Source of the DNA: Hwanghaeella grinnelliae
GTDB lineage: Bacteria; Pseudomonadota; Alphaproteobacteria; UBA8366; Aestuariispiraceae
Length of the DNA: 64,000 nt
Direction: 5' to 3'
NCBI RefSeq assembly: GCF_004005845.1
Contig: NZ_SADE01000004.1
Span: 372,001 to 436,000 of the forward strand
This document shows positions 1 to 64,000 of the stretch, one piece after another. Made by a program: the position numbers and the translations under genes. Below the pieces are notes generated by a model. The model saw only the letters and a list, made by a program, of their open reading frames with translations. It was not told where the DNA came from and made no database searches. Each line of letters begins with the position of its first letter. Within the stretch, counting starts at the first letter, position 1.

Positions 1-29
1 GGTTCATTTGTGGCTACGTAGTGGCGATT

Positions 30-58
30 CACACGTTTGTTTGGGGACAAACGGTGTG
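30..58. promoter_or_regulatory. Hairpin upstream of the tubulin-like operon
   Basis: An 11-bp stem (CACAC-GTTTGT against ACAAAC-GTGTG) closes on a TTGGGG loop, with one bulged G in the right arm. It lies about 20 bases before the first start codon of the operon. No T-run follows, so a rho-independent terminator is unlikely. An operator or a 5'-UTR structure is more plausible. The hairpin is seen directly; the role is inference. Confidence 0.35.
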
Positions 59-78
59 ACTTTCTGTGGGTGGGGGAT

Positions 79-1734
79 ATGGACCTGAAAATACTGCGGC
101 CAGCTTTGGCAGCGCTTACCCTGTGTATAGGAGGGTGTGTCGAAGAGGTGCAGGAGATTTGTCTCCCCGAGGCACTGTTTGAGAAGTCAGCCGTTCAGGA
201 AACAGACTTTTCAACGTATGAACAGTCCGCTCTCGTCGATGGGCGGCCTCCCAGAGTGCATGTGCTGATTGACCCATCTTGGGGTATGTCGGGCTATGTA
301 CGCAGGACAAATGATGCACTCAAGGAGTATATGCTTTTTGGGAAGTTCGTGGCCTCGCTTCGGGACACATTGTCCGCCAGTATGCCTGATGACGTGGACT
401 TCCTTTTTCATAAGTTAGAAAATAGGCAAGGAAGCCATCCAACCCAAGATTTTGATCAAGCAATTCAGGCTTTCTTTACGACATGTGAAACTTCCTCAGT
501 TTCAAATTGCGGTCCATACACAAAAGACGACATCTTTATTTCGACGCTTGTGAACGTGTCTAACCCTTTGTCTGGCGGACAATGGTTCGACGTTGATGAA
601 CGAGATTTGGTGGTAATCATAAGTGATCTGCAGCACCAAACCGAAGCAGGTACAAATACAGAAACACTTACAGGTGATGCAGGGCGTATAGGCTCCGCCT
701 TGGCCGGGCAGGTGGCCGAAAGTGGAAGGTCCCTTTCCATTGTGGGGATGCTGAGTCGGTTCGAAGGTACAATTTTCGACTTACCTGCCAAAAATGAGAA
801 TGGCACCGGGACTTCATACGCAACCAAATCTGGTGAAGCTATCCTGCAACCATTTTATGTAATCGCTTTTGGACCTAGGAAACTGGTATCAATACATCAC
901 TCGGCAATAACAGCTTTAATAACGGAGCAAGCGAAGCCCCTTGAGGCTATTGTTCGTCAAGAGACGCATGGTGGGCTTTTAGTGCATTCATCGGGACGGC
1001 TTGATGCGCTTGAGTTGAAAAGCGAAGTTAGACCTTCAAACTGGGCTCGTGAATTTTCGCAAATACCTTTGAAGTCTTCGGATGCACTGCGGACATCGGG
1101 TAGCTTCTACTTCTCCGACAACTCTCGTAAAAAAATTTCGAACGTATCTGGGGCTGAGACAGCCAAGGAAAGTCAAGAAACTCACGGATTACCACAGCCA
1201 TTCTTAACGTTCTCGTTTCGGAGGAGTGGTGATTTGCTGGGCGATGATCGAGCAATAGATGTAAATACTTTCCATCTGAATATAAGCCACGTTTACAAAT
1301 TATGGCCAAATGCATCCGGCTGCGATCCGAAAGAAACTAAAAGGCAATGGATCGTTGCACTTGATGAGTTCAATGATCCTGTTTCAATGTCGTTAGGGGC
1401 AAATGGGGGGGCGCTCAATGATATCGGGTGGGTGTGGACAGATAAGTTATCTGAGAACCTTAGACCAGGCATGGTGTACGCAATAAAAGTAGCGTTTGAA
1501 GCGCAAAGCGAGGTGTCTGTTCGCGTGAAGTCACCGCAGTGGGCTGACGATTGGTCGGTAAGAGGAGAAGGTAGAAGAACTATCGAAGTGAGAGACCTAC
1601 CAGATAAAACGCGTCAACACTATGGAACGGGAAACCTCACTCGACTAATAGAAAAAATTAAAGAACTAACGAGCAATGAGCGCGTTACTGTTGGGGCGAA
1701 CTCGATTGTTCTGGTGTTAAAGCGGGGGCTTTGA
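79..1734 (+). CDS. VWA-like lipoprotein (first gene of tubulin/actin-like operon)
   Basis: A 551-residue predicted lipoprotein. The chosen ATG follows a G-rich ribosome-binding stretch and gives a short signal peptide ending in the lipobox IGGC, with the lipid-carrying Cys at residue 20. An upstream in-frame start would put a charged stretch before the signal. Residues ~58-190 look like a von Willebrand A fold: a strand ending in LIDPSWGM (D65, S67, with Gly where the second MIDAS Ser usually sits) and a later strand ending in ISDL (D183). The MIDAS metal site is therefore degenerate. The rest, ~200-551, was not recognised. It should sit in the periplasm, anchored to a membrane. It is followed 16 bases later by a membrane-protein gene and then by tubulin-like and actin-like genes, suggesting the envelope end of a cytoskeletal complex. 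Base composition is clearly more AT-rich than at 46-64 kb. Confidence 0.75.
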   Translation: MDLKILRPALAALTLCIGGCVEEVQEICLPEALFEKSAVQETDFSTYEQSALVDGRPPRVHVLIDPSWGMSGYVRRTNDALKEYMLFGKFVASLRDTLSASMPDDVDFLFHKLENRQGSHPTQDFDQAIQAFFTTCETSSVSNCGPYTKDDIFISTLVNVSNPLSGGQWFDVDERDLVVIISDLQHQTEAGTNTETLTGDAGRIGSALAGQVAESGRSLSIVGMLSRFEGTIFDLPAKNENGTGTSYATKSGEAILQPFYVIAFGPRKLVSIHHSAITALITEQAKPLEAIVRQETHGGLLVHSSGRLDALELKSEVRPSNWAREFSQIPLKSSDALRTSGSFYFSDNSRKKISNVSGAETAKESQETHGLPQPFLTFSFRRSGDLLGDDRAIDVNTFHLNISHVYKLWPNASGCDPKETKRQWIVALDEFNDPVSMSLGANGGALNDIGWVWTDKLSENLRPGMVYAIKVAFEAQSEVSVRVKSPQWADDWSVRGEGRRTIEVRDLPDKTRQHYGTGNLTRLIEKIKELTSNERVTVGANSIVLVLKRGL

Positions 1735-1750
1735 AGGGAAGCATAGGATA

Positions 1751-2401
1751 GTGAAAATACCAAAAATAAGTATTAGCGCTTTCGTTCAGTGGTTCGTGCG
1801 CTTTAGTGTGGACCAAACTGCCTCAGGCTTCCTTGTCTCTTTGGCGGGCCTTTTCGCGACGGGTGCCGATCTGGAGGTTGTGGTTGACGAGAACCCAATG
1901 ATACGTGATCCATCAAGTGTGACAGTGATAGGTGTTCTATTTCTGCGCGATTTCTCAAAACCTTCTCCATACGTGTTTGGACTCATGACGGCTGTAGGGT
2001 TTGGCGTCATCGTAGGGTACCTATTCTCAATCCATGTACGCCGAAAGGCGTTTTACTCGATGCCATTTGGGCAACAGAAGATTCGAGCGAATGCGCTAAA
2101 ATGCGCGTTCAGTTTGTCTCTTTTGTACTTACTGGTTCTCTCTGCTGTTATGTTCTGGTTGGCCTTTCCGCGGTATGTCGAAGACTCATCGGTGCTTAAT
2201 TATTTCGACAAAATTATATATGTCTTTGAGCAAGCGAAGAACGAATTTCCGATCTATGGTTGGGAACTAGGTAGTCTCGTATTTGTGTGCGTTTGTTTGT
2301 TCTATGTCGCCGCAATACAAGGTACGCCAAGCCCACTAAAACCTATGCTTTTACCTATTCCATATTTTTTGTGGAGAATAGGGCGAGTATTCGTCTCATA
2401 A
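1751..2401 (+). CDS. Multi-span membrane protein of the tubulin-like operon
   Basis: A 216-residue protein starting at GTG behind an AGGATA-like ribosome-binding site. Hydrophobic segments are visible around residues 27-45, 77-97, 117-138 and 174-195, so three or four membrane spans are likely. No family was recognised. The gene lies 16 bases after the lipoprotein gene and 56 bases before the tubulin-like gene, so co-transcription is very likely. It could link the periplasmic lipoprotein to the cytoplasmic tubulin-like and actin-like proteins, but this rests only on gene order. Confidence 0.65.
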   Translation: MKIPKISISAFVQWFVRFSVDQTASGFLVSLAGLFATGADLEVVVDENPMIRDPSSVTVIGVLFLRDFSKPSPYVFGLMTAVGFGVIVGYLFSIHVRRKAFYSMPFGQQKIRANALKCAFSLSLLYLLVLSAVMFWLAFPRYVEDSSVLNYFDKIIYVFEQAKNEFPIYGWELGSLVFVCVCLFYVAAIQGTPSPLKPMLLPIPYFLWRIGRVFVS

Positions 2402-2412
2402 GAAAGGTGACC

Positions 2413-2451
2413 ATGGCGGTGGAATTGGTAGACGACGAAAAGGCGAGGTGA
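2413..2451 (+). CDS. 12-residue mini-ORF overlapping a tRNA-Leu-like fragment
   Basis: Between the membrane-protein and tubulin-like genes lies an ATG with a good upstream ribosome-binding site (GAAAGGTG). It opens a 12-codon reading frame, MAVELVDDEKAR, whose TGA stop overlaps the GAGGTG ribosome-binding site of the next gene. That layout suits translational coupling. Part of the same DNA (GGAATTGGTAGAC) resembles the D-arm consensus of bacterial tRNA-Leu genes, so it may instead be a chance or recombined fragment. Expression of the peptide is uncertain. Confidence 0.3.
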   Translation: MAVELVDDEKAR

Positions 2452-2457
2452 AATAAT

Positions 2458-4101
2458 ATGGGGGAGCATCATGTATTATGCCTTGGAGGAACAGGTGCAA
2501 AGTTTGGAGAGGCGCTGATTCATCTGACCGCGTGTGGATTGTCGAAAGGCAGTTTGAAAATTCACATTATCGATCAAGACTTGAACAACAAGAATGTTAA
2601 CGCTTTGAGAACCCTCGCTGAGTCCGCGAGCGGTGCAAAAAGGATATTTCCAAATAGTGGGAAAGAGAACTTTCCATATTTTAGGACTGATATACAAGTG
2701 GGTCCACCGTATGCTCTAATAAAACATGGGCAGGTTCAATTCAAAGACATTTATACCAATAGTGACGGTATAAATAATATAAAATCATTTCCTTCGGACA
2801 TTATTCTCCGTTCATTGTTTTCAAAGAAAAGCCAAGAACAAGAGCTGGCGATCGGTTTTAACGCTTCCGCACAAATAGGCGCAGCAGTTTTTGATCAGGA
2901 ATTGAATTTAAATGCCAACGGATTGGGGAAGCATTTGTCAGATATACTTCGTCAAGCGGACCAAAGCCGAAACGGAAGCGACGACCGAGTATCAGTGACG
3001 TTGCTCGGTTCCGCATTTGGCGGTACAGGCTCTTCGGGCCTTCCAATGATTTCCCAGTTTATTCGAGATTACATTCGCGATGAAAGTTTGCGCATTAGAC
3101 TAAATGCAGTGGTTGCTACGAATTACTTTCGCATTAGTGACGTAAACACGGAGTTTGGCCCGCGTGGCGCATACAGTACGTCTCTAGGGCTCAGACACCT
3201 TATGTATTTGGACGGCTGGTACCGTCAGACCAAGCAGTGTTGTCTATGGGATAGCCTCTATCTTGTAGGCCAATCTAGAGAGGCAGGTTTTCCCCCAGAT
3301 GGCTCAGGAGGTGGACCTGATCAACACAATATACCTCATGGCGTGGAATTGATTGGCGGTCTGGCTGCCTGTGCCGCTTCACTTGAAGACGAAGACCCGG
3401 ACGTGACAAATGAAACATTACGCCTTGCGCTACATGAACATAGTGATCGGATTGAATGGGATGACATTCCCAATGTGTCAGATGATCTAGATACCGCTAC
3501 TGCCATCCAAACATTTGCAATGTGGTTGGTTCTTATCCAGCGCCTTATTTTTCCAATGTTACAGGCACAAGAGGATGGCGTGCAGGCGAATTATGCGCCG
3601 TTGAATCGCCATTTCCGAGGCCGAGATTTTGACCAAAGCGAGGTCCAGGCAGTGTCAACATATGCGGATCGATTTTTTAGTTGGATAGTCAGTATGGAAA
3701 AATCTCACAATGAATGGATGTCATCCGACGAACCATCAATTGGTAATGGTTTGCGGTGGAGCTTGCTAGGTCTTCACAGATTTTTCCGACCAACTGGCAC
3801 ATTGCTAAACCAAGTCTCGGTGGAAAAAGAAATGTTGAGATCCACAGTAACGAAAGACAATGACGGGGCCTTCGACGACTGCTTTGTCCGATGGCAAAAA
3901 GATCTTTTATCTATTAAAGATAGTGCTTCGGCAGACAAGCTGTCGTTAGCGATACGCATGTTACAGCGGGACGACAACTCAAATGTTATGTTGGACGTAC
4001 TTGCGAAACTGGGGACCCTACCACCTGTTGCAAGGGAGCATCGCAGGGGTGTGAATAGTTTAGGGATCAAATTGTGGCAAGCAATCCAGAGACGCACTTA
4101 G
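2458..4101 (+). CDS. Tubulin/FtsZ-like protein
   Basis: A 547-residue cytoplasmic protein with the hallmarks of a tubulin-superfamily nucleotide-binding domain: an N-terminal VLCLGGTG loop (residues 6-13) in the place of the FtsZ/tubulin first glycine-rich loop, a strand with acidic residues IIDQDLNN (37-44), and the signature-like GSAFGGTGSSG (184-194), equivalent to the tubulin T4 loop GGGTGSG. It is longer than FtsZ (about 380-400) and is closer in style to the 'tubulin-like' proteins found in accessory operons. The C-terminal half is unassigned. The start has a strong GAGGTG site 8 bases upstream. Gene context pairs it with a VWA-like lipoprotein, membrane proteins and an actin-fold ATPase. 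GTP binding and polymerisation are inferred from family knowledge, not shown. Confidence 0.8.
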   Translation: MGEHHVLCLGGTGAKFGEALIHLTACGLSKGSLKIHIIDQDLNNKNVNALRTLAESASGAKRIFPNSGKENFPYFRTDIQVGPPYALIKHGQVQFKDIYTNSDGINNIKSFPSDIILRSLFSKKSQEQELAIGFNASAQIGAAVFDQELNLNANGLGKHLSDILRQADQSRNGSDDRVSVTLLGSAFGGTGSSGLPMISQFIRDYIRDESLRIRLNAVVATNYFRISDVNTEFGPRGAYSTSLGLRHLMYLDGWYRQTKQCCLWDSLYLVGQSREAGFPPDGSGGGPDQHNIPHGVELIGGLAACAASLEDEDPDVTNETLRLALHEHSDRIEWDDIPNVSDDLDTATAIQTFAMWLVLIQRLIFPMLQAQEDGVQANYAPLNRHFRGRDFDQSEVQAVSTYADRFFSWIVSMEKSHNEWMSSDEPSIGNGLRWSLLGLHRFFRPTGTLLNQVSVEKEMLRSTVTKDNDGAFDDCFVRWQKDLLSIKDSASADKLSLAIRMLQRDDNSNVMLDVLAKLGTLPPVAREHRRGVNSLGIKLWQAIQRRT

Positions 4102-4139
4102 TGCCGATTCAGTATCTTTTCCAGTAGCAGAGGAAAGTT

Positions 4140-7100
4140 ATGGCAACGTTTTTTGTGCACGAATTGAGGAATGACAAAGGTGGTCCGCCTGAAGGTGGCG
4201 TGGGCCGCTTTCATAAGCATGATATTGTGCACCTTGCTAACGTCGCTTCTCTCACCAAAGACACGAAACGTACCGACGACGCATTTCGCGGGATAGGAAA
4301 CGTGTGGGCGAGGATCATTGATTTCCATGATGCGTTGCAGAGTAAAGATGAAAAATTGCGCAAGCCTGCTGTGCGCCTTTGGAGGGGCCTAATAGCGTTG
4401 TTAGCGGTAAGTCAAATTCGACAGTTTGGTGAGGTTCATGTTGCGGAGTCAATTTTCGGCTCCAAAAAGGAGGAAAACCCAATTGTAAGTATTGCTGCCA
4501 AACAGGCGCCTGCATTCATGTATGGGCAGACAGAGGCGGCAGATTTACCATCGGAAAATGTCAAACTTGGAGCGTTTTTCCTGGAAAATAGAATTGTTGC
4601 ATTATTGAATCCTCACCTCCTTGTGTTGCCGAGCGAAAACATTTTCGACCTGCTTGAAACTTTGGCACCGAAAATTGGTTGGATAAAAGGAAACCTGGAC
4701 CATCCGGCGGATAAGGTTGGTTTATATGAACTGTTTGAAGATTTTCTTGCGCCTGGTGCGGCGTCCGTCGTTGATATTGCTGTTGTCAAACATTTTGTTC
4801 AGTCAATTTATGACATCCGTGTCAAACAATTGGATGATGCGAAGCTTGATCAGGACCTCGTGCAGCGTCTTCTGAATGAATTTAATTTGGAGTTGAACGA
4901 TCATTTAGACAACAGAACTATTAATTTGCCAGTTGTTACGGACAATAAACTACGAAAAAAAATTAGTGATTCTCTTGGTTTTCCTGATGCCAACGAAATA
5001 AAGTGGGTGTCCGGTTTTAAGAAAATATATTCAGATACGTTGTTGATTGGGCGAGACGCGAAGTCCCCGTTCGTGAATGCTGTGTTTTTCGATCCAGCAA
5101 TGGCGCAAAATGTCAGTTTGGGAAGTGAAGAAGATCTGCTTGTAGTAGGCCCCTACACGTTAGGCGCGTTAAATAAACTGGAATCCGCATTTAGAGCTGA
5201 AAGTACAATTAATTGCTTACGGAAGGGGATGCAGACTCTAGTAGTAGGTGAGCAGAACAAGGGTGACGACGGTGTTGGGCAGATTTTTACTCTCGATGAC
5301 ATTTTTGCTAACAAATTGGTGATTTTTACCAGCGGGTGCGTACAGTCACCAATGCCAAGTCGCGCTAGCAACTTCCTCTTACCAATCACTCGAACCGCTC
5401 TCGATTTTTTGGATCCAACCTATGCGAATGAATGGTTCAAAATAGAAACTGAGCCGGAAGAAGCAACAAGCAGGTCAGGCGAAAGGTCAGTTACTGCGTC
5501 GATTATATTGCAGTTAGGATCAAATATCGACGATGCAATTGTTACGTGGGAGATTAGCAAGAAATATAGTGTCGAAGACGGAACACTGATTGTCGGTGTG
5601 CCAAGGCCCTCAGTACTGGCGGTTGAACCGGGTATTAATGCGGCGTACTGGAGAAACTATATAACCTTCGCGTGCGGTGATTTTACGCCAGCTGATGCAA
5701 GCGATGACGGATCTTACGTTAGTTTGGTGAGCGACGTTTTTACGCCGGCTATGGCGTCTAAGTCCGCGTCGAAAATTGATGAGGACAGATATTGGCATAA
5801 GCAAACGAAGGTAGGCGTAGACCCTACTGATATTTGGTCCAATCACCGCATGGATTTAGGGCCTATTCGCTCGTCATCCCAAAAAGGCAAGGAAGTGTTG
5901 CGATATTTTCGAACACAGGAATTGCCCGAGGCTTTCGAAGTGAATGTTCTTCACGTCGAAGTGAATAGCAACCTATTTGTTCCGATTGCCAATGGCATAG
6001 TTCCTTTCGGTGCGCCGCCAGAGCCAGGGTTGCAAGCAAGTCAAGCGGAATGTGTGATTGCGTTTGATTTCGGAACAACGAACACGATGATTGCAATAGC
6101 GGTGCGTCAAAGAAACGCTCCTTCACCACTGAAAAAACCTAAAATAGTATCTAGCACTCTGATTTTAGATGATTACTTGAGCCAAGCAATGGTCGATCCA
6201 GAATCTGCGTCAAATGCCCGCGTCAATATTGTACTTAGTAAGTTTTTCCCGGCAAGAAACTTAAATTATCCAATGCCTTCCGTAGCTGTTAAGACTGTTT
6301 TACCAGTAAATGATCCGGACGGAGCAATCGGTAGCCAAGGAACGTACGAAAATTCGATACCCTTTTCGGCGAATAGAATTCAGTTTTTTCCGACACGTGT
6401 ATTTCCTGCTCAAGGCGAAAATACAGAAAGGGATACGGTTTCGTTACTGAGAGAAGTAGCTGAAGACGTAAAGTTCCTGACAGAGAAGGATCCATCCATA
6501 GCGCACTACTCTAATCTAAAATGGAGCGATATAACGGACAGCAGAAATCGGGATGTTGTTCTTGGGTATTTCATTCATCATTTGTTTCACATTTCGCTCA
6601 CTCAAACACAGTATGACATTTCGCCAGAGAGTATAAAGTGGGTTTTTACGTATCCCCGTGCCATGAACAAAAGCCAAAAAGAACAACTTCAACGTCTGTT
6701 TGAAGAAGCAGTGGCAAAAGTATTAAATCAGCAAACTGTCTCACCGGACGGAAAACACAAGAAGAAGCATGAGGTGGAAGTTCGTTATGCGCAGGAAAGC
6801 CAAGCGTTGGCTGCTTACCGGCGAAAACACCCTTCATTTAATAACAAGGTGAAGTCAGTTGTGGTAGCCATCGACATTGGCGGGCAAACTTCTGATATTG
6901 CGGTATTAAAAAACGGACACGCTATTTGGCATCAATCGTTAATGGTTGGCGGGCGTGGTGTTCTGGTTGAATACTTGGCAAATCATCTGAGTGACCTCCA
7001 CGACTTGTTAGGCGACCTAAAATTAAAATCCCACCCCCTAGGACCGCTGATGGAATTCCTTAGATCAGGATATGCCGACGAGAATAGAAGGAACAGGGAA

Positions 7101-8054
7101 CACGATATCGGAAGTTCCGGATATTTGCGGCAAAAAATACTAGAATCACTGGAGGTGTTTCTCGCCAGTCCCGCGTTTGCAGCCATCTTCGAAGAATATA
7201 GAATACGTATAACTTCGTCACAGCTTTTCCAGGAAGTATCAAAACGGGCGAGTGCCACTCTGGCCGTAATCCTTTACTATGTATCCAAAGTTTTGAAACA
7301 GTTAGATATGAACAAGGATGGAGCAGATGGCGCGCCGCTAGAGGTGCTATTGTGCGGCAGGGGCAGTTTAATCTTTAGGAATTTCTGCAGGGTTGGAGTG
7401 GAAGAACATGAAGACGATCACGAGATGCGTCCAATTCTTCCTGATGACTTGGACAAAGCTCTATCAATCGCGTTTAAGGAAGCCGAACTGAAATGGACTA
7501 AAGATAGCATCAGTTTTTCTGAGCATCCGAAAGAAGAAGTGGCTTTGGGTGCTGCTTTGGGTTGGGAAACATTCAAGTCGGATACTTATTCGGGTGGGGA
7601 CAAAATTGAAGAGCGATTTCCACAAACAGATAAGTTTGTGCTGTCAAATCCACGGGGGAAGAAAAGCAAGGACGTGTTAAAGGCTGCTTTCACTGGTGGG
7701 CTAAAGTTGGATGACTTTGATGACATTGAGGTAGAAAAAGTTGATTTGAGCGAGACGTTTAAGTTTCTGGACTCAATTGGTGAAGTGATACCCTTCAAAC
7801 AAGCTTTGGGTAGTTCATCTGACAAGGTTAAGCTCAATAGGAATTACCAAGATGATTTGGAGCAAGCCGTTCGTGATCGGGTCACCAAGGTAGTAGGGGA
7901 GTATTCGGATGGACGAACGAACAAACCACAAAACGGTGGAGCAGCAACCGACAAGTTGGACTACGTGGAATGGCTACAACCTTTATCAATTTTTGCATTG
8001 TTAGAGATATTGGACCACTGGGATGAATTAAGGACAGGGAACTATACTCCGTGA
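4140..8054 (+). CDS. Large actin/Hsp70-fold ATPase, SrfB-like
   Basis: A 1304-residue protein. Its C-terminal half carries the actin-superfamily nucleotide site: phosphate-1 motif FDFGTTN (D643-N648), phosphate-2 motif AIDIGGQTSD (910-919), and an adenosine-type CGRGS (1072-1076). The first ~630 residues and the last ~150 were not recognised. The size and the internal position of the ATPase core resemble proteins annotated as virulence factor SrfB, so 'SrfB-like' is a reasonable working name, not an assignment. No signal peptide is seen, so it is likely cytoplasmic. It has its own AGAGGAAAG ribosome-binding site and its stop overlaps the next start by four bases. An actin-fold ATPase beside a tubulin-fold GTPase in one operon is the striking point. 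Confidence 0.75.
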   Translation: MATFFVHELRNDKGGPPEGGVGRFHKHDIVHLANVASLTKDTKRTDDAFRGIGNVWARIIDFHDALQSKDEKLRKPAVRLWRGLIALLAVSQIRQFGEVHVAESIFGSKKEENPIVSIAAKQAPAFMYGQTEAADLPSENVKLGAFFLENRIVALLNPHLLVLPSENIFDLLETLAPKIGWIKGNLDHPADKVGLYELFEDFLAPGAASVVDIAVVKHFVQSIYDIRVKQLDDAKLDQDLVQRLLNEFNLELNDHLDNRTINLPVVTDNKLRKKISDSLGFPDANEIKWVSGFKKIYSDTLLIGRDAKSPFVNAVFFDPAMAQNVSLGSEEDLLVVGPYTLGALNKLESAFRAESTINCLRKGMQTLVVGEQNKGDDGVGQIFTLDDIFANKLVIFTSGCVQSPMPSRASNFLLPITRTALDFLDPTYANEWFKIETEPEEATSRSGERSVTASIILQLGSNIDDAIVTWEISKKYSVEDGTLIVGVPRPSVLAVEPGINAAYWRNYITFACGDFTPADASDDGSYVSLVSDVFTPAMASKSASKIDEDRYWHKQTKVGVDPTDIWSNHRMDLGPIRSSSQKGKEVLRYFRTQELPEAFEVNVLHVEVNSNLFVPIANGIVPFGAPPEPGLQASQAECVIAFDFGTTNTMIAIAVRQRNAPSPLKKPKIVSSTLILDDYLSQAMVDPESASNARVNIVLSKFFPARNLNYPMPSVAVKTVLPVNDPDGAIGSQGTYENSIPFSANRIQFFPTRVFPAQGENTERDTVSLLREVAEDVKFLTEKDPSIAHYSNLKWSDITDSRNRDVVLGYFIHHLFHISLTQTQYDISPESIKWVFTYPRAMNKSQKEQLQRLFEEAVAKVLNQQTVSPDGKHKKKHEVEVRYAQESQALAAYRRKHPSFNNKVKSVVVAIDIGGQTSDIAVLKNGHAIWHQSLMVGGRGVLVEYLANHLSDLHDLLGDLKLKSHPLGPLMEFLRSGYADENRRNREHDIGSSGYLRQKILESLEVFLASPAFAAIFEEYRIRITSSQLFQEVSKRASATLAVILYYVSKVLKQLDMNKDGADGAPLEVLLCGRGSLIFRNFCRVGVEEHEDDHEMRPILPDDLDKALSIAFKEAELKWTKDSISFSEHPKEEVALGAALGWETFKSDTYSGGDKIEERFPQTDKFVLSNPRGKKSKDVLKAAFTGGLKLDDFDDIEVEKVDLSETFKFLDSIGEVIPFKQALGSSSDKVKLNRNYQDDLEQAVRDRVTKVVGEYSDGRTNKPQNGGAATDKLDYVEWLQPLSIFALLEILDHWDELRTGNYTP

Positions 8055-9742
8055 CACGCAGATTGAACAAACGTGTAAGGGGGGCGATAATTTCTATCGT
8101 AGCATTGTTCCTGTCTTTAATTCTTGGGTCGGCGCAGGCACAATCATATATTCAAATTTCAAAATTTCGCGGAGAAGTCGGTCAGTCTGTTTGCGAGACT
8201 GATGGTGCGAATGTGCTCGTAGCATTGTTAAATGTTTTACGGAAAGGAGGGCAAATCATTTTCAATGCTACTCCGAGATCAGACGATAGGGTGAAAAGTT
8301 GGACCTTAGGTCAAGTTATCACGGAGTCACAGATCCAAGAGCAGCTTCAAGAAAATCACAAAGATTTTCAAGAATGGATGAACAGTTGCGCGGCGGATGC
8401 CTCAACTCACGCACAGTTTGAAAGCCTTTCAAACGCGATAGAGGAATTTTTAGAAGCAAGTACTACTAGTAGAACAGGCGCAGAATTGCAAAATGTGGCG
8501 AACGCAATTGAAACGCTTTTGAACGGAGATGCGCCTCGAACAATCCTCGATGAAAGGAATTCGGGTTCCGAAGCAAATGGTATTGAAGCAGTAATTTCCC
8601 TGACATTGAAGGCGAGGTCGGAAGCCATTGTTCAGCAGCCCGAAGAAGGGGGGAGCCATACACTTGTCAAAGACCTGTCTGACGTAAAAGCACAAACCGA
8701 AGATATCCGCCAGTCGTTGGAAGCTAGGTGGACCGAATTAGCTTCAACTGGAGTAGAGAATGGTAACAACATAAAACTATTACGGAACGAATTATCCGTT
8801 TTGGTTAAAATGGCAAGTAATTTGCAAAAGGACTTATTAAAAATTGAGAAGATGCTTGAATTGCAGATCTCAATAGATGAGCCGAACGATAGCGAAGGAG
8901 CCATTATGGGCCAGATAGGAGACGTATTCACATCGGTGTTGCTAATGTTGGTATTGTTTGTATTCGGTCTTTGGGCTCATAGGTTTATTCGCTACCGGGC
9001 GAAGTTAGATCGGGTTTCTCAGGATGTAGCTCAGAAATTTGAAGACGTCGAGTGCCGCTTAGATGAGCAACTCGCAGCGTTTGGCGACAACATGACAAAA
9101 AGCGCCGAGCAGATCCAGGAGGTTTGTAGATACCTTGAGTCTTTCGTTGAATCGTTACGCGCCGACCTAATTGAGGAAAAAGCGGCTATCGAAAGAAACG
9201 TTGCCGGAGCCCAGGTTCTTCCAAATAGTGGTGTGTTGAGGGGCCAAGATCGCGTCACCGGCGGTCAAGAACTCAACAATGGGGTACATGCTGACAAACA
9301 AAGCGCGCATAGAACCTCTGTTCCCGAATATGCGGATTTAGTGTCCTTTGCGGACGATGTAACATCTTCGTTCAATCGTTGTAAAAACAGAAGAGACTTT
9401 GAGCAATTCTTGAAAGCATATAAGCACCAACAGGTTCGTCGTAACAAAAAAGCGGCCGAAAATGTACAACTCGTCGAATCTGAAGAGCCTCAAGACAGTG
9501 CTGATCTTGGTTCGTTTTTTGTTCTAATGGGGGGCTTTGATGACGAGATTTTAATACCGTCTTGGAATCATTACACACATCAGAGGAATTTAGGTGCCGG
9601 CGATGGCGCCTTCCCTGGTTTGGAGGGCGTATTCTCTATTCGCCGGAATGTGGGGAGTAAATGCTTTTTAATAGAACCTGCTAGAGTTAGAAAGGCATCA
9701 GCTTTTTTTCGGATTGTGAAGTTAGGGAGAATAGGAATATAG
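8051..9742 (+). CDS. Secreted/membrane coiled-coil protein (last gene of operon)
   Basis: A 563-residue protein starting at GTG in a GTGA overlap with the preceding stop. It has an N-terminal signal sequence (residues ~10-31, ending AQAQ), a periplasmic region rich in Gln/Glu/Leu helices (~95-285), one membrane span at ~292-312 and a helical, probably cytoplasmic, segment (~320-395) before a C-terminal domain of about 150 residues that was not recognised. This topology would let it bridge the periplasm, where the VWA-like lipoprotein sits, and the cytoplasmic tubulin- and actin-like proteins. The overlap with the ATPase gene implies translational coupling and stoichiometric synthesis. Function is unknown. 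Confidence 0.7.
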   Translation: MTRRLNKRVRGAIISIVALFLSLILGSAQAQSYIQISKFRGEVGQSVCETDGANVLVALLNVLRKGGQIIFNATPRSDDRVKSWTLGQVITESQIQEQLQENHKDFQEWMNSCAADASTHAQFESLSNAIEEFLEASTTSRTGAELQNVANAIETLLNGDAPRTILDERNSGSEANGIEAVISLTLKARSEAIVQQPEEGGSHTLVKDLSDVKAQTEDIRQSLEARWTELASTGVENGNNIKLLRNELSVLVKMASNLQKDLLKIEKMLELQISIDEPNDSEGAIMGQIGDVFTSVLLMLVLFVFGLWAHRFIRYRAKLDRVSQDVAQKFEDVECRLDEQLAAFGDNMTKSAEQIQEVCRYLESFVESLRADLIEEKAAIERNVAGAQVLPNSGVLRGQDRVTGGQELNNGVHADKQSAHRTSVPEYADLVSFADDVTSSFNRCKNRRDFEQFLKAYKHQQVRRNKKAAENVQLVESEEPQDSADLGSFFVLMGGFDDEILIPSWNHYTHQRNLGAGDGAFPGLEGVFSIRRNVGSKCFLIEPARVRKASAFFRIVKLGRIGI

Positions 9743-10002
9743 AGTATCTTTGTAAGTTGGCTTATTTTGGAGTTTCGGATTTCAAAGGTTTTCAGCCCTA
9801 TTCAGTATTGGTCGCCGACTAGGTTTCGTATTTTAGTTTTCCGACGTTCACTTTGCGGTGTATTTGGGCATAAATGCGCGCTAACTTTGGCGAGGCATGG
9901 CATATAGTTGTGCCAGTGTCGAAAGATATAATGCATAAATATAGTAATTCATTATTCTAAGAACCCGACAATGAGTTGTGCTTGCACGTAAGCAGGCATC
10001 CA

Positions 10003-10020
10003 ATCTGCGGTGGGAGCAGA
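10003..10020 (+). repeat. Candidate left attachment core (copy of tRNA-Pro anticodon arm)
   Basis: The 18 bases ATCTGC-GG-TGGGAGCAGA match the anticodon stem-loop of the tRNA-Pro gene at 45912-45929 (ATCTGC-TT-TGGGAGCAGA) at 16 of 18 positions. This lies about 100 bases outside the integrase stop codon, where an attL would be expected, and anticodon arms are known recombination cores for tyrosine integrases. The flanks show no convincing remainder of the tRNA, which is a weakness. Sequence match seen directly; role inferred. Confidence 0.5.
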
Positions 10021-10077
10021 TAGGGCATTGGTCTAAGCACTTCAAAACCCGCAGCCTTCTATCGCTCCCGGACCCAG

Positions 10078-10102
10078 GTATGACGCGAAGTCTGACGCGA
10101 CT
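10078..10102 (+). repeat. Candidate integrase arm-type site, left end
   Basis: The stretch reads TATGACG-CG-AAGT-C-TGAC and contains a near-direct repeat of TGACGCGA. The same pattern, TATGACG-TA-AAGT-A-TGAC, occurs at 45770-45790, inside the right end of the proposed element. Paired repeats just inside both ends are typical of integrase arm-binding sites. Binding is inferred. Confidence 0.35.
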
Positions 10103-10117
10103 TCCTTGGGGTCGGAT

Positions 10118-11203
10118 CTACGGCGAATTCTTGATCCAGGTGTCAGAAACTTCCTCCATCGCATCCCGCAATTGATCCGTGTCGGCATGGGCATACTTGG
10201 CGGTCGTGGCAATGTCGCTGTGGCCCAGGAGGCGCTGCGTGAGTTTCAGGTTGCCGGTGGTGGCCAGGAGCCTCGTAGCGGCCGTGTGACGGTTGTCGTG
10301 CCAGCGATAGTCCTCGATGCCGGCGGCTTTCAACGCGCGTTTCCAGTCGCGGCGCCAGCCCGTCAGGGAGAAGGGGTAGCGTTCGCCCTTGACCCGTTTG
10401 TTCTCCAGCCGGGTGCGTCGGCACTCGTAAGTGAAGACGTGGATCGGATGCTGCCCGCGTTGCCGTGACAGGATCGCTCTGATCTCGTTTGTGATGGGGA
10501 GCACGAGCGTTGCTCCACCCGGCCTGTGGGACTTGGTTCTCAAAGTAATAGTGCCGCCGGGCAAGTCGACCATGTTCCATGTGAGGCCAATCGCATTGGA
10601 GAGGCGCACGCCGGTGGCCAGAGAGAAGGAAACGACAGGACGGAGATCCGGCCACAAGGCCTTCATGAGCCGATCTTGCTCCTCTGTAGACAGGGATCTG
10701 ATCCGCTCTTGAGGTTCGGGGAGTTTATGTTTGCCGAATTTGGGCAACCGGCCGACGTCGTGGCCCCACTCGTCTCGCGCTGTTCGAAGGACGCGGCGCA
10801 GAAGCTCGATCTCCCGATTGACCGTTGCAGGCGCCGGCAACGTCCCGCGAATTGTCTTTTCACTTCGGCGCTTTGAGACATAGGTAGACAACAAAGCATC
10901 AGGGATATCCTTGATCAGAATATCCCCCAGTCCATCTTTGAGGCGCTCGAGCTGGTAGAACTCTGTGTCCGCGTTGGCGTGATACTGTGATTTCTCGACC
11001 AGATACCGACCGAAGGCTTCATTCAACCTGACGCCCTGCAGGCCTCTGGCATAATTGGTCTCTGCCTCCTGCCTTAGGCGGCGTTCTTCCTTCTCTGCTT
11101 CGCGCTTCGTTTTGCGCTTCGTAGAGCCTCGAAATCGTGTTCCCCCGACGGTGAAGTCGTAGGTCCAGTAAGGCGAGCGGGGGGGAGGAGGGTAGACGGA
11201 CAT
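10118..11203 (-). CDS. Tyrosine recombinase (site-specific integrase)
   Basis: A 361-residue phage-type integrase. The start is the ATG giving MSVYPPPP. An N-terminal arm-binding-like segment (residues ~8-55) is followed by a SAM-like core-binding domain (~58-150) and the catalytic domain (~170-345). The tetrad can be read: R200 (TGVRLSN), H302 and R305 (WHDNRH), H328 (LLGHSD) and the nucleophile Y337 (TAKYAH). It should catalyse integration and excision of the element ending at tRNA-Pro. Its start lies inside the upstream excisionase-like gene (overlap of about 130 bases in another frame), so both are probably made from one transcript. It is transcribed towards the left boundary, with its stop about 100 bases from the candidate attL. 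Confidence 0.93.
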   Translation of the reverse strand: MSVYPPPPRSPYWTYDFTVGGTRFRGSTKRKTKREAEKEERRLRQEAETNYARGLQGVRLNEAFGRYLVEKSQYHANADTEFYQLERLKDGLGDILIKDIPDALLSTYVSKRRSEKTIRGTLPAPATVNREIELLRRVLRTARDEWGHDVGRLPKFGKHKLPEPQERIRSLSTEEQDRLMKALWPDLRPVVSFSLATGVRLSNAIGLTWNMVDLPGGTITLRTKSHRPGGATLVLPITNEIRAILSRQRGQHPIHVFTYECRRTRLENKRVKGERYPFSLTGWRRDWKRALKAAGIEDYRWHDNRHTAATRLLATTGNLKLTQRLLGHSDIATTAKYAHADTDQLRDAMEEVSDTWIKNSP

Positions 11204-11400
11204 GCGGCAACTCTGTGTTGGTCGATGAAGTTGGTGATATCGCTGGGGCGAAAGAGGTACCGATTGTCGAAGTTCACGTGACCGATCTTGCGTTCGGCAG
11301 CGAGGCGTTTGAGCTTGCGCGCAGACATTCGGAGGAGCGGTGCCGCTTCCTCCGTTGTCATCAACAACACCGAATTGTCGTTGTTTGCGTCCACAATCAC
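11074..11400 (-). CDS. Excisionase-like helix-turn-helix protein
   Basis: A 108-residue protein. Residues ~15-60 have the short winged-helix pattern of excisionase/MerR-like binding proteins: TTEEAAPLLRMSARKLKRLA, then a wing with NRYLFRPSDITNFI. The C-terminal part is basic and Ala/Arg-rich. It lies immediately upstream of the integrase gene and overlaps its start, the usual place for a recombination directionality factor. It may bend DNA at the attachment sites and also repress its own promoter. Family assignment is by pattern only. Confidence 0.7.
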   Translation of the reverse strand: MIVDANNDNSVLLMTTEEAAPLLRMSARKLKRLAAERKIGHVNFDNRYLFRPSDITNFIDQHRVAACPSTLLPPARLTGPTTSPSGEHDFEALRSAKRSAKQRRKNAA

Positions 11401-11420
11401 TGACCTGCTGGTTCGTACGT

Positions 11421-11460
11421 TTCACTTCGACGGATTGGAACTGTTCCGTCGCTCAGTGAA
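11421..11460. promoter_or_regulatory. Inverted repeat upstream of excisionase/integrase operon
   Basis: CGACGGA and TCCGTCG face each other across TTGGAACTGT, with outer TTCACT and AGTGAA arms also complementary. The element starts about 20 bases before the excisionase start codon, a good place for an operator controlling integrase expression. No T-run follows on the minus strand, so a terminator is less likely. Confidence 0.4.
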
Positions 11461-11673
11461 ACTATTTTACAACGCAGACCCGAAAGTAATTTCCCATAAA
11501 ATAATACCGTGCACCTTGCTCGTCGCGGGGACGGCGCCGTGAGCGTCATTTGGGCGAGGTGAGATTTGGAACAGGAGCTCTTTACCGTTGGCGGAAATCG
11601 CAACGGAGCTGGAGCGAACAATCTTGAGAATTAGAGAGCGAGCGACACTGCGCTTGCGAGGACAGGGCTGGCC

Positions 11674-12123
11674 CTACGCTTCTACTACGCGTGAAAATTT
11701 TGCGAAACTAATTATGCCGTCGGAGAGAAACGGCGCCAGAACCATCTCCACCGCGCGCCTCAATTCGGCTGCCGGCATTGGCTTGCTGGACCCTGTCAGG
11801 CCCTCGTAGTAGGCGGTAACGAGCGTCAGGATGATCAACTGAGTGACGCGATCGAGCGCTTCGTCTTCGCTCTTGGTGTTCTCGAAGTACTCCTCGAAGA
11901 AATCCAAATTCACGAGGATGATCGGCTCTTCGATCGTTCCCGAGACATAGCTTATGCCGACGGCGTCATTCCCGCTGGAGGCCGGTGAGTGCTCATCATA
12001 AATCTCGATCTGAAAACTTTGGAAGAACTCGTTGGGTTCCAGCGCTTCGAGGACACGCTCTCCGGCCGCGGAGAGGATATCTTCGATCGGAAGTTCGGCG
12101 GATTGAGAACCAGTATGCGGCAC
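11674..12123 (-). CDS. Hypothetical protein, acidic, 149 residues
   Basis: The GTG start has a GAGGT ribosome-binding site 7 bases upstream. The protein is acidic (many Glu/Asp) with a mixed alpha/beta look: a strand-rich middle (SFQIEIYDE, VGISYVSGTIEEPIILVNLDFFEEYF) and a helical C-terminal half. No signal peptide or membrane span is visible. No family recognised. It sits between the excisionase and the excalibur-domain gene, all on the same strand, in the maintenance half of the element. Confidence 0.6.
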   Translation of the reverse strand: MPHTGSQSAELPIEDILSAAGERVLEALEPNEFFQSFQIEIYDEHSPASSGNDAVGISYVSGTIEEPIILVNLDFFEEYFENTKSEDEALDRVTQLIILTLVTAYYEGLTGSSKPMPAAELRRAVEMVLAPFLSDGIISFAKFSRVVEA

Positions 12124-12284
12124 GCGTGGGACCTCGGTAGATGACAGGTGCTCTGCCTAACATGCTGCGGCACAGGGCGTCACGCATTGAGGCCACGTTT
12201 GTTTTAATGAGAAGGGTTTTCCATTCGTCTAGTGCAGATGCCTTCAATTTCGATCCGCGTCCGGACCGTCCCCGCTACCACGCC

Positions 12285-12629
12285 TTATCTGTATTCTTCG
12301 CACGCCAATCCGTCGTTGTCGCGATCGTGTCGGTCATAGTATCCGGGTGCGTTACGGCGTGCCGGCGCCAGGCCGACGGCATTCGCATGTGCGCAGTTGG
12401 GGGCGGCTGCGATGTGGCGAAGCAGAGTACTCACTGCCCAGCCGCGGGCATCGGCTGCGTGCAACGTCCCTGCTGCCGCAAAACACAGAAGCGCAACAGC
12501 TGCAAACATCTTCCACAACTTTCCGACTGGGAAGGGAGAGCGCGGCAATGCCTTTGCTGTGACGCGGCTAAAACGCCGCCTCAATTGTTCGGCGTGGTGG
12601 TCTGGATCGTTTGTCTTGAAACCAGCCAT
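12285..12629 (-). CDS. Excalibur-domain secreted protein
   Basis: A 114-residue protein. Residues ~41-60 form a hydrophobic segment (MFAAVALLCFAAAGTLHAAD) like a signal peptide or membrane anchor. Residues ~78-114 match the excalibur calcium-binding pattern: NCAHANAVG, APARRNAPGY, then DRDNDGLACE, with the Dx(D/N)xDG loop intact. The internal Met at residue 41 would place the signal peptide at the N-terminus and may be the true start (12509). Excalibur domains occur on extracellular or envelope proteins, often next to nuclease domains, but none is present here. Role in the element unknown. Confidence 0.7.
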   Translation of the reverse strand: MAGFKTNDPDHHAEQLRRRFSRVTAKALPRSPFPVGKLWKMFAAVALLCFAAAGTLHAADARGWAVSTLLRHIAAAPNCAHANAVGLAPARRNAPGYYDRHDRDNDGLACEEYR

Positions 12630-12999
12630 ATGTTCGGACTCAGTCTTCGGGGTTCGCTAGTTGTTAAGTGGCTTGGATTTTCCGTGCGAGAGATTTCAAA
12701 CCTAGTTTTGGCTAAATGCTGTTCAATCTTGGCCGAGGTGGTCTCCGGCCGAAACAGAATGAACGCTCTTATGTCACGTTCGATCCGGGCCGGTAATCAC
12801 ATTGGCGGAAACTTAGTTGAGGTCGGCATTGGACCAAGCAAATCAGGACTGCGACACTGAGAAGGCCGCCGGAACGAAATGCCGTAATTATCTTTGAATT
12901 TCCGCGAGGTTTTCCGGTCCTATCTGACCGGGCTCGGACTTCACTTGCCGAATATAGTATAGTGGGCCTCTATTTTTGGCAGTTCTAGAGGGAGTTCCG

Positions 13000-13516
13000 C
13001 CCGAAGGGCGCGAAAAAAGTAGGATCAACGATCCGTCATGTGTGTTGGGTGAATACGTTCCCCTGAAATGCGGTAATGAAGTATTGATTTGTCGTATGAC
13101 AAGGAGCTTCAAAAGCTAGACGTTTGACGTCTGATGACCTCTGATGACCTATAATTTTTCGGCCATTAGCACGGAATAACAGCCGCTTGAAGGCTCGAAA
13201 AATTGCGAAATTCATTATTATTTATTTTCTATTTTTTCCGATCACGTAAGTGCCTGCCTTAGCTCACTTTTGTGCGAAAAAATTATATGCTATCAAGTGC
13301 CATAAGGTGCCGTGACATGCCATGAGGTGCCATAAGGTGCCGTGACATGCCATGAGGTGTCATAAGGTGTCATAAGGTGTCATAAGGTGCCAAAACTTGT
13401 TACCTCAAACTTTGATCTCAGACGGCATTTCAATACTCCACTACCGTTTCGTAGTGAAATGTAATCACCCAACACACACGACGGATCATTTTTCCTAGTT
13501 TTTCGACCCCTTCGGG
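13000..13516. other. Origin-like region: long inverted repeats flanking tandem repeats
   Basis: Two imperfect inverted arms, 13000-13086 and 13431-13516, face each other. Their best cores, 13030-13052 and 13465-13487, agree at 22 of 23 positions. Between them lie a 10-bp direct repeat (CTGATGACCT twice, 13131-13150), an AT-rich patch (~13205-13245) and the ten-unit tandem array listed separately. Just outside, TAGTGCATC is repeated at 13543-13561. The whole stretch from ~12630 to 13624 lacks a supported gene. Iterons, an AT-rich zone and inverted arms are the ingredients of a replication or transfer origin. No initiator gene was recognised nearby. Confidence 0.55.
13294..13393 (+). repeat. 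Ten tandem 10-bp repeats (iteron-like)
   Basis: Ten head-to-tail units with consensus (A/G)AGGTG(C/T)CAT. Units 2-4 and 5-7 also form a 30-bp higher-order repeat, nearly identical over its length. A period of 10 bp places each unit on the same helix face, as in protein-binding iterons. Unlike CRISPR there are no spacers. The region is non-coding on both strands. Confidence 0.85.
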
Positions 13517-13624
13517 AAGAGGGCACTGAAAAATAACAAAAAATAGTGCATCTTAGTGCATCACTAAAGGGTTCAGCCCTTTATCTGGCCAGAGACGACA
13601 GAAAACTCCTGTAGAAATTCAAAA

Positions 13625-13918
13625 TTAATTATCGGGTTTTTCCGTTTCTGGAGGCTTTCCCAGCCAATCGCGGTTCAACCTATTCAACGGCCAAATTATC
13701 TCGGTCATTTCCATCGCGCCGTAAGCGAAGGAAGCGGCTTTTCGAAGCATGCGCATTTCATGATGAGGGAGGGTCGAAGGTGCCTGGAGGGTAACAATCG
13801 ATTCAACGCGCGAAAAATGCCGAAAGATGTCTCCCTTGATGTGGCATGGTTCCGTGCTGGTGTGTATTCGGCTATCATCGCGGATGAGTTTGAGGAGCAT
13901 GCGGGGAAGATTGATCAT
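13625..13918 (-). CDS. Small hypothetical protein divergent from Xre antitoxin
   Basis: A 97-residue reading frame starting at an ATG with AAGG close upstream. The sequence (INLPRMLLKLIRDDSRIHT and so on) shows no known domain, signal peptide or membrane span. Its ribosome-binding site overlaps the perfect palindrome shared with the divergent Xre gene, so it could be co-regulated. It might be a chance reading frame. The downstream end borders the origin-like region. Confidence 0.4.
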   Translation of the reverse strand: MINLPRMLLKLIRDDSRIHTSTEPCHIKGDIFRHFSRVESIVTLQAPSTLPHHEMRMLRKAASFAYGAMEMTEIIWPLNRLNRDWLGKPPETEKPDN

Positions 13919-13923
13919 AGACC

Positions 13924-13945
13924 TTGCGATCCGGGCGGATCGCAA
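13924..13945. promoter_or_regulatory. Perfect 10-bp palindrome, candidate Xre operator
   Basis: TTGCGATCCG and CGGATCGCAA are exact inverted repeats with a two-base spacer. The site lies between two divergent starts, 53 bases before the Xre antitoxin ATG. Autorepression by the antitoxin through such palindromes is usual in RES/Xre systems, so it is the likely operator. Palindrome seen directly; binding inferred. Confidence 0.6.
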
Positions 13946-13998
13946 CAAAAGACATAGTGAACAAGGACGTGCCGAACTAAGTATTTGTGGAATGTTTG

Positions 13999-14496
13999 AT
14001 GAAGAACGAATTGCCTAAGGTAGCCACAGAAGCTCAACAGGAACTCGGCGAACGCATCAGGGTCGCGCGCAAGGCGACCGGGCTGACGGCAGAGGAGTTC
14101 GCCCGCAGGTTCGGTGTGACCTCGAAGACCGTCCGCGACTGGGAGAAAGCGAGACGCGTTCCCCGCGCCAATCAAATCGTCATGATGGCGGGCATGCTGA
14201 ATGTCACCGCCCCCTGGCTGCTGGAAGGGCGTGAGTATGAACCGGATTGGCACGAGTATGAATACGTGGATGAAAATGATTACTTGGAAATAGAGTTGGA
14301 GCGCAGGCCTCTCCTAAAGGAACTCTACGAAAAGGCCAAAGAGGTTTTCCAGAACGAAAGTAAGGCTAAGGAGTGGATAGTCTCGCCCGCCTTGGCACTC
14401 TCCGGCCAAAAGCCCATCGACCTTGTCGCTACTGAACATGGGGCAGAGATGGTCGAGGACGTGCTCACGCGACTTGAGTACGGGGTTTATACGTGA
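13999..14496 (+). CDS. Xre/MbcA/ParS-family antitoxin
   Basis: A 165-residue antitoxin. Residues ~15-70 form an XRE-type helix-turn-helix (RIRVARKATGLTAEEFARRFGV, then TSKTVRDWEKARRVP). The C-terminal ~55 residues (KEWIVSPALALSGQKPID to the end) match the toxin-binding domain of the Xre-MbcA-ParS antitoxins. An acidic linker joins the two. The start chosen is the ATG with GGAA upstream; a GTG twelve bases earlier is possible. Its stop overlaps the RES toxin start (GTGA), so the pair is co-translated. It should neutralise the RES toxin by covering its active site and repress the operon through the palindrome just upstream. Confidence 0.9.
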   Translation: MKNELPKVATEAQQELGERIRVARKATGLTAEEFARRFGVTSKTVRDWEKARRVPRANQIVMMAGMLNVTAPWLLEGREYEPDWHEYEYVDENDYLEIELERRPLLKELYEKAKEVFQNESKAKEWIVSPALALSGQKPIDLVATEHGAEMVEDVLTRLEYGVYT

Positions 14497-14993
14497 TCCT
14501 GGACGCCGGTGGAAATCCTGAAACTCTCTCTGTCGCTTGGCGCATGGACAGACTGCAGCACAAGAACACATGGGATTCTGGCGAAGGCGCGTTTCTCGGC
14601 GGCGGCCGCTGGAACACCAAAAATGTTCGCGCGGTGTATTGCGCCCTCGACGCGGCAACCGCGATTCTGGAGGTCACAGTTCACAACGGTTTCGATGACC
14701 TCGACTCGGTCCCTCGCATTATGACAAAGCTGTCACTGCTGGAGGCTTCGTCGATCTACGTATTAAGGTCGGATGACGTCCCGAATCCCAATTGGCTCGT
14801 ACCAGCTAATCCAACGCCAAACCAGCAGCAATTCGGCAATGACCTCCTAGCGAAACATGGGGCGTTCTACGTGCAGAGCGTGGTCTCGAAGCACTCGTGG
14901 AATCTTGTCTTCCTGGCAGGTGAATTTGGTGAATATAGCTTGGTTTCGCAGGAGAAGTTTGCCCTGGACCCGCGTTTTGTGGTCTCGATTTGA
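14493..14993 (+). CDS. RES-domain toxin (predicted NAD+-targeting)
   Basis: A 166-residue RES-domain protein covering almost its whole length. Key parts are visible: the first Arg in AWR (R17), the glycine motif GGGRWN (36-41), the catalytic Glu in ATAILEV (E60) and a Ser in QSVVS in the C-terminal third. RES toxins are known to degrade or phosphorolyse NAD+ using a fold related to ADP-ribosyltransferases. It begins with GTG inside the antitoxin stop. In the element it would act as an addiction module or abortive-infection device. All expected residues are present, so activity is likely. Confidence 0.9.
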   Translation: MILDAGGNPETLSVAWRMDRLQHKNTWDSGEGAFLGGGRWNTKNVRAVYCALDAATAILEVTVHNGFDDLDSVPRIMTKLSLLEASSIYVLRSDDVPNPNWLVPANPTPNQQQFGNDLLAKHGAFYVQSVVSKHSWNLVFLAGEFGEYSLVSQEKFALDPRFVVSI

Positions 14994-15062
14994 CTGGGTG
15001 TCGTAATGCGCGCCGATGTTCGGAACGAAGGCAACGCATCGCTTTTGCTGCCATCAGCCAGA

Positions 15063-15809
15063 TCAATGAAGCGCAGCATCGTCCGAATTGTGTAGCGGGC
15101 AGGCTGGGCAAAAGCTCGCCATCTCTGCATCACTCAGCCCGGAAACGCGCGCCAAAAGCGAATATAATTGCTCCTGGAAATAAGCATTCACTTCCTCAAT
15201 CGGATCACGCACCCTGAAAACAAAGTGGTCGTCTAGATCGACACCAAAAATGTTCAGGGGGTCCGGAAGTACGCGGACGCCATAATACGAGATCAGGCGC
15301 GATTCCACTAACTCGGGTTGGTGCCCAACAGATGCGCCGTAGCTTTTCAGTAGGCATTGAATGCTCAGAACATCTCGAAGGATCGAGCGCTTTTTCCCAG
15401 AATCGAACTCCCCATTGCCGCGCTTGAGTTCGTAGGCCCGCAAAGTCTTAACGCGTCGGTCGAACACGAACGCATCCACCTGAAGGGTGCGGGCGCCTGG
15501 CCGGTAGGGCATCTCAACTGGCAGCGAATTGCCTATCTCGGAGTTCCGGCTACTGACGACGTGGTCAACTTCGGACGGGATCTGAAACTTCGGCTCATGC
15601 CAGACGGTGAAGTAGTCACAGTCCGAAAGACGTTCCCTCAAAGACCGTTCCAGTATCGAGCCATGCCTCTTGTAGGCCGCACTAACGATGCTTGTAGCGC
15701 GTGAGTAGGTTTCCCCTGCGATAGGGTCGATGCGGAACTCCTTCCGCTCCAGGCTCGCTATGGTCTTGTCCACATGCGGCCGCATTCTGTCGATCAATGC
15801 TTCTGGCAT
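15063..15809 (-). CDS. PD-(D/E)XK nuclease-like protein
   Basis: A 248-residue protein with an AGGTG ribosome-binding site 5 bases before its ATG. Residues ~110-130 carry a plausible nuclease core: a strand with LQVDAFVF (Asp) followed by LRAYELKRG (Glu-Leu-Lys), the D-(x)n-ExK arrangement of restriction-like endonucleases. The C-terminal end has CPAC. No specificity domain was recognised. It is transcribed towards the RES toxin and ends 69 bases from it. A defence role is possible from context but not shown. Alternative: a DNA-repair or element-processing nuclease. Confidence 0.6.
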   Translation of the reverse strand: MPEALIDRMRPHVDKTIASLERKEFRIDPIAGETYSRATSIVSAAYKRHGSILERSLRERLSDCDYFTVWHEPKFQIPSEVDHVVSSRNSEIGNSLPVEMPYRPGARTLQVDAFVFDRRVKTLRAYELKRGNGEFDSGKKRSILRDVLSIQCLLKSYGASVGHQPELVESRLISYYGVRVLPDPLNIFGVDLDDHFVFRVRDPIEEVNAYFQEQLYSLLARVSGLSDAEMASFCPACPLHNSDDAALH

Positions 15810-15817
15810 ATCGACAC

Positions 15818-16042
15818 CTAGAAGTTATCTTGAATGGACTCAGCCCAGAAAGACGGAATAGAGTCAAGTTGTTGGCGAGGTTCAGGTTGAGGCCAAAGGT
15901 AGCGCGCATCCTCATGAAGTTTCAGGCGGGCCGGCAAAAAGTTTGCGCTATCAACACTAGTCGACCGTTCCCGGACGGCATGGGGAGTACCCGGCAAATG
16001 GCAATCTTCTATGATATGCGACAGTTCAACCCAGCGGGCCAT
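15818..16042 (-). CDS. Small ORF upstream of the nuclease-like gene
   Basis: A 74-residue frame whose TAG stop overlaps the AGGTG ribosome-binding site of the nuclease-like gene, which would suit translational coupling. No good ribosome-binding site precedes its own ATG, and no domain is recognised. It may be the remnant 3' end of a larger gene. Real status uncertain. Confidence 0.35.
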   Translation of the reverse strand: MARWVELSHIIEDCHLPGTPHAVRERSTSVDSANFLPARLKLHEDARYLWPQPEPRQQLDSIPSFWAESIQDNF

Positions 16043-16546
16043 GTTTCAAGAGCAGCGACAATGCCTCGGACATCGGTTCGTATCAGTCTATCAAAACAGC
16101 AATTGAACTGTTGCACTAAGAAGACGCCCGACAACTTCATGGCCGACATGTTCGAGCGATCGATGACCCTTATGGGCCCAATCTGGTGTCCAGATTGCGG
16201 ACATCTAGACATACCCACACCATCTTGCGATTGGCAAATGCATTGTGAATTTGGGAATGCAACTGACGTCGCAATATTAAGACAAGGGGCAACACTCCAA
16301 TGGCTGGATGCGAGTACAGCATTTAGTTTCATTCTCCAGGGCAACTTCGATCTGCATCTCGATCTGCGCGTACAAGAACTGGACCCCAATATTGTAGCCA
16401 CGCATTTCGAAGGACATTCGGTTCTTGTATAATTTGCGCACTTGAAGTTGCGCTGGCTAACGCGGAGCACGGTCGCTGGCCTTTTAATCTCGGCTGCGCT
16501 GCCTCAGGTGCGCTACTCCTCCAACCCCATACGCTCATCTATGAGA
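16043..16546. other. About 500 bases with no supported gene
   Basis: Reading frames exist on both strands, including a Cys-rich plus-strand frame ending at 16432 (motif WCPDCGH). None has a convincing ribosome-binding site, codon pattern or recognised family. It may be decayed coding DNA. No tRNA-like structure or repeat array was seen here. Confidence 0.4.
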
Positions 16547-16611
16547 GTACCCGTCCGGTGAACCCGCCCGCCAACGATACTCGCGGTAGGGCGGGTTCAC
16601 CGGACGGGTAC
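16547..16611. repeat. 23-bp perfect inverted repeat just before a start codon
   Basis: Arms 16547-16569 and 16589-16611 are exact reverse complements over 23 bases, separated by 19 bases. The right arm runs into GTTTTT and then, 9 bases on, the ATG of the ribbon-helix-helix gene. As RNA it would form a very stable hairpin plus U-run, like a terminator or attenuator. As DNA it could be an operator, a recombination site or a transfer-origin hairpin. Confidence 0.8.
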
Positions 16612-16619
16612 GTTTTTCT

Positions 16620-17180
16620 ATGCCTAAAGCCCCTAAAAAGAGGCGTGCCAAGTATGCCCCTCGAGGTGGAAGACGTATTCAGGTGACACTGTCAGAGGAC
16701 CTTCTTGGATCCGTCACGGAGGCAGCTGAGATCGCGAGTGTCACTCAGTCACACTATATCGCCCGTCGGCTGCAAGATGCGTTTGATCGCGACCAGCGCC
16801 CTGGCGATTTGAATGTCGACCATTTGCTCAAGGGCATAGAAGCTCTTTTTGAAAAGTACTTGGGGGGTGAGGTCTGTGGTCGAAGAAAGAGCGGTGGTTG
16901 GAGGCGAATGGACCAGACCGACCAATCCGAGCTGACTATGGACATTCTTACGGCAATGTCAGGTCTGCAAGTTCAGGTGTCTCGGTTAGCAGAGTCAGTT
17001 CAGGATTTGGCCCTTGCGCAATCTCAACTCCAGCTTGAGCTTCGACCTGCTCATGCTCGTACGGCGAAAGGGCTTCCTCCCATTTCAGGGCAGAATGCTA
17101 GGTCAGTTTCCACTCAACAAAAGTCAGGTCCGGAGCATTCGCGCACCGAGCCTGAACCGAGTTTCAAACCATCTTTCTGA
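16620..17180 (+). CDS. Ribbon-helix-helix DNA-binding protein
   Basis: A 186-residue protein with a very basic N-terminus (PKAPKKRRAKYAPRGGRR). Residues ~19-55 then fit the ribbon-helix-helix pattern: a short strand RIQVTLSEDL, then two helices LGSVTEAAEIA and TQSHYIARRLQDAF. Residues ~100-145 are helical, with coiled-coil character, and the tail is Ser/Pro/Gln-rich and probably unstructured. Such proteins act as plasmid regulators or relaxosome accessory factors (MobC/TraY-like). The perfect 23-bp palindrome immediately upstream could be its target. No ribosome-binding site stands out between the hairpin and the ATG. No relaxase was found in the window. Confidence 0.6.
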   Translation: MPKAPKKRRAKYAPRGGRRIQVTLSEDLLGSVTEAAEIASVTQSHYIARRLQDAFDRDQRPGDLNVDHLLKGIEALFEKYLGGEVCGRRKSGGWRRMDQTDQSELTMDILTAMSGLQVQVSRLAESVQDLALAQSQLQLELRPAHARTAKGLPPISGQNARSVSTQQKSGPEHSRTEPEPSFKPSF

Positions 17181-17369
17181 GTCTTTCCAATTTGTAACGT
17201 TGTCCCTCAAGTGTGGTGATCCTCTCGCCCACGGGGACTGTCGTCCGGCACCGACAGTGCAGCTTCATCGCTTTGGATCTGCGCAACGCTCTGCATTCTC
17301 CGGCAATCATTCAGAGTGCTTTAGAAACCTTGCGAGAGTGTTTGCTCGCCTTGGCTCTGACAAACCTGA

Positions 17370-17678
17370 CTATTCATTGTTCCGTTGTCCAGGTGGGTGT
17401 CGAAATCTGACTCCTTCACCGGCACTATCAGGTCCGATGAATATTATGCCGGCCTCTTCCAACGCCGTTTGAACAGCTTGCAAATTCTTAGCTGAAGCGG
17501 ATGGAACACCTTTGGCTAGTTCCATCCGCCTGATGGTCGCAACCCCCAGACCACTCTGTTTCGCTAACGCATCAGCAGAGAGTTTTAGCAGGGTGCGTGC
17601 TGCTCGAATTTGATCAGATGTAATCATATTATTATCACAAACGATATCAATGATCTTTCCTTTGAGGTTCGCTGCCAT
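17370..17678 (-). CDS. XRE-family transcriptional regulator
   Basis: A 102-residue regulator. Residues ~24-75 form a helix-turn-helix (IRAARTLLKLSADALAKQSG, then GVATIRRMELAKG), followed by SAKNLQAVQTALEEAGIIFIG, an ending common in small alphaproteobacterial XRE regulators. No clear ribosome-binding site precedes the first ATG. An internal Met (residue 18) would still leave the whole DNA-binding domain. It diverges from the 17744 gene across a short region with an inverted repeat, so it probably controls both genes. Confidence 0.8.
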   Translation of the reverse strand: MAANLKGKIIDIVCDNNMITSDQIRAARTLLKLSADALAKQSGLGVATIRRMELAKGVPSASAKNLQAVQTALEEAGIIFIGPDSAGEGVRFRHPPGQRNNE

Positions 17679-17694
17679 ATATATGTGATATGGA

Positions 17695-17714
17695 CGTTAT
17701 CAATATCGATAACG
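17695..17714. promoter_or_regulatory. Candidate operator between divergent genes
   Basis: CGTTATC and GATAACG are inverted around AATATC, midway between the XRE regulator start and the plus-strand start at 17744. The 65-base AT-rich gap must hold both promoters, so a repressor bound here would silence both directions. Repeat seen directly; regulation inferred. Confidence 0.5.
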
Positions 17715-17743
17715 AATTGTCGTAAGTTTGGAAAGGTCATTTA

Positions 17744-18271
17744 ATGAAATCAAGCCAAAAAATCCATCCCCAGTTGGCGAGCAAAAGTACCCATGCCGTC
17801 GCTTTCTCCGCTGACATTCCTACGGTTCCCGCAGCCAGTGTTATCCGCGAGAACCCCGAACGACAATTGCGCGTCGCCCTCACCAGCACCCTTGGCGGCG
17901 GCCGCCGCGGTCGGTCGGAATGTGCTTTGCCGGCGATTGCGATCCGTGAAGGCTCGATCGAAGTCGAGGACGTTATGGTGGGATATCGTCCGTCCGTGCC
18001 GTCTGATGTTCTTCACGAACTCGTCGATGAACCGGTCTGGGGGCAGGAGAGTGATGAGCACCGCCGGCTGAAACTGCACGCCCGCTTGCTGGCGTTGGCG
18101 ATCGACCCCTCTTCGGATCTCGAGCCGGAGGCTTGCCTGGGACAGATGCCGTCCGCGAAGCGCGTGGACTTGCTCGCTATCTCGGGAAGCGGGGCCCTGA
18201 CCGCGTATGAATGTGGAGCATCGATGGGCGCAAGATCTGCCGTCTCTTCGATGACGGTGTCGTGCGGATAA
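17744..18271 (+). CDS. Hypothetical protein, 5' part of a probable frameshifted gene
   Basis: A 175-residue frame with AAAGGT upstream of its ATG. The sense-looking sequence runs to about residue 156 (KRVDLLAISGSGALTAYE). After that the frame reads as low-quality Ser/Ala sequence and stops. At the same point the +1 frame continues with well-formed protein sequence (next entry). This looks like one gene of about 230 residues broken by a single-base indel, although two overlapping genes are possible. No domain recognised. It is the first gene of the plus-strand series leading to the FtsH-like gene. Confidence 0.5.
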   Translation: MKSSQKIHPQLASKSTHAVAFSADIPTVPAASVIRENPERQLRVALTSTLGGGRRGRSECALPAIAIREGSIEVEDVMVGYRPSVPSDVLHELVDEPVWGQESDEHRRLKLHARLLALAIDPSSDLEPEACLGQMPSAKRVDLLAISGSGALTAYECGASMGARSAVSSMTVSCG

Positions 18272-18435
18272 TCGTTCTCCCGTTCGCTGGCCTAAACGAC
18301 CCGCTCTTCATGCGCGGCTGGTGCTTCAGTCTTAAGGGGACATCCCCAATCGCGCCGGTATCGCCGGACAGCGTCAGGACCGCCTGGCGCACTCTTCAAG
18401 ACAATCTCGCGGGCTTCCCCGTTCCGACCCGTTAA
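18211..18435 (+). CDS. Hypothetical protein, 3' part of the same probable frameshifted gene
   Basis: A 74-residue frame opening at ATG inside the end of the previous gene and reading IDGRKICRLFDDGVVRIIVL. It begins where the previous frame loses sense and has no ribosome-binding site of its own. It ends 17 bases before the next gene, which has a strong GGAG site. No domain recognised. If the site is not a true frameshift, coupled translation of a small protein is the alternative. Confidence 0.45.
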   Translation: MWSIDGRKICRLFDDGVVRIIVLPFAGLNDPLFMRGWCFSLKGTSPIAPVSPDSVRTAWRTLQDNLAGFPVPTR

Positions 18436-18452
18436 ACTGAGGAGAAGAGCTT

Positions 18453-19010
18453 ATGATTTGTTCCATTGATCGTCCCGTAACCGTTGCTGATCTCATGGAA
18501 TTGGGGCAGCAGCGTGGTTGGCCAAACAACGACCTCTCATATTGGATCGGGCGAAGGCCTAAGGATTGCGCAAACTACGTGCAGGACGACAGAACCCATC
18601 CTGGCGCCCTTGTAGATCACGACGTCGCGCTCGTGGTTCGGTGGCTGGACCGGTTTCCAAGCTCAATGATGCCTCAGACAGGAGTGACTCCGGGCGACAT
18701 GCTGCTGCGCCTCCGTCGTCACCTGCCCGGTAAGAGGATGAGCGCCGACTGGTTTGCCACGGCCTTGGGGCGTCACCCTTCCATTGGGTCGCGATGGTGC
18801 CGAACCAAAGCGCTTCCCCACCCAACGGTTCGCAGGGCAATTGCCCTGATCGATGATCCCGACCCTGAGGTGCTCTGCGCCAATTGGAATACATGGTGCG
18901 AACACGCAGTCCTGGAAGCCGAACTCCGGGGGACGCCGGACCTTCGGGCCTCACTCCAGTGGAATGCATGCCGGTTCCCAGGCGCCGAGCAGGTGGGTGA
19001 GGCCGCATAA
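18453..19010 (+). CDS. Hypothetical protein, 185 residues
   Basis: Starts at ATG behind a good GGAGAAGAG site. Sequence is Trp- and Arg-rich with helical stretches: VADLMELGQQRGW, VALVVRWLDRF, ADWFATALGRHPSIGSRWC. The central part resembles a divergent helix-turn-helix, but too weakly to name. No signal peptide or membrane segment. It lies between the frameshifted gene and the FtsH-like protease gene, on the same strand, probably in one transcript of element-specific genes. Confidence 0.6.
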   Translation: MICSIDRPVTVADLMELGQQRGWPNNDLSYWIGRRPKDCANYVQDDRTHPGALVDHDVALVVRWLDRFPSSMMPQTGVTPGDMLLRLRRHLPGKRMSADWFATALGRHPSIGSRWCRTKALPHPTVRRAIALIDDPDPEVLCANWNTWCEHAVLEAELRGTPDLRASLQWNACRFPGAEQVGEAA

Positions 19011-19158
19011 CAGTCCCAAGGGAACCAAGTTCCCCTCGAGGCGGACTGAACGCGCACAACCAGCAACCCTACAGAGATGAAACCCTGCCAACGGAACGGC
19101 GCCACAGGCCGGCTCCGAACGGGCGAGGAGTCTCTGAAACAAGACAGGAATCATGCCC

Positions 19159-21261
19159 ATGACCCACACGACAGAAACCTTGCCTGCGATCGATAACGTC
19201 GATCCGGAGATCGCCAATGACCTTGGTTACGATCAGGTCGACCCTCTCGACGAGCCGCCCGGCGAAGAACCGTTCCAGCGGAAACTGCAGCGGTACAAGC
19301 TGCGCATTCTGCGGAGGCTCTTGTCTCATGCCGCGGGCGAACAGGCCCTTTCCGAAATCGTTGCGGCTAAAGGAGCCTGCGTCCTGGTCGTCCTGCCGCG
19401 CGAGTGGACGGAGCAGTATGAGGCCGGTATCAGTTGGCTGCTTCACCCCGACCGAACTCAGGATGATATCGCCAAACTTACGGCCAACGCCCGGTACTAC
19501 TCGTCTTCCAGGCTGATCAAGGACGACCAGGAGACTGTCGACCGTATCGCCGAAACGATCGAACAGGCCGCTCGCAACGGACGTGTAGCCTTCAAGGTCC
19601 ATAAGGGAACGATTGATGAGGTGCCTTCCTATCTGAAAGCGATTTTCCGGTATCAACTGGTCCTGACGCCATTCATCCCGGATGTCCTGGAGGACGTCCT
19701 CGAAGACCTCACGGGTTCGGAAAAGCCGTCCGGTCTGGGATGGCCCGATCTCAAATACGTAACGCCGGATCATATTGCGATGGCCGCGGCGACAGCGGCG
19801 GACCCATGGGAAATCTCCGATTTTCTTCGGGCCGCCGGAGAAGCCGGGGAGAAGCGCTTCCGGGAATTGATCGAGGATCTTCTCAGGTCTCGGCGTCGTG
19901 GGGCAAAGGCGGGGCCTGAGCCGATCTATCCAACCTTGCGGCTGGAAACCTTGCACGGCATGGACGAGGCGCGTGCCTGGGCCGAAGACCTGATCGAGGA
20001 TCTCACCGCCTACAAGGCGGGTGACCTTCCATGGTCTCAGGTAGACCGAGGCGCTTTGGTCCATGGTCAGCCGGGGGTGGGGAAGACGATCTTCGCCCAG
20101 GCGCTTGCCGGCAGCGCAGGGTTGCCGCTCATTCTCGGCTCGGTCATGCGGTGGCAGTCAGCAGGGAAAGGGTATCTCGGTGACTGCCTTCAGGCCATGC
20201 GTGCCTGCTTCCAGCAGGCCATCGACCATGCGCCCAGTATTCTCTTCATTGATGAGGTCGATGGTTTCGTCGACAGGGACAGCCTGAACGGGAACGGGCA
20301 CGAATACTGGCGCCAGGTGACGAATGCGCTTCTCGAGCTTCTCTATGGCGTTGAGGGTAGGGAAGGCGTCGTTGTAGTCGGCGCTTGCAACAACCCGGCA
20401 AAGGTAGACCCCGCGATCATCCGTTCCGGCCGTCTCGACAGATCGGTCGAAATCCCCTTGCCGGACACGGAAGCACTTAAGGGCATCCTGCGCTATCACC
20501 TCGGCAATGAACTGGACGGCGAAAACTTGACGCCAATCGCGCGGATGTCGCAGGGCTCGACCGGGGCTGACGTTGAGCGCTGGGTGAGGGGGGCTCGGCG
20601 GCGAGCAAGAAAGGAGAAGCGCCCTGTAGCGATCGAAGACCTTCGCGCAGAGACAGGCCCTGTCCTTCCCGACTACGTCCTCAAGAACCGTGAGGTCACG
20701 GCGGTTCACGAGATCGGGCATGCAATCCTCTACGAACTGGCCTGGCCGGGCATCGTGGAAGAGGTGCGCCTGCTCGACCGGCCTGTGAACGGCGCCTGGG
20801 GATGGACGAAGCTGAAAACGAAGGTTCCGATGATGACGCGGGATGACGTCGAAATGAATCTTGTCTGCCTGCTCGGCGGCCGGGCCGCTGAAGTGTTGTT
20901 CTTAGGAGAGCAAATGTCTGGCTCTGGATTGGGTGGGCACAGCGATCTGGGACGGGCTGCGATCGCAGCTGCGCTTGGAGAGATCGAATTCGATGAGAAA
21001 CACCGTTTCGTGCATTTGGCATGCGCATCGCCCGAAATGATCAGCGAGAGGCTGACAAGAGATGGGCGCCTACATGAGTTGGTTCAGGAAAAACTGATTG
21101 TAGCAATGGAGACGGCGCAACGGGATTTGCAGATGTGCAGCGAACAATTTCAGGTCTTAGAGAAGACGTTGCTTGATCTTGGGCGTTTGGACGGGGCCAA
21201 TTTTGTTGTTTTAACGAACAGCTCACCCGAGAGAGCTTTGCATACAAGGGTACCCTGCTGA
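19159..21261 (+). CDS. Soluble FtsH-like AAA+ zinc metalloprotease
   Basis: A 700-residue protein (start set by AGGA 9 bases upstream; an ATG six bases earlier is too close). Residues ~1-250 are a helical N-terminal domain with no membrane span. The AAA+ module follows: Walker A GQPGVGKT (303-310), Walker B ILFIDE (361-366) and an arginine-finger region IIRSGRLDR. The C-terminal M41-type peptidase has the zinc motif HEIGH (517-521) and a GHSDLG Asp (D596) in the position of the third ligand. FtsH proper is membrane-anchored; this one has lost the anchor and gained a different N-terminal domain, so its substrates must differ. It is next to, but transcribed separately from, the Zorya operon. 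Role inferred: ATP-driven proteolysis in element maintenance, regulation or defence. Confidence 0.85.
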   Translation: MTHTTETLPAIDNVDPEIANDLGYDQVDPLDEPPGEEPFQRKLQRYKLRILRRLLSHAAGEQALSEIVAAKGACVLVVLPREWTEQYEAGISWLLHPDRTQDDIAKLTANARYYSSSRLIKDDQETVDRIAETIEQAARNGRVAFKVHKGTIDEVPSYLKAIFRYQLVLTPFIPDVLEDVLEDLTGSEKPSGLGWPDLKYVTPDHIAMAAATAADPWEISDFLRAAGEAGEKRFRELIEDLLRSRRRGAKAGPEPIYPTLRLETLHGMDEARAWAEDLIEDLTAYKAGDLPWSQVDRGALVHGQPGVGKTIFAQALAGSAGLPLILGSVMRWQSAGKGYLGDCLQAMRACFQQAIDHAPSILFIDEVDGFVDRDSLNGNGHEYWRQVTNALLELLYGVEGREGVVVVGACNNPAKVDPAIIRSGRLDRSVEIPLPDTEALKGILRYHLGNELDGENLTPIARMSQGSTGADVERWVRGARRRARKEKRPVAIEDLRAETGPVLPDYVLKNREVTAVHEIGHAILYELAWPGIVEEVRLLDRPVNGAWGWTKLKTKVPMMTRDDVEMNLVCLLGGRAAEVLFLGEQMSGSGLGGHSDLGRAAIAAALGEIEFDEKHRFVHLACASPEMISERLTRDGRLHELVQEKLIVAMETAQRDLQMCSEQFQVLEKTLLDLGRLDGANFVVLTNSSPERALHTRVPC

Positions 21262-21274
21262 TTTAGCGATGATG

Positions 21275-21302
21275 TTGAGAAAATCCACTAATGAGGGATA
21301 CT
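21275..21302 (+). promoter_or_regulatory. Candidate sigma-70 promoter for the Zorya operon
   Basis: TTGAGA (five of six -35 consensus bases) and GATACT (four of six -10 bases) are separated by 16 bases, in the gap before zorA. Transcription would start near 21309, giving about 75 bases of leader before the small upstream reading frame. Confidence 0.45.
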
Positions 21303-21382
21303 TTGATGTTCGTAAGTGGTCACACGGATCATGGCCGAATGATTGGTGGGCCGAACGTCGATTTTGGGGAGAACCATAGAAA

Positions 21383-21433
21383 ATGACCAAACAAAGTCAG
21401 ACTGCAATTAATTGCCTGCGTCCAACGCCATGA
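21383..21433 (+). CDS. 16-codon leader ORF coupled to zorA
   Basis: An ATG with GGGGAG 11 bases upstream opens MTKQSQTAINCLRPTP. Its TGA overlaps the zorA ATG in an ATGA junction. zorA has no ribosome-binding site of its own at that ATG, so ribosomes finishing the leader would restart on zorA. This is a layout for translational coupling. It is also compatible with leader-dependent control. Confidence 0.45.
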   Translation: MTKQSQTAINCLRPTP

Positions 21434-22923
21434 CAATTGGGGAATTTTCTGTTGTCGTCGGCGATGAAGCTGGACGGCTTATACTGGCTCTAGCGAACTT
21501 AATTGTCGCGGACCATTGGCCAGGCCTGATCAGCGTACTGTTTCTTGCCGCAGCCGCGTTTGTTGGCGGCCTCATTTGGTATCAATCGAGAGCATACGCC
21601 GTTGCGTATTCAAGAGCGCGTTCCTCAATCGTAACGTCGCGGAAGAGCCTGCAGAATCTCGACTTAACAGATATTGAAGCACGGCTGAATGCCGAGAAGA
21701 GTGGAGCAGCAAGAAAACTTGCAAACGCATTCAAGGAGTTCCGAGAAACTCTCGTGGTGGTTGGTCGAGGTGATTCTACTGAGATACGCAATTCAATCAG
21801 GCCATCGGCATTCCTGAACGCGGATGAACTAGGCTTCTCATTGAAGGCTTATCGATTCTTTCCCGGGGTATTTGTTTCGTTCGGTCTGTTCCTGACGTTC
21901 TTAGGACTTGTAGCAGTACTTTCGTCTACGGCAGACATATTGCCTGACGGACAGAGTGCCGACCAGTCTGCCACAATGAATGCTTTGCGCGTTCTGCTCG
22001 CGAAAGCGTCTGCGAAGTTCACAATCTCGCTGACTGGATTGCTCTGCTCTATCGCGTTGAACATTTGGCTGCGAAGCCGAGTTCATCGAATCGAGAAAGA
22101 AGCGGACGCGCTTGCAGTAGAACTCGAACGCCACATCGACTTCATCAGCCTTGAAGGTCTCGCCGAACAGCAACTCCGAGCGGTCAAAGATCAAACAGCA
22201 GATATGAAGGCGCTCATAACCGAAATGACCGTGAAATTGTCCGAACCGCTCAACAAGGTTTCGGAGAGTTCAATGGAGAACATCGGTGTGTTGGTAAAGG
22301 AATTAGGCAAAGACCTGACATCGGGACTCGGCAAATCACTTGAGTCGGTCTCTGGCAGGATTGACGCCGCTGCGACCGCACTTGGATCAGTTGGCGCCAG
22401 CTTGGAACAAGCCGCGCAACACTTTGACACCTCATTGAAAGAGTCGACGAGTTCGTTGGATGCATCTGTCCGCCGACTTGAAGAGGTTTCCCAACAGTTA
22501 ACAGTGGCGGGCCAAACGGTCAGCGAAGCAACGCCAGCGGTTCTGGAGTCCATCAAGGAAACGAACGCTCATAGCCTCAAGGTCGCGGAAGGGGCGGCGA
22601 CGATGGTCAATGCCGCAAAGTCGACCATTGCTGAGGAAAGGGAAACCGTCACCCAAGCAATGAATACCATCCAAGAACTGATCAGGTCTTTTGAGAGCCG
22701 CGCTGCTGCCTATGACGGACAACTTGAGAAGGCGTTTCAAACCTATCAGGCTGAGGTCGCGAAAACTATCGACCGACTAGAATTGCATGGAGACGGGGTC
22801 CAAGAGCGCTTCGCCGAGGCGCTCGGCATTCTTCAAACCGTGATTGAGAATGCGAAGCCCTTTGAGCCTGAAAGTGGAACGCAAGCAAGTGGTTTGAACG
22901 CGTCTAGTGAGGCCACGGAGTGA
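21430..22923 (+). CDS. zorA: Zorya ZorA, MotA/ExbB-like membrane motor protein
   Basis: A 497-residue protein, using the ATG coupled to the leader ORF (a TTG 18 bases earlier is the alternative). It has a membrane span near residues 27-48, then a cytoplasmic stretch, then two more spans (~138-165 and ~195-215) in the MotA/TolQ/ExbB arrangement. The last ~260 residues form a long helical, Ala/Glu/Ser-rich tail. In type I Zorya, ZorA and ZorB make a proton-driven membrane motor with a long cytoplasmic tail, thought to sense phage attack and recruit the effectors. The GTGA junction with zorB and the gene order zorA-zorB-zorC-zorD support the call. Confidence 0.93.
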   Translation: MTIGEFSVVVGDEAGRLILALANLIVADHWPGLISVLFLAAAAFVGGLIWYQSRAYAVAYSRARSSIVTSRKSLQNLDLTDIEARLNAEKSGAARKLANAFKEFRETLVVVGRGDSTEIRNSIRPSAFLNADELGFSLKAYRFFPGVFVSFGLFLTFLGLVAVLSSTADILPDGQSADQSATMNALRVLLAKASAKFTISLTGLLCSIALNIWLRSRVHRIEKEADALAVELERHIDFISLEGLAEQQLRAVKDQTADMKALITEMTVKLSEPLNKVSESSMENIGVLVKELGKDLTSGLGKSLESVSGRIDAAATALGSVGASLEQAAQHFDTSLKESTSSLDASVRRLEEVSQQLTVAGQTVSEATPAVLESIKETNAHSLKVAEGAATMVNAAKSTIAEERETVTQAMNTIQELIRSFESRAAAYDGQLEKAFQTYQAEVAKTIDRLELHGDGVQERFAEALGILQTVIENAKPFEPESGTQASGLNASSEATE

Positions 22924-24005
22924 GACATCCGTTTCGACGCCAACGTGTGGAAGAGGAAGAAGAGTCCGTCTTCATATCGATGACGGACATGACTGTTGGG
23001 TTCCTGTTCATTGTCATCATCCTTCTGGCCTTTTTCGCTACCCAGATTACGCCGGAAGATTCGGTCCCCAAACGGCTTCTGGACGAAAGGGACGACCAAA
23101 TCGCCGTCCTCCAGCAGCGCTTGCTGCTTTTCAAGGATCTGATTGATCAGGTCGATCAGGATGCCATTGGCAGCATTCAACAGCGAATTCTGGAGCTCAA
23201 ACGCGAAAAGCGTGAAGCACTCGAGAAACTGCATCAACGGGACGCTATTCTTGCGCTTTTGCGCGAGGAACTGGGGGCCGGTCCGAAAGACGACCTTCAT
23301 CGCAAAGTTCTCGAGCTGCGGGCAGAAATCGATCGTTTGCACGAGTTGTTGCGCGAGAGTGATACGGAGAATCCCATTGCCCGTTACAATACCCTTGCTG
23401 CTGTCGATTTGGCTGCTTTGCTGTCGCGCGTTCGCACGCGGGTCAAGAAGCTCGATGAGCAGATCGATATCCAGATCTCACGTAAACAGGATGCCTTGCA
23501 GTTCAGGGGGGACGGTTTGTTCGCCCATGCTAGTGACGAGCCCTCCAGTGCTGGGCGCGAAAAGATGCGTCGGATAGCAGAGGTTTTGGGCGAAGAGATT
23601 GGGTGTTTTACCGTTGGCAGCAGCGCCATGAATGAAGTTTGCAATCCAAACGCGGTGGCGATCGACGCAATACAGATTGAAGGGCATACCGATAGCGACG
23701 GCGCAGATGTTTACAACATGGGGCTTGGCGCTCGCCGGGGTGCATCGATCTATTCGGTCATGCTGTCGGAGCATCCGAGTCTACTCGATTTCCATAATAT
23801 CCAGGGACAGCCTGTTCTGTCCGTAGCGAGTTATGGTGAAGGGCGTCCAATTGCCGATGAGGATTTGGAAGGCGGCAAGGACGCTAATCGCCGAATAGAC
23901 ATTCGATTCATCATGTTCGCTCCGGTCCGGGAGGAGGACATTCCGCTCAGTGTCGGTGATCTTGTGCGAGTCCGAGACCTGTTAGCAGGGAGGACAGCAC
24001 GGTGA
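22920..24005 (+). CDS. zorB: Zorya ZorB, MotB/OmpA-like stator protein
   Basis: A 361-residue partner of ZorA starting at GTG in the zorA stop. A short cytoplasmic N-terminus with an acidic cluster is followed by one membrane span (~18-42) carrying the MotB-type Asp (D23, in SMTDMTVG), a long helical periplasmic linker and a C-terminal OmpA-like peptidoglycan-binding domain: IEGHTDSDG (~253-261), then GARRGASIY and NRRIDIRF. The Asp is the expected proton-carrying residue. The domain should fix the complex to the cell wall. It also ends in a GTGA overlap with zorC. Confidence 0.95.
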   Translation: MRHPFRRQRVEEEEESVFISMTDMTVGFLFIVIILLAFFATQITPEDSVPKRLLDERDDQIAVLQQRLLLFKDLIDQVDQDAIGSIQQRILELKREKREALEKLHQRDAILALLREELGAGPKDDLHRKVLELRAEIDRLHELLRESDTENPIARYNTLAAVDLAALLSRVRTRVKKLDEQIDIQISRKQDALQFRGDGLFAHASDEPSSAGREKMRRIAEVLGEEIGCFTVGSSAMNEVCNPNAVAIDAIQIEGHTDSDGADVYNMGLGARRGASIYSVMLSEHPSLLDFHNIQGQPVLSVASYGEGRPIADEDLEGGKDANRRIDIRFIMFAPVREEDIPLSVGDLVRVRDLLAGRTAR

Positions 24006-25315
24006 GCTTGGCCGACCTTCTCGTCCTGCGTCCGGAGTTTAGAGTCCGTGCTCGTGGCATGGAGGCCCTGAATGCGGCTTACTGGCGTATAGAGCGTGCA
24101 TTTCCAGGTGTTGGGCCTACACCGACGGCCGATGTTGAGGTCATCGTCCAGAAGGTGACGATGGCCTTGCGCGCGATGGACTGGCGGAATGTGACGACTG
24201 GCGATGTTGCCGTGGTGTTGAGGGCACATATGTATGAAGAGCAGCTTGTGCCAGAGGATTTGCGCCGGTTTTTGGATGCCGAGGTGCGGGCAACAACCAA
24301 TCCCAGACTATTGGACGTGCTGGCACAAGCCTATCTGGAAACCTGGTCGGCTGCTTCACCCAAGACCCAACAATTACAGAGGCAGATCGTTGAGCGCTCT
24401 GAACTCTTGCCGCGCAGATGGCAAAACTTGTTCGCGGCTTGTCCTGATTTTCTGGATTTGACTGCCGGTCCCAGTTTGGTCGGTGGACGGATGGTTGCTG
24501 CGGTCACGCCGTATCGATGGTTGCGCGAAATTGGACTGGCAGCACCTCATGGGCCGGGCTTTATGCAACTCGCGCATACGAGCTTCCTCCAACAGAGCCC
24601 TGACCCGGAAGATGTCCATGCGCTCGAGAAACTGTTGGCGTGGGTTTCTCCGTCCGGTGTTCAGCCTCTGGATGATCTTCGAGCTGCTGTGGTTGTGGAT
24701 CGTATTCTTTATCCGTGGACCAGGAGACCATGTCCGGCCGATTACCAGGAGCAATGCCTGACGCGCTTGATTGAACGCTTTGGCGACCCGCGCCACGAAG
24801 CCCCTGCTTTCTGGTCACAGGTCTCCGAAGCTGGCCGCCGCGTTCTCCACAGATGGCTGGCGCGTAAGAGCATGGAGGCGATGTTTGAGGTTGTCACCGA
24901 GGCTGAGCGGGGCAACTCAAGTGGTCACCAATGGATCGAGCGTAGGCGGTTTTGGATGGGTATGTACGAAACGGGGAGGGTCGATGACGCCTGGGTCGCG
25001 TTGGGAAGTAATGCGGTACCGATCGCCCAAGCGCTTGCGCGGAGAAACAGTGACAAATCGTATCTCAGCTTCGGTCGGCAAGTGACCCGACCGGATACTT
25101 GTCTGCTTTTCATGAAGATCGGTGCCAAAACCGTCGTTGAAGGGTCTCACAATTTCCGAGTTCATATCTATCCAGCGCCAGCAAGGCAGACACCCCAGCT
25201 CTTTGCCAATCAATACGATCTCAATGAGATATTGTTGCCAAGCGATAGTGATTACGCCCGGCGCCATGTCGGCGAATGGAAAGAGTGGGTGCTGCGAAGG
25301 ATCGGAAGGGCATGA
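24002..25315 (+). CDS. zorC: Zorya ZorC, EH-signature effector protein
   Basis: A 437-residue soluble, mostly helical protein. The assignment rests on position (third gene, overlapping zorB and zorD), size, and a C-terminal region (~275-420) with conserved-looking Trp/Glu/His residues of the EH-signature type (SEAGRRVLHRWL, GHQWIERRRFWMG, YLSFGRQ). ZorC is needed for type I Zorya defence and is thought to bind DNA with ZorD. No enzyme motif can be read. Confidence 0.9.
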   Translation: MSLADLLVLRPEFRVRARGMEALNAAYWRIERAFPGVGPTPTADVEVIVQKVTMALRAMDWRNVTTGDVAVVLRAHMYEEQLVPEDLRRFLDAEVRATTNPRLLDVLAQAYLETWSAASPKTQQLQRQIVERSELLPRRWQNLFAACPDFLDLTAGPSLVGGRMVAAVTPYRWLREIGLAAPHGPGFMQLAHTSFLQQSPDPEDVHALEKLLAWVSPSGVQPLDDLRAAVVVDRILYPWTRRPCPADYQEQCLTRLIERFGDPRHEAPAFWSQVSEAGRRVLHRWLARKSMEAMFEVVTEAERGNSSGHQWIERRRFWMGMYETGRVDDAWVALGSNAVPIAQALARRNSDKSYLSFGRQVTRPDTCLLFMKIGAKTVVEGSHNFRVHIYPAPARQTPQLFANQYDLNEILLPSDSDYARRHVGEWKEWVLRRIGRA

Positions 25316-28300
25316 GTAGATTCGCTTTCACGGTCGACGATGACGGCGGCCACCTTGCGATTGCGGACGGACGCCGAGGTCTGTTGGATCGGTTCCGGCG
25401 TCGAGAAAGGATCGATTTTGACGCATTGACGGCTTCGGACAGGGCCCTTGCCATCGCTCTTGCCCGTATCCGGGCGCTAGATCGGGATAGTGAGCATTAT
25501 CGTTTTGAGACTGACAGTCTTTTCTTCGATCATTGGATGCTTTCACGGATCGACGATATGTCAGGCAGCGTACTGGATCTGCCGAAGCGCACCTCGGGCA
25601 TCGAGTTCCACGCCGAGATGCAGGGAACGGTCGGAAGTTCGCGCTTTTCGCTCGACTGGTGGTGGGAGAAGGAGGGACGCCAGGTTCAATTGAAACGGGT
25701 TGGCGCAATCGTTCAGATTGGCTCAGAGCGGATGCGCCTGCCTGCCCCGATCTTTGACGCCATCGCGTTGTCTGCAGCGTTCGATAGTGGCGCACCCCTG
25801 ACGTCGCACTGGGCGGCGCTAGCCGAGTTCCGCAAATCCATTGGAATGGCTGACGAGAAGATCGCACGCGCTGAAGGATTTTTAGAACGTATTGAGATTG
25901 TTTCCTGTGACCGGGTTGGCCTCGATGTCGGTGCTGCCGGCACTTTGGACTTCGCGCCGATGCCTTTTTCGTCGGCGGAGTTAGGCGAGAACCAGACCGC
26001 GTCGACGGAGACCGCCGCGCTTCGGGGGGAAGCGTTGGAACGCTTTCAACAGGAAGCAACAAACCGGGGGGCCAAACCTGCCTATCAGGTCGGGGAAAAT
26101 CGTTACCTGATCCTCGACCGGTCGGCGATGCCGGTGGTTGACGTGATCGCGCGCTACACCGCTGCTTCCGACGACGAAAAGAAAGACTTTCTGGAGAATG
26201 CGGGCCGGATCGTGTCCGACGCAATAGAGGAAGCGCTGCGACGGGACGGAGCCTTAAACGAACTCGCCTTGCCCGAAGAACAGGCAGAGGCAGTCGAGAA
26301 CGCCTTTCAATCGGCCTGGGCCGAGACACAGGAATGGGCCGAGCGCGTAATTGAGATCCGTAAATGGACCAAGGTTGAGATCATTGGATTGGAGGGCAGT
26401 GGCACCAGCTGGCTGCCGACGGACATTGACAGCGCGCTCGGCGAACTGCTGGGCTCCATCCCGGACGAGGATCTTGCGGACCTTGTGAAGGCCTTAGAAA
26501 ATGCCTTGGCTGAGGGTGAAACCCTGCTGAGGACGGATCACGGCGAGATACCTGTCGAACCAATTATTCTGGAGGCCTTACGTCGCCGTCTCGAGCTATA
26601 TCTGTCCCGTGACCGACGAGCCGATGCAGGTGAAGGCGAAGTTACAGCCTTCCTCCCAGTTACCCGTGATAATTTCTGGGAGCTTGAGTTTCAGGAAAAA
26701 CGGCGTCTACGTCCTGACGACCTGCCGCGAGACCTTCCTGAGACGGTTAGGCGGCAACTGCGTTTCTACCAGGAGGAAGGATTCGCTTGGCAGGTCGAAG
26801 CCTGGCAGGCGGGTCTGCCAGGTATTTTGAACGCCGACGAACAGGGCCTCGGCAAGACACTCCAGACGTTATCATTCTTGGCTTGGCTGTCCTCGGTTGG
26901 GATGAAAGGGAGCGACGCGCCTCCATATCCTTTTCTGATCGTCGCTCCGACTTCGCTGCTGAGGAACTGGGAGGCGGAGATTGAGGCGCATCTCGAACCG
27001 GGCATTTGGGGCACACCTGTTCGCCTTTACGGCCCCGATCTCAGCCAGTGGAAAGTCGACGGAGCAAGGGGACGCGACACTCAGGACGGCCGTGCGCGTC
27101 TCGATCTCACCGACCTCTATCGAGGAGAGGCACCGCGCCTTGCAATCACAACGTATCAGACGCTCGCCAACTACGCGGTCAGCTTCTATGAAAATCGGTT
27201 TTCCGTTGTCGTATTCGACGAGATTCAAAACATCAAAAACCCGGTGACGCTGCGCGCTGTTGCGGCCAAGGCGGTCAACGCCGACTTCCGTATCGGGCTA
27301 ACTGGTACACCGGTTGAGAATGCGACTCGCGACATTTGGGCGGTTATGGATCAACTGTTCCCAGGTGCACTCGGTTCGCTCAGCGATTTTCGGATTGCCT
27401 TTGACAAACCAAAAGCCGGAAATATGCAGGCCTTACACAAGGCGATCTTCCAGCCACAGGCAGGCTTTCCCAGCCTTGGGCTTCGTCGGAGAAAGGATCG
27501 CGTTGCCAATGATTTGCCGACCAAGACGCGGATTCTGTACCCACGGATCATGCCGGCGGTTCAGGCTCTGCGATACGACGAGGCGCGTAAGCCTGGCCAG
27601 TCTCTGTTTGGTCTGTTGCACCACATTCGCCGAACGTCACTCCACCCGGGTTTGATCGAGGGAGAGGAGATCGCTGATTTTACACAATCCTCCGCCCGGA
27701 TCGACGCTGCCATGGATATATTGGCCAGGATCAAGGCGAGGAAAGAACGAGCGCTGGTCTTCGTTGAAAACCGCGATGTTCAGCTGTGGTTTTCGGAGCT
27801 CATCAAGATCGAGTTCAGCTTACCCCGGGTTGACATAATTAATGGTTCGACACCGATTGCCCACAGACAGGAGATCACACGACGATTCCAGCGTCACCTC
27901 AAATTGGATGAGGGGTTCGATGTTCTCCTGATGGGGCCGCGAGCGGCGGGCACCGGTTTGACCCTGACGGCAGCAAACCATGTAATCCATCTAACAAGGT
28001 GGTGGAACCCGGCAGTCGAAGAGCAGTGCAATGATCGGACCCACCGCATCGGTCAATCCCGCCCGGTGACAATCCACATTCCACTCGCAATCCATCCTCG
28101 CCTGCAACGGGGTTCGTTTGACTGCTTGTTACAAGCCTTGATGCGCCGGAAGCGTAGTCTGGCAGACAGTGTGCTCTGGCCTCCGGAAAGCGATGAAAGT
28201 GAGATTCACGCACTCTACGATGCGGTCGTCACGGCGGAGGAAGTTGGTGAGGACGGCGCAGATTTTCGAGGGTTCGATTTGGCAGATCACCCGGAACTTG

Positions 28301-28527
28301 TCGCGGAAGAGATCGACCGGGAGACGATCAGGGTCAAGCCGAAGGCAGGCGGCGCCAGTGTGGTCGTCTCTACAGAGCCATCGCGAATGGCAATGGTGCC
28401 GCTAGTTGACGACGATGCAGCGGCCTATCTATTGGCCGGCAGAGGCGGCGTTGGCATGCCTGCATCCTTACCTGTGTCCGTGTTGGGAAGTTCTACCTTG
28501 TGGCCGGATTACGTCCTTCCGGAATAA
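25312..28527 (+). CDS. zorD: Zorya ZorD, SNF2-type helicase/nuclease effector
   Basis: A 1071-residue protein. The chosen ATG overlaps the zorC TGA and has GGAAGG upstream; a Met 36 bases earlier would lack this coupling. After ~480 residues of N-terminal region comes the SNF2/SWI2 core: motif I DEQGLGKT (509-516), motif II DEIQ (636-639), motif III-type LTGTPVEN, and in the second lobe GPRAAGTGLTLTAANHVI and QCNDRTHRIGQ (motif VI). The C-terminal ~130 residues are unassigned. ZorD is the effector thought to attack phage DNA. It ends the Zorya operon; no further overlapping gene follows. Confidence 0.94.
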   Translation: MSRFAFTVDDDGGHLAIADGRRGLLDRFRRRERIDFDALTASDRALAIALARIRALDRDSEHYRFETDSLFFDHWMLSRIDDMSGSVLDLPKRTSGIEFHAEMQGTVGSSRFSLDWWWEKEGRQVQLKRVGAIVQIGSERMRLPAPIFDAIALSAAFDSGAPLTSHWAALAEFRKSIGMADEKIARAEGFLERIEIVSCDRVGLDVGAAGTLDFAPMPFSSAELGENQTASTETAALRGEALERFQQEATNRGAKPAYQVGENRYLILDRSAMPVVDVIARYTAASDDEKKDFLENAGRIVSDAIEEALRRDGALNELALPEEQAEAVENAFQSAWAETQEWAERVIEIRKWTKVEIIGLEGSGTSWLPTDIDSALGELLGSIPDEDLADLVKALENALAEGETLLRTDHGEIPVEPIILEALRRRLELYLSRDRRADAGEGEVTAFLPVTRDNFWELEFQEKRRLRPDDLPRDLPETVRRQLRFYQEEGFAWQVEAWQAGLPGILNADEQGLGKTLQTLSFLAWLSSVGMKGSDAPPYPFLIVAPTSLLRNWEAEIEAHLEPGIWGTPVRLYGPDLSQWKVDGARGRDTQDGRARLDLTDLYRGEAPRLAITTYQTLANYAVSFYENRFSVVVFDEIQNIKNPVTLRAVAAKAVNADFRIGLTGTPVENATRDIWAVMDQLFPGALGSLSDFRIAFDKPKAGNMQALHKAIFQPQAGFPSLGLRRRKDRVANDLPTKTRILYPRIMPAVQALRYDEARKPGQSLFGLLHHIRRTSLHPGLIEGEEIADFTQSSARIDAAMDILARIKARKERALVFVENRDVQLWFSELIKIEFSLPRVDIINGSTPIAHRQEITRRFQRHLKLDEGFDVLLMGPRAAGTGLTLTAANHVIHLTRWWNPAVEEQCNDRTHRIGQSRPVTIHIPLAIHPRLQRGSFDCLLQALMRRKRSLADSVLWPPESDESEIHALYDAVVTAEEVGEDGADFRGFDLADHPELVAEEIDRETIRVKPKAGGASVVVSTEPSRMAMVPLVDDDAAAYLLAGRGGVGMPASLPVSVLGSSTLWPDYVLPE

Positions 28528-28851
28528 TCCATGGGTTAGGTTCTGAATGCGTGAGTGCTCTCCCACCGGGGGCCTGCGGAAATTGGACGTGAACCTGGAT
28601 GGATCCGCTTGGATGCTAAACACAGGGGCGGGGCCAAATTAATCCCTTTGCGGGTCCAAAAAGCATGGAAGGCCATCCCTGATCCTTTAGAGAATTGTTT
28701 CTATTGGACTTTTAAGTGCGGGTAAGCAGTTCCGTTTGGGGTTAGGCTTAATTCCCTGTTGCTCCGCACATAGCCTTTGACTGTTGCTTAGAATGGATTT
28801 CGAATCTGGTCTAACAAGACCGGCACTTTAAAGCAGGAATGTGGTTATTTC
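28528..28851. other. Non-coding gap between Zorya and restriction-modification genes
   Basis: A 324-base stretch without a supported gene. It includes a small hairpin (GGTCT-AACA-AGACC at 28808-28821) about 30 bases before the methyltransferase start, which may be an operator, and a TTGACT that could be a -35 element. No strong terminator with a T-run was seen after zorD. Confidence 0.4.
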
Positions 28852-29508
28852 ATGAGTTTGATTAAGTCCAAGAAACGCGTTGTTGACCATGGGGAGGTTT
28901 TTACACCGCCCTGGATGGTCGATGCGATGTTGAACCTCGTCAAGGAAGAGACGGAACGAATCGATTCCCGCTTTCTTGAGCCCGCCTGCGGCAGCGGCAA
29001 TTTCTTAGTGCGGGTGCTTCAGCGGAAACTCGCGGCCGTCCAGGTAAAATATGGCAAGTCGGATTTCGAGAAGCGGCACTATGCGCTGCTTGCCGTGATG
29101 TGCATTTACGGCATCGAACTGCTGGATGACAACATTGACGAGTGTCGTGCGAATCTTGTTGAAGTTCTCGTTGAATATCTGAGGCTGGATGATGCGGATG
29201 ACCTCTATCAGGCAGTCTCTGCGGTCTTAGCTATAAACCTCGTGCATGGCGATGCGTTGAAGATGGAAACTTACGACGGAAAGCCGATAACCTTCGCCGA
29301 ATGGGGGTATTTGGGTAAGGGGAGGTTTCAGCGTCGAGACTTTCGTCTTGATGTTCTCACGGGCTCGTCATCCTTCAGCGCTGAGGGGTCTCTGTTCGCC
29401 CATCTCGGGAAACACGAGATCTTTAAACCAATCCGGACCTATCCGCCAATGACGGTGCGTGACTTGGCAGATGCCGTCGGCGTGTCAGCATCAGAGGATA
29501 CCGGATGA
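28852..29508 (+). CDS. Methyltransferase-like subunit with SAM motif but no NPPY
   Basis: A 218-residue protein. It opens with a Hsd-M/Eco57I-like stretch (GEVFTPPWMVDAML) and a perfect SAM-binding motif I EPACGSGNF (43-51). The rest continues as an N6-adenine methylase N-terminal half (YGIELLDDNIDECRANL, later NLVHGDAL), but the catalytic NPPY of motif IV never appears. The next protein has NPPY but a damaged motif I. The two genes overlap by four bases (ATGA), so they may form one split or heterodimeric methyltransferase. Start supported by AGGA 11 bases upstream. Confidence 0.75.
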   Translation: MSLIKSKKRVVDHGEVFTPPWMVDAMLNLVKEETERIDSRFLEPACGSGNFLVRVLQRKLAAVQVKYGKSDFEKRHYALLAVMCIYGIELLDDNIDECRANLVEVLVEYLRLDDADDLYQAVSAVLAINLVHGDALKMETYDGKPITFAEWGYLGKGRFQRRDFRLDVLTGSSSFSAEGSLFAHLGKHEIFKPIRTYPPMTVRDLADAVGVSASEDTG

Positions 29509-31104
29509 CTTCACAGGCAAGCTTCGCCCTGCGCGGACGTAATCCGGATGTTTTGACCTGTATCGCGAACCTCTCGAACGATGAGGTTTTCACGCCACCG
29601 GAATTCGCGAACCGCATGCTGGATACGCTTGCCGAGGCCTGGGCGGCCGATCACGACGGCGCCGACATTTGGGCGGATAAGACCGTCAGGTTCCTCGATC
29701 CTTGTACGAAGTCCGGTGTTTTCCTGCGGGAGATTACCAGTCGTCTCACCCACGGTTTGGCTGAAGAATTTCCAAATCTTCAGCGGCGTGTTGATCACAT
29801 TCTGACAAGGCAAGTCTTTGGGATAGGAATTACCAACCTTACCAGCCTGCTCGCCAGACGAAGTGTTTACTGCTCAAAACACGCAAACGGTCAGCATTCC
29901 ATTGCTAGGGGGTTCAACCATGAGGCCGGGAATGTCTGGTTTGAGAGTGCCAAGCACACATGGGTGAAGGGACGGTGCGAGTACTGTAGGGCGAGTCAAA
30001 AGATCTTGGATCGAGGCGACGGGCTGGAAACTCACGCTTACGCATTTATTCACACTAGGGATAGCAAGTCCCGACTAGCCGAAATGTTTGGAGACGAAAT
30101 GCAGTTCGACGTAGTGATTGGGAACCCGCCATATCAGTTGGACGACGGTGGATATGGGACAAGTGCGGCACCGATCTACCATCTTTTTGTGGAAAAGGCG
30201 CTCGATCTTGATCCCAGATATGCTGTTTTCGTAACGCCGTCGCGTTGGATGGCTGGAGGTAAGGGGCTCGATAAGTATCGGGAGCGGATCCTCTCAGACA
30301 AGCGGATGCGCAATATTGTAGACTACCCGAAGCTTTATGAAGGATTTCCAGGTGTCAAAATTCGGGGGGGAATTTCATATTTCCTCTGGGATCGCGACCA
30401 CAATGGGCCATGCGAAGTCCAAACGATTTGGGATGGGCAGCCTACGGGCCCTGCGGTAGCTCGTCATCTTGATGAATTTGATGTGCTCGTCAGGCGCAAT
30501 GAGGCTGTGCCTATCCTGGAAAAAGTCAAAGCCAAGAATGAACCTACACTAGATGCTCGTGTATCCAGTAGGAAGCCGTTTGGACTCGCAACAAATTTTA
30601 GAGGAAAACCTTCAGCAGATCGGCTGAAAGAGCCGATTATGCTTTTCGAGAATCAGAGAAAAGGATGGATCCAGCGACAAGATGTTAAGGTCAATCCTGA
30701 ATGGATAGATCAGTGGAAGGTTTTGATGACTGCTGTACAAGGGACCAGCGCGGCAGTTGAAACAAAGTTCCTCAGCAAGCCAATTGTTGCCGAACCTGGC
30801 ACTGCATGCACGGAAACTTATCTAGTAGCTGGATGCTTTGACAATGGAGCTGCAGCCTCCAACTATGCAAATTACCTTCGCACACGTTTCGTTCGATTCT
30901 TAGTTTCGCTTCGCAAAGCAACTCAGCATGCGACCAAGGACGTATACTCCTTTGTTCCGGATTTGCCGTGCGACCAAGTATGGACCGATGCCAAACTTTA
31001 CAATCGGTATGGCCTATCTGAACAGGATATTGCATTCATCGAATCGCAGGTTGCTGAGCACGAACCTGAACTTTTCGAGAGAGTAGACCCAGGTTCGTCC
31101 GAAG

Positions 31105-31112
<8 letters not shown>
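29505..31112 (+). CDS. Eco57I-like N6-adenine methyltransferase subunit, degenerate SAM motif
   Basis: A 535-residue protein starting in an ATGA overlap. Near the N-terminus is EVFTPPEFANRMLD, then motif I as FLDPCTKSGVF (63-73), where the usual GSG is TKSG. Motif IV is intact (IGNPPYQ, N207-Y210), followed by TPSRWMAGG and RGGISYFLWD as in Eco57I-type methylases. C123, H126, C158 and C161 could bind zinc. The C-terminal part probably recognises DNA. It would methylate adenine, perhaps with the SAM pocket supplied by the 218-residue partner. It overlaps the helicase gene by 8 bases, so the set is one transcription unit. Confidence 0.8.
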
Positions 31113-33642
<2,530 letters not shown>

Positions 33643-33677
33643 AAGGTCAGGCGTGAGGTGCGAAGGGGGAATCCGAA

Positions 33678-34577
33678 GTGGCGAAACTCAAAGGACCCAG
33701 GTTTATCCAATATTTCCAGCCCGTGATTGATGGATTGCGGGATCTTGGCTCATCGGCAAAGCCAAAAGAAGTCTATAGCTGGATCGCAGAGCACCAAGAC
33801 GTTCCCAAGTCCGAAATTGAGGGCACGACAAAGGGTGGGCAGTCGAAGTTCGAGAACAAGGTTGGTTGGGCGCGTTTCTATTTAGCCAAGGCTGGGCTGA
33901 TCGATACGGAACAGCGTGGCGTTTGGGTGCTGACCGAGTTGGGGCGGAAGGCGAACCTCACGCACGATGAAGCATATCAGCTATTCAGGTCGATCCACGA
34001 TGGTTTCCCGCGAGCGGGCAAGACTTCAGATCCAAATGAGAAATCTTCCCCAGTCGAGGATGAAGACGCTAGCGCACCCGATGAAAAGTTATATTTAAAT
34101 CAAGATGATGTTCAGGAACGTCTCGTCGAACTGCTTCGCAGTATGACGGATAAAGGTTTTGAAGAGCTGTGTGCCAGACTTCTCCGTCACATAGGTTTTG
34201 AAAATGTCAAAGTCACGGGTCAACGTGGCGACCAAGGCGTTGATGGCGAGGGCTATTTGCTTATCAATCGGTTTGTTCGAACCAAAGTCATGTTTCAATG
34301 CAAGCGCTATGAAGGAACGGTGGGGCCGGATAAAATACGGGACTTCCGCGGCGCGATCTCTGGACGTGCCGAGCGTGGAATTTTCCTGACGACGGGTAGT
34401 TTTACACGCGGTGCGGTCACAGAGGCCGCACGGGAAAATACGACGGCTATCGAACTGGTCGATATTGATCGACTGCTTGAATTGATGATCGAAGAAGGGT
34501 TGGGCGTCAAAGAAACCAAAGCTCTTACCATTGAGGATGGGTTCTTCGAGCCGTATCTTAAGACGAGTTCTGATTGA
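33678..34577 (+). CDS. Mrr-type restriction endonuclease
   Basis: A 299-residue Mrr-like enzyme. Residues ~8-100 form the N-terminal winged-helix Mrr domain (AKPKEVYSWIAEH, ENKVGWARFYLAKAGLID, GVWVLTELGR). Residues ~150-285 are the Mrr catalytic domain, with GQRGDQGVDGEG (D189) and FQCKRY (Q207, K209) as the D-QxK nuclease centre. Mrr proteins cut modified or foreign DNA. It lies 35 bases after the GIY-YIG helicase on the same strand, so it may be a second nuclease of that system or a stand-alone type IV enzyme. Its GTG/ATG start area has a GGGGGAAT site. Confidence 0.88.
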   Translation: MAKLKGPRFIQYFQPVIDGLRDLGSSAKPKEVYSWIAEHQDVPKSEIEGTTKGGQSKFENKVGWARFYLAKAGLIDTEQRGVWVLTELGRKANLTHDEAYQLFRSIHDGFPRAGKTSDPNEKSSPVEDEDASAPDEKLYLNQDDVQERLVELLRSMTDKGFEELCARLLRHIGFENVKVTGQRGDQGVDGEGYLLINRFVRTKVMFQCKRYEGTVGPDKIRDFRGAISGRAERGIFLTTGSFTRGAVTEAARENTTAIELVDIDRLLELMIEEGLGVKETKALTIEDGFFEPYLKTSSD

Positions 34578-34684
34578 GAAGCTGCACCACATGTCCGTCG
34601 TATCGAACTTAGTGGGCGACTGGATCTCGGAATGTTCTGGTTATTGAGAGCGGCCTGGCCGCAGTGGCACAAATGGCCTGAAAA

Positions 34685-37621
34685 CTAGGTCGGACCCGAC
34701 CTGGCGTGGGGTTTCGGCAAAGGTTTTGTTCCCTTGCAAGCCGGATAATTTACACATCCAAGAAATCGACCATGCCGCCCTTTGCGCTCTACCAACCAGC
34801 CGTCGCCATATTCCGGGCACGCCGGATACTGGGCGCCGCAGGCGCAGGCTAGATGATCTGCATCAGGGTTTACCTTGATCGGTAGATCCTGGCCGCAGAC
34901 GCTGCAGGGCGGCAGACGTTCTCCGCATAGGAATTTATGCTCGCAGTGGAAGCTGGTATGGCCATAGCCGCTTGTGTCAGCCAGCATGCGCCCGCCGCAG
35001 GCGCCGCATCGGTGGACAGCTATGACGGCCGCGCCGCGTTGTATGGTCTGGTATTCAGGCTTGGAGAGCAGTTCCTCGACAAAGGCGGATGGCTGGTCCC
35101 GGTCCGCAAGGATTGTGACGGTTTTGCGGGCGCGGGTCAGGGCTACATAGAAAAGGCGTCGTTCCTCCGCATGGTCGAACTTCTCCGGCTTCGGCAGGAC
35201 AAGATTGAGCAAGGGATCGTCAACGATCTCCGAAGGAAAACCCATGAGGTCATTCGTTGCGCGCAGAATGACGACGTGATCCGCCTCAAGGCCCTTGGAG
35301 CCATGTACCGTCATGAAGCGTAGATTCAGGCGAGGAAAAGCCGCGGTGAGTTGCTCAAAATCTCTTGGGCGCAGGAAATTGTAGCGTCCCAAGAGCAGCA
35401 CACTTGCCTCACCTAATCGCGTGGAAAGGCCCTGCAAGGTGGACCTGAGCGCGTCGCCGTCCTGTCCGCTTTCGTAATACGTCACAGAGATGGCTGGATC
35501 CTTCGCGTCCGACGCGGGAATCACCTTCTTGTCGATTTGAGATGGGTTCTGGAGAACGAACCGGCGGGCCGGCAGGGCAATCTTGTCGACGCTTCGGAAG
35601 GTGCGGCCGAGATCGACGGTGCTGTGGATGTTTTCCTCACCGGCAAAAGTCCCGCCGAATTCCTGGCCGAAACTCCTCATCAGATGTATATCCGACCCGG
35701 CGAAGCGGTAGATCGACTGCCAATCGTCACCAACTGCGAATATCCGCGCATCGGCGTGCTGGTTCTTGAGCGCCCGGAGAAGGCGGGCGCGTCCCTCCGA
35801 GATGTCCTGGAATTCATCGACCAACAGATGACGGTAAGGGCTTTGGAATCGGCCGGCTTCGACATGCTCGGCAGCGCGATGGATCATATCCTCGAAGTCG
35901 ATCCGGCCTTCGAGACGCTCCTGATAGGTTTCGAAGAGCGGTTCGAAGAGACGTAGGAACGCCTTGGCGCGCTTGGAGTCCTCTGCTGACGCGCTCCTGG
36001 ACCGACATTTCTCAATGGTCATGCCGCTGCCTTTGAAATGCCTCGGGAACGTCGCGAGTGTCTGGGTGAACGTATCGATTTGGCCCATTCCCGACAGCGT
36101 ATTGAGCAAGCTGTCCTCCGGGATCGGGCTAAACGTCACGTAAGGCTCCAGCTTCTCCCCCAATCCCTTGGTAAGTCGCCCCTCCACCTGCTCATAGCTG
36201 AATGTCTCGACCAAGACGGTGCTGTGCTCGCGATGGACCTGCCGTTTCCACTCCATATCCGCGAGATAGCGGTCATGGTCGATATAGGGCGCCGTGGTCA
36301 AACGGATACCCCCGTCTGGGCCTCGCACCTTCCTGATGCCAAAATGTTCGATATAGACGCCGCTCTCTTTCAGTCGGAAGTCCGGCGTATAGGCGCGCCT
36401 GTCATTCTTGGGGAGAGGGTGCTCATAGACCGGCTCGTATTCGTATTCGATGCCGTTGACGTAGAGCCAATTCGCGATTTCCAGCTCCTCGAAGCTTCGA
36501 ACGCGTTCCCCTGCCAAGGTGCGGAGCTCATGCGCTTCGACATATCGGTAATATGCATTTTTGTTTTTAAAGTCCCATTCGCTCTTGTAGGGCCAGTAGA
36601 ACTCGGAGAACCAATCCTTTAGTAGGCCGCCCAGGCGCCATTTCTTTGCGATGTCCTCGACAAGAATCTCTCGAAGCAACTTGCGGAACTGCGCGTCGTC
36701 GCTGGCATGGGCCGCCAGGGCAGGAGCGCTACCTTCAACTTTGCGAATGATCTCGTATCCGAGGGCATGGAAGGTGAGGGCCTCGACGTCCGCACCGGAC
36801 CGTTCTTTGATGCGCCCCACCATTTCTGCGGCGGCGTCTCGGCCAAAGGCCATCAGAAGGATTTCCTCGGGGCGACGGATACCGCGCTCGATCAGATAGG
36901 CCGCCTTGCCAACGATCACGCTGGTTTTCCCCGATCCTGCGCCGGCGAGCACGAGGGTCGCGTCCTCGTCGGTGACGACGGCCAGACGTTGTTCGGGCGT
37001 CAGCGGGTTGGATTCGATCGTGTCTAGGAAAGTACGGACATTCTCCAGTTCCGCCTCGATAAAGCGTTCTATCGCTCTGCCACGAGCTTTCTGCGGGTCA
37101 TGCAGGAGCGCCCGGAGGGCTTCGAGCATGGCGTCCTGCTCAACGGACAAAACGCCTGTTGGAATCCGCTCCGGAAAAGCGGTTGAAATATGCGAGGCCC
37201 GTTCCAGAAACGGGGCAAGTAGGCTGGCTGAAGGATAGCGGCGTGGACTGTCTAGCCGTGCGACTGCCTCGGAAACCGTAGCGATCTCCGCCTCATCCTT
37301 TGCGAACACCTTCAAGATGTGGTGACGGAAGGCTTCATTCGCATCGTGAATGATGCTGGTCGTATCCGAATGGCCTAGTCCAGCGACGGTAAGGCTGGTT
37401 CCGTCTCTAAGCGGTAGGACAACAGACGAAAACCCGAAAAACCTCTTTGTTTCGGCAGGGCTCGCAAGTTCCGCGATGGCTACTCGGCGTCCCGGCCCGC
37501 CCAGCAGCTCGATTCCCGCATCCGTCAGCTCTAGGCCCCAATAGAGATGCCCCAAAGGACGCAGGATAGCACCCGCGAGGGCACTCCTTCTTTTTCGTTT
37601 GTTCGCCACAGAGTTTTCCAT
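34685..37621 (-). CDS. UvrD-family helicase IV-like protein with C-terminal zinc ribbons
   Basis: A 978-residue superfamily 1 helicase. Residues ~1-200 resemble the N-terminal region of E. coli helicase IV (HelD). The helicase core has motif I GAGSGKT (227-233), a VDEFQDIS motif II, GDDWQSIYRFAGSD motif III and VALTRARK motif VI, with a helical insertion containing VNGIEYEYEP typical of the HelD group. The last ~110 residues carry several CxxC pairs (CGACG, CSVCG, CVNYPACKG), one of them a topoisomerase-type zinc ribbon. It is in the opposite direction to the Mrr gene and divergent from 37848. A housekeeping repair helicase is possible, but the location suggests a defence or element role. Not a canonical Gabija GajB (too large, wrong neighbours). 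Confidence 0.88.
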   Translation of the reverse strand: MENSVANKRKRRSALAGAILRPLGHLYWGLELTDAGIELLGGPGRRVAIAELASPAETKRFFGFSSVVLPLRDGTSLTVAGLGHSDTTSIIHDANEAFRHHILKVFAKDEAEIATVSEAVARLDSPRRYPSASLLAPFLERASHISTAFPERIPTGVLSVEQDAMLEALRALLHDPQKARGRAIERFIEAELENVRTFLDTIESNPLTPEQRLAVVTDEDATLVLAGAGSGKTSVIVGKAAYLIERGIRRPEEILLMAFGRDAAAEMVGRIKERSGADVEALTFHALGYEIIRKVEGSAPALAAHASDDAQFRKLLREILVEDIAKKWRLGGLLKDWFSEFYWPYKSEWDFKNKNAYYRYVEAHELRTLAGERVRSFEELEIANWLYVNGIEYEYEPVYEHPLPKNDRRAYTPDFRLKESGVYIEHFGIRKVRGPDGGIRLTTAPYIDHDRYLADMEWKRQVHREHSTVLVETFSYEQVEGRLTKGLGEKLEPYVTFSPIPEDSLLNTLSGMGQIDTFTQTLATFPRHFKGSGMTIEKCRSRSASAEDSKRAKAFLRLFEPLFETYQERLEGRIDFEDMIHRAAEHVEAGRFQSPYRHLLVDEFQDISEGRARLLRALKNQHADARIFAVGDDWQSIYRFAGSDIHLMRSFGQEFGGTFAGEENIHSTVDLGRTFRSVDKIALPARRFVLQNPSQIDKKVIPASDAKDPAISVTYYESGQDGDALRSTLQGLSTRLGEASVLLLGRYNFLRPRDFEQLTAAFPRLNLRFMTVHGSKGLEADHVVILRATNDLMGFPSEIVDDPLLNLVLPKPEKFDHAEERRLFYVALTRARKTVTILADRDQPSAFVEELLSKPEYQTIQRGAAVIAVHRCGACGGRMLADTSGYGHTSFHCEHKFLCGERLPPCSVCGQDLPIKVNPDADHLACACGAQYPACPEYGDGWLVERKGRHGRFLGCVNYPACKGTKPLPKPHARSGPT

Positions 37622-37847
37622 TGATGCCGAGCATGCTCCGGAAAGCGTTGGTCAAATGCCGTAACCGGCGGAGCCACATTTGAGCAGCCAACAGTCAAAA
37701 AGCCTACGCCGTCGGTGCAGAGTCCCTTTCATATCGGGCGGTCTAAACGCGGAAATGCAGTCGTGCTGGCCAACGAGTGATAAATACGGCACCCCAGCAT
37801 AAGTCGATAATCTGCTTCACGCGATAATTGTGGAAGGTCAAAGTCGC

Positions 37848-39149
37848 ATGCCCAAGAACGAAGAATTCGCCGACGTCTCTAGGGAAGAGCTTTACGAAAG
37901 AGTATGGGCGACCCCGATCAACCATCTCGCCAAGTCGTTCGGCGTGTCGGGGTCGTATCTCGCGCGGGTGTGCGAAACGCTCAACATTCCAAGACCACCG
38001 GTGGGATATTGGCAGAAGAAAGCGGTTGGGAAGGCACCGCCTCGCCCATCCCTGGCTCCGGCACAGCCAGGAGATCAGGTGGTTTGGTCGAAGAGCCAGC
38101 CGCTTGCCATCGATAAACGGTCAAGAAACGAGAAGAGACCGAAACCTAGTGCAAATGCGCGGCTAGGGGCCGACTGGCAGCACCCGTTATTGCGTGGGAC
38201 GGAACCGCTCTTCAGGAAAACACGGAGGCTAGAGGCAGAAGAGTTTCTTAACCCTACCAAGAAGCTTTTGCCTGATATCATATGTTCGGCGAAATGCTTG
38301 GAGAGGGCGCTTTCCATCGCGAACGAACTCTACCGCGCGATGGAACGAAAAGGACACCGTATACAAATCGCTCCACCCAACCCGGATTTCCGGCGCGCTC
38401 ACATCGAAGACCGTGAGGTGCCCGGAAAGGATAGGAAGTACGGTCGCTACGGGTTCACCGGAATTTGGTCACCGTTGAGGCCGACGATCACATTCTTTGA
38501 TGACGTTCCTATAGGGTTGGCCCTCACGGAGATGACTGAGCGCGCTGCGTTGAGGTACTTAAAAGGGGAATATTACAGGGAGGCTAGTGACCAGATCAGG
38601 AGAGCCAAGCCCTGGCAGCTGGCAAATTCCTGGACAAGGGAACAGGACATCCCATCAGGGCGGCTCAGATTCGTTGCATATTCGCCTTATCGCGGTGTGG
38701 ATTGGTCTTTGAGTTGGGACGAGTCCAATAAACGTCGCCTGGAAGGAATGATTCTGGGAATCATCAAGAAACTCGCCGACTCGGCCTCCAGAATTTCGAC
38801 CTTGATGAAGGAGGCCGATGAGGCGGCGATACGACGTCGGCTCGAGTGGGAGGAAAAGCACCAGCGTTATCTTCGGGAACAGGATCAAAGGCGCGTCGCG
38901 CAAGCGCGAACCGAAAGCTTGACGCAACTGGCCGAGGTCATTCGACGGTGGGACGAGGTGTCATCCATAGAACGGTTTTTTGCGGAAGCAGAAGCACGAG
39001 TCCAATCGGAGAATGGTGATCGGACGGTGGCGATACTGGAGCGCCTGGACCTTGCTTGGTCGCTTATTGGGACTTCCGACCCGTTGGAATTTCTGGAGGA
39101 ATGGGTCGCACCTAAAGAGCGATATCGGTCAGAATACGGATTGGATTAA
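37848..39149 (+). CDS. Conserved defence-island hypothetical with N-terminal DNA-binding-like motif
   Basis: A 433-residue protein; start chosen at the ATG with GGAAGG about 10 bases upstream. Residues ~10-50 hold a pattern familiar from many phage- and island-associated hypothetical proteins: SREELYERVWATPINHLAK, FGVSGSYLARVCETLNIPRPP and GYW, which looks like a helix-turn-helix that chooses DNA targets. The middle (RYGRYGFTGIW, KPWQLANSW) is unassigned. Residues ~300-360 form a charged coiled coil (RRRLEWEEKHQRYLREQDQRR split over two helices). No enzyme motif recognised. It diverges from the helicase gene and converges on the OLD nuclease gene. Confidence 0.7.
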   Translation: MPKNEEFADVSREELYERVWATPINHLAKSFGVSGSYLARVCETLNIPRPPVGYWQKKAVGKAPPRPSLAPAQPGDQVVWSKSQPLAIDKRSRNEKRPKPSANARLGADWQHPLLRGTEPLFRKTRRLEAEEFLNPTKKLLPDIICSAKCLERALSIANELYRAMERKGHRIQIAPPNPDFRRAHIEDREVPGKDRKYGRYGFTGIWSPLRPTITFFDDVPIGLALTEMTERAALRYLKGEYYREASDQIRRAKPWQLANSWTREQDIPSGRLRFVAYSPYRGVDWSLSWDESNKRRLEGMILGIIKKLADSASRISTLMKEADEAAIRRRLEWEEKHQRYLREQDQRRVAQARTESLTQLAEVIRRWDEVSSIERFFAEAEARVQSENGDRTVAILERLDLAWSLIGTSDPLEFLEEWVAPKERYRSEYGLD

Positions 39150-39179
39150 AGAGCTGTGCCACACCCCGAACGGACATGC

Positions 39180-41051
39180 TTATTGCTCATCCCCGTTTTC
39201 CTGTTGGATAGGCCCACCGTCCGGCACTTCAAGCTCCTCTTCCTGCGGGAACAAGTAACCAACAACCTCAGCGACTAGAGGCTCCATGAAGGACATCCGA
39301 GCACGAAAATCATCATCGGTTTTGTTCGAGTAATGCCTGGCCATCGGCATCTTGCCCGCCTGTTCAAACTCCTTCTTTACAAAGATCGCCCAGTCGTCAT
39401 TTAGGTGAGCATCCAACGTTGTTTCAGCATTCAAGATCTGGCTGTTAAGTTCGCCCGAGATAACACTGGGAATGCTTCTGGACCTGAGATGTCCGTGTGT
39501 GTCCGCCCAGGCCCATGCGTCCTTGTCATAAAGGCACTCAAGAACAATCGGCACCCGGAATCCTGCTTGAAGGACGGGAACAATATGCTGCGGCGTTGGC
39601 AACTTAAAACACTTGGCAGACTTGATATTGCCGGGTGCATCATTCCAACTTCTTAGCGCTACTCTTGCTTCTGGGTCGAGGTCTAGCAGACCTGCTGCCT
39701 TGGGCAAGTCTGGGTCGTGCTTTGCCTGGCTCCGCCACGACTGCAGCATGTCGATTACGTAGTTGATCCCACCCCCGACTTTGGTTTCGACATCGATAGC
39801 GGCGGACCTTTCAGCCGCAAAGACTCTTAGGGCCTTATCTATGATGAGCTTGTCGGAATCGCCCTCGACAAAGATTTTCCGGCGATTGGCCTGCGCAAGT
39901 CGAGCCACCGCCGCACGCGCTTGTTCTTGACGTCGCACCTTGTCCTCTAGCTCCGTCACCATGGGTGCGAACAAAGCGGTTGTTCCCATTCGATCATCAA
40001 GATCACCAAGCTCAGTCGCCTGTTTTGTTCCCTCCTCAATTGCGTCTCGAAAAATATGATGGCAGGAAATTCTGCTCTCTCCGTCTTCCTGCTTGCGGCG
40101 CAGATTATAGAAAACAGGAGAATGCGTTGTCAGAAATATCTGGGATACTCCATGGCCAACAAAGTCCCAGAACTGGTCAGCGAGTTCAACGCAACTCGAC
40201 AGTTCCAGATTATTCTCTGGCTCTTCATATCCCCAGATGAACGTGTGTGGCTGGGCCCCCCGAACCTGAAGGCCTCGCTTCTTGTCAGCCATGAACTTGA
40301 GAATCAGGGGAATATGCCTAGCTTTAATACCGTCGCCACGCGCATCAAGCGAAATGTCCTGACCTTCGCTTAAGAAATCGAGACTTTCGAAAATATGGCT
40401 CAGGTCCTTTGGCAGGGCGAGGCGTGACCTGAATCCTAGGGAAGCCGTAATCTGGTTCGTCAGGTCTTCAAGCTGGTGGGATATCGATTGCTCGAAGTCA
40501 TGGCTTGAGTTTCGGAATTCTCGATCAGCCACCTCGGCGATGATGTCGTAGATGCTGGCCCGGAGTTCCGAGAAGTATTCCAGGTCCTTGATCGCCGGCA
40601 CATAAACGAAATTAATATTCCGTAGCAACGCGTGAGCATTCGACTGTTTAGGAATCTCAACTGTTTCGACATTGGCCCCACCACGTGGTCCAGCTACCCG
40701 GCGACGTCCGGAGTAATCGTCATGAAACAGTCCTTCAGAGCGCCATCGGCGCTCCCAAACTACGAAGTCGCCATTCGTTGCCCTATATGACTCTGGCATC
40801 TCAATTTCGAGCTTGATCGAAATTTCTTTTGCCCGTCGGTTCGGATTATTGAACACGTTGTGATCAGTCTCGAAATCGAGATCATCAGCGGGCATGGTCC
40901 GACCATTGAAAAACAGATTGAGAGCTCTAAGAACGTTTGACTTACCGGAGTCGTTTTTGCCTACGAGAACAGCCAGCCTATCTGGCGATAGAGAAAGGTT
41001 CCTCACCGAGCGGAAATTTCGGATTTCTATCTTGGTGATATAGAGGCTCAT
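39180..41051 (-). CDS. OLD-family ATPase with TOPRIM nuclease domain
   Basis: A 623-residue OLD-like protein. The N-terminal ABC/SMC-type ATPase has Walker A VGKNDSGKS (30-38) and a Walker B-like FIWGYEEPENNLE. The C-terminal third is a TOPRIM nuclease with KIFVEGDSDKLII, containing the catalytic Glu and Asp. Stand-alone OLD enzymes are anti-phage nucleases. In Gabija the OLD partner is paired with a UvrD helicase, but here no helicase is adjacent in the same operon (the UvrD gene lies beyond an opposite-strand gene). Nearest same-strand neighbour upstream is the 571-residue unknown gene, 217 bases away. Confidence 0.87.
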   Translation of the reverse strand: MSLYITKIEIRNFRSVRNLSLSPDRLAVLVGKNDSGKSNVLRALNLFFNGRTMPADDLDFETDHNVFNNPNRRAKEISIKLEIEMPESYRATNGDFVVWERRWRSEGLFHDDYSGRRRVAGPRGGANVETVEIPKQSNAHALLRNINFVYVPAIKDLEYFSELRASIYDIIAEVADREFRNSSHDFEQSISHQLEDLTNQITASLGFRSRLALPKDLSHIFESLDFLSEGQDISLDARGDGIKARHIPLILKFMADKKRGLQVRGAQPHTFIWGYEEPENNLELSSCVELADQFWDFVGHGVSQIFLTTHSPVFYNLRRKQEDGESRISCHHIFRDAIEEGTKQATELGDLDDRMGTTALFAPMVTELEDKVRRQEQARAAVARLAQANRRKIFVEGDSDKLIIDKALRVFAAERSAAIDVETKVGGGINYVIDMLQSWRSQAKHDPDLPKAAGLLDLDPEARVALRSWNDAPGNIKSAKCFKLPTPQHIVPVLQAGFRVPIVLECLYDKDAWAWADTHGHLRSRSIPSVISGELNSQILNAETTLDAHLNDDWAIFVKKEFEQAGKMPMARHYSNKTDDDFRARMSFMEPLVAEVVGYLFPQEEELEVPDGGPIQQENGDEQ

Positions 41052-41243
41052 GTAATACCTGGGAGGCTAAAATGAAGTGTCAGGTTCTGGTTGAATGAAA
41101 CACTGGAAGAGAACAATCATACGGTGCTCCTATTTTCCAGATATTACAATCTTGAGTCATAGCTTCATAGCCAGTCGATACCGAGCACACCATCACGTGT
41201 CTAACGTCAAGGCCCATGGGACGGATTGATGTTATTGCGTAAC

Positions 41244-41263
41244 GGAGGATTTGCGGCTCCTCC
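41244..41263 (-). terminator. Hairpin after the PLD partner gene
   Basis: GGAGGA and TCCTCC pair across an 8-base loop just downstream of the 41269-42915 stop codon. There is no clear T-run, so it may be a weak or factor-assisted terminator. Seen directly; role inferred. Confidence 0.3.
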
Positions 41264-41268
41264 AGGCA

Positions 41269-42915
41269 TCAATTATGCGTCCTACTGCTTTCAGGGGGGA
41301 GCGAGTATCTATTCGGTTCTTGAGACAAGATGATTTTGGATTGCTCGGCCAGCCGCAGGAAAGTTGGGAGCCTATCCGCCGTTACGGACGGACGCGTGGG
41401 GGATCCTGTCAGATGGGTCAAACCATGCTCTTCTATAGTGAATTTTAGGCGTTGCTTTTGTCCGTCGAACCGGTTCACCGCTGTGGCAAAATGCTGGCTC
41501 ACGATCAACGTCTCGAGAACAAAGACAGCTGTGCCCCGCATAGTAGGCGCTTCCAATCCCGATAGCCGCCTATATAGATCCAGTAGGGATAATCGCCGGG
41601 CGCCGCCATAGGCTAGATAGTCTTTATTCAGTCCCGGTATGCCGGCGAAGGCAGCGCACAAGTGCAAACCGGCAAGAGATGCCGAAGCGATCCGCGCGTC
41701 TTTATTTCCCAAATACGCGACAAGAGAATCTATCAACCGGAATGGGTTCGGAACCTGACTGTCGTGTATCGCCTTTATGAAGCTGTGCACAGTAGACGAT
41801 TTTGCAGCAATCGATCCAAGAATCTTGGAGGAACTGCCGTCCGGATCAAATCCAAAATCAGCTGGGTCCCATCCTCCTGCAAGTCGTTCGGCGATTTCCG
41901 ACGTTTCTCTGAGGCCGTCTTCGATGACGCGTTGCTCAAACCAGGAAAGTAGGCCTTCTAGGCATAGCCGCTGCAACTGCCGCATCTGGAGAATGAGCCA
42001 AGCATTGCGGGTTTCAATTAAATCTGCAGGGAGATCGTATGTCCGGCCGTCGGGGAGGATGGACAGTGCCGCTCCTTCACGAATTTCGTCGGCTGATTGC
42101 GAAACCGGTGTCTGCCTCAGATGCTCCAGAAATAGTGAGAGCGTCGCACTGCGCCGGCTGTTCAGGCCTCGGGTCGCTGTTCTCCAGGCAGGATCGTAAA
42201 GCGTCTTTGAGAAAACTTCGCTTTCGTCAAGTAGGACGTCGTCCGGTCTCCAGAGGCCCCAAAGCTCATTGGCGATGTCCTCGGTCCCGTTGACCGGACC
42301 TAACCGATCAAAGGCTTGCTCGTAGAGATCGGGTTTCGTTCTGAGCTTCTCATCCAGGATCCTCGCGAGGGAAACGCCGGTCTTTGTAGGGCGGAAGGCG
42401 CCGGGCTTCCCGGGTATGGCCTCGAGAAAGCCGAGTCCGGTCACGATTTTGGAGGCGGGCCCGTACCAAAGCGCTGCGATCAAGCTGGTGCTGCTTTCTT
42501 TCCGGTTCCAAGCCTCGAACGTGAGCGGATAGGTTCCATCCGGGTTCGGGGAAGGTTTACTTGCCCCTGTGCCCGGGATGCGGCCCTCTGGGCGGTTTAC
42601 CGTGGCGCCCCAGGTAAACAGGATTTCTATTCGCTGTCTGAAGAGGATCAGGTCGTCGAGGGTTGGATTGGTGATGCTGTTTGAAACGCAAAGATCGTGG
42701 AACTTCCAGTGTATCCACGAAAGCAGAGTGAAAGGCCGGACATAATCGACAACATTGTTCAAGGAGGGGATCAGTTCACCCATCATGTCGAGGTTGACCT
42801 GGCGAAGACCGAGAAAGTCGACGCCGCTGTTTTCCGTTTCGTGAGGAGGTAGGAAAAAAGGTGCCGTCGGAAGATCGGCGATCACGACAACACCCCCAAT
42901 GAGAATTTCCGGCAT
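41269..42915 (-). CDS. Uncharacterised partner of the PLD-like gene
   Basis: A 548-residue protein; the ATG reading MPEILIGGVVV was preferred over a longer frame that starts within the previous gene. Distinct stretches are FLGLRQVNLDMMGELIPSL, YVRPFTLLSWIHWKFHDLC and many Leu/Arg helices, with no membrane span. No enzyme motif can be read. Its start lies inside the end of the PLD-like gene (overlap about 34 bases), so the two are translated together and probably work together. Not recognised as a named defence family. Confidence 0.6.
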   Translation of the reverse strand: MPEILIGGVVVIADLPTAPFFLPPHETENSGVDFLGLRQVNLDMMGELIPSLNNVVDYVRPFTLLSWIHWKFHDLCVSNSITNPTLDDLILFRQRIEILFTWGATVNRPEGRIPGTGASKPSPNPDGTYPLTFEAWNRKESSTSLIAALWYGPASKIVTGLGFLEAIPGKPGAFRPTKTGVSLARILDEKLRTKPDLYEQAFDRLGPVNGTEDIANELWGLWRPDDVLLDESEVFSKTLYDPAWRTATRGLNSRRSATLSLFLEHLRQTPVSQSADEIREGAALSILPDGRTYDLPADLIETRNAWLILQMRQLQRLCLEGLLSWFEQRVIEDGLRETSEIAERLAGGWDPADFGFDPDGSSSKILGSIAAKSSTVHSFIKAIHDSQVPNPFRLIDSLVAYLGNKDARIASASLAGLHLCAAFAGIPGLNKDYLAYGGARRLSLLDLYRRLSGLEAPTMRGTAVFVLETLIVSQHFATAVNRFDGQKQRLKFTIEEHGLTHLTGSPTRPSVTADRLPTFLRLAEQSKIILSQEPNRYSLPPESSRTHN

Positions 42916-45371
42916 TGAACGCAATGACCGATCCTGTTGCGCCGGAATACGCCGAGTTCGTGGTTCGGGAACACAGAGTAACAATGAATACAGCCCTCAT
43001 AGGAATGACGTGACGGCTTGACACGCCGTGTCCAATTCTCAGAGGCGAAAGCTTCCGAAAGAAGGTGTCCTATAGGGGACTGGAATACAGGCCAGTCTTT
43101 TGGAAACGGTCGGCCGGATTCCCGCATCTGTAGCGCTTCCTGCAGCTGGCCCCGCGTCGTTTTCGTTGACAGTATTCGGCTCAGCGCCGCGGAGAGGTCC
43201 ATGTCTGGCCGCCCTCGTCCCAGTTCGATGGCAAAGCCATATTGATCTGCCGGCAACAGGAGGTTGGTGGCTGCTTCTGCCGGTACCGTGCCTCGAAAAT
43301 AATGCTCAAGCTGATCATGCAGGAAGAGCTCGCTTCCCGGGATCAATTCGGATGCCAGCGCCGCGCCGGTAACGATGTGCTGAGCAAGTGGCGAGATGGT
43401 CGCGGGTTCGGGCGCGTGATGCGCAACAGCGTTTCGGAGCCATCGCAAAAGGAACGTTTGGGGGGCCTCATCAAGAACACCTGGTCGACCTATCCTGAAA
43501 TACATGCCTGTTTCGAGATGAACGACAAGCAGCCCGGCACGTCCGATACCATCGTCTTTGCTTAACGAGAGTGCCTCTTCGATCCTGGCTTCGAATTCGT
43601 TAATGCCCTTCTTGGCGGCCTTGTTGCCGTCATTAAGATTTCCACCGCCTCCGGCGTCGGGATTTTCACTATCCTCGATTTCAGGTGCGCTGGCGACCGG
43701 CGGCGGCGCTTTGCGACGGTCAAGACCGTGACCAAGGAACATCCTTCTGATTTGGGCCACGGCAACTTCAAACGGGTCGGCGATTTTCAATCCGGACCTG
43801 TCATACGGGGCCTCGGCGTCGGGCTGATGAGTCGAGGGCGCCAGATCGTCTATGGCGATGCGCATGACTTCCTGATCTGAATCCTCTCTCTTTTCATCGA
43901 CGACAGGGATCGTGATTGGCTGGCGGAATACATCGAGGTGATTGTGGATAGATACTGCGAAATAATCGAGTAGGGCCATCAGATCGTCGTCCGTGCCTTC
44001 ACGACGAATGAGGCGGCCTACGGCAGAAGCCGTGATTCGGTGTCGCATGCCATAGGACAAGAGCATGTCGTTATGAACCCAGCCGCGGGCTTCACGGTCG
44101 TCTTTGCGAAGCAGGATCTGAAGCGACGGCATTTGGGACATTTGTTCCAAATCGGGATGATCCAGGATAAAGCTTCCGTCATCGGAAACGAAAACCTCAG
44201 TCGCGAACGTAAAACCGTCAGGTTGTTCCAGGCGGAGGGACCATGCGCCGGGCACCGGCACTGCGGCAACGAGTGATCCGCGTAGCAGAGTGGGCAAGTC
44301 ATTTTCGAAGGCTGCATAGACAATGATTTCGGTGCCGATACCGGAAGGCTGGCGCTGCGTGTCTTCGTAGTCGGGGGCCTCGCAACTGTTCCATTCCCCT
44401 AATGGGGCCGCTCGGTCGAACCACCGAAGCGTTCCGAGCTCTACGTTATCGGTGGTGAGCATCGCCTTTGTGGTCGCATTGAAACTGCCAGCAAGAACAA
44501 AGGTTCGGGCACCATAGGATATCTCGATCAGTTTGGCGTGGACGAAACGGTTATCGAAGCCCCGCGGCCGGGCAGGTGCTGCCGGTGTAGGCCATGCCTG
44601 CGCTTTCGCGAAAGGAAAGGGCGATGAACCTGAGATCGGCACGGATACAGAGCAGGATGAAGGATTGGTGGTGTCGATTATCCTGCGGACCGCTTTGCCG
44701 TCAGGATCGTGATACGGAGATACAATCCGGCATGCCGCCGGTGTTTCGCCCGACGGCAAGGACTGGGCTATCTGCTCGAGGGCTGGTGCCTCCAGCGAAT
44801 GAATAATGCGGAGCGGATCTGAACCGGCGTCCTCTCCCCCTTCGGCGGCCTGGCTAGCGCGATAGGCGAAAGCGCCAATCCAGTCACGGTTTGGAATCTG
44901 GATTTTTGTGTTGCTTCCAAGTGTTTCCAAAAACGAAGCATAATCTGCGAAGGCTGTGGGGTGACGGTCAGGGCTCAGAACATCAAATATCTCAAGATTA
45001 CGGCCGTGTCCGCCGAATGTAAGGTTCCCGCTGCCGACAAGAAGGATCTGTCCTTCATCGCCGGCGAGATGAATGCATTTTGGATGAAAGACGCCGTTCG
45101 GCAATCCGACGGGAATCAGGCGGTATTCCTGGCCAATCCGCATCGATCTCCGTTCCTGCAAGGATGACTTATACCCTTTGGCATCCGCGACGACCCAGAT
45201 ATCGCTGCAACCCTGCTCGTGGAGAACCGTCAAGATTTCAGACTCAAAATAGCTCAGACTCAGCGCATATGTGGTAAAGAGCGCGTGCTTCCACTTCGCG
45301 GCCGCAAGAATTTTGGTTATTGAGGGCGCTGCTTGATCGGTGAGTTGTTCTGAACTCATTTGGTTGGGCAC
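42882..45371 (-). CDS. Phospholipase D-fold protein with C-terminal zinc ribbon
   Basis: An 829-residue protein with two HKD-type half-sites: HPK with later N116 (FHPKCIHL, 95-102, then GSGNLTF) and HAK with N298 (FVHAKLIEI, 277-285, then GSFNATT). Paired HxK-N sites fit a PLD-superfamily nuclease or phospholipase. A long helical middle follows, and the last ~35 residues have CIHC and CVQC, a probable zinc ribbon. The GTG start is given; an ATG 12 bases later also fits. It precedes the 548-residue partner in one operon next to the right end of the element. A DNA nuclease function is more likely than a lipase one from context. Confidence 0.78.
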   Translation of the reverse strand: MPNQMSSEQLTDQAAPSITKILAAAKWKHALFTTYALSLSYFESEILTVLHEQGCSDIWVVADAKGYKSSLQERRSMRIGQEYRLIPVGLPNGVFHPKCIHLAGDEGQILLVGSGNLTFGGHGRNLEIFDVLSPDRHPTAFADYASFLETLGSNTKIQIPNRDWIGAFAYRASQAAEGGEDAGSDPLRIIHSLEAPALEQIAQSLPSGETPAACRIVSPYHDPDGKAVRRIIDTTNPSSCSVSVPISGSSPFPFAKAQAWPTPAAPARPRGFDNRFVHAKLIEISYGARTFVLAGSFNATTKAMLTTDNVELGTLRWFDRAAPLGEWNSCEAPDYEDTQRQPSGIGTEIIVYAAFENDLPTLLRGSLVAAVPVPGAWSLRLEQPDGFTFATEVFVSDDGSFILDHPDLEQMSQMPSLQILLRKDDREARGWVHNDMLLSYGMRHRITASAVGRLIRREGTDDDLMALLDYFAVSIHNHLDVFRQPITIPVVDEKREDSDQEVMRIAIDDLAPSTHQPDAEAPYDRSGLKIADPFEVAVAQIRRMFLGHGLDRRKAPPPVASAPEIEDSENPDAGGGGNLNDGNKAAKKGINEFEARIEEALSLSKDDGIGRAGLLVVHLETGMYFRIGRPGVLDEAPQTFLLRWLRNAVAHHAPEPATISPLAQHIVTGAALASELIPGSELFLHDQLEHYFRGTVPAEAATNLLLPADQYGFAIELGRGRPDMDLSAALSRILSTKTTRGQLQEALQMRESGRPFPKDWPVFQSPIGHLLSEAFASENWTRRVKPSRHSYEGCIHCYSVFPNHELGVFRRNRIGHCVQCRKFSLGVLS

Positions 45372-45885
45372 GGTCCGCTTGTATCAATGTTTCAGAGTAT
45401 GTCTCTATCGTCGGTGGAAATAAACAGCGGGCTGAGGTGGTGCTGTCGTCAGGATCTTTGGATCTATTATTGGAGTGATCTAGCGGAGGACCAGCCTCAA
45501 TTTGGGAGATGACCGCGGCTTGCCGGGGTGTGGGAAATCGAGCGCCACTCTCGTATATCGCTGTCGTTTTTCGATCTTCCCGATTGGGCGCGCGAAGTCT
45601 TCCTCGCAGTTAAACTGAACGTACTAAGTTGGCTTTTTGGCAGCAGGAAACCTTGATTGATAAGTTGAAAATCGGCAAATCCGTCAAATTACTGCTAGAA
45701 GAATGCGGATGTTTGCGTTTCTGGGACGTGAGATTTGGCCTCGCCTAGTGCAGCTCGGCTGTGCCGCTAGTATGACGTAAAGTATGACATTGCCTGTCCT
45801 GAACTGCATTTCCTGGCCTAAATCGACATTTCACCCGCTTGCCAAGGCATCAGTTTCTGCCTAGAAACCCGGGCATCTCCTCGGT
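45372..45885. other. Non-coding right end of the element
   Basis: About 510 bases with no supported gene. It contains the candidate arm-type site at 45770-45790 and leads straight to the 5' end of tRNA-Pro. Short frames here have no recognisable product. Confidence 0.55.
45770..45790 (+). repeat. Candidate integrase arm-type site, right end
   Basis: Reads TATGACG-TA-AAGT-A-TGAC, close to TATGACG-CG-AAGT-C-TGAC at 10078-10102. It contains two GTATGAC copies 12 bases apart. It lies 120 bases inside the tRNA-Pro anticodon arm, mirroring the left end. Confidence 0.35.
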
Positions 45886-45962
45886 CGGGGCGTAGCGCAG
45901 CCTGGTAGCGCATCTGCTTTGGGAGCAGAGGGTCGTCTGTTCGAATCAGACCGCCCCGACCA
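45886..45962 (+). tRNA. tRNA-Pro (anticodon TGG)
   Basis: A 77-base cloverleaf with encoded CCA. Acceptor CGGGGCG pairs with CGCCCCG. The anticodon arm is TCTGC-TTTGGGA-GCAGA, giving anticodon TGG (reads CCA and other Pro codons), and TTCGAAT is the T-loop. The 3' end lies to the right. Its anticodon arm is the candidate right attachment core for the element to the left. Confidence 0.95.
45912..45929 (+). repeat. Candidate right attachment core inside tRNA-Pro
   Basis: The anticodon-arm sequence ATCTGC-TT-TGGGAGCAGA, matched at 16 of 18 positions by 10003-10020. Anticodon arms are classic tyrosine-recombinase targets. The element would lie upstream (5') of the tRNA, which is unusual. Confidence 0.45.
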
Positions 45963-46238
45963 ACTCACAAGCTGGGGCCTTTCGGGGCCGATTTGCTCAT
46001 TCGGGACGTCAACGCAGTGTCTTTGATGTGAACCATGGTGGAACAAATCCCTCGGGTGTGCCCCCTTTTTGTGGAGAGAAAGTCTGTTTTTCGCGGTTTT
46101 TCCGGGGTTTGCGTCAATGCTGCAAATTTGCGACAAATTCTCACGAACTAACGCGAAAGCGCATGTCCCCTTTGCAGTTTTTAGACATATTCTGATACTG
46201 TCCCGTCATACAGGTTTGGCATTTTGATCGGTCCTTCT

Positions 46239-47597
46239 ATGAACAGCGTGGCCCACGGCGCTAAACGCCGAGCCCTACAAGGGGCGTCACTCTCTTTCTT
46301 CATACTGTTGGCGTGCAGCGGCATAGCTGCGGCGCAAGGAACGTCGTATTCCGTGTCCGAGGAAGCCACGGTGCAGTTGGACAAGACAATCAAATCGGCC
46401 TCGGTCGATGACGGTCTGTCTCTCGCCGAACTGGCAATCGACGAAGGCCGTTACGAACAGGCGGTCGGTATTCTGTCGGGATTGCTGCTGCGGGCGCCGG
46501 ATAACGCGACGTTGAAGCTGCTGCTGGGGGACTTGTATTCCCGGATGGGCAGTTTCCCGCAAGCCCGGCTCTATGTTGAAGATGCGCTCGCCTCGGGCAA
46601 GCTAACGCCGGAACAGGTTCAGGATGCCAATATCATCCTGGCGCTGATGGCGGGGGGCAAACCGGAAGCAAAAGATCCCTTCAGCATGTCGGGAAGCCTT
46701 TCCTCCGCCTTGCGGTTCCGGACCAACGCAACCGGCGGCACGAACAGCGACATCGTACTGATCAACGACCAGGCGGTCGCGGTTCAGGCCAACGCGCAGG
46801 AAGAAAGTGATTGGGACTGGTCGACGACCCTTTCTCTCCGCGCCGGGTATGAAATCACGTCCGATATCGCGATGGACACGCGCGGTTTTCTGTTCGTTCG
46901 CAAACAACGGCAAGAAACGACCAATAACCTGAGTGTCGTGCAAGTTACGCCCGGCATTCGGTTCGATCTCGTCAAGGAGAAGGAGCTGCAAGTGCGCGTC
47001 CGTCCTTACGTGATCGGTAGCGCCGGGGAATTGGGCGGCAGGGCCGCACTTATGATCGGCGGCGCCGGCGTGGAAGCGCAGCAATTGGTAGACCGGCGCT
47101 GGATTTTCAGCCAGTCGGCCGAATACCGATACGTCGATTATCGCGCGACAACCGACCGTCCCGGGCTTGAAAACCTGGACGGCGACGAGAAACGCCTGAG
47201 CGCCGGCGCGACCTATCTGTTCACTGAAACCCTGTCCGGGCGCCTCGACTATCGTGGCAACTGGCGGGATACGAACAGGGAATCGGATGATCGTATACAG
47301 CACCGGTATCGCGGTTCGGTAACCTATCGGTATCCGTTCTCCTTCACGGAGGATAAATCCCGGCTCCGTTTCGCCGCCGCCTATACCGAGTCAGATTTCG
47401 AAGGGCTGGATCGTAGTATTTCCGTCAATACGGTGCGCGAGGACGAGCAATGGGAGTTCGACTTGTCGAACACCACACCGATCGCGGAAGACTTAACGCT
47501 TGATCTGTCTGCCAGCTATTCCACGAGGGACAGTAACCTGCCGAATTTCGTAACCGAGGACACGACTGTGTCCGCCGGCGTTACATGGCGGTTTTAG
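46239..47597 (+). CDS. TPR and beta-barrel outer membrane protein, Slam-like
   Basis: A 452-residue protein; ATG chosen (a TTG five codons earlier is possible). A signal peptide ends near GIAAAQG. Residues ~35-120 form TPR-like helices (LAELAIDEGRYEQAVGIL, LLLGDLYSRMGSFPQARLYV). The remainder alternates short amphipathic strands with many Tyr/Arg/Asp and ends in WRF, the C-terminal aromatic of an outer membrane barrel. TPR plus ~14-strand barrel is the layout of Slam-type lipoprotein translocators. It precedes a FecR-domain protein by 70 bases on the same strand. Assignment is by architecture. Confidence 0.7.
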   Translation: MNSVAHGAKRRALQGASLSFFILLACSGIAAAQGTSYSVSEEATVQLDKTIKSASVDDGLSLAELAIDEGRYEQAVGILSGLLLRAPDNATLKLLLGDLYSRMGSFPQARLYVEDALASGKLTPEQVQDANIILALMAGGKPEAKDPFSMSGSLSSALRFRTNATGGTNSDIVLINDQAVAVQANAQEESDWDWSTTLSLRAGYEITSDIAMDTRGFLFVRKQRQETTNNLSVVQVTPGIRFDLVKEKELQVRVRPYVIGSAGELGGRAALMIGGAGVEAQQLVDRRWIFSQSAEYRYVDYRATTDRPGLENLDGDEKRLSAGATYLFTETLSGRLDYRGNWRDTNRESDDRIQHRYRGSVTYRYPFSFTEDKSRLRFAAAYTESDFEGLDRSISVNTVREDEQWEFDLSNTTPIAEDLTLDLSASYSTRDSNLPNFVTEDTTVSAGVTWRF

Positions 47598-47667
47598 GCA
47601 AGGGCAGGATCGAAGGAAGTGAGTGTGTTTGCTATGGTTATGATGGAAATGGATCGGGGCGCGTAAC

Positions 47668-48540
47668 ATGAACCGGTTCCATCTTTTAGCGTCGGCCAGT
47701 CTGCTGACCTTTATCGTCGGCCAGCCCGGCTATGCGCAGGACGCAGCCGAAGTGGCGGGTTCCGCCATGGTGGCGATCCCGTCGATTCAGGCGGTGCTTG
47801 GTGAGTCGGCGCCGCGTACGATCGCCATCGGCAATGAAATTTTCAGGAACGAGAACATTACGACCGGTCCGGAAGGGCATCTGCACATTCTGTTCCGGGA
47901 CGAGTCGAATATGACCCTGGGGCCGAACGCGTCGATCACAATCGACGAATACGTTTACGATCCGGTCTCTGGCACGGGCACCATGGTGGTCCAACAGGCC
48001 GCGGGCGTGATGCGTTTTATCGGTGGCGCCATCAGTAAATCCGGTTCAGTCAACATCGCAACGGTGGTCGGCACGATCGGCGTGCGCGGCGGCGTCGCGT
48101 TGGTGCGTGTTCTTGAAGGGGGCGGCATTCAAGCCTTCTTCGTGTTCGGCGATCAGATGACGGTCGACAGCATCAATGGTGACAGCATCGCGATCGATAC
48201 GGCGGGTTTCTCTTTCAATATTTCCGCCGACGGCGAAATCAGCCCGCCCGCCGAAATCAATCCCAGCGATCTGGGTGATGCCTTGGGCGCGCTGGAGACA
48301 CCAACCGGTTCTGCCACCGCGGTCAATGTACCGGACGCGGTGTTGAACAATCTGCAGGATCGCCTGGAACAGCAAACGGTCGACCCCGATACCGGTTTGG
48401 TCGACCCGCTGGGCGACGAACCGATTACGGTACGCGAGTTGGAGACCATCCTCGGCACCGACGTGCTGGAAGAGGAAGCGATCCAGGAAGTCTTCGAGGA
48501 GCAAGCCGAAGAAATCGTGGAAAGCGGATCCGGCGTTTAA
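47668..48540 (+). CDS. FecR-domain periplasmic protein
   Basis: A 290-residue protein with a signal peptide ending at GYAQDA. Residues ~45-150 match a FecR domain (RTIAIGNEIFRNENITTG, GHLHILFRDESNMTLGPNAS, IDEYVYDP, and the terminal TIGVRGG). A Pro/Asp/Glu-rich, probably flexible C-terminal third follows. This subtype is not the iron-siderophore sensor that works with an ECF sigma factor; none is adjacent. It pairs with the TPR/beta-barrel protein upstream and may be its surface-exported or periplasmic partner. Role inferred from pairing. Confidence 0.8.
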   Translation: MNRFHLLASASLLTFIVGQPGYAQDAAEVAGSAMVAIPSIQAVLGESAPRTIAIGNEIFRNENITTGPEGHLHILFRDESNMTLGPNASITIDEYVYDPVSGTGTMVVQQAAGVMRFIGGAISKSGSVNIATVVGTIGVRGGVALVRVLEGGGIQAFFVFGDQMTVDSINGDSIAIDTAGFSFNISADGEISPPAEINPSDLGDALGALETPTGSATAVNVPDAVLNNLQDRLEQQTVDPDTGLVDPLGDEPITVRELETILGTDVLEEEAIQEVFEEQAEEIVESGSGV

Positions 48541-48576
48541 ACGTCGTATGTGCTGATCAGGTATCCGATCATCCGC

Positions 48577-49422
48577 CTAGTCGATCGGCTCGTATCCCCA
48601 TTTTTTCATCAAAGCACCGCAAATTCGGTTGAACTTATGGTGTTGCGCGGGCGTCCAATCCGCCCAGCGTTTTGTTGGATCGAAGTCTTTCGGTTTCGGC
48701 TGGGGCGTAAAGTCGACCCGGCCGGCCTCGGTCCGTGCGCCGAAGCTGGATCCGATAACGGGGAAGTCCTCATCGGGTGCGCCTTCTTCCGGAAAAGGCG
48801 GCAAGCCGATACGCTCCAGCACATTGTTCAGGACGCCGGCGGGATCTGCGACCAGTTTTTCATACCGAACCGTCACGATCCGCCCTTCGCGGACCGCGTC
48901 CTGATTGTCGGCGATCGTCTTGGAGATCGCCCGCATCCGTTGGGCCCAGGAAGCGGCGAGTTGTTCCAGTGTGAAGTTCATGCTCCAGGCCGAGCGAACG
49001 TTCAGGAAACTCTCGGCAATTGATCGCGGATCGCGGACGATTAACAGGTAATTGGCGTTGGGAAACATGCGCAACCCAACATCCCAGTCCCCGGCGACGG
49101 GCGATTTGGTCAGGGGACGCAGGTTTGGGTGCTTGTCGCCTCCTATAAAGGACAGCAGCCCCTTTCCCAGCGCCTGCAGCATGTCGTCGCGGCCAACTGT
49201 CTCCGGGCCGATGTAATTCCCGCCATCCATGCCGTCCCACATTTTGAAGACGGCGTTTACATAGTCATTCAAGTTCTCCGCCCCGACATTCAAATAATCC
49301 TCGCGAACATCGACGGGGTACAGGTCCGAATGCGTTTCCAGCATAGACTTCAGGTAGTTGGTGCCGCTTCTGCCCATCGGGGCGACGATGATTACGGGGG
49401 CAGGCAACGTCGTTTCAGGCAT
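48577..49422 (-). CDS. Sulfotransferase family protein
   Basis: A 281-residue protein. Start at ATG inside the end of the preceding gene (8-base overlap), giving MPETTLPAPVIIVAPMGRSGTNYL. It has the 5'-phosphosulfate loop GRSGTNYL and the 3'-phosphate-binding LIVRDPRSIAESF, the two PAPS-binding signatures of sulfotransferases. It would transfer sulfate to a carbohydrate or protein acceptor. Coupled translation with a glycosyltransferase suggests decoration of a surface glycan. Acceptor unknown. Confidence 0.85.
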   Translation of the reverse strand: MPETTLPAPVIIVAPMGRSGTNYLKSMLETHSDLYPVDVREDYLNVGAENLNDYVNAVFKMWDGMDGGNYIGPETVGRDDMLQALGKGLLSFIGGDKHPNLRPLTKSPVAGDWDVGLRMFPNANYLLIVRDPRSIAESFLNVRSAWSMNFTLEQLAASWAQRMRAISKTIADNQDAVREGRIVTVRYEKLVADPAGVLNNVLERIGLPPFPEEGAPDEDFPVIGSSFGARTEAGRVDFTPQPKPKDFDPTKRWADWTPAQHHKFNRICGALMKKWGYEPID

Positions 49423-50929
49423 AGTCCACCATGTCGCGCAATTCATCGAGCATGCCCTGGCTGCCATGTCCGATTTCCGTACTGGTAAAAGCCTCAAGGG
49501 CGGCCAGTTTGCTGCCCCAACTGGAATACGTTCCGACATGCCGGTCCAGGACGGGGTGTTTGATTCGCACGCCGGGTTTATGCAATGCGGCAAGCTGGCA
49601 AACCAAGGCAAACCATAGGGCATCGTCGGGCACATCCGGTACCCCGCCGGATTTCAACAATGTCTTGCGCGACACCGCCATGGAGGAAAGCAGCCCCGGC
49701 GCGTCTTCCATCAGCGCCGCCTTGGACACTTTCGCTAGACCCAAGGGCAGGGGCGGCGGGCAGGGGCGGTCGGCGGTGCCGCCATAGCTGAAGCCGATCG
49801 TCCGGAAGCTGCAGGAAAAAGCGCGGCGGTGATCGTCTAAAGCGTCGGGTGAGAGGATGTCGCCCGGTTCCAGACACAGGATCAAGGAAGACGAGGTCAT
49901 GGCCAGCGCGTTCCTGAGCACACGCGCTTTGCTGTCTTTGGGGCCTTGTGGGAAGAGCTGAAGCAGGAATGGCCATTCCGGCGCCAGCAGTTCCGGCGCG
50001 GTAATCGGTATTGTGTGCAGAACCACCACTTCGCGGGCGGGCAAGCGTTGGGCGGCAATGGACGACAATGTCTCAACCAATACTTTTTCGTCATCAACAC
50101 CTGGGATGACGATGCAGAAACTTCGTGTCGGCAGGTTGCTCAGCCATTTGTCGACTTCGCGGTTCGCGGCGATGCCGAAGGAACGGCGGCTCAGTATTGC
50201 GGCCTTGCTGTCGGCGAGATGCGCAAAGGCCGGTTCCTGCAGGAATTTATCAACGTGATAGAAAACATGCTGCAGGAAGGCATCGGTATCCTTTGTGATG
50301 CCGCCTGACCAATTGTCGTACTCGACCATTATTTTGGGAATGTAAACGAAACTGCCCGGCGCCTTCAGCCACATGCGTATGTAGAAATCGAAGTCCTCAC
50401 CAATGCGCTGTGTTTCGGTAAAACCGCCGGCGTTGCGCGCGGTGCGGGTCCGGACCACAACCAGGCTCATCGTGACCGCCGGCCCCGCGAGATTCTCGAG
50501 AATGGTACTGGGGGGTTGGCATTCCGCCGGACGGTCTATGCCCAGGGCAGAGAAACTGCGTCGTAGGTCGCAGTAAGCGAAGGTCGTACCCGGATTGTCG
50601 CGGAACACAGCCATCATTGTTTCCAGGTATTCGGGCTGCCACCGGTCGTCGCTGTCCAGGAACGCGGTGAAAGGCGTGGTCACGGCGTTCAGCCCGGTAT
50701 TGGCCGTGCCGCCGGGACCTTTGTTCTGCTCATGCTCAATAACTTGAACCCGGTCGCCGAATTCTTGACGCACTGCATCCGCGGTGCCGTCTGTCGATGC
50801 ATCGTCCACCACGATGATCGGCTGGTCGGCAAGGGTCTGGTTCAGGGCTGAGTGGATTGTCTTGGAAATACGGTCTCGTCGGTTATAGGCCCGGATGACC
50901 GTGGTTACGAATGGCGTGCCGGAGGGCAT
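49415..50929 (-). CDS. Family 2 glycosyltransferase
   Basis: A 504-residue protein; the ATG with AGGAG five bases upstream is clearly preferred over a longer frame. Residues ~1-230 form a GT-A domain: VVDDASTDGT for nucleotide-sugar binding, FLDSDDRW (DxD metal site), and later ED in IGEDFDFYIRM. The C-terminal half has a second, degraded GT2-like region (ILCLEPGDILSPD), perhaps a duplicated domain. It overlaps the sulfotransferase start. It probably adds a sugar to a surface polysaccharide later sulfated by its neighbour. Confidence 0.87.
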   Translation of the reverse strand: MPSGTPFVTTVIRAYNRRDRISKTIHSALNQTLADQPIIVVDDASTDGTADAVRQEFGDRVQVIEHEQNKGPGGTANTGLNAVTTPFTAFLDSDDRWQPEYLETMMAVFRDNPGTTFAYCDLRRSFSALGIDRPAECQPPSTILENLAGPAVTMSLVVVRTRTARNAGGFTETQRIGEDFDFYIRMWLKAPGSFVYIPKIMVEYDNWSGGITKDTDAFLQHVFYHVDKFLQEPAFAHLADSKAAILSRRSFGIAANREVDKWLSNLPTRSFCIVIPGVDDEKVLVETLSSIAAQRLPAREVVVLHTIPITAPELLAPEWPFLLQLFPQGPKDSKARVLRNALAMTSSSLILCLEPGDILSPDALDDHRRAFSCSFRTIGFSYGGTADRPCPPPLPLGLAKVSKAALMEDAPGLLSSMAVSRKTLLKSGGVPDVPDDALWFALVCQLAALHKPGVRIKHPVLDRHVGTYSSWGSKLAALEAFTSTEIGHGSQGMLDELRDMVDYA

Positions 50930-51171
50930 CGATGCTCCTGTCCGTGGTTGGTGCGACGCGTCGGAAGCGGGGAACTGTTCAGCACGTAGTTTAGCACTGC
51001 ATGGTCGGAAAACGCGAGCGCCGCGGTATCCTGGAAGGTGGCTTTCACAACAATGACCGACATTGGTCAACGACCTGAAAACAATGCAAAATCACCCATG
51101 CTTGAACGTCTTGGCGAGGCGCTTTCTTCGCTGTATGCTGGCCCGCACGAATGCGCGGGAGCTTACGAACC

Positions 51172-51477
51172 ATGGAAGTACGGATTTTCAAACCGGCCAA
51201 GACGGCGATGCAGTCCGGCCGCGGCAAGATCAAGAACTGGGTCATGGAGTTCGAACAGACGGACCGTGCCACGCCCGACGACTTGATCGGCTGGGTCGGA
51301 TCATCGGATACCCGCAAGCAGGTCTCGCTTCGCTTCGACAGCAAGGAAGAGGCGATCGAATACGCCAAGAAGCACGGCCACACCTATACGGTTCAGGAAG
51401 AAAAGACCCGCAAGATCAAGCCCAAGGCTTATGCGGACAATTTCGCCTATTCGCGCCAGGAACCCTGGACCCACTAG
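51172..51477 (+). CDS. NADH dehydrogenase accessory subunit, NDUFS4-like
   Basis: A 101-residue protein covering the ETC complex I subunit region: VRIFKPAKTAMQSGRGK, WVMEFEQ, PLIGW-like DLIGWVGSSDT, LRFDSKEEAIEYAKKHG and the final KPKAYADNFAYSR. This is the bacterial homologue of the mitochondrial 18-kDa (NDUFS4) accessory subunit, found in alphaproteobacteria. The ATG was chosen for a GGGAG site 10 bases upstream. It diverges from the glycosyltransferase and precedes tRNA-Arg. It is a good marker that this part of the window is core chromosome. Confidence 0.93.
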   Translation: MEVRIFKPAKTAMQSGRGKIKNWVMEFEQTDRATPDDLIGWVGSSDTRKQVSLRFDSKEEAIEYAKKHGHTYTVQEEKTRKIKPKAYADNFAYSRQEPWTH

Positions 51478-51586
51478 CGCTTTTTGCCAACTGAAACAGA
51501 TAAGCGGCCCAACCGCTCGCGACCGGCTTCCCCGAAGATGGAAATTCGCTGAAAATTCCGCTATAGGCACCCTACTGCACTCGCAA

Positions 51587-51663
51587 GACCCCGTAGCTCA
51601 ACTGGATAGAGCAGCTGACTTCTAATCAGCAGGTTGCAGGTTCGAGTCCTGCCGGGGTCGCCA
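51587..51663 (+). tRNA. tRNA-Arg (anticodon TCT)
   Basis: Cloverleaf with acceptor GACCCCG pairing with CGGGGTC, encoded CCA, anticodon arm GCTGA-CTTCTAA-TCAGC (anticodon TCT, reads AGA) and TTCGAGT in the T-loop. It starts about 110 bases after the NDUFS4-like gene. Confidence 0.95.
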
Positions 51664-51706
51664 AAAAAATGCTTAGCTAATTGATTGAAATAGATGTTTT
51701 TGAGGT

Positions 51707-51731
51707 TTGGGGGAGCTCGAGCTGACCCCAA
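51707..51731 (+). terminator. Hairpin after tRNA-Arg
   Basis: TTGGGG pairs with CCCCAA around a palindromic AGCT-CG-AGCT core, about 45 bases after the tRNA. A short T-rich stretch follows, so it is a plausible but weak terminator. Confidence 0.35.
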
Positions 51732-51973
51732 TTTGTCATTAGTAGAACTATTGCCTCACCTATTTCCTCCTGGTGGCGCTTTTATCCACAACATTTCTCC
51801 ACTGCCAATTGCGCATATGCCGCAGACATTGCGGGGCCGACCGACTCGTAACTTCGGCCGCGCCAAGTTCCATCGTTGCTGTACACGATCTTGGCAAAAT
51901 AATTATGGTGCGAACAAAGATGTGGCGTAATAACGACGCGCCGGCCCGAGTTGGACCAGTCGAAGGAAGTATA

Positions 51974-52885
51974 ATGGATTTGCGGGTTGATAGCGTGGAA
52001 CCAGAGGAAGCGTCTGCCTTCGCATCTCTGACTTTTCCCCGCTATCGAAAATTCTTGGCATCGGGCATCGCGGAGTCAGATCTTTTCGTGCTCGGTGCCT
52101 GGGTGGATGATCGCCCGGTAGGCCTTTTGATCGCCCGGAGCAGCAAGCCGGACGAAATCGTTGAACTGTTGTCCATATCCACTCATCGTGCGCATCGGCG
52201 CAGGGGGATTGCGTCGGCGCTTTTGGACAGCCTTGAGGCACGATTGGCGGGGAAGCCCTATTCCCGTCTTGTCACGTCGTTCACGCAGGTGGCTGGAAAC
52301 GAGGCTTCCCTCGCGCCTGTCCTCCGTCACAAGGGCTGGTCGATTCCTGTTATGCAGATGAAGTTGTTCGACCTGTCGGTCGACGCCGTCTTTACCTCTT
52401 CCTGGGTCGAGTCGGTTTCCAGTGGACCCGCGCGGTTTGATATTCGCGATTTCGACCCCGGGCAGTCGGGGGATCTCGAGGTGATCTCCCTGGAAAACTG
52501 GGTGCCCCGTGAACTGGCGCCGGTGAAGCATATGTACAAGGGCTTGGACGGTGCCGCCATTCTTACACCGGCTTCATTCGTTTTTTACGAGGACGATGTA
52601 ATAGCCGGATGGCATTTCAGCCACCAACTTGATTCGGAAACCATCCGATTTTCCGTCAGTTACGTTCACCCGGACATTCAACAGGACCTTGTGCTGCTGG
52701 ACCTGTGGCACAAGGCCGCGCTGGCGGCGCGCGAATTAGGCTACAAACGAATCAAATTTGGTGTTGCCGCGCATCATAGAAAGATGCTGTCTTTCTGCTC
52801 TTCTTTCCTAGGCCCGATTTCTGACAGAGTTTCTCTATCGTTGAGTTCGTATCGCAAAATTCATTTCGACGATGTTTGGGCATGA
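51974..52885 (+). CDS. GNAT acetyltransferase, first gene of the peptide-export cluster
   Basis: A 303-residue protein with GAAGGA six bases before its ATG. Residues ~1-110 form a GNAT domain, with acetyl-CoA loop HRAHRRRGIASALL. The second half (~130-303) is also alpha/beta and may be a second, degenerate acyltransferase lobe (YKRIKFGVAAHHRKM). It is followed 41 bases later by the HlyD-like gene and seems part of that operon. It may acetylate a peptide, a transporter protein or a small molecule; the substrate cannot be read from sequence. About 310 bases between the tRNA-Arg gene and this start hold no supported gene. Confidence 0.75.
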   Translation: MDLRVDSVEPEEASAFASLTFPRYRKFLASGIAESDLFVLGAWVDDRPVGLLIARSSKPDEIVELLSISTHRAHRRRGIASALLDSLEARLAGKPYSRLVTSFTQVAGNEASLAPVLRHKGWSIPVMQMKLFDLSVDAVFTSSWVESVSSGPARFDIRDFDPGQSGDLEVISLENWVPRELAPVKHMYKGLDGAAILTPASFVFYEDDVIAGWHFSHQLDSETIRFSVSYVHPDIQQDLVLLDLWHKAALAARELGYKRIKFGVAAHHRKMLSFCSSFLGPISDRVSLSLSSYRKIHFDDVWA

Positions 52886-52926
52886 TTTTCGACCAATCCC
52901 GGACTCGAAGGTGGTAAACAGTTACA

Positions 52927-54675
52927 ATGTTTAGGAAAAAAGCTTTAGAGAAGATGCATGAGCCGGAGAGCCTCGATCAATTGTTGGTCGTGGTTACGCC
53001 GCGTTCTGTATGGATATTGGCGTCTCTCGCAGGCGTTTTAGTCGTGGCCCTGGCCTGGGGGTTCCTGTCGCGGATCCCCGTTACGGTCGATGGCTTCGGA
53101 ATCCTTGTGAGGCCGGGCAGTATCAAGCAGATACAATCGATCGGTAATGGATCGGTTGTCTCGGTCCGGAAGGACATTGGGTCCCTGGTCAATCCGGGTG
53201 AGTTGATCGCAATCGTCAATAATCCGGACCAGGAACGTCGACTAGACGTCGATATCGCCAAATATCAGTCTCTTCGCGCCTTCACTGACAGAACGCTCGA
53301 GATTTCAGCCCGCAAGCGGGATTTGGAATTGGAGTTGGTCAATGACACTGTCGCGTCAATCGAGGCCGACCGAAATTCGCTGATGGAACTGCGGTCTCGT
53401 CTCTCGCAGCAAACAGGGGCGAACGCACAAAAAGAAATTCAAAGCCTGGAGAAAAACCGGAAGCTTCTGCTCAACCTTTATGAATCTCAGAAAAAGCAGT
53501 TGGAAGACGTCACGGAATTGGTGAGGGAGGGCGCGGTCTCGGACTCGCAGCGTCTTCAGTTGCAGGCAACGCTGACGGAAACCGAGAACCGCTTGTCGGA
53601 ATTGTCGTTGCGGCGCAACAGCACTGATTTGAGGTCGATCGACAACGAGCAGCAGGACTTGCGGCTTAAGCAGGAGATTGAACAGCTGGACGCCGCCCTG
53701 CAGCAGGAATTCATCAAACGCCAGCGTATCGAACAGGACTACGATTTCGAAATTCACAGCAAATCTGTGGAGCTGAACGAATTGTCCGCGAATATTAGGC
53801 TGACGAAGGAGCGGCAGTACCGTCAGCAGAACGTTCGAAGCCCGTATAAGGGACGTACCTTGGAGGTTAGTACATCGGTCGGTACCAACCTGGGGTCGGG
53901 TGAGCGCGTGGCGATCTTGCAGATAGATTCGGTCCAGCCCTTCAAACGGCTCGTTTTTGCCGATGATGCCGTGTCGGGAACGTTCACCCTGTCTTCGGCA
54001 ACGATGCAATCTGAGCCGATTCAGTTTCCGCCGACCGCCGAAACGCTGAAGCAGCACCTTTTGGCGATCGGTGTCTTCAAAAAGGAATCCTCCTTCGACG
54101 TTGTCATGCAACGGGAATTCCGAGAATACGACATTTTCACGGCGAATCCGGGTGAATACTACCTGGAGATCAATGATGAGAATCTGAGATCCGATGGAAA
54201 GATTCCGACCTTTGCGACGGTCCTGAATCTGGGGGGAATGATTGGCGATGAAGAACTGCAGCACCTTTGCTTCTTCACGATCGGGGATGGCAAGAAGGTC
54301 AAGCAGGATATGAAGGTCCGAATAAGCCCAGCCAATGTGGAACGCCAAAGGTATGGCAGTATCGTTGGGCATGTTACGGATGTTTCGGCTTATCCCGTAA
54401 CGTCGGAAGGTGTGTTGGCACTGACAGGAAACCAGGAAGTCGCCTCGGCGCTTTTGGAAAAAGGCGGAACCATCTTGGTCACGGGGGCCCTGGACAAGGA
54501 CCCTGATACTCCCGGCCGGTACGCTTGGACATCAAAAGGCTATGACGGCCCGATCACCGCCGGCACGACCACCACATGCCGGATAACGACTGAAGAGCGG
54601 CCACCGATTACATTTGTCGTTCCTTTGTTGCGCAAATGGATCGCGGGAGAGGGCGACGATGCTCCGCCTATCTAA
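52927..54675 (+). CDS. HlyD-like adaptor of an NHLP-type export system
   Basis: A 582-residue membrane-fusion protein. A short cytoplasmic N-terminus precedes one span (~27-47), then a lipoyl/barrel half (GFGILVRPGSIKQIQSIGNG), a coiled coil (~115-310, Gln/Glu/Leu-rich) and the second barrel half (VRSPYKGRTLEVSTSVGTNL). Unlike most HlyD proteins it has a ~250-residue C-terminal extension, matching the family described as NHLM/NHLP bacteriocin secretion protein. It would join the ABC transporters to the TolC-like channel. It overlaps the C39 transporter gene by 17 bases. Confidence 0.85.
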   Translation: MFRKKALEKMHEPESLDQLLVVVTPRSVWILASLAGVLVVALAWGFLSRIPVTVDGFGILVRPGSIKQIQSIGNGSVVSVRKDIGSLVNPGELIAIVNNPDQERRLDVDIAKYQSLRAFTDRTLEISARKRDLELELVNDTVASIEADRNSLMELRSRLSQQTGANAQKEIQSLEKNRKLLLNLYESQKKQLEDVTELVREGAVSDSQRLQLQATLTETENRLSELSLRRNSTDLRSIDNEQQDLRLKQEIEQLDAALQQEFIKRQRIEQDYDFEIHSKSVELNELSANIRLTKERQYRQQNVRSPYKGRTLEVSTSVGTNLGSGERVAILQIDSVQPFKRLVFADDAVSGTFTLSSATMQSEPIQFPPTAETLKQHLLAIGVFKKESSFDVVMQREFREYDIFTANPGEYYLEINDENLRSDGKIPTFATVLNLGGMIGDEELQHLCFFTIGDGKKVKQDMKVRISPANVERQRYGSIVGHVTDVSAYPVTSEGVLALTGNQEVASALLEKGGTILVTGALDKDPDTPGRYAWTSKGYDGPITAGTTTTCRITTEERPPITFVVPLLRKWIAGEGDDAPPI

Positions 54676-56899
54676 TGCGTTGACCCGCGTCCTGGAGCTC
54701 TCGTTTCAAGGGCAGTACAAGTTATTAGGCAGAACCCGGACCCCGTTTGTTCTTCAAATGGAAGCGGTCGAGTGCGGGGCAGCTGCACTTGGCATGGTGC
54801 TTGGCTATTACGGAAAGTTCGTGCCGCTCACGACCCTGCGCGCGGATTGCGGTGTATCCCGCGATGGCAGTAAAGCGTCCAATGTGCTTAAGGCCGCCCG
54901 AAAATATGGCTTGAAAGCGAAGGGTTTTTCCAAAGGTATCGAAAAACTGAAAGACGTCCGTTTTCCGCTGATCGTTTTTTGGGAGTTCAACCATTTCCTC
55001 GTCGTGGAACGCATTTCCGGAAAATACGTGCATGTAAACGACCCTGCCGTCGGACACCGAAAATTGACGCTGGATGAATTCGGGTCGGGTTATACGGGGG
55101 TTGCGCTGACCTTCGAGCCTGACGAGGGCTTTAAAAAAGGCGGTACGCCCCCGAACCCCATGCCGATGCTGATCAAACGCATCGCCGGCAGTGAAAAGGC
55201 TCTCATTTTCATGATGCTGGCCGGCATTATCGGTATCGTGCCCGGAATGGTGCAGGCAGTTTTTTCGAAGTTCTTCATTGATGCGATCATCACCGAAGAG
55301 CATTACGATTGGCTAAGGCCCATGTTGGTCGCGATGGTCGCGTTGCTGGCGTTTCAACTCTGCCTGCAAGCTGTCAGTGGCCTGTTTTCGCGGCGCCTTA
55401 CAATGGGTTTGTCAGCGAAGCTGTATGCGGAGTTTTATCAGCACATCCTGAAGCTGCCGTACCATTTCTATACACAGCGATATGTCGGCGATGTGGTGAA
55501 CAGAAGCCAACTGAACAATGCGGTTGTTTCGCTGATGGCGGGGCAACTGACCTCCGTCGCAATCGGTTTGGTCAGCATGGTCTTCTTCGGAATCTTGCTG
55601 TTTTCCTACAATTTCGAGATCACCGCCATCGGCGTGCTCTCAACCTTCATCAACTTCGCCTTGATTCGTTCAATGGCCTCGCGGCGCATTGAAGCAAACA
55701 TGCAGATTGCGAAGGAGCAAGGAAAGGTGCAAGGCGCCACGATCGCCGCGATCCAAAGCATCGAGTCGATCAAGGCGTCGGGCATGGAGAACACGTTCTT
55801 CGAGAAATGGGGCGGATACTTCGCAGCATCCTCCAATGCCAGTCAAAAACTGGCGATGGATAGCCGCATGTTCTCGATATTCCCGACTCTGTCCTCCTCC
55901 ATCGTCAGTACGCTCACAATGGTACTGGGCGGGCTTGAAGTCATGAACGGCAACATGACCATCGGGACATTGATGGCGTTCAATCTTTTGATGGCCCAGT
56001 TTCTCGGCCCGATTTCGGCGGTCCTGAACCTGGCGGTTCAGATGCAGGAGATCCGCGGCACGGTCGTTCGTTTGGAGGATGTCCTCGAGCATCCGACGCG
56101 GGAAGAGTTGTTTGCAGAAGTCAGGCAAAATGCGTCAACAGATGAGGGCCGACAGGCCGCTGCCGCCCTGGGGACAAGCCTTGACGGGTCCATGCAGTGT
56201 CGCGGATTGACGTTCGGGTACAGCCCGATTGAAGGGCCGTTGATTGAAGACTTCAACCTCGAAATTCGACCGGGGGAAAGGGTGGCACTCGTCGGAACGT
56301 CGGGCTGCGGAAAATCAACGGTCGCGCGCCTCGTGGCCGGTCTTGTGCCGCCCTGGAGCGGCGAAATCTGTTTCAACGGCGTCAATCGCGAACTCGTTCC
56401 GCAGGACGTGCTCAGCAGCTCCGTCTCCTTCGTTGAGCAGGACTTCCTACTGTTCCCCGGGACGGTCCGGGAAAACCTGACCTTGTGGGACAGCACGATT
56501 CCGGATGAATGGCTGAGGGAAGCGCTCGACGACGCGGTCATTCTGGATCAGGTATTGGCGATGCCCGGAGGATTGGACGCGAATGTCGAAGAAGGCGGGA
56601 ACAATCTAAGCGGCGGACAAAGGCAGAGATTGGAGATCGCACGCGCATTGGTGCGCCGACCGAGTTTCTTGATCATGGATGAATCGACTAGTGCGCTAGA
56701 CGTCGAAACGGAAGCGCAGATTGTGCGTAACATCCACCGGCGTGGCTGTTCAGCCCTGATGATTGCCCACCGACTGAGCACGATACGAAACTGTCACAAG
56801 ATCATCGTAATGCAGAAAGGCGCCGTAAAGGAAGTCGGCGACCATGAGACACTTTATGCGCAGAACGGGATCTATACGAAACTGGTGAAGATGCAATGA
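54659..56899 (+). CDS. NHLP-type ABC transporter with C39 peptidase
   Basis: A 746-residue transporter; start chosen for GGAGAGGG seven bases upstream. Residues ~25-160 form a C39 peptidase: catalytic Cys in EAVECGAAALG (C39), His in EFNHFLVV, Asp in NDPAVG. A six-span membrane region (~175-470) and ATPase follow: Walker A GTSGCGKST (546-554), signature LSGGQRQRLE, Walker B LIMDE. It should cut a double-Gly-type leader from a precursor peptide and export the core. This is the pair partner of the next ABC gene, in an ATGA overlap. Confidence 0.93.
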   Translation: MLRLSNALTRVLELSFQGQYKLLGRTRTPFVLQMEAVECGAAALGMVLGYYGKFVPLTTLRADCGVSRDGSKASNVLKAARKYGLKAKGFSKGIEKLKDVRFPLIVFWEFNHFLVVERISGKYVHVNDPAVGHRKLTLDEFGSGYTGVALTFEPDEGFKKGGTPPNPMPMLIKRIAGSEKALIFMMLAGIIGIVPGMVQAVFSKFFIDAIITEEHYDWLRPMLVAMVALLAFQLCLQAVSGLFSRRLTMGLSAKLYAEFYQHILKLPYHFYTQRYVGDVVNRSQLNNAVVSLMAGQLTSVAIGLVSMVFFGILLFSYNFEITAIGVLSTFINFALIRSMASRRIEANMQIAKEQGKVQGATIAAIQSIESIKASGMENTFFEKWGGYFAASSNASQKLAMDSRMFSIFPTLSSSIVSTLTMVLGGLEVMNGNMTIGTLMAFNLLMAQFLGPISAVLNLAVQMQEIRGTVVRLEDVLEHPTREELFAEVRQNASTDEGRQAAAALGTSLDGSMQCRGLTFGYSPIEGPLIEDFNLEIRPGERVALVGTSGCGKSTVARLVAGLVPPWSGEICFNGVNRELVPQDVLSSSVSFVEQDFLLFPGTVRENLTLWDSTIPDEWLREALDDAVILDQVLAMPGGLDANVEEGGNNLSGGQRQRLEIARALVRRPSFLIMDESTSALDVETEAQIVRNIHRRGCSALMIAHRLSTIRNCHKIIVMQKGAVKEVGDHETLYAQNGIYTKLVKMQ

Positions 56900-59811
56900 T
56901 CGAACTGTCAGGGCATGACGATCTTAGATTGGACGATTCCCGTCAGGGATACATCGTGCAGTCGGGGTCTATCGCCCTGTATCTGGTGGAGCTTCAAGCG
57001 GACAGGCTGGTCGGTCAACGCCACTATGTGATGACCAGCCATCCAGGCTCTCTCATTTGGGGTGGGACGGAGATCGTGGACGACAAACAGTTCGTTCTCG
57101 TCGCCGAACCACACGAGAAATCATCGATAGAACCAGTCTCGGCTTCCGATCTTGGAGACCCGATTGCCGGGGACAGCTTGAATGCCCTCGAGGACTGGAT
57201 TGAAAAACTCGGGGAGATTATCGGCAAGCTTCAGGATCAGGATTTCACGGAGAAAGCCGAAATCGATGAACCAGTCGCTTTTTCTCCCAGTCAGGTTTTC
57301 CGTCCGCGTGAGGGGGGGCTGTACCGCGTCCGTTTGAGCAGTGGAAGCATATCGTTCGGTGACCGGGTCAATGCGGCGATTACGCCGCAGTCGCCTCCCT
57401 TGGTCTATTATGCGGATCACGTCTTGCGCTTGACCGCGTGCGAAGCGTCGGAGCTTACGTTCGAGCGCGTTTCGGAGTTGGCGCCGGAAAGCTTTGCCGG
57501 AACGCTCTATTTACAACAGGCAATGATCGCTTTGCTGTACGGAGAAATTCAGCAGGCGGAACGGTCGGAAGCGCGCCGGCTGGAAAAGTTGAAAAATGAA
57601 ACGGCGCGGGGTCAGCGAAAGGCCATCGACCATCTGAAACTGAAAGATGACAAGGATTGGGAGCCGGATGATCAACTGGACCCGTTGATGACGGCACTCG
57701 AAGTGATTGGTCATGCCGCCAAGATCGAGTTCAACACCAATGCCCATTTTGACCAAAACCAGGACGTTACGGATAAGGTCGACAAGATCTGCCGCGAATC
57801 CGGGGTGCGGTTCAGGCATGTCCGTCTGATCGGCGAGTGGTGGAAGGAAGACATCGGAAATGTTCTGTGTTTTCAGCGGGAGACCGGCACACCCTTTGCC
57901 CTGGTGAATACGGCAAGGCACGGCGGTCTGGTGCGTTCTTACATATTCTACAATGCCCAAACGCGAGAGAGCATACCGTTCGATCCGGATATGGACCTGG
58001 ATCTGAACGAAGAAGCATTCGTGTTCACACGACCGCTTCCGGAAAGCGAAGAAGAAGCGACCAGCTTCATCAAGCTGGCGAGGCATACTTACAAGCCGTT
58101 TATGACGGACTTCGTTTTGATGTTTGCGCTGTCTTTCCTGTCCGGATTGCTCGGGCTTTTCATGCCGATCGCCAATCGCTGGCTCGTGGACTACGTCATT
58201 CCGGACGCGAACCGCGACCTGCTGTTCGATTTGGCGGTTGGAATGGGGTGTATGTCGCTGGGTTTGTTTTTCTTCTCGCTGTCCCAAGGCATTATCTCAC
58301 TGCGCATTCAAACCTCAATGACCGCGCAGTTGCAGTCGATGATCATCGACCGATTGCTCAAACTGCCGGTCAAGTTCTACCGCACCTACACCAGCGGCGA
58401 CCTTCTGAACCGTGCTATGATGATCTCGGAGATCAGCGCAGGGTTTTCCGGAACTGTCATCAGCGCCGGGTTTTCGCTGTTGTCTGTTCTGATGATGCTG
58501 GGGATGTGTTTCTACTATTCTTCCAAGCTGGCATTTCTGGCCCTGATTGCGGCCGTGATTACATCGATATTCTCTATCAGTTTCTCTTTCATTATCAGGA
58601 GTGTCGCCCTGAGGCAGGAGAGAGAGACCGGCGATCTATTCGGGTTCATGGTGCAGATGGTGTCCGGTGTATCCAAGCTTCAAATCGCCGGGGCCGATAG
58701 CCGCGCTTTCACTGAGTGGAGCAAACGCTATGGAGACCAATTGCGCATGGGGTTTCGAGTCGCCGAGTTGCAGCATTATTCGACGCTGATAAACATGTTC
58801 ATACAAACATTCAGCACCATTGCGCTGTATTACTTTGCGGGAACGATGATCAAGCAAGGGATCGACGCCCGGGCACTGGATCCGACCGCACCGGTTTTGC
58901 TGACCATCGGCAGCTTCTTCGCCATTCAAGGGGCTTTCAGCGCCGTTGTCGGTGGGATAGTCACGTTTTTCTCCAGTTTCATTACCATCCATCAGCAAAT
59001 GGCCAAGCGCGAACTGGCACGGCCGATTTTGACCGCCGAAATCGAAACTGGGGCGGGAAAGAAAAGTCCGCCCCCGCTGGAAGGCTTGGTAGAAATTCAA
59101 CATGTTACCTTCCGATACAACGAGGAAGCCCCCCTAATCCTAAATGACTTCAGCTTGAGGATCTTCCCAGGTCAATTCGTTGCCTTCGTCGGCAAATCGG
59201 GCTGCGGTAAGTCGACTTTGTTCAAGTTGCTGTTGGGCTTCGAGGTTCCGGAATCCGGTCACATTCTCTTCGACAGAAACGACAGCGCTACCCTCGACAT
59301 GGTAAATGTGCGCCGGCAGATCGGTGTTGTCTTGCAAGAGACATCATTGAGCGCGGGGACGATCTATCACAACATTGCCGGGGCGGCGAAGATCACCCTG
59401 GATGAAGCCTGGGAAGCGGCGGAGGATGCCGGTTTTGCCGGCGATATCCGGGAGATGCCGATGGGAATGCACACGGTTGTTCCGGAGGGTGGCGGTACGC
59501 TATCGGGTGGGCAGAAACAGCGGTTGATGATTGCCAGGGCTTTGGCGATCAATCCTGCCATTGTTTTCTTTGATGAAGCGACCAGCGCGCTCGACAACCG
59601 CACCCAGCAAATCGTTACCGAAAGCCTGCAACGCAGGAAAATTACGCGTTTGGTTATCGCGCACCGATTGTCTACCGTGATGCATGCGGACAAGATCGTT
59701 GTCTTGGAAGACGGCAAAATCCTTGAGCAAGGTAGTTACGCAGAACTTGTAGAAATGAATGGGACTTTTGCTAGCATGGCGCGGCGACAAACCGTTACCG
59801 AGGAGACTTAG
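56896..59811 (+). CDS. NHLP-type second ABC transporter, peptidase-free
   Basis: A 971-residue protein. The first ~390 residues include a cyclic-nucleotide-binding-like N-terminal beta region (~10-80) and a linker without the C39 active site. Then come six spans (~405-700) and an ATPase: Walker A GKSGCGKST (766-774), signature LSGGQKQRLM, Walker B VFFDEATSALD. Its size and pairing with the C39 transporter match the NHLP permease/ATPase family. The two transporters probably form a heterodimer. The next gene starts immediately after its stop. Confidence 0.92.
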   Translation: MIELSGHDDLRLDDSRQGYIVQSGSIALYLVELQADRLVGQRHYVMTSHPGSLIWGGTEIVDDKQFVLVAEPHEKSSIEPVSASDLGDPIAGDSLNALEDWIEKLGEIIGKLQDQDFTEKAEIDEPVAFSPSQVFRPREGGLYRVRLSSGSISFGDRVNAAITPQSPPLVYYADHVLRLTACEASELTFERVSELAPESFAGTLYLQQAMIALLYGEIQQAERSEARRLEKLKNETARGQRKAIDHLKLKDDKDWEPDDQLDPLMTALEVIGHAAKIEFNTNAHFDQNQDVTDKVDKICRESGVRFRHVRLIGEWWKEDIGNVLCFQRETGTPFALVNTARHGGLVRSYIFYNAQTRESIPFDPDMDLDLNEEAFVFTRPLPESEEEATSFIKLARHTYKPFMTDFVLMFALSFLSGLLGLFMPIANRWLVDYVIPDANRDLLFDLAVGMGCMSLGLFFFSLSQGIISLRIQTSMTAQLQSMIIDRLLKLPVKFYRTYTSGDLLNRAMMISEISAGFSGTVISAGFSLLSVLMMLGMCFYYSSKLAFLALIAAVITSIFSISFSFIIRSVALRQERETGDLFGFMVQMVSGVSKLQIAGADSRAFTEWSKRYGDQLRMGFRVAELQHYSTLINMFIQTFSTIALYYFAGTMIKQGIDARALDPTAPVLLTIGSFFAIQGAFSAVVGGIVTFFSSFITIHQQMAKRELARPILTAEIETGAGKKSPPPLEGLVEIQHVTFRYNEEAPLILNDFSLRIFPGQFVAFVGKSGCGKSTLFKLLLGFEVPESGHILFDRNDSATLDMVNVRRQIGVVLQETSLSAGTIYHNIAGAAKITLDEAWEAAEDAGFAGDIREMPMGMHTVVPEGGGTLSGGQKQRLMIARALAINPAIVFFDEATSALDNRTQQIVTESLQRRKITRLVIAHRLSTVMHADKIVVLEDGKILEQGSYAELVEMNGTFASMARRQTVTEET

Positions 59812-60354
59812 ATGAAAAAGGTGCTGTATATCCTCGGGCTATTGGATGATGAGGACATCGATTGGATGGTTAGCGCGGGAACGCGTGAGCAGTATCAGCC
59901 TGGCGATGTGCTCGTACGGGAGGGACAGCGCACGCAGTTCCTGTTCGTCATTGTCGAGGGAAACGTTGATATCACGGTCCGCGGCAAACAGATCGCTAAT
60001 GTAGGGATCGGCGAAATCGTGGGTGAAATGTCTCTGTTGGACTTCCGACCCGCCTCGGCAACGGTAACGGCGGGCGAAGATCTGACCGTTTTGAAAATCA
60101 GTTTTGAGGAACTCGAAGCGCGCCTTCAGTCCAACTTCCGTTTTCAAGGGCGCTTTTATAAGGCGCTTGGGGTTTTTCTGGCGCAGCGAATGCGCACCAT
60201 CAACATGAAGGTTGCCTATGGGGATGAAGCGCCGTTGATTGACGAGGACGATGACGAACTCCTCGATGATGAAATTAATGACGAGGTGATGGAGAAACTG
60301 TCTCTCGCCGGCGCACGCTTCAAGGTGATCATCGACAAGTTAAAGAATGGGTAG
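59812..60354 (+). CDS. Cyclic-nucleotide-binding-domain protein
   Basis: A 180-residue protein starting right after the transporter stop. Residues ~20-120 fit a cNMP-binding domain (YQPGDVLVREGQRTQFLFVIVEG split over two strands, then IGEIVGEMSLLDFRPASATV). The canonical phosphate-binding GEM-Rx(S/A) pattern is present. A C-terminal helix and an acidic tail follow; there is no DNA-binding domain. In NHLP clusters such a protein may gate or scaffold the transporter. Ligand unknown. Confidence 0.85.
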   Translation: MKKVLYILGLLDDEDIDWMVSAGTREQYQPGDVLVREGQRTQFLFVIVEGNVDITVRGKQIANVGIGEIVGEMSLLDFRPASATVTAGEDLTVLKISFEELEARLQSNFRFQGRFYKALGVFLAQRMRTINMKVAYGDEAPLIDEDDDELLDDEINDEVMEKLSLAGARFKVIIDKLKNG

Positions 60355-60433
60355 CGATCGCTGCCGGATTACATGTATTGTCACGCGCATTAATTATGCC
60401 GATTAGAGTTTGTTGGGGTAAGAAGTTCGAGCT

Positions 60434-61930
60434 ATGAAATGGATCGTTATCAGGGCGTGTTTGATTCCGGCATCCCTTCTGCTCGCTGCCCAGGCCCCGG
60501 ATACGGGGAAAAGCCCGTTTTGGGACAATTTCGCTTTCGAACGCGGAACACGGGATATTACCCTTGATGCAGCGCAGCGAATGGGGGTCTTCAACTCCCT
60601 GATCAAGGATCCGCTAGACCTGGATATCGACGATGCCGAGGCCGATATCGAAATCGCTAAATCCAACTTCGACCCGGTCTTGACCCTGAATTCCAACTTG
60701 GCGGATTCGGATCAGTCGGCCTTCGATACAGAGACACGCACCAAAACCGGCTCGGCGACGGTCAGCAAGCTGTTTGCGACCGGTACGACTGTCAGTGTGT
60801 CCCAAAGCTATACGGAAACAGATACGGATAGCTTGATCGCGACGAGTGACGGGGAGAGTGACTCGCTGGACACGACCGTGGCGCTTAATCAGCCATTGCT
60901 GAAAAATGCGGGCACGCTGGTGAATACCTTGGCGCGCGAAACCGCGAAGATCGATCTCGATAGTGCGGAGTTGCAGAAACTGGCCACGCTGACCTCCAAC
61001 TATAGGGACGTCACGACAGCTTACTGGAACCATTGGATTGCGTTTCGCAACCTGGAAATTGCCATCGAGCAGTTCGATCTGGCCAACCAGCAGAAGGAAT
61101 TGGCTGAAAAGTTGTTGGGCGCCGGCCTTGTCGCCGCGGTTGAAGTCCTGCGGGCGGAGGCCGGCATTGCACAGCGGATCGATGCGATCCTTGCCGCTCA
61201 GGATAATCTGATCATTACCAACAACGCCCTGTTCCAGTTGATCAGTGATGAGGAGGGCGCCGGAGACCTTGTGCTTTTGAATCCCGTGACGGAACCAAGC
61301 GCAGAGGAACCGACCTTATCGATATCGGATGTGTCCGACGCGGCGATTGAGAGCTCGCTGGCTCTCAAGATTCTTCAAAATGAGGTGGATGTCGCCGCAT
61401 TGACCGTCCGCGCGGCCGACTGGCAGACGCTACCGGAACTGGATTTGAATCTTTCCTACACGAAATCGAAAGTCGACAAGGATGCCTCCTTGATTGCCGT
61501 GGACGATTCCGAGGATTGGGCCGTGGGAGTCACGTTGACCTATCCGTTGTTCGAACGGAATTCGCATGCGCAGTTGCGGCAGGCCCGGAACAGCAATCAC
61601 TTGGCCCGAAAGAATGTCGCAATTCAGCGGCAGGGGCTGCGCAAAACATCGGAGAACCTGGTCAGCAATTTGTTTCAGAACTATCGCCGGCTTCTTGCCG
61701 CAAGGCGTGAAGTGGACGTGACCCGTCGGATCTACGAGGCGGAATTGAAGCAGTTTGACCGCGGCGCACGAACCAGCACAGATGTCCTTGACGTGGCGAC
61801 GCAACTATCGCTCGCTTTGACGAAACAGTCGCAAGCCTATGCCCAATACGAAATCAGCCGAACGGAAATTGCGTTGCTGATGGGACAAGTTGGCGACCGG
61901 GTGCGCAGACTGCTAAAGGGCCAGGAATAG
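60434..61930 (+). CDS. TolC-family outer membrane channel
   Basis: A 498-residue protein with a signal peptide (cleavage near LLLAAQA). Two repeats of the outer membrane efflux domain can be seen: ITLDAAQRMGVFNSLIKD to ~200, and the second half with AAIESSLALKIL and VGVTLTYPLFERNSHAQLRQAR (the end of one strand and start of a helix), then Leu-rich periplasmic helices. It should supply the outer-membrane pore for the export system. It lies 80 bases after the cNMP-binding-domain gene on the same strand. Confidence 0.9.
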   Translation: MKWIVIRACLIPASLLLAAQAPDTGKSPFWDNFAFERGTRDITLDAAQRMGVFNSLIKDPLDLDIDDAEADIEIAKSNFDPVLTLNSNLADSDQSAFDTETRTKTGSATVSKLFATGTTVSVSQSYTETDTDSLIATSDGESDSLDTTVALNQPLLKNAGTLVNTLARETAKIDLDSAELQKLATLTSNYRDVTTAYWNHWIAFRNLEIAIEQFDLANQQKELAEKLLGAGLVAAVEVLRAEAGIAQRIDAILAAQDNLIITNNALFQLISDEEGAGDLVLLNPVTEPSAEEPTLSISDVSDAAIESSLALKILQNEVDVAALTVRAADWQTLPELDLNLSYTKSKVDKDASLIAVDDSEDWAVGVTLTYPLFERNSHAQLRQARNSNHLARKNVAIQRQGLRKTSENLVSNLFQNYRRLLAARREVDVTRRIYEAELKQFDRGARTSTDVLDVATQLSLALTKQSQAYAQYEISRTEIALLMGQVGDRVRRLLKGQE

Positions 61931-61972
61931 CAGGCCTGACGGGCCTAATGAGCAATCGGAAAGACGACCGGC

Positions 61973-62548
61973 ATGAGAAAGAACATCGATTTTTCGAAGC
62001 TTAGCCTGCGCCAAATCGCCTTTTTCTTCGTGGGCCTCGCCATTGCGGTCACGGGCTTGGTCTTCTCGATCATTGCTTTCGCGACCGCGCTTTTCGATAC
62101 CGACGCCGTATATCCGATCGACCTTTCGGTCGAGACAAAGCAGCTTGTTTGCGACCCCTGTGACATTGCGGCGGAGCAAAGCCTTTGGCTGGCGCTGCCG
62201 AACAGACAGATCGAGTACACCGATATCGGGATCGATGTTTTCATCGGCGATGGAGCAACGGCGGACAGTCCCACATCCAGCACGTCTTTCGTTCTGGTTG
62301 GAGTGCGCAACCAATTTGGCGGAAAGGTCTTCTATCGTCTGCAGTCGTTGGAAGAATTTGTTGGCTCGCAAGTTGCCATTTCGGTCCGAAAAACCGGATC
62401 GGATGAGATGAATGTTCCTGCTTCCATTGCAATCCGCACTTATCAGGGCGTTGAGATTAACCCCTTCTATGTGGGGTTAATGGTGCTCGGCATCGGTCTG
62501 ATCGTTTTTGCGTTTAGGCGTCCGCCATCGTCCCAAAACGCCGGTTGA
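61973..62548 (+). CDS. Small membrane protein of the export cluster
   Basis: A 191-residue protein with one N-terminal span (~15-38) and a C-terminal span (~163-182). The ~120 residues between them are beta-rich and would be periplasmic, with a CDPC motif (~54-57) that could form a disulfide. No family recognised. It sits between the TolC and CPBP genes, each within 45 bases. Possibly an accessory or immunity-type protein; inferred only from context. Confidence 0.65.
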   Translation: MRKNIDFSKLSLRQIAFFFVGLAIAVTGLVFSIIAFATALFDTDAVYPIDLSVETKQLVCDPCDIAAEQSLWLALPNRQIEYTDIGIDVFIGDGATADSPTSSTSFVLVGVRNQFGGKVFYRLQSLEEFVGSQVAISVRKTGSDEMNVPASIAIRTYQGVEINPFYVGLMVLGIGLIVFAFRRPPSSQNAG

Positions 62549-62550
62549 AC

Positions 62551-63207
62551 ATGCGTCCCGTATATCATTTTACGGCGTTCCTGGTCCTGAGTGTCGTTGC
62601 GATCGGTATATTGCGCAGCGGATCGCTCCCTGATGCCAATCTGTTCTTCTGGATTTTGACCGGTGTCCAATTGATGTGGGGATTGCTGGTCTTCCCGATC
62701 AAGTCTTTGCGCCTGGGTCGGATCGGCGCTGCCCTTGCAGTCTTGGTCGCGGTCCAGGCATTGCAGTACGCATTCAATTTCCACCAATGGCGGCCTGAGG
62801 CTTTCTCGGTCTTGGAAATTTGTCGTTATTTCATATTCGTTGCGCTGGTTGAGGAAGTCTGGTTTCGCGGCGTGTTGCAGAAAATCGTGGCCAAGATCGG
62901 ACTTCCGGGACTCGCAATCGCTTCGGTACTATTCGGCTTGTACCATATCCAATCCGGCTGGACCGTCGTTTTGACCACCACGGCGGTCGGATCCGTCTAT
63001 GTCGTCGCCAGGCATCTTGGGGCGGGGATACTGTCTCTCGCGCTCGCGCATGGGGCAATGAATTGGCTCAACAACACGGTGTATCCGCCCGTTGGGCTTC
63101 GGGTCGACCCGTCTGTGTTTTATGTGGCATTTTCGACGACTTGCGTGATTGCCGCATTGTTAGCGCTTGCCGTTGCAGGATATCGTCGACGACGGGGCGG
63201 TGGGTGA
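62551..63207 (+). CDS. CPBP-family intramembrane protease
   Basis: A 218-residue multi-span protein. It has the CPBP (Abi) motifs: EEVWFRG (E101, E102, R106), FGLYH (H132) and HGAMN (H167, N171). The ATG two codons after a possible TTG was chosen. These proteases often occur in bacteriocin operons, for leader processing or self-immunity. The catalytic residues look complete. Confidence 0.85.
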   Translation: MRPVYHFTAFLVLSVVAIGILRSGSLPDANLFFWILTGVQLMWGLLVFPIKSLRLGRIGAALAVLVAVQALQYAFNFHQWRPEAFSVLEICRYFIFVALVEEVWFRGVLQKIVAKIGLPGLAIASVLFGLYHIQSGWTVVLTTTAVGSVYVVARHLGAGILSLALAHGAMNWLNNTVYPPVGLRVDPSVFYVAFSTTCVIAALLALAVAGYRRRRGGG

Positions 63208-63286
63208 CTCATTAATTGAATTGGGAAGCGTTTCAGAATAGCTTAGCCGCCGGGGCGTATTATATTTTTTTTGTACGGGAGCAAAT

Positions 63287-64000
63287 ATGGAAACCAGCGA
63301 AAATGCGGGGCAAGTCGTCCGCGCTTCGATCATGGCGCAAATTCAGAGAGAAGCTGCGTTGGGAAAGAAGAAGCTGCCGTCGAGATACTCCGGCGAAGCC
63401 GCCAATCGCAATGCGGCGCCTTCCAGCTATAACCTGTTCATTCCAATTCGCGGCGACCGTCATCTGGTCTACAACACGTTGACCGGCGCCTATGCGATTT
63501 GGGACGCCGATGACATGGAAATTTATGAATCGCTGAAATACAGCGATCGACGGGTGTCGGATCCGGAACTGCGTGATTTCATCGGCGCCGGTTTCATGGT
63601 GTCGGATGCGACCGATGAGGTTGCGGAACTGGAGCAGCGCTACATGGGCGCTCGCCAGGACCCGGGCACCATGGTGATGACCATTGCGCCGATCATGGCC
63701 TGCAACTTCGCATGCGATTATTGTTTCCAGGGCGCGAACAAACCGCACAAGAAGATGACGCCGGAAGTGCAGGATGCGCTTCTCGACTATTTGGATCGCA
63801 AGCTGCCCGAACTGAACAACCTGAGTATCAGTTGGTATGGCGGTGAACCCTTGATGGGGAAGGACACGATCGAGGCCCTGACCCACAGGATCAACGAGCT
63901 CTGCATCAAACACAAAGTCAATTATTCCGCCTTCATCGTGACGAACGGGTATTTCCTGAATGGCGATATGGCGGAGAAGCTTGTCAAGCTCGGCGTTACT
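63287..64000 (+). CDS. Radical SAM peptide-modifying enzyme (partial)
   Basis: The first 238 residues of a gene cut by the window edge, with CGGGAG five bases before its ATG. Residues ~45-125 are a peptide-recognition-like N-terminal region (SYNLFIPIRGDRHLVYNTLTG). The radical SAM core then starts with CNFACDYC (C139, C143, C146), then SWYGGEPLMG. A GGEP motif and this N-terminal region are typical of SPASM-type enzymes that make thioether or C-C bonds in RiPPs. Its position after the NHLP export genes supports that. The C-terminal SPASM domain would lie beyond the window. Confidence 0.88.
   Translation, partial: METSENAGQVVRASIMAQIQREAALGKKKLPSRYSGEAANRNAAPSSYNLFIPIRGDRHLVYNTLTGAYAIWDADDMEIYESLKYSDRRVSDPELRDFIGAGFMVSDATDEVAELEQRYMGARQDPGTMVMTIAPIMACNFACDYCFQGANKPHKKMTPEVQDALLDYLDRKLPELNNLSISWYGGEPLMGKDTIEALTHRINELCIKHKVNYSAFIVTNGYFLNGDMAEKLVKLGVT

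Follow-up and report, generated by a model that had tools for sequence, protein, structure and literature searches.

The window, as we call the whole 64-kb stretch of DNA analysed here, contains an imperfect inverted duplication of ~807 bp (12857-13663) which, to judge from its layout, could be a cis-acting, iteron-type and origin-like site for protein loading that belongs to an integrase-bearing defence island and is either still used or a relic. We put this reading forward tentatively. The element lies in the ~1 kb of DNA between an Excalibur-domain gene (12285-12629) and an ORF at 13625-13948. An earlier note had described an origin-like non-coding region at 12998-13562; the structure itself is present, but those limits were too narrow, as the DNA at 12857-12929 and 13587-13663 forms a further pair of homologous outer arms. 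The origin-like layout was borne out in that two opposed iteron sets surround the AT-richest DNA sampled in the window.

Arm alignments reveal blocks that are identical in kind and order on both arms, around an axis at ~13218.5 that is set by a pair of TATAATTTTT motifs. In the outer block, the left arm (12857-12929, forward strand) aligns to the right arm (13587-13663, reverse strand) with 54 of 73 paired columns identical and three gaps, a score of 54 compared to a maximum of 40 among shuffles (0/500 as high). The last 39 nt of the right outer block overlap the 3' end of the ORF at 13625-13948. The inner block pairs 13000-13130 (forward strand) with 13402-13516 (reverse strand), with 95 of 113 paired columns identical and six gaps. 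It includes the long inverted arms noted previously, which measure 86 nt (13014-13099 and 13418-13503) and are 77% complementary, and the core GATCCGTC[A/G]TGTGTGTTGGGTGA, identical at 22 of 23 positions between 13030-13052 (forward strand) and 13465-13487 (reverse strand). No match to this core with up to three mismatches occurred in 100 shuffles of the window. The outer and inner arm pairs share a common centre. As the two iteron sets described below differ by eight units (80 nt), the inner arm pairs do not centre on the axis but 40 nt further right, at ~13258. Between the outer and inner arms the DNA aligns weakly (142 of 1000 shuffles equally good), and outside 12857 and 13663 the similarity between the arms falls to noise level (487/1000 shuffles). 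Inverted arms of at least 60 nt and 70 bits occur once in the 64-kb window, in four rows (three loci) in 2.28 Mb of related-integrase loci, and not at all in 100 kb of flanks. Identity from arm to arm is patchy: the best 23-column stretch has 22 identical columns, which was matched by 183 of 5000 column shuffles, and the best 60-column stretch has 50, matched by 80 of 5000. This weakly suggests that some blocks have been retained while others have decayed.

The left iteron set (13121-13150, reverse strand) consists of two copies of CTGATGACCT (13131-13150) and one weak unit (13121-13130), and the right set (13287-13396, forward strand) of ten units (13297-13396) and one weak unit (13287-13296), with the common form TGYCATRAGG. 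Both the ten-unit 10-bp tandem array and the doubled CTGATGACCT had been recognised before and are present, and the doubled motif on the left corresponds to the ten-unit array on the right. Tandem Repeats Finder reports a match of 79% at period 10 for the array (13297-13396) and of 97% at period 30 for 13297-13369, a higher order in part of the array. The two sets are oppositely oriented and after either of them TATAATTTTT comes next toward the middle; when left iterons with TATAATTTTT were locally aligned to right iterons with TATAATTTTT, six of 500 shuffles scored as high. The axis is itself defined by the adjoining TATAATTTTT pair, so the equal distance at which the two sets lie from it adds no independent support. 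Seven exact matches to TGYCATRAGG lie within the element, and elsewhere in the 64 kb there are five with up to one mismatch.

The AT-rich patch that had also been reported corresponds to 13198-13237, in which 35 of 40 positions are A or T, a content unequalled among 40-mers sampled every 5 nt across the window. It is a candidate melting site centred 1 nt away from the axis. Among 3000 random palindromes of the left half's composition, only 25 held a 40-mer with at least 35 A/T, and 314 had their AT maximum within 1 nt of the axis; the richness of this patch is therefore unusual, its position at the axis is not. A global alignment of 13150-13217 with 13219-13287 was not equalled by any of 1000 shuffles, mostly due to the TATAATTTTTCG block. 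Once this block is left out, the innermost 56 + 56 nt give 145 of 2000 shuffles as good in the global test and 443 and 406 of 1000 in local tests, and their ungapped identity is 13/56 at the stated axis and 23/55 one nt off (the best of 13 offsets). The symmetry of the innermost 112 nt (13163-13274) is weak. With a global signal that stems mostly from TATAATTTTTCG and local tests at chance, the duplication may or may not extend to the axis.

No coding signal was detected in the element as far as position 13624. Within it, ORFs of 47, 48 and 74 aa have codon scores of the non-coding kind, although the codon score is a weak method and some genes with family matches also score low. The 47- and 48-aa ORFs of the two arms are similar (DPSCVLG...) and were considered as a pair of small proteins. 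This was rejected on the basis of codon scores, of arm differences that fall on the three codon positions in numbers of 7, 8 and 10 (four synonymous and 13 non-synonymous codons), and of tblastn, in which one of the two found no match in plasmids.

A tyrosine integrase (10118-11203, reverse strand; PF00589, 1.4e-22; phrog_1) and an excisionase-like HTH_17 protein (11074-11400, reverse strand; PF12728), which overlaps the integrase start, are encoded 2 kb from the element. An annotated excisionase also overlaps the integrase in phage phiLM21, as does, by eye, an HTH-like ORF in the genome with the closest integrase among 385 searched (G057, 49%). The organisms in which the best integrase relatives occur suggest an alphaproteobacterial host. 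Nearby, a 149-aa ORF (11674-12123) has strongly coding codon use and belongs to no Pfam, PHROGs or NCBIfam family. The element lies directly 3' of the 107-aa ORF at 13625-13948 (reverse strand; 97 aa from ATG). The codon use of this ORF is coding-like (5.8% of null segments score equally high). Searches for relatives in 13 further genomes of the family, plasmids, PDB sequences, NCBIfam, PHROGs and Pfam gave none. A structure model of its 97-aa form was unusable (mean pLDDT 52.9).

To the right, a Pfam-recognised Xre antitoxin/RES toxin pair (13987-14993, forward strand) adjoins the element, and type I Zorya, Eco57I-type methylase, helicase and Mrr genes are also found on this side. The Zorya system (21412-28527) is complete according to PADLOC (ZorA, B, C and D). 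A 248-aa protein encoded at 15063-15809 has no family match, has relatives in nine other genomes of the 385 and looks nuclease-like by eye only. Directly before the weak RHH ORF at 16620-17180 there is a perfect 23-nt inverted repeat (GGGCGGGTTCACCGGACGGGTAC and its complement, 16547-16611), possibly an operator or terminator. At the left end of the window, a five-gene operon (37-9742) of ~44-48% GC (2-kb steps) has no PADLOC match and weak Pfam matches only (EutA/FtsA-type in 4140-8054, Zw10_N in 8051-9742); it may be an undescribed defence or membrane system.

In 2-kb steps, GC content is mostly 0.58-0.64 left of -8 kb and 0.44-0.60 from there to +76 kb, followed by 0.60-0.68 for ~12 kb and then 0.56-0.60, so that composition gives no clear right limit of the island. 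No direct repeats of at least 15 nt that could mark island ends were found between 9600-13000 and the DNA from 60 kb to the left to ~104 kb to the right. For 12600-14000 the direct matches amounted to one chance-like match of 14 nt (13652/27462).

The window lists 181 ORFs of at least 80 aa, many of them overlapping, of which 49 distinct ones were covered by the Pfam scan and 16 by PHROGs. No replication initiator (Rep), primase or relaxase was recognised in either set, in line with what the earlier note had said of initiators and relaxases, and no phage packaging or interference gene (terS, capsid) either. No rep or primase gene stands beside the element, and the gene at the expected rep position is the 107-aa ORF with no matches. 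Within 12600-13700 there is neither a DnaA box (TTWTNCACA) nor an IHF-type site. A genome-wide search with the single relaxase profile PF03432 was negative (0/1), the control search being positive in 1 of 14 known genomes.

A search for the same repeats in related elements, as the earlier note had proposed, was run and gave no convincing relative among genomes, plasmids, phages and viral contigs. The element is single copy in its own genome (5.32 Mb, 7 contigs), its own two arms aside, and matches only itself in 98 genomes (its own and 97 other relatives) and in 43 genomes of the order, its own included. Across 385 genomes of the class, again including its own, 48 had matches at E <= 0.05, namely the element itself and 47 genomes with short matches (best E 0.002), many in the AT-rich middle and a few at the CCCTTCGGG end of the right arm. 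These were judged to be chance as far as examined (19 re-scored, three read by eye). The element had no match at E 0.01 in 72,556 plasmids or in phages, where the left arm also had none at E 10, and no viral contig matched its three patterns. The array pattern was found in two of the 385 genomes, as itself and one weak case; an array-like match in G405 (three copies, three mismatches, near a contig end) is too short to count as a relative. Close to a contig end in L245 (19600-19737) there are three CATGACATTT-like repeats, with a possible group II intron start after them.

First integrase-based scans for relatives also returned nothing. A five-integrase profile then supplied 80 + 80 loci, and 172 loci were scanned, 160 of them from this set; none had a like sequence at E <= 0.1, the best being 0.14 in three loci. 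Tandem arrays with a period of 7-14 and at least four copies occur in several integrase loci, such as 11 bp x 5.4 beside the integrase in L112 and 10 bp x 4.4 in L125. None of these arrays resembles the element in sequence, and neither L112 nor L125 appears in the output of the long-arm scan. In G057 no such array was found in ~40 kb, and no inverted repeat of at least 30 nt within 2 kb across 32 kb. A long imperfect palindrome is also found next to a related integrase in another locus (L116, 2081-2463); the short repeat CGTCATTCCCGCG occurs several times in it.

Under the origin-like reading, a DNA-binding protein would load side by side on the 10-bp repeats, which are about one helical turn apart, on both arms and face to face, and the AT-rich DNA between the iteron sets would then melt and allow entry of replication enzymes. 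The island would also excise. The initiator may have been lost, which would make the element a relic of a replication module, or it may be supplied in trans by a helper. In favour of this reading are the succession of iterons and TATAATTTTT on both arms with the AT maximum of the sampled window between them, and the confinement of the TGYCATRAGG form to the element. Against it stand the missing Rep, primase and relaxase among the scanned ORFs, the missing DnaA box and IHF-type site, and the lack of any relative found and of direct repeats of at least 15 nt at the island ends. An AT maximum near the axis is also common in random palindromes, the innermost 112 nt are weakly symmetrical, and dispersed repeats yield long imperfect inverted repeats as well, as in L116. 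We see only a slim chance for the more specific version, a working mirror-image iteron origin without its own initiator, at which the initiator of an incoming phage or plasmid would act in trans to start replication. That the element might replicate or transfer by a non-standard route, as suggested previously, is speculation, and loss of the initiator or a helper in trans would be simpler.

The closest rival, which we regard as nearly as likely, is a decayed inverted duplication, or a single MITE-like palindromic element, with no present function. Here, an inverted copy would have been made of ~300 bp of DNA, the final codons of the 107-aa ORF among them, after which the arms drifted and the right 10-bp run grew by slippage. 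Homology that spans outer blocks, inner blocks and iterons, with a right end 39 nt into a coding-like ORF, fits such an event, as does a right array that grew as a 30-bp triplet with a 97% match. The weak patchiness of arm identity, the frequency of axial AT maxima in random palindromes, the long inverted repeat of L116 with one short repeat in several places, and the fact that neither a relative nor a partner was found for the element point the same way. However, the element is a single genome copy, unlike MITE families, which have several copies per genome, and no target-site duplication was seen at 12857/13663 (by eye, the ends being blurred). Two opposed iteron sets and an unusually AT-rich middle would rather suit a functional plan.

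A partition (centromere-like) site or operator appears unlikely. In this case an RHH or HTH protein of the island would coat the 10-bp repeats and thereby segregate an excised form or control the neighbouring genes. A 10-bp spacing places the sites on nearly one helical face, and tandem repeats of ~10-11 bp are typical of ParR/parC-type loci. Candidates for such a protein in the window are one with a weak RHH_5 match (16620-17180) and two HTH proteins of the Xre type (13987-14496 and 17370-17678). However, the RHH match reaches 16.3 bits compared to the Pfam cut-off of 26, the flanking ORFs that were scanned include no recognisable ATPase of the ParM/ParA type, and sigma-70-like promoters number 0 in 12500-14100 compared to 1.6 in shuffles.

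A transfer origin (oriT) through which a helper's relaxase would mobilise the island (iOriT kind) is more doubtful still, and the transfer function that had been suggested earlier finds little support. Islands with an integrase, an excisionase and only an oriT are known (PMC5397120, PMC11389934), and PMC5397120 reports on a mobilisable one that carries a restriction system. In the conjugative plasmid pSMR1-7, unannotated DNA close to the relaxase operon also matches the core at 24 of 25 positions. This match has an E value of only 0.3, however, and is one of four records that the right arm retrieved from plasmids at E <= 10 (pSMR1-7, one Azospirillum and two Proteus). It was rejected as a link to an oriT and is probably chance, as the stretch varies in the nine that were aligned of ten related plasmids, in which the DNA to its right is near-invariant. 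The absence of a PF03432 relaxase from the genome, the one profile sought genome-wide, likewise argues against mobilisation. As a separate observation, ten roseobacter plasmids typed as conjugative (nine aligned) share a non-coding block that is conserved close to the relaxase operon (TGCTATCGGCACCAGG.TTGAGGG...GGACAGCTGGTGC; at 7880-8080 in L065, and in its relatives) and is a candidate cis-acting site.

Least probable is that the element is a gene for a structured non-coding RNA or gives a long double-stranded RNA. Both strands of 12998-13562 do fold much better than their shuffles (z = -11.0 and -10.7), but a long inverted repeat must fold, so that the strong fold of either strand simply restates the repeat. 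Mismatches of the wobble type are not evidently in excess between the arms (10 compared to 15 of 56, depending on the strand), and up to E = 5 the element matches no Rfam family.

Many defence islands carry an integrase and have no visible means of replication or transfer. Should the site prove to be a working origin, it would illustrate how an island of this kind could rely on a borrowed initiator for its copying. Its plan, with mirror-image iteron sets on either side of an AT-rich centre, would then provide a sequence-independent signature by which other islands could be searched. If such an origin were fired in trans, the island and its defence genes would be amplified only upon arrival of the helper. 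If the element is a mere decayed inverted duplication, it would serve as a warning that DNA which is no origin can also come to have iteron-like arrays and an AT-rich centre.

Compared to known systems, the element resembles MITE-like or dispersed palindromic elements, as exemplified by L116, in being non-coding and in having long inverted arms, but differs from them in its single genome copy, tandem iterons and AT-rich middle. It is unlike the Rep/DnaA-dependent oriV of iteron plasmids, as TTWTNCACA is missing from 12600-13700 and no Rep is recognised among the 49 ORFs scanned. With oriT-only islands of the MGIVflInd1 type (PMC5397120), it shares an integrase, an excisionase, cargo, a large non-coding region and the lack of an own relaxase; their oriT, however, mimics that of a named helper, and no convincing helper match was found here.

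Parallels in layout are found among replicating islands and satellites. Like the element, the oriV of SGI1 has iterons with AT-rich DNA next to them and lies close to an excisionase gene in an integrated island (PMC7433901). It differs in its iterons, four of 17 bp each, and in having a DnaA box and a neighbouring rep, none of which is seen here. PLE, the Vibrio cholerae satellite, encodes a RepA of the RepA_N family and has a functional iteron with 13-bp inverted sub-repeats (PMC7145576). There too, a repeat-rich non-coding region belongs to a phage-restricting integrated element, in which it is required for replication (PMC7145576); no RepA was recognised in our window. PICI origins invariably have an AT-rich region with an iteron set on each side and are located 3' of the initiator gene (PMC6092414). 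Differences from these origins are that a pri/rep gene is not recognised here, that the iterons are 10 bp long and uneven in number (3 compared to 11), that the entire 800 bp is an inverted duplication, and that no satellite packaging gene was recognised among the ORFs scanned; since an adjacent initiator is a defining feature that was looked for and not found, we do not class the element as a PICI-type origin. As far as its sequence goes, it nonetheless has, like the SaPI type (PMC6092414), an AT-rich region between two iteron sets, nearby genes for an integrase and an excisionase-like protein, and a position directly 3' of an ORF. The nearest described plan is that of the PICI origin, and the likeness is one of apparent layout.
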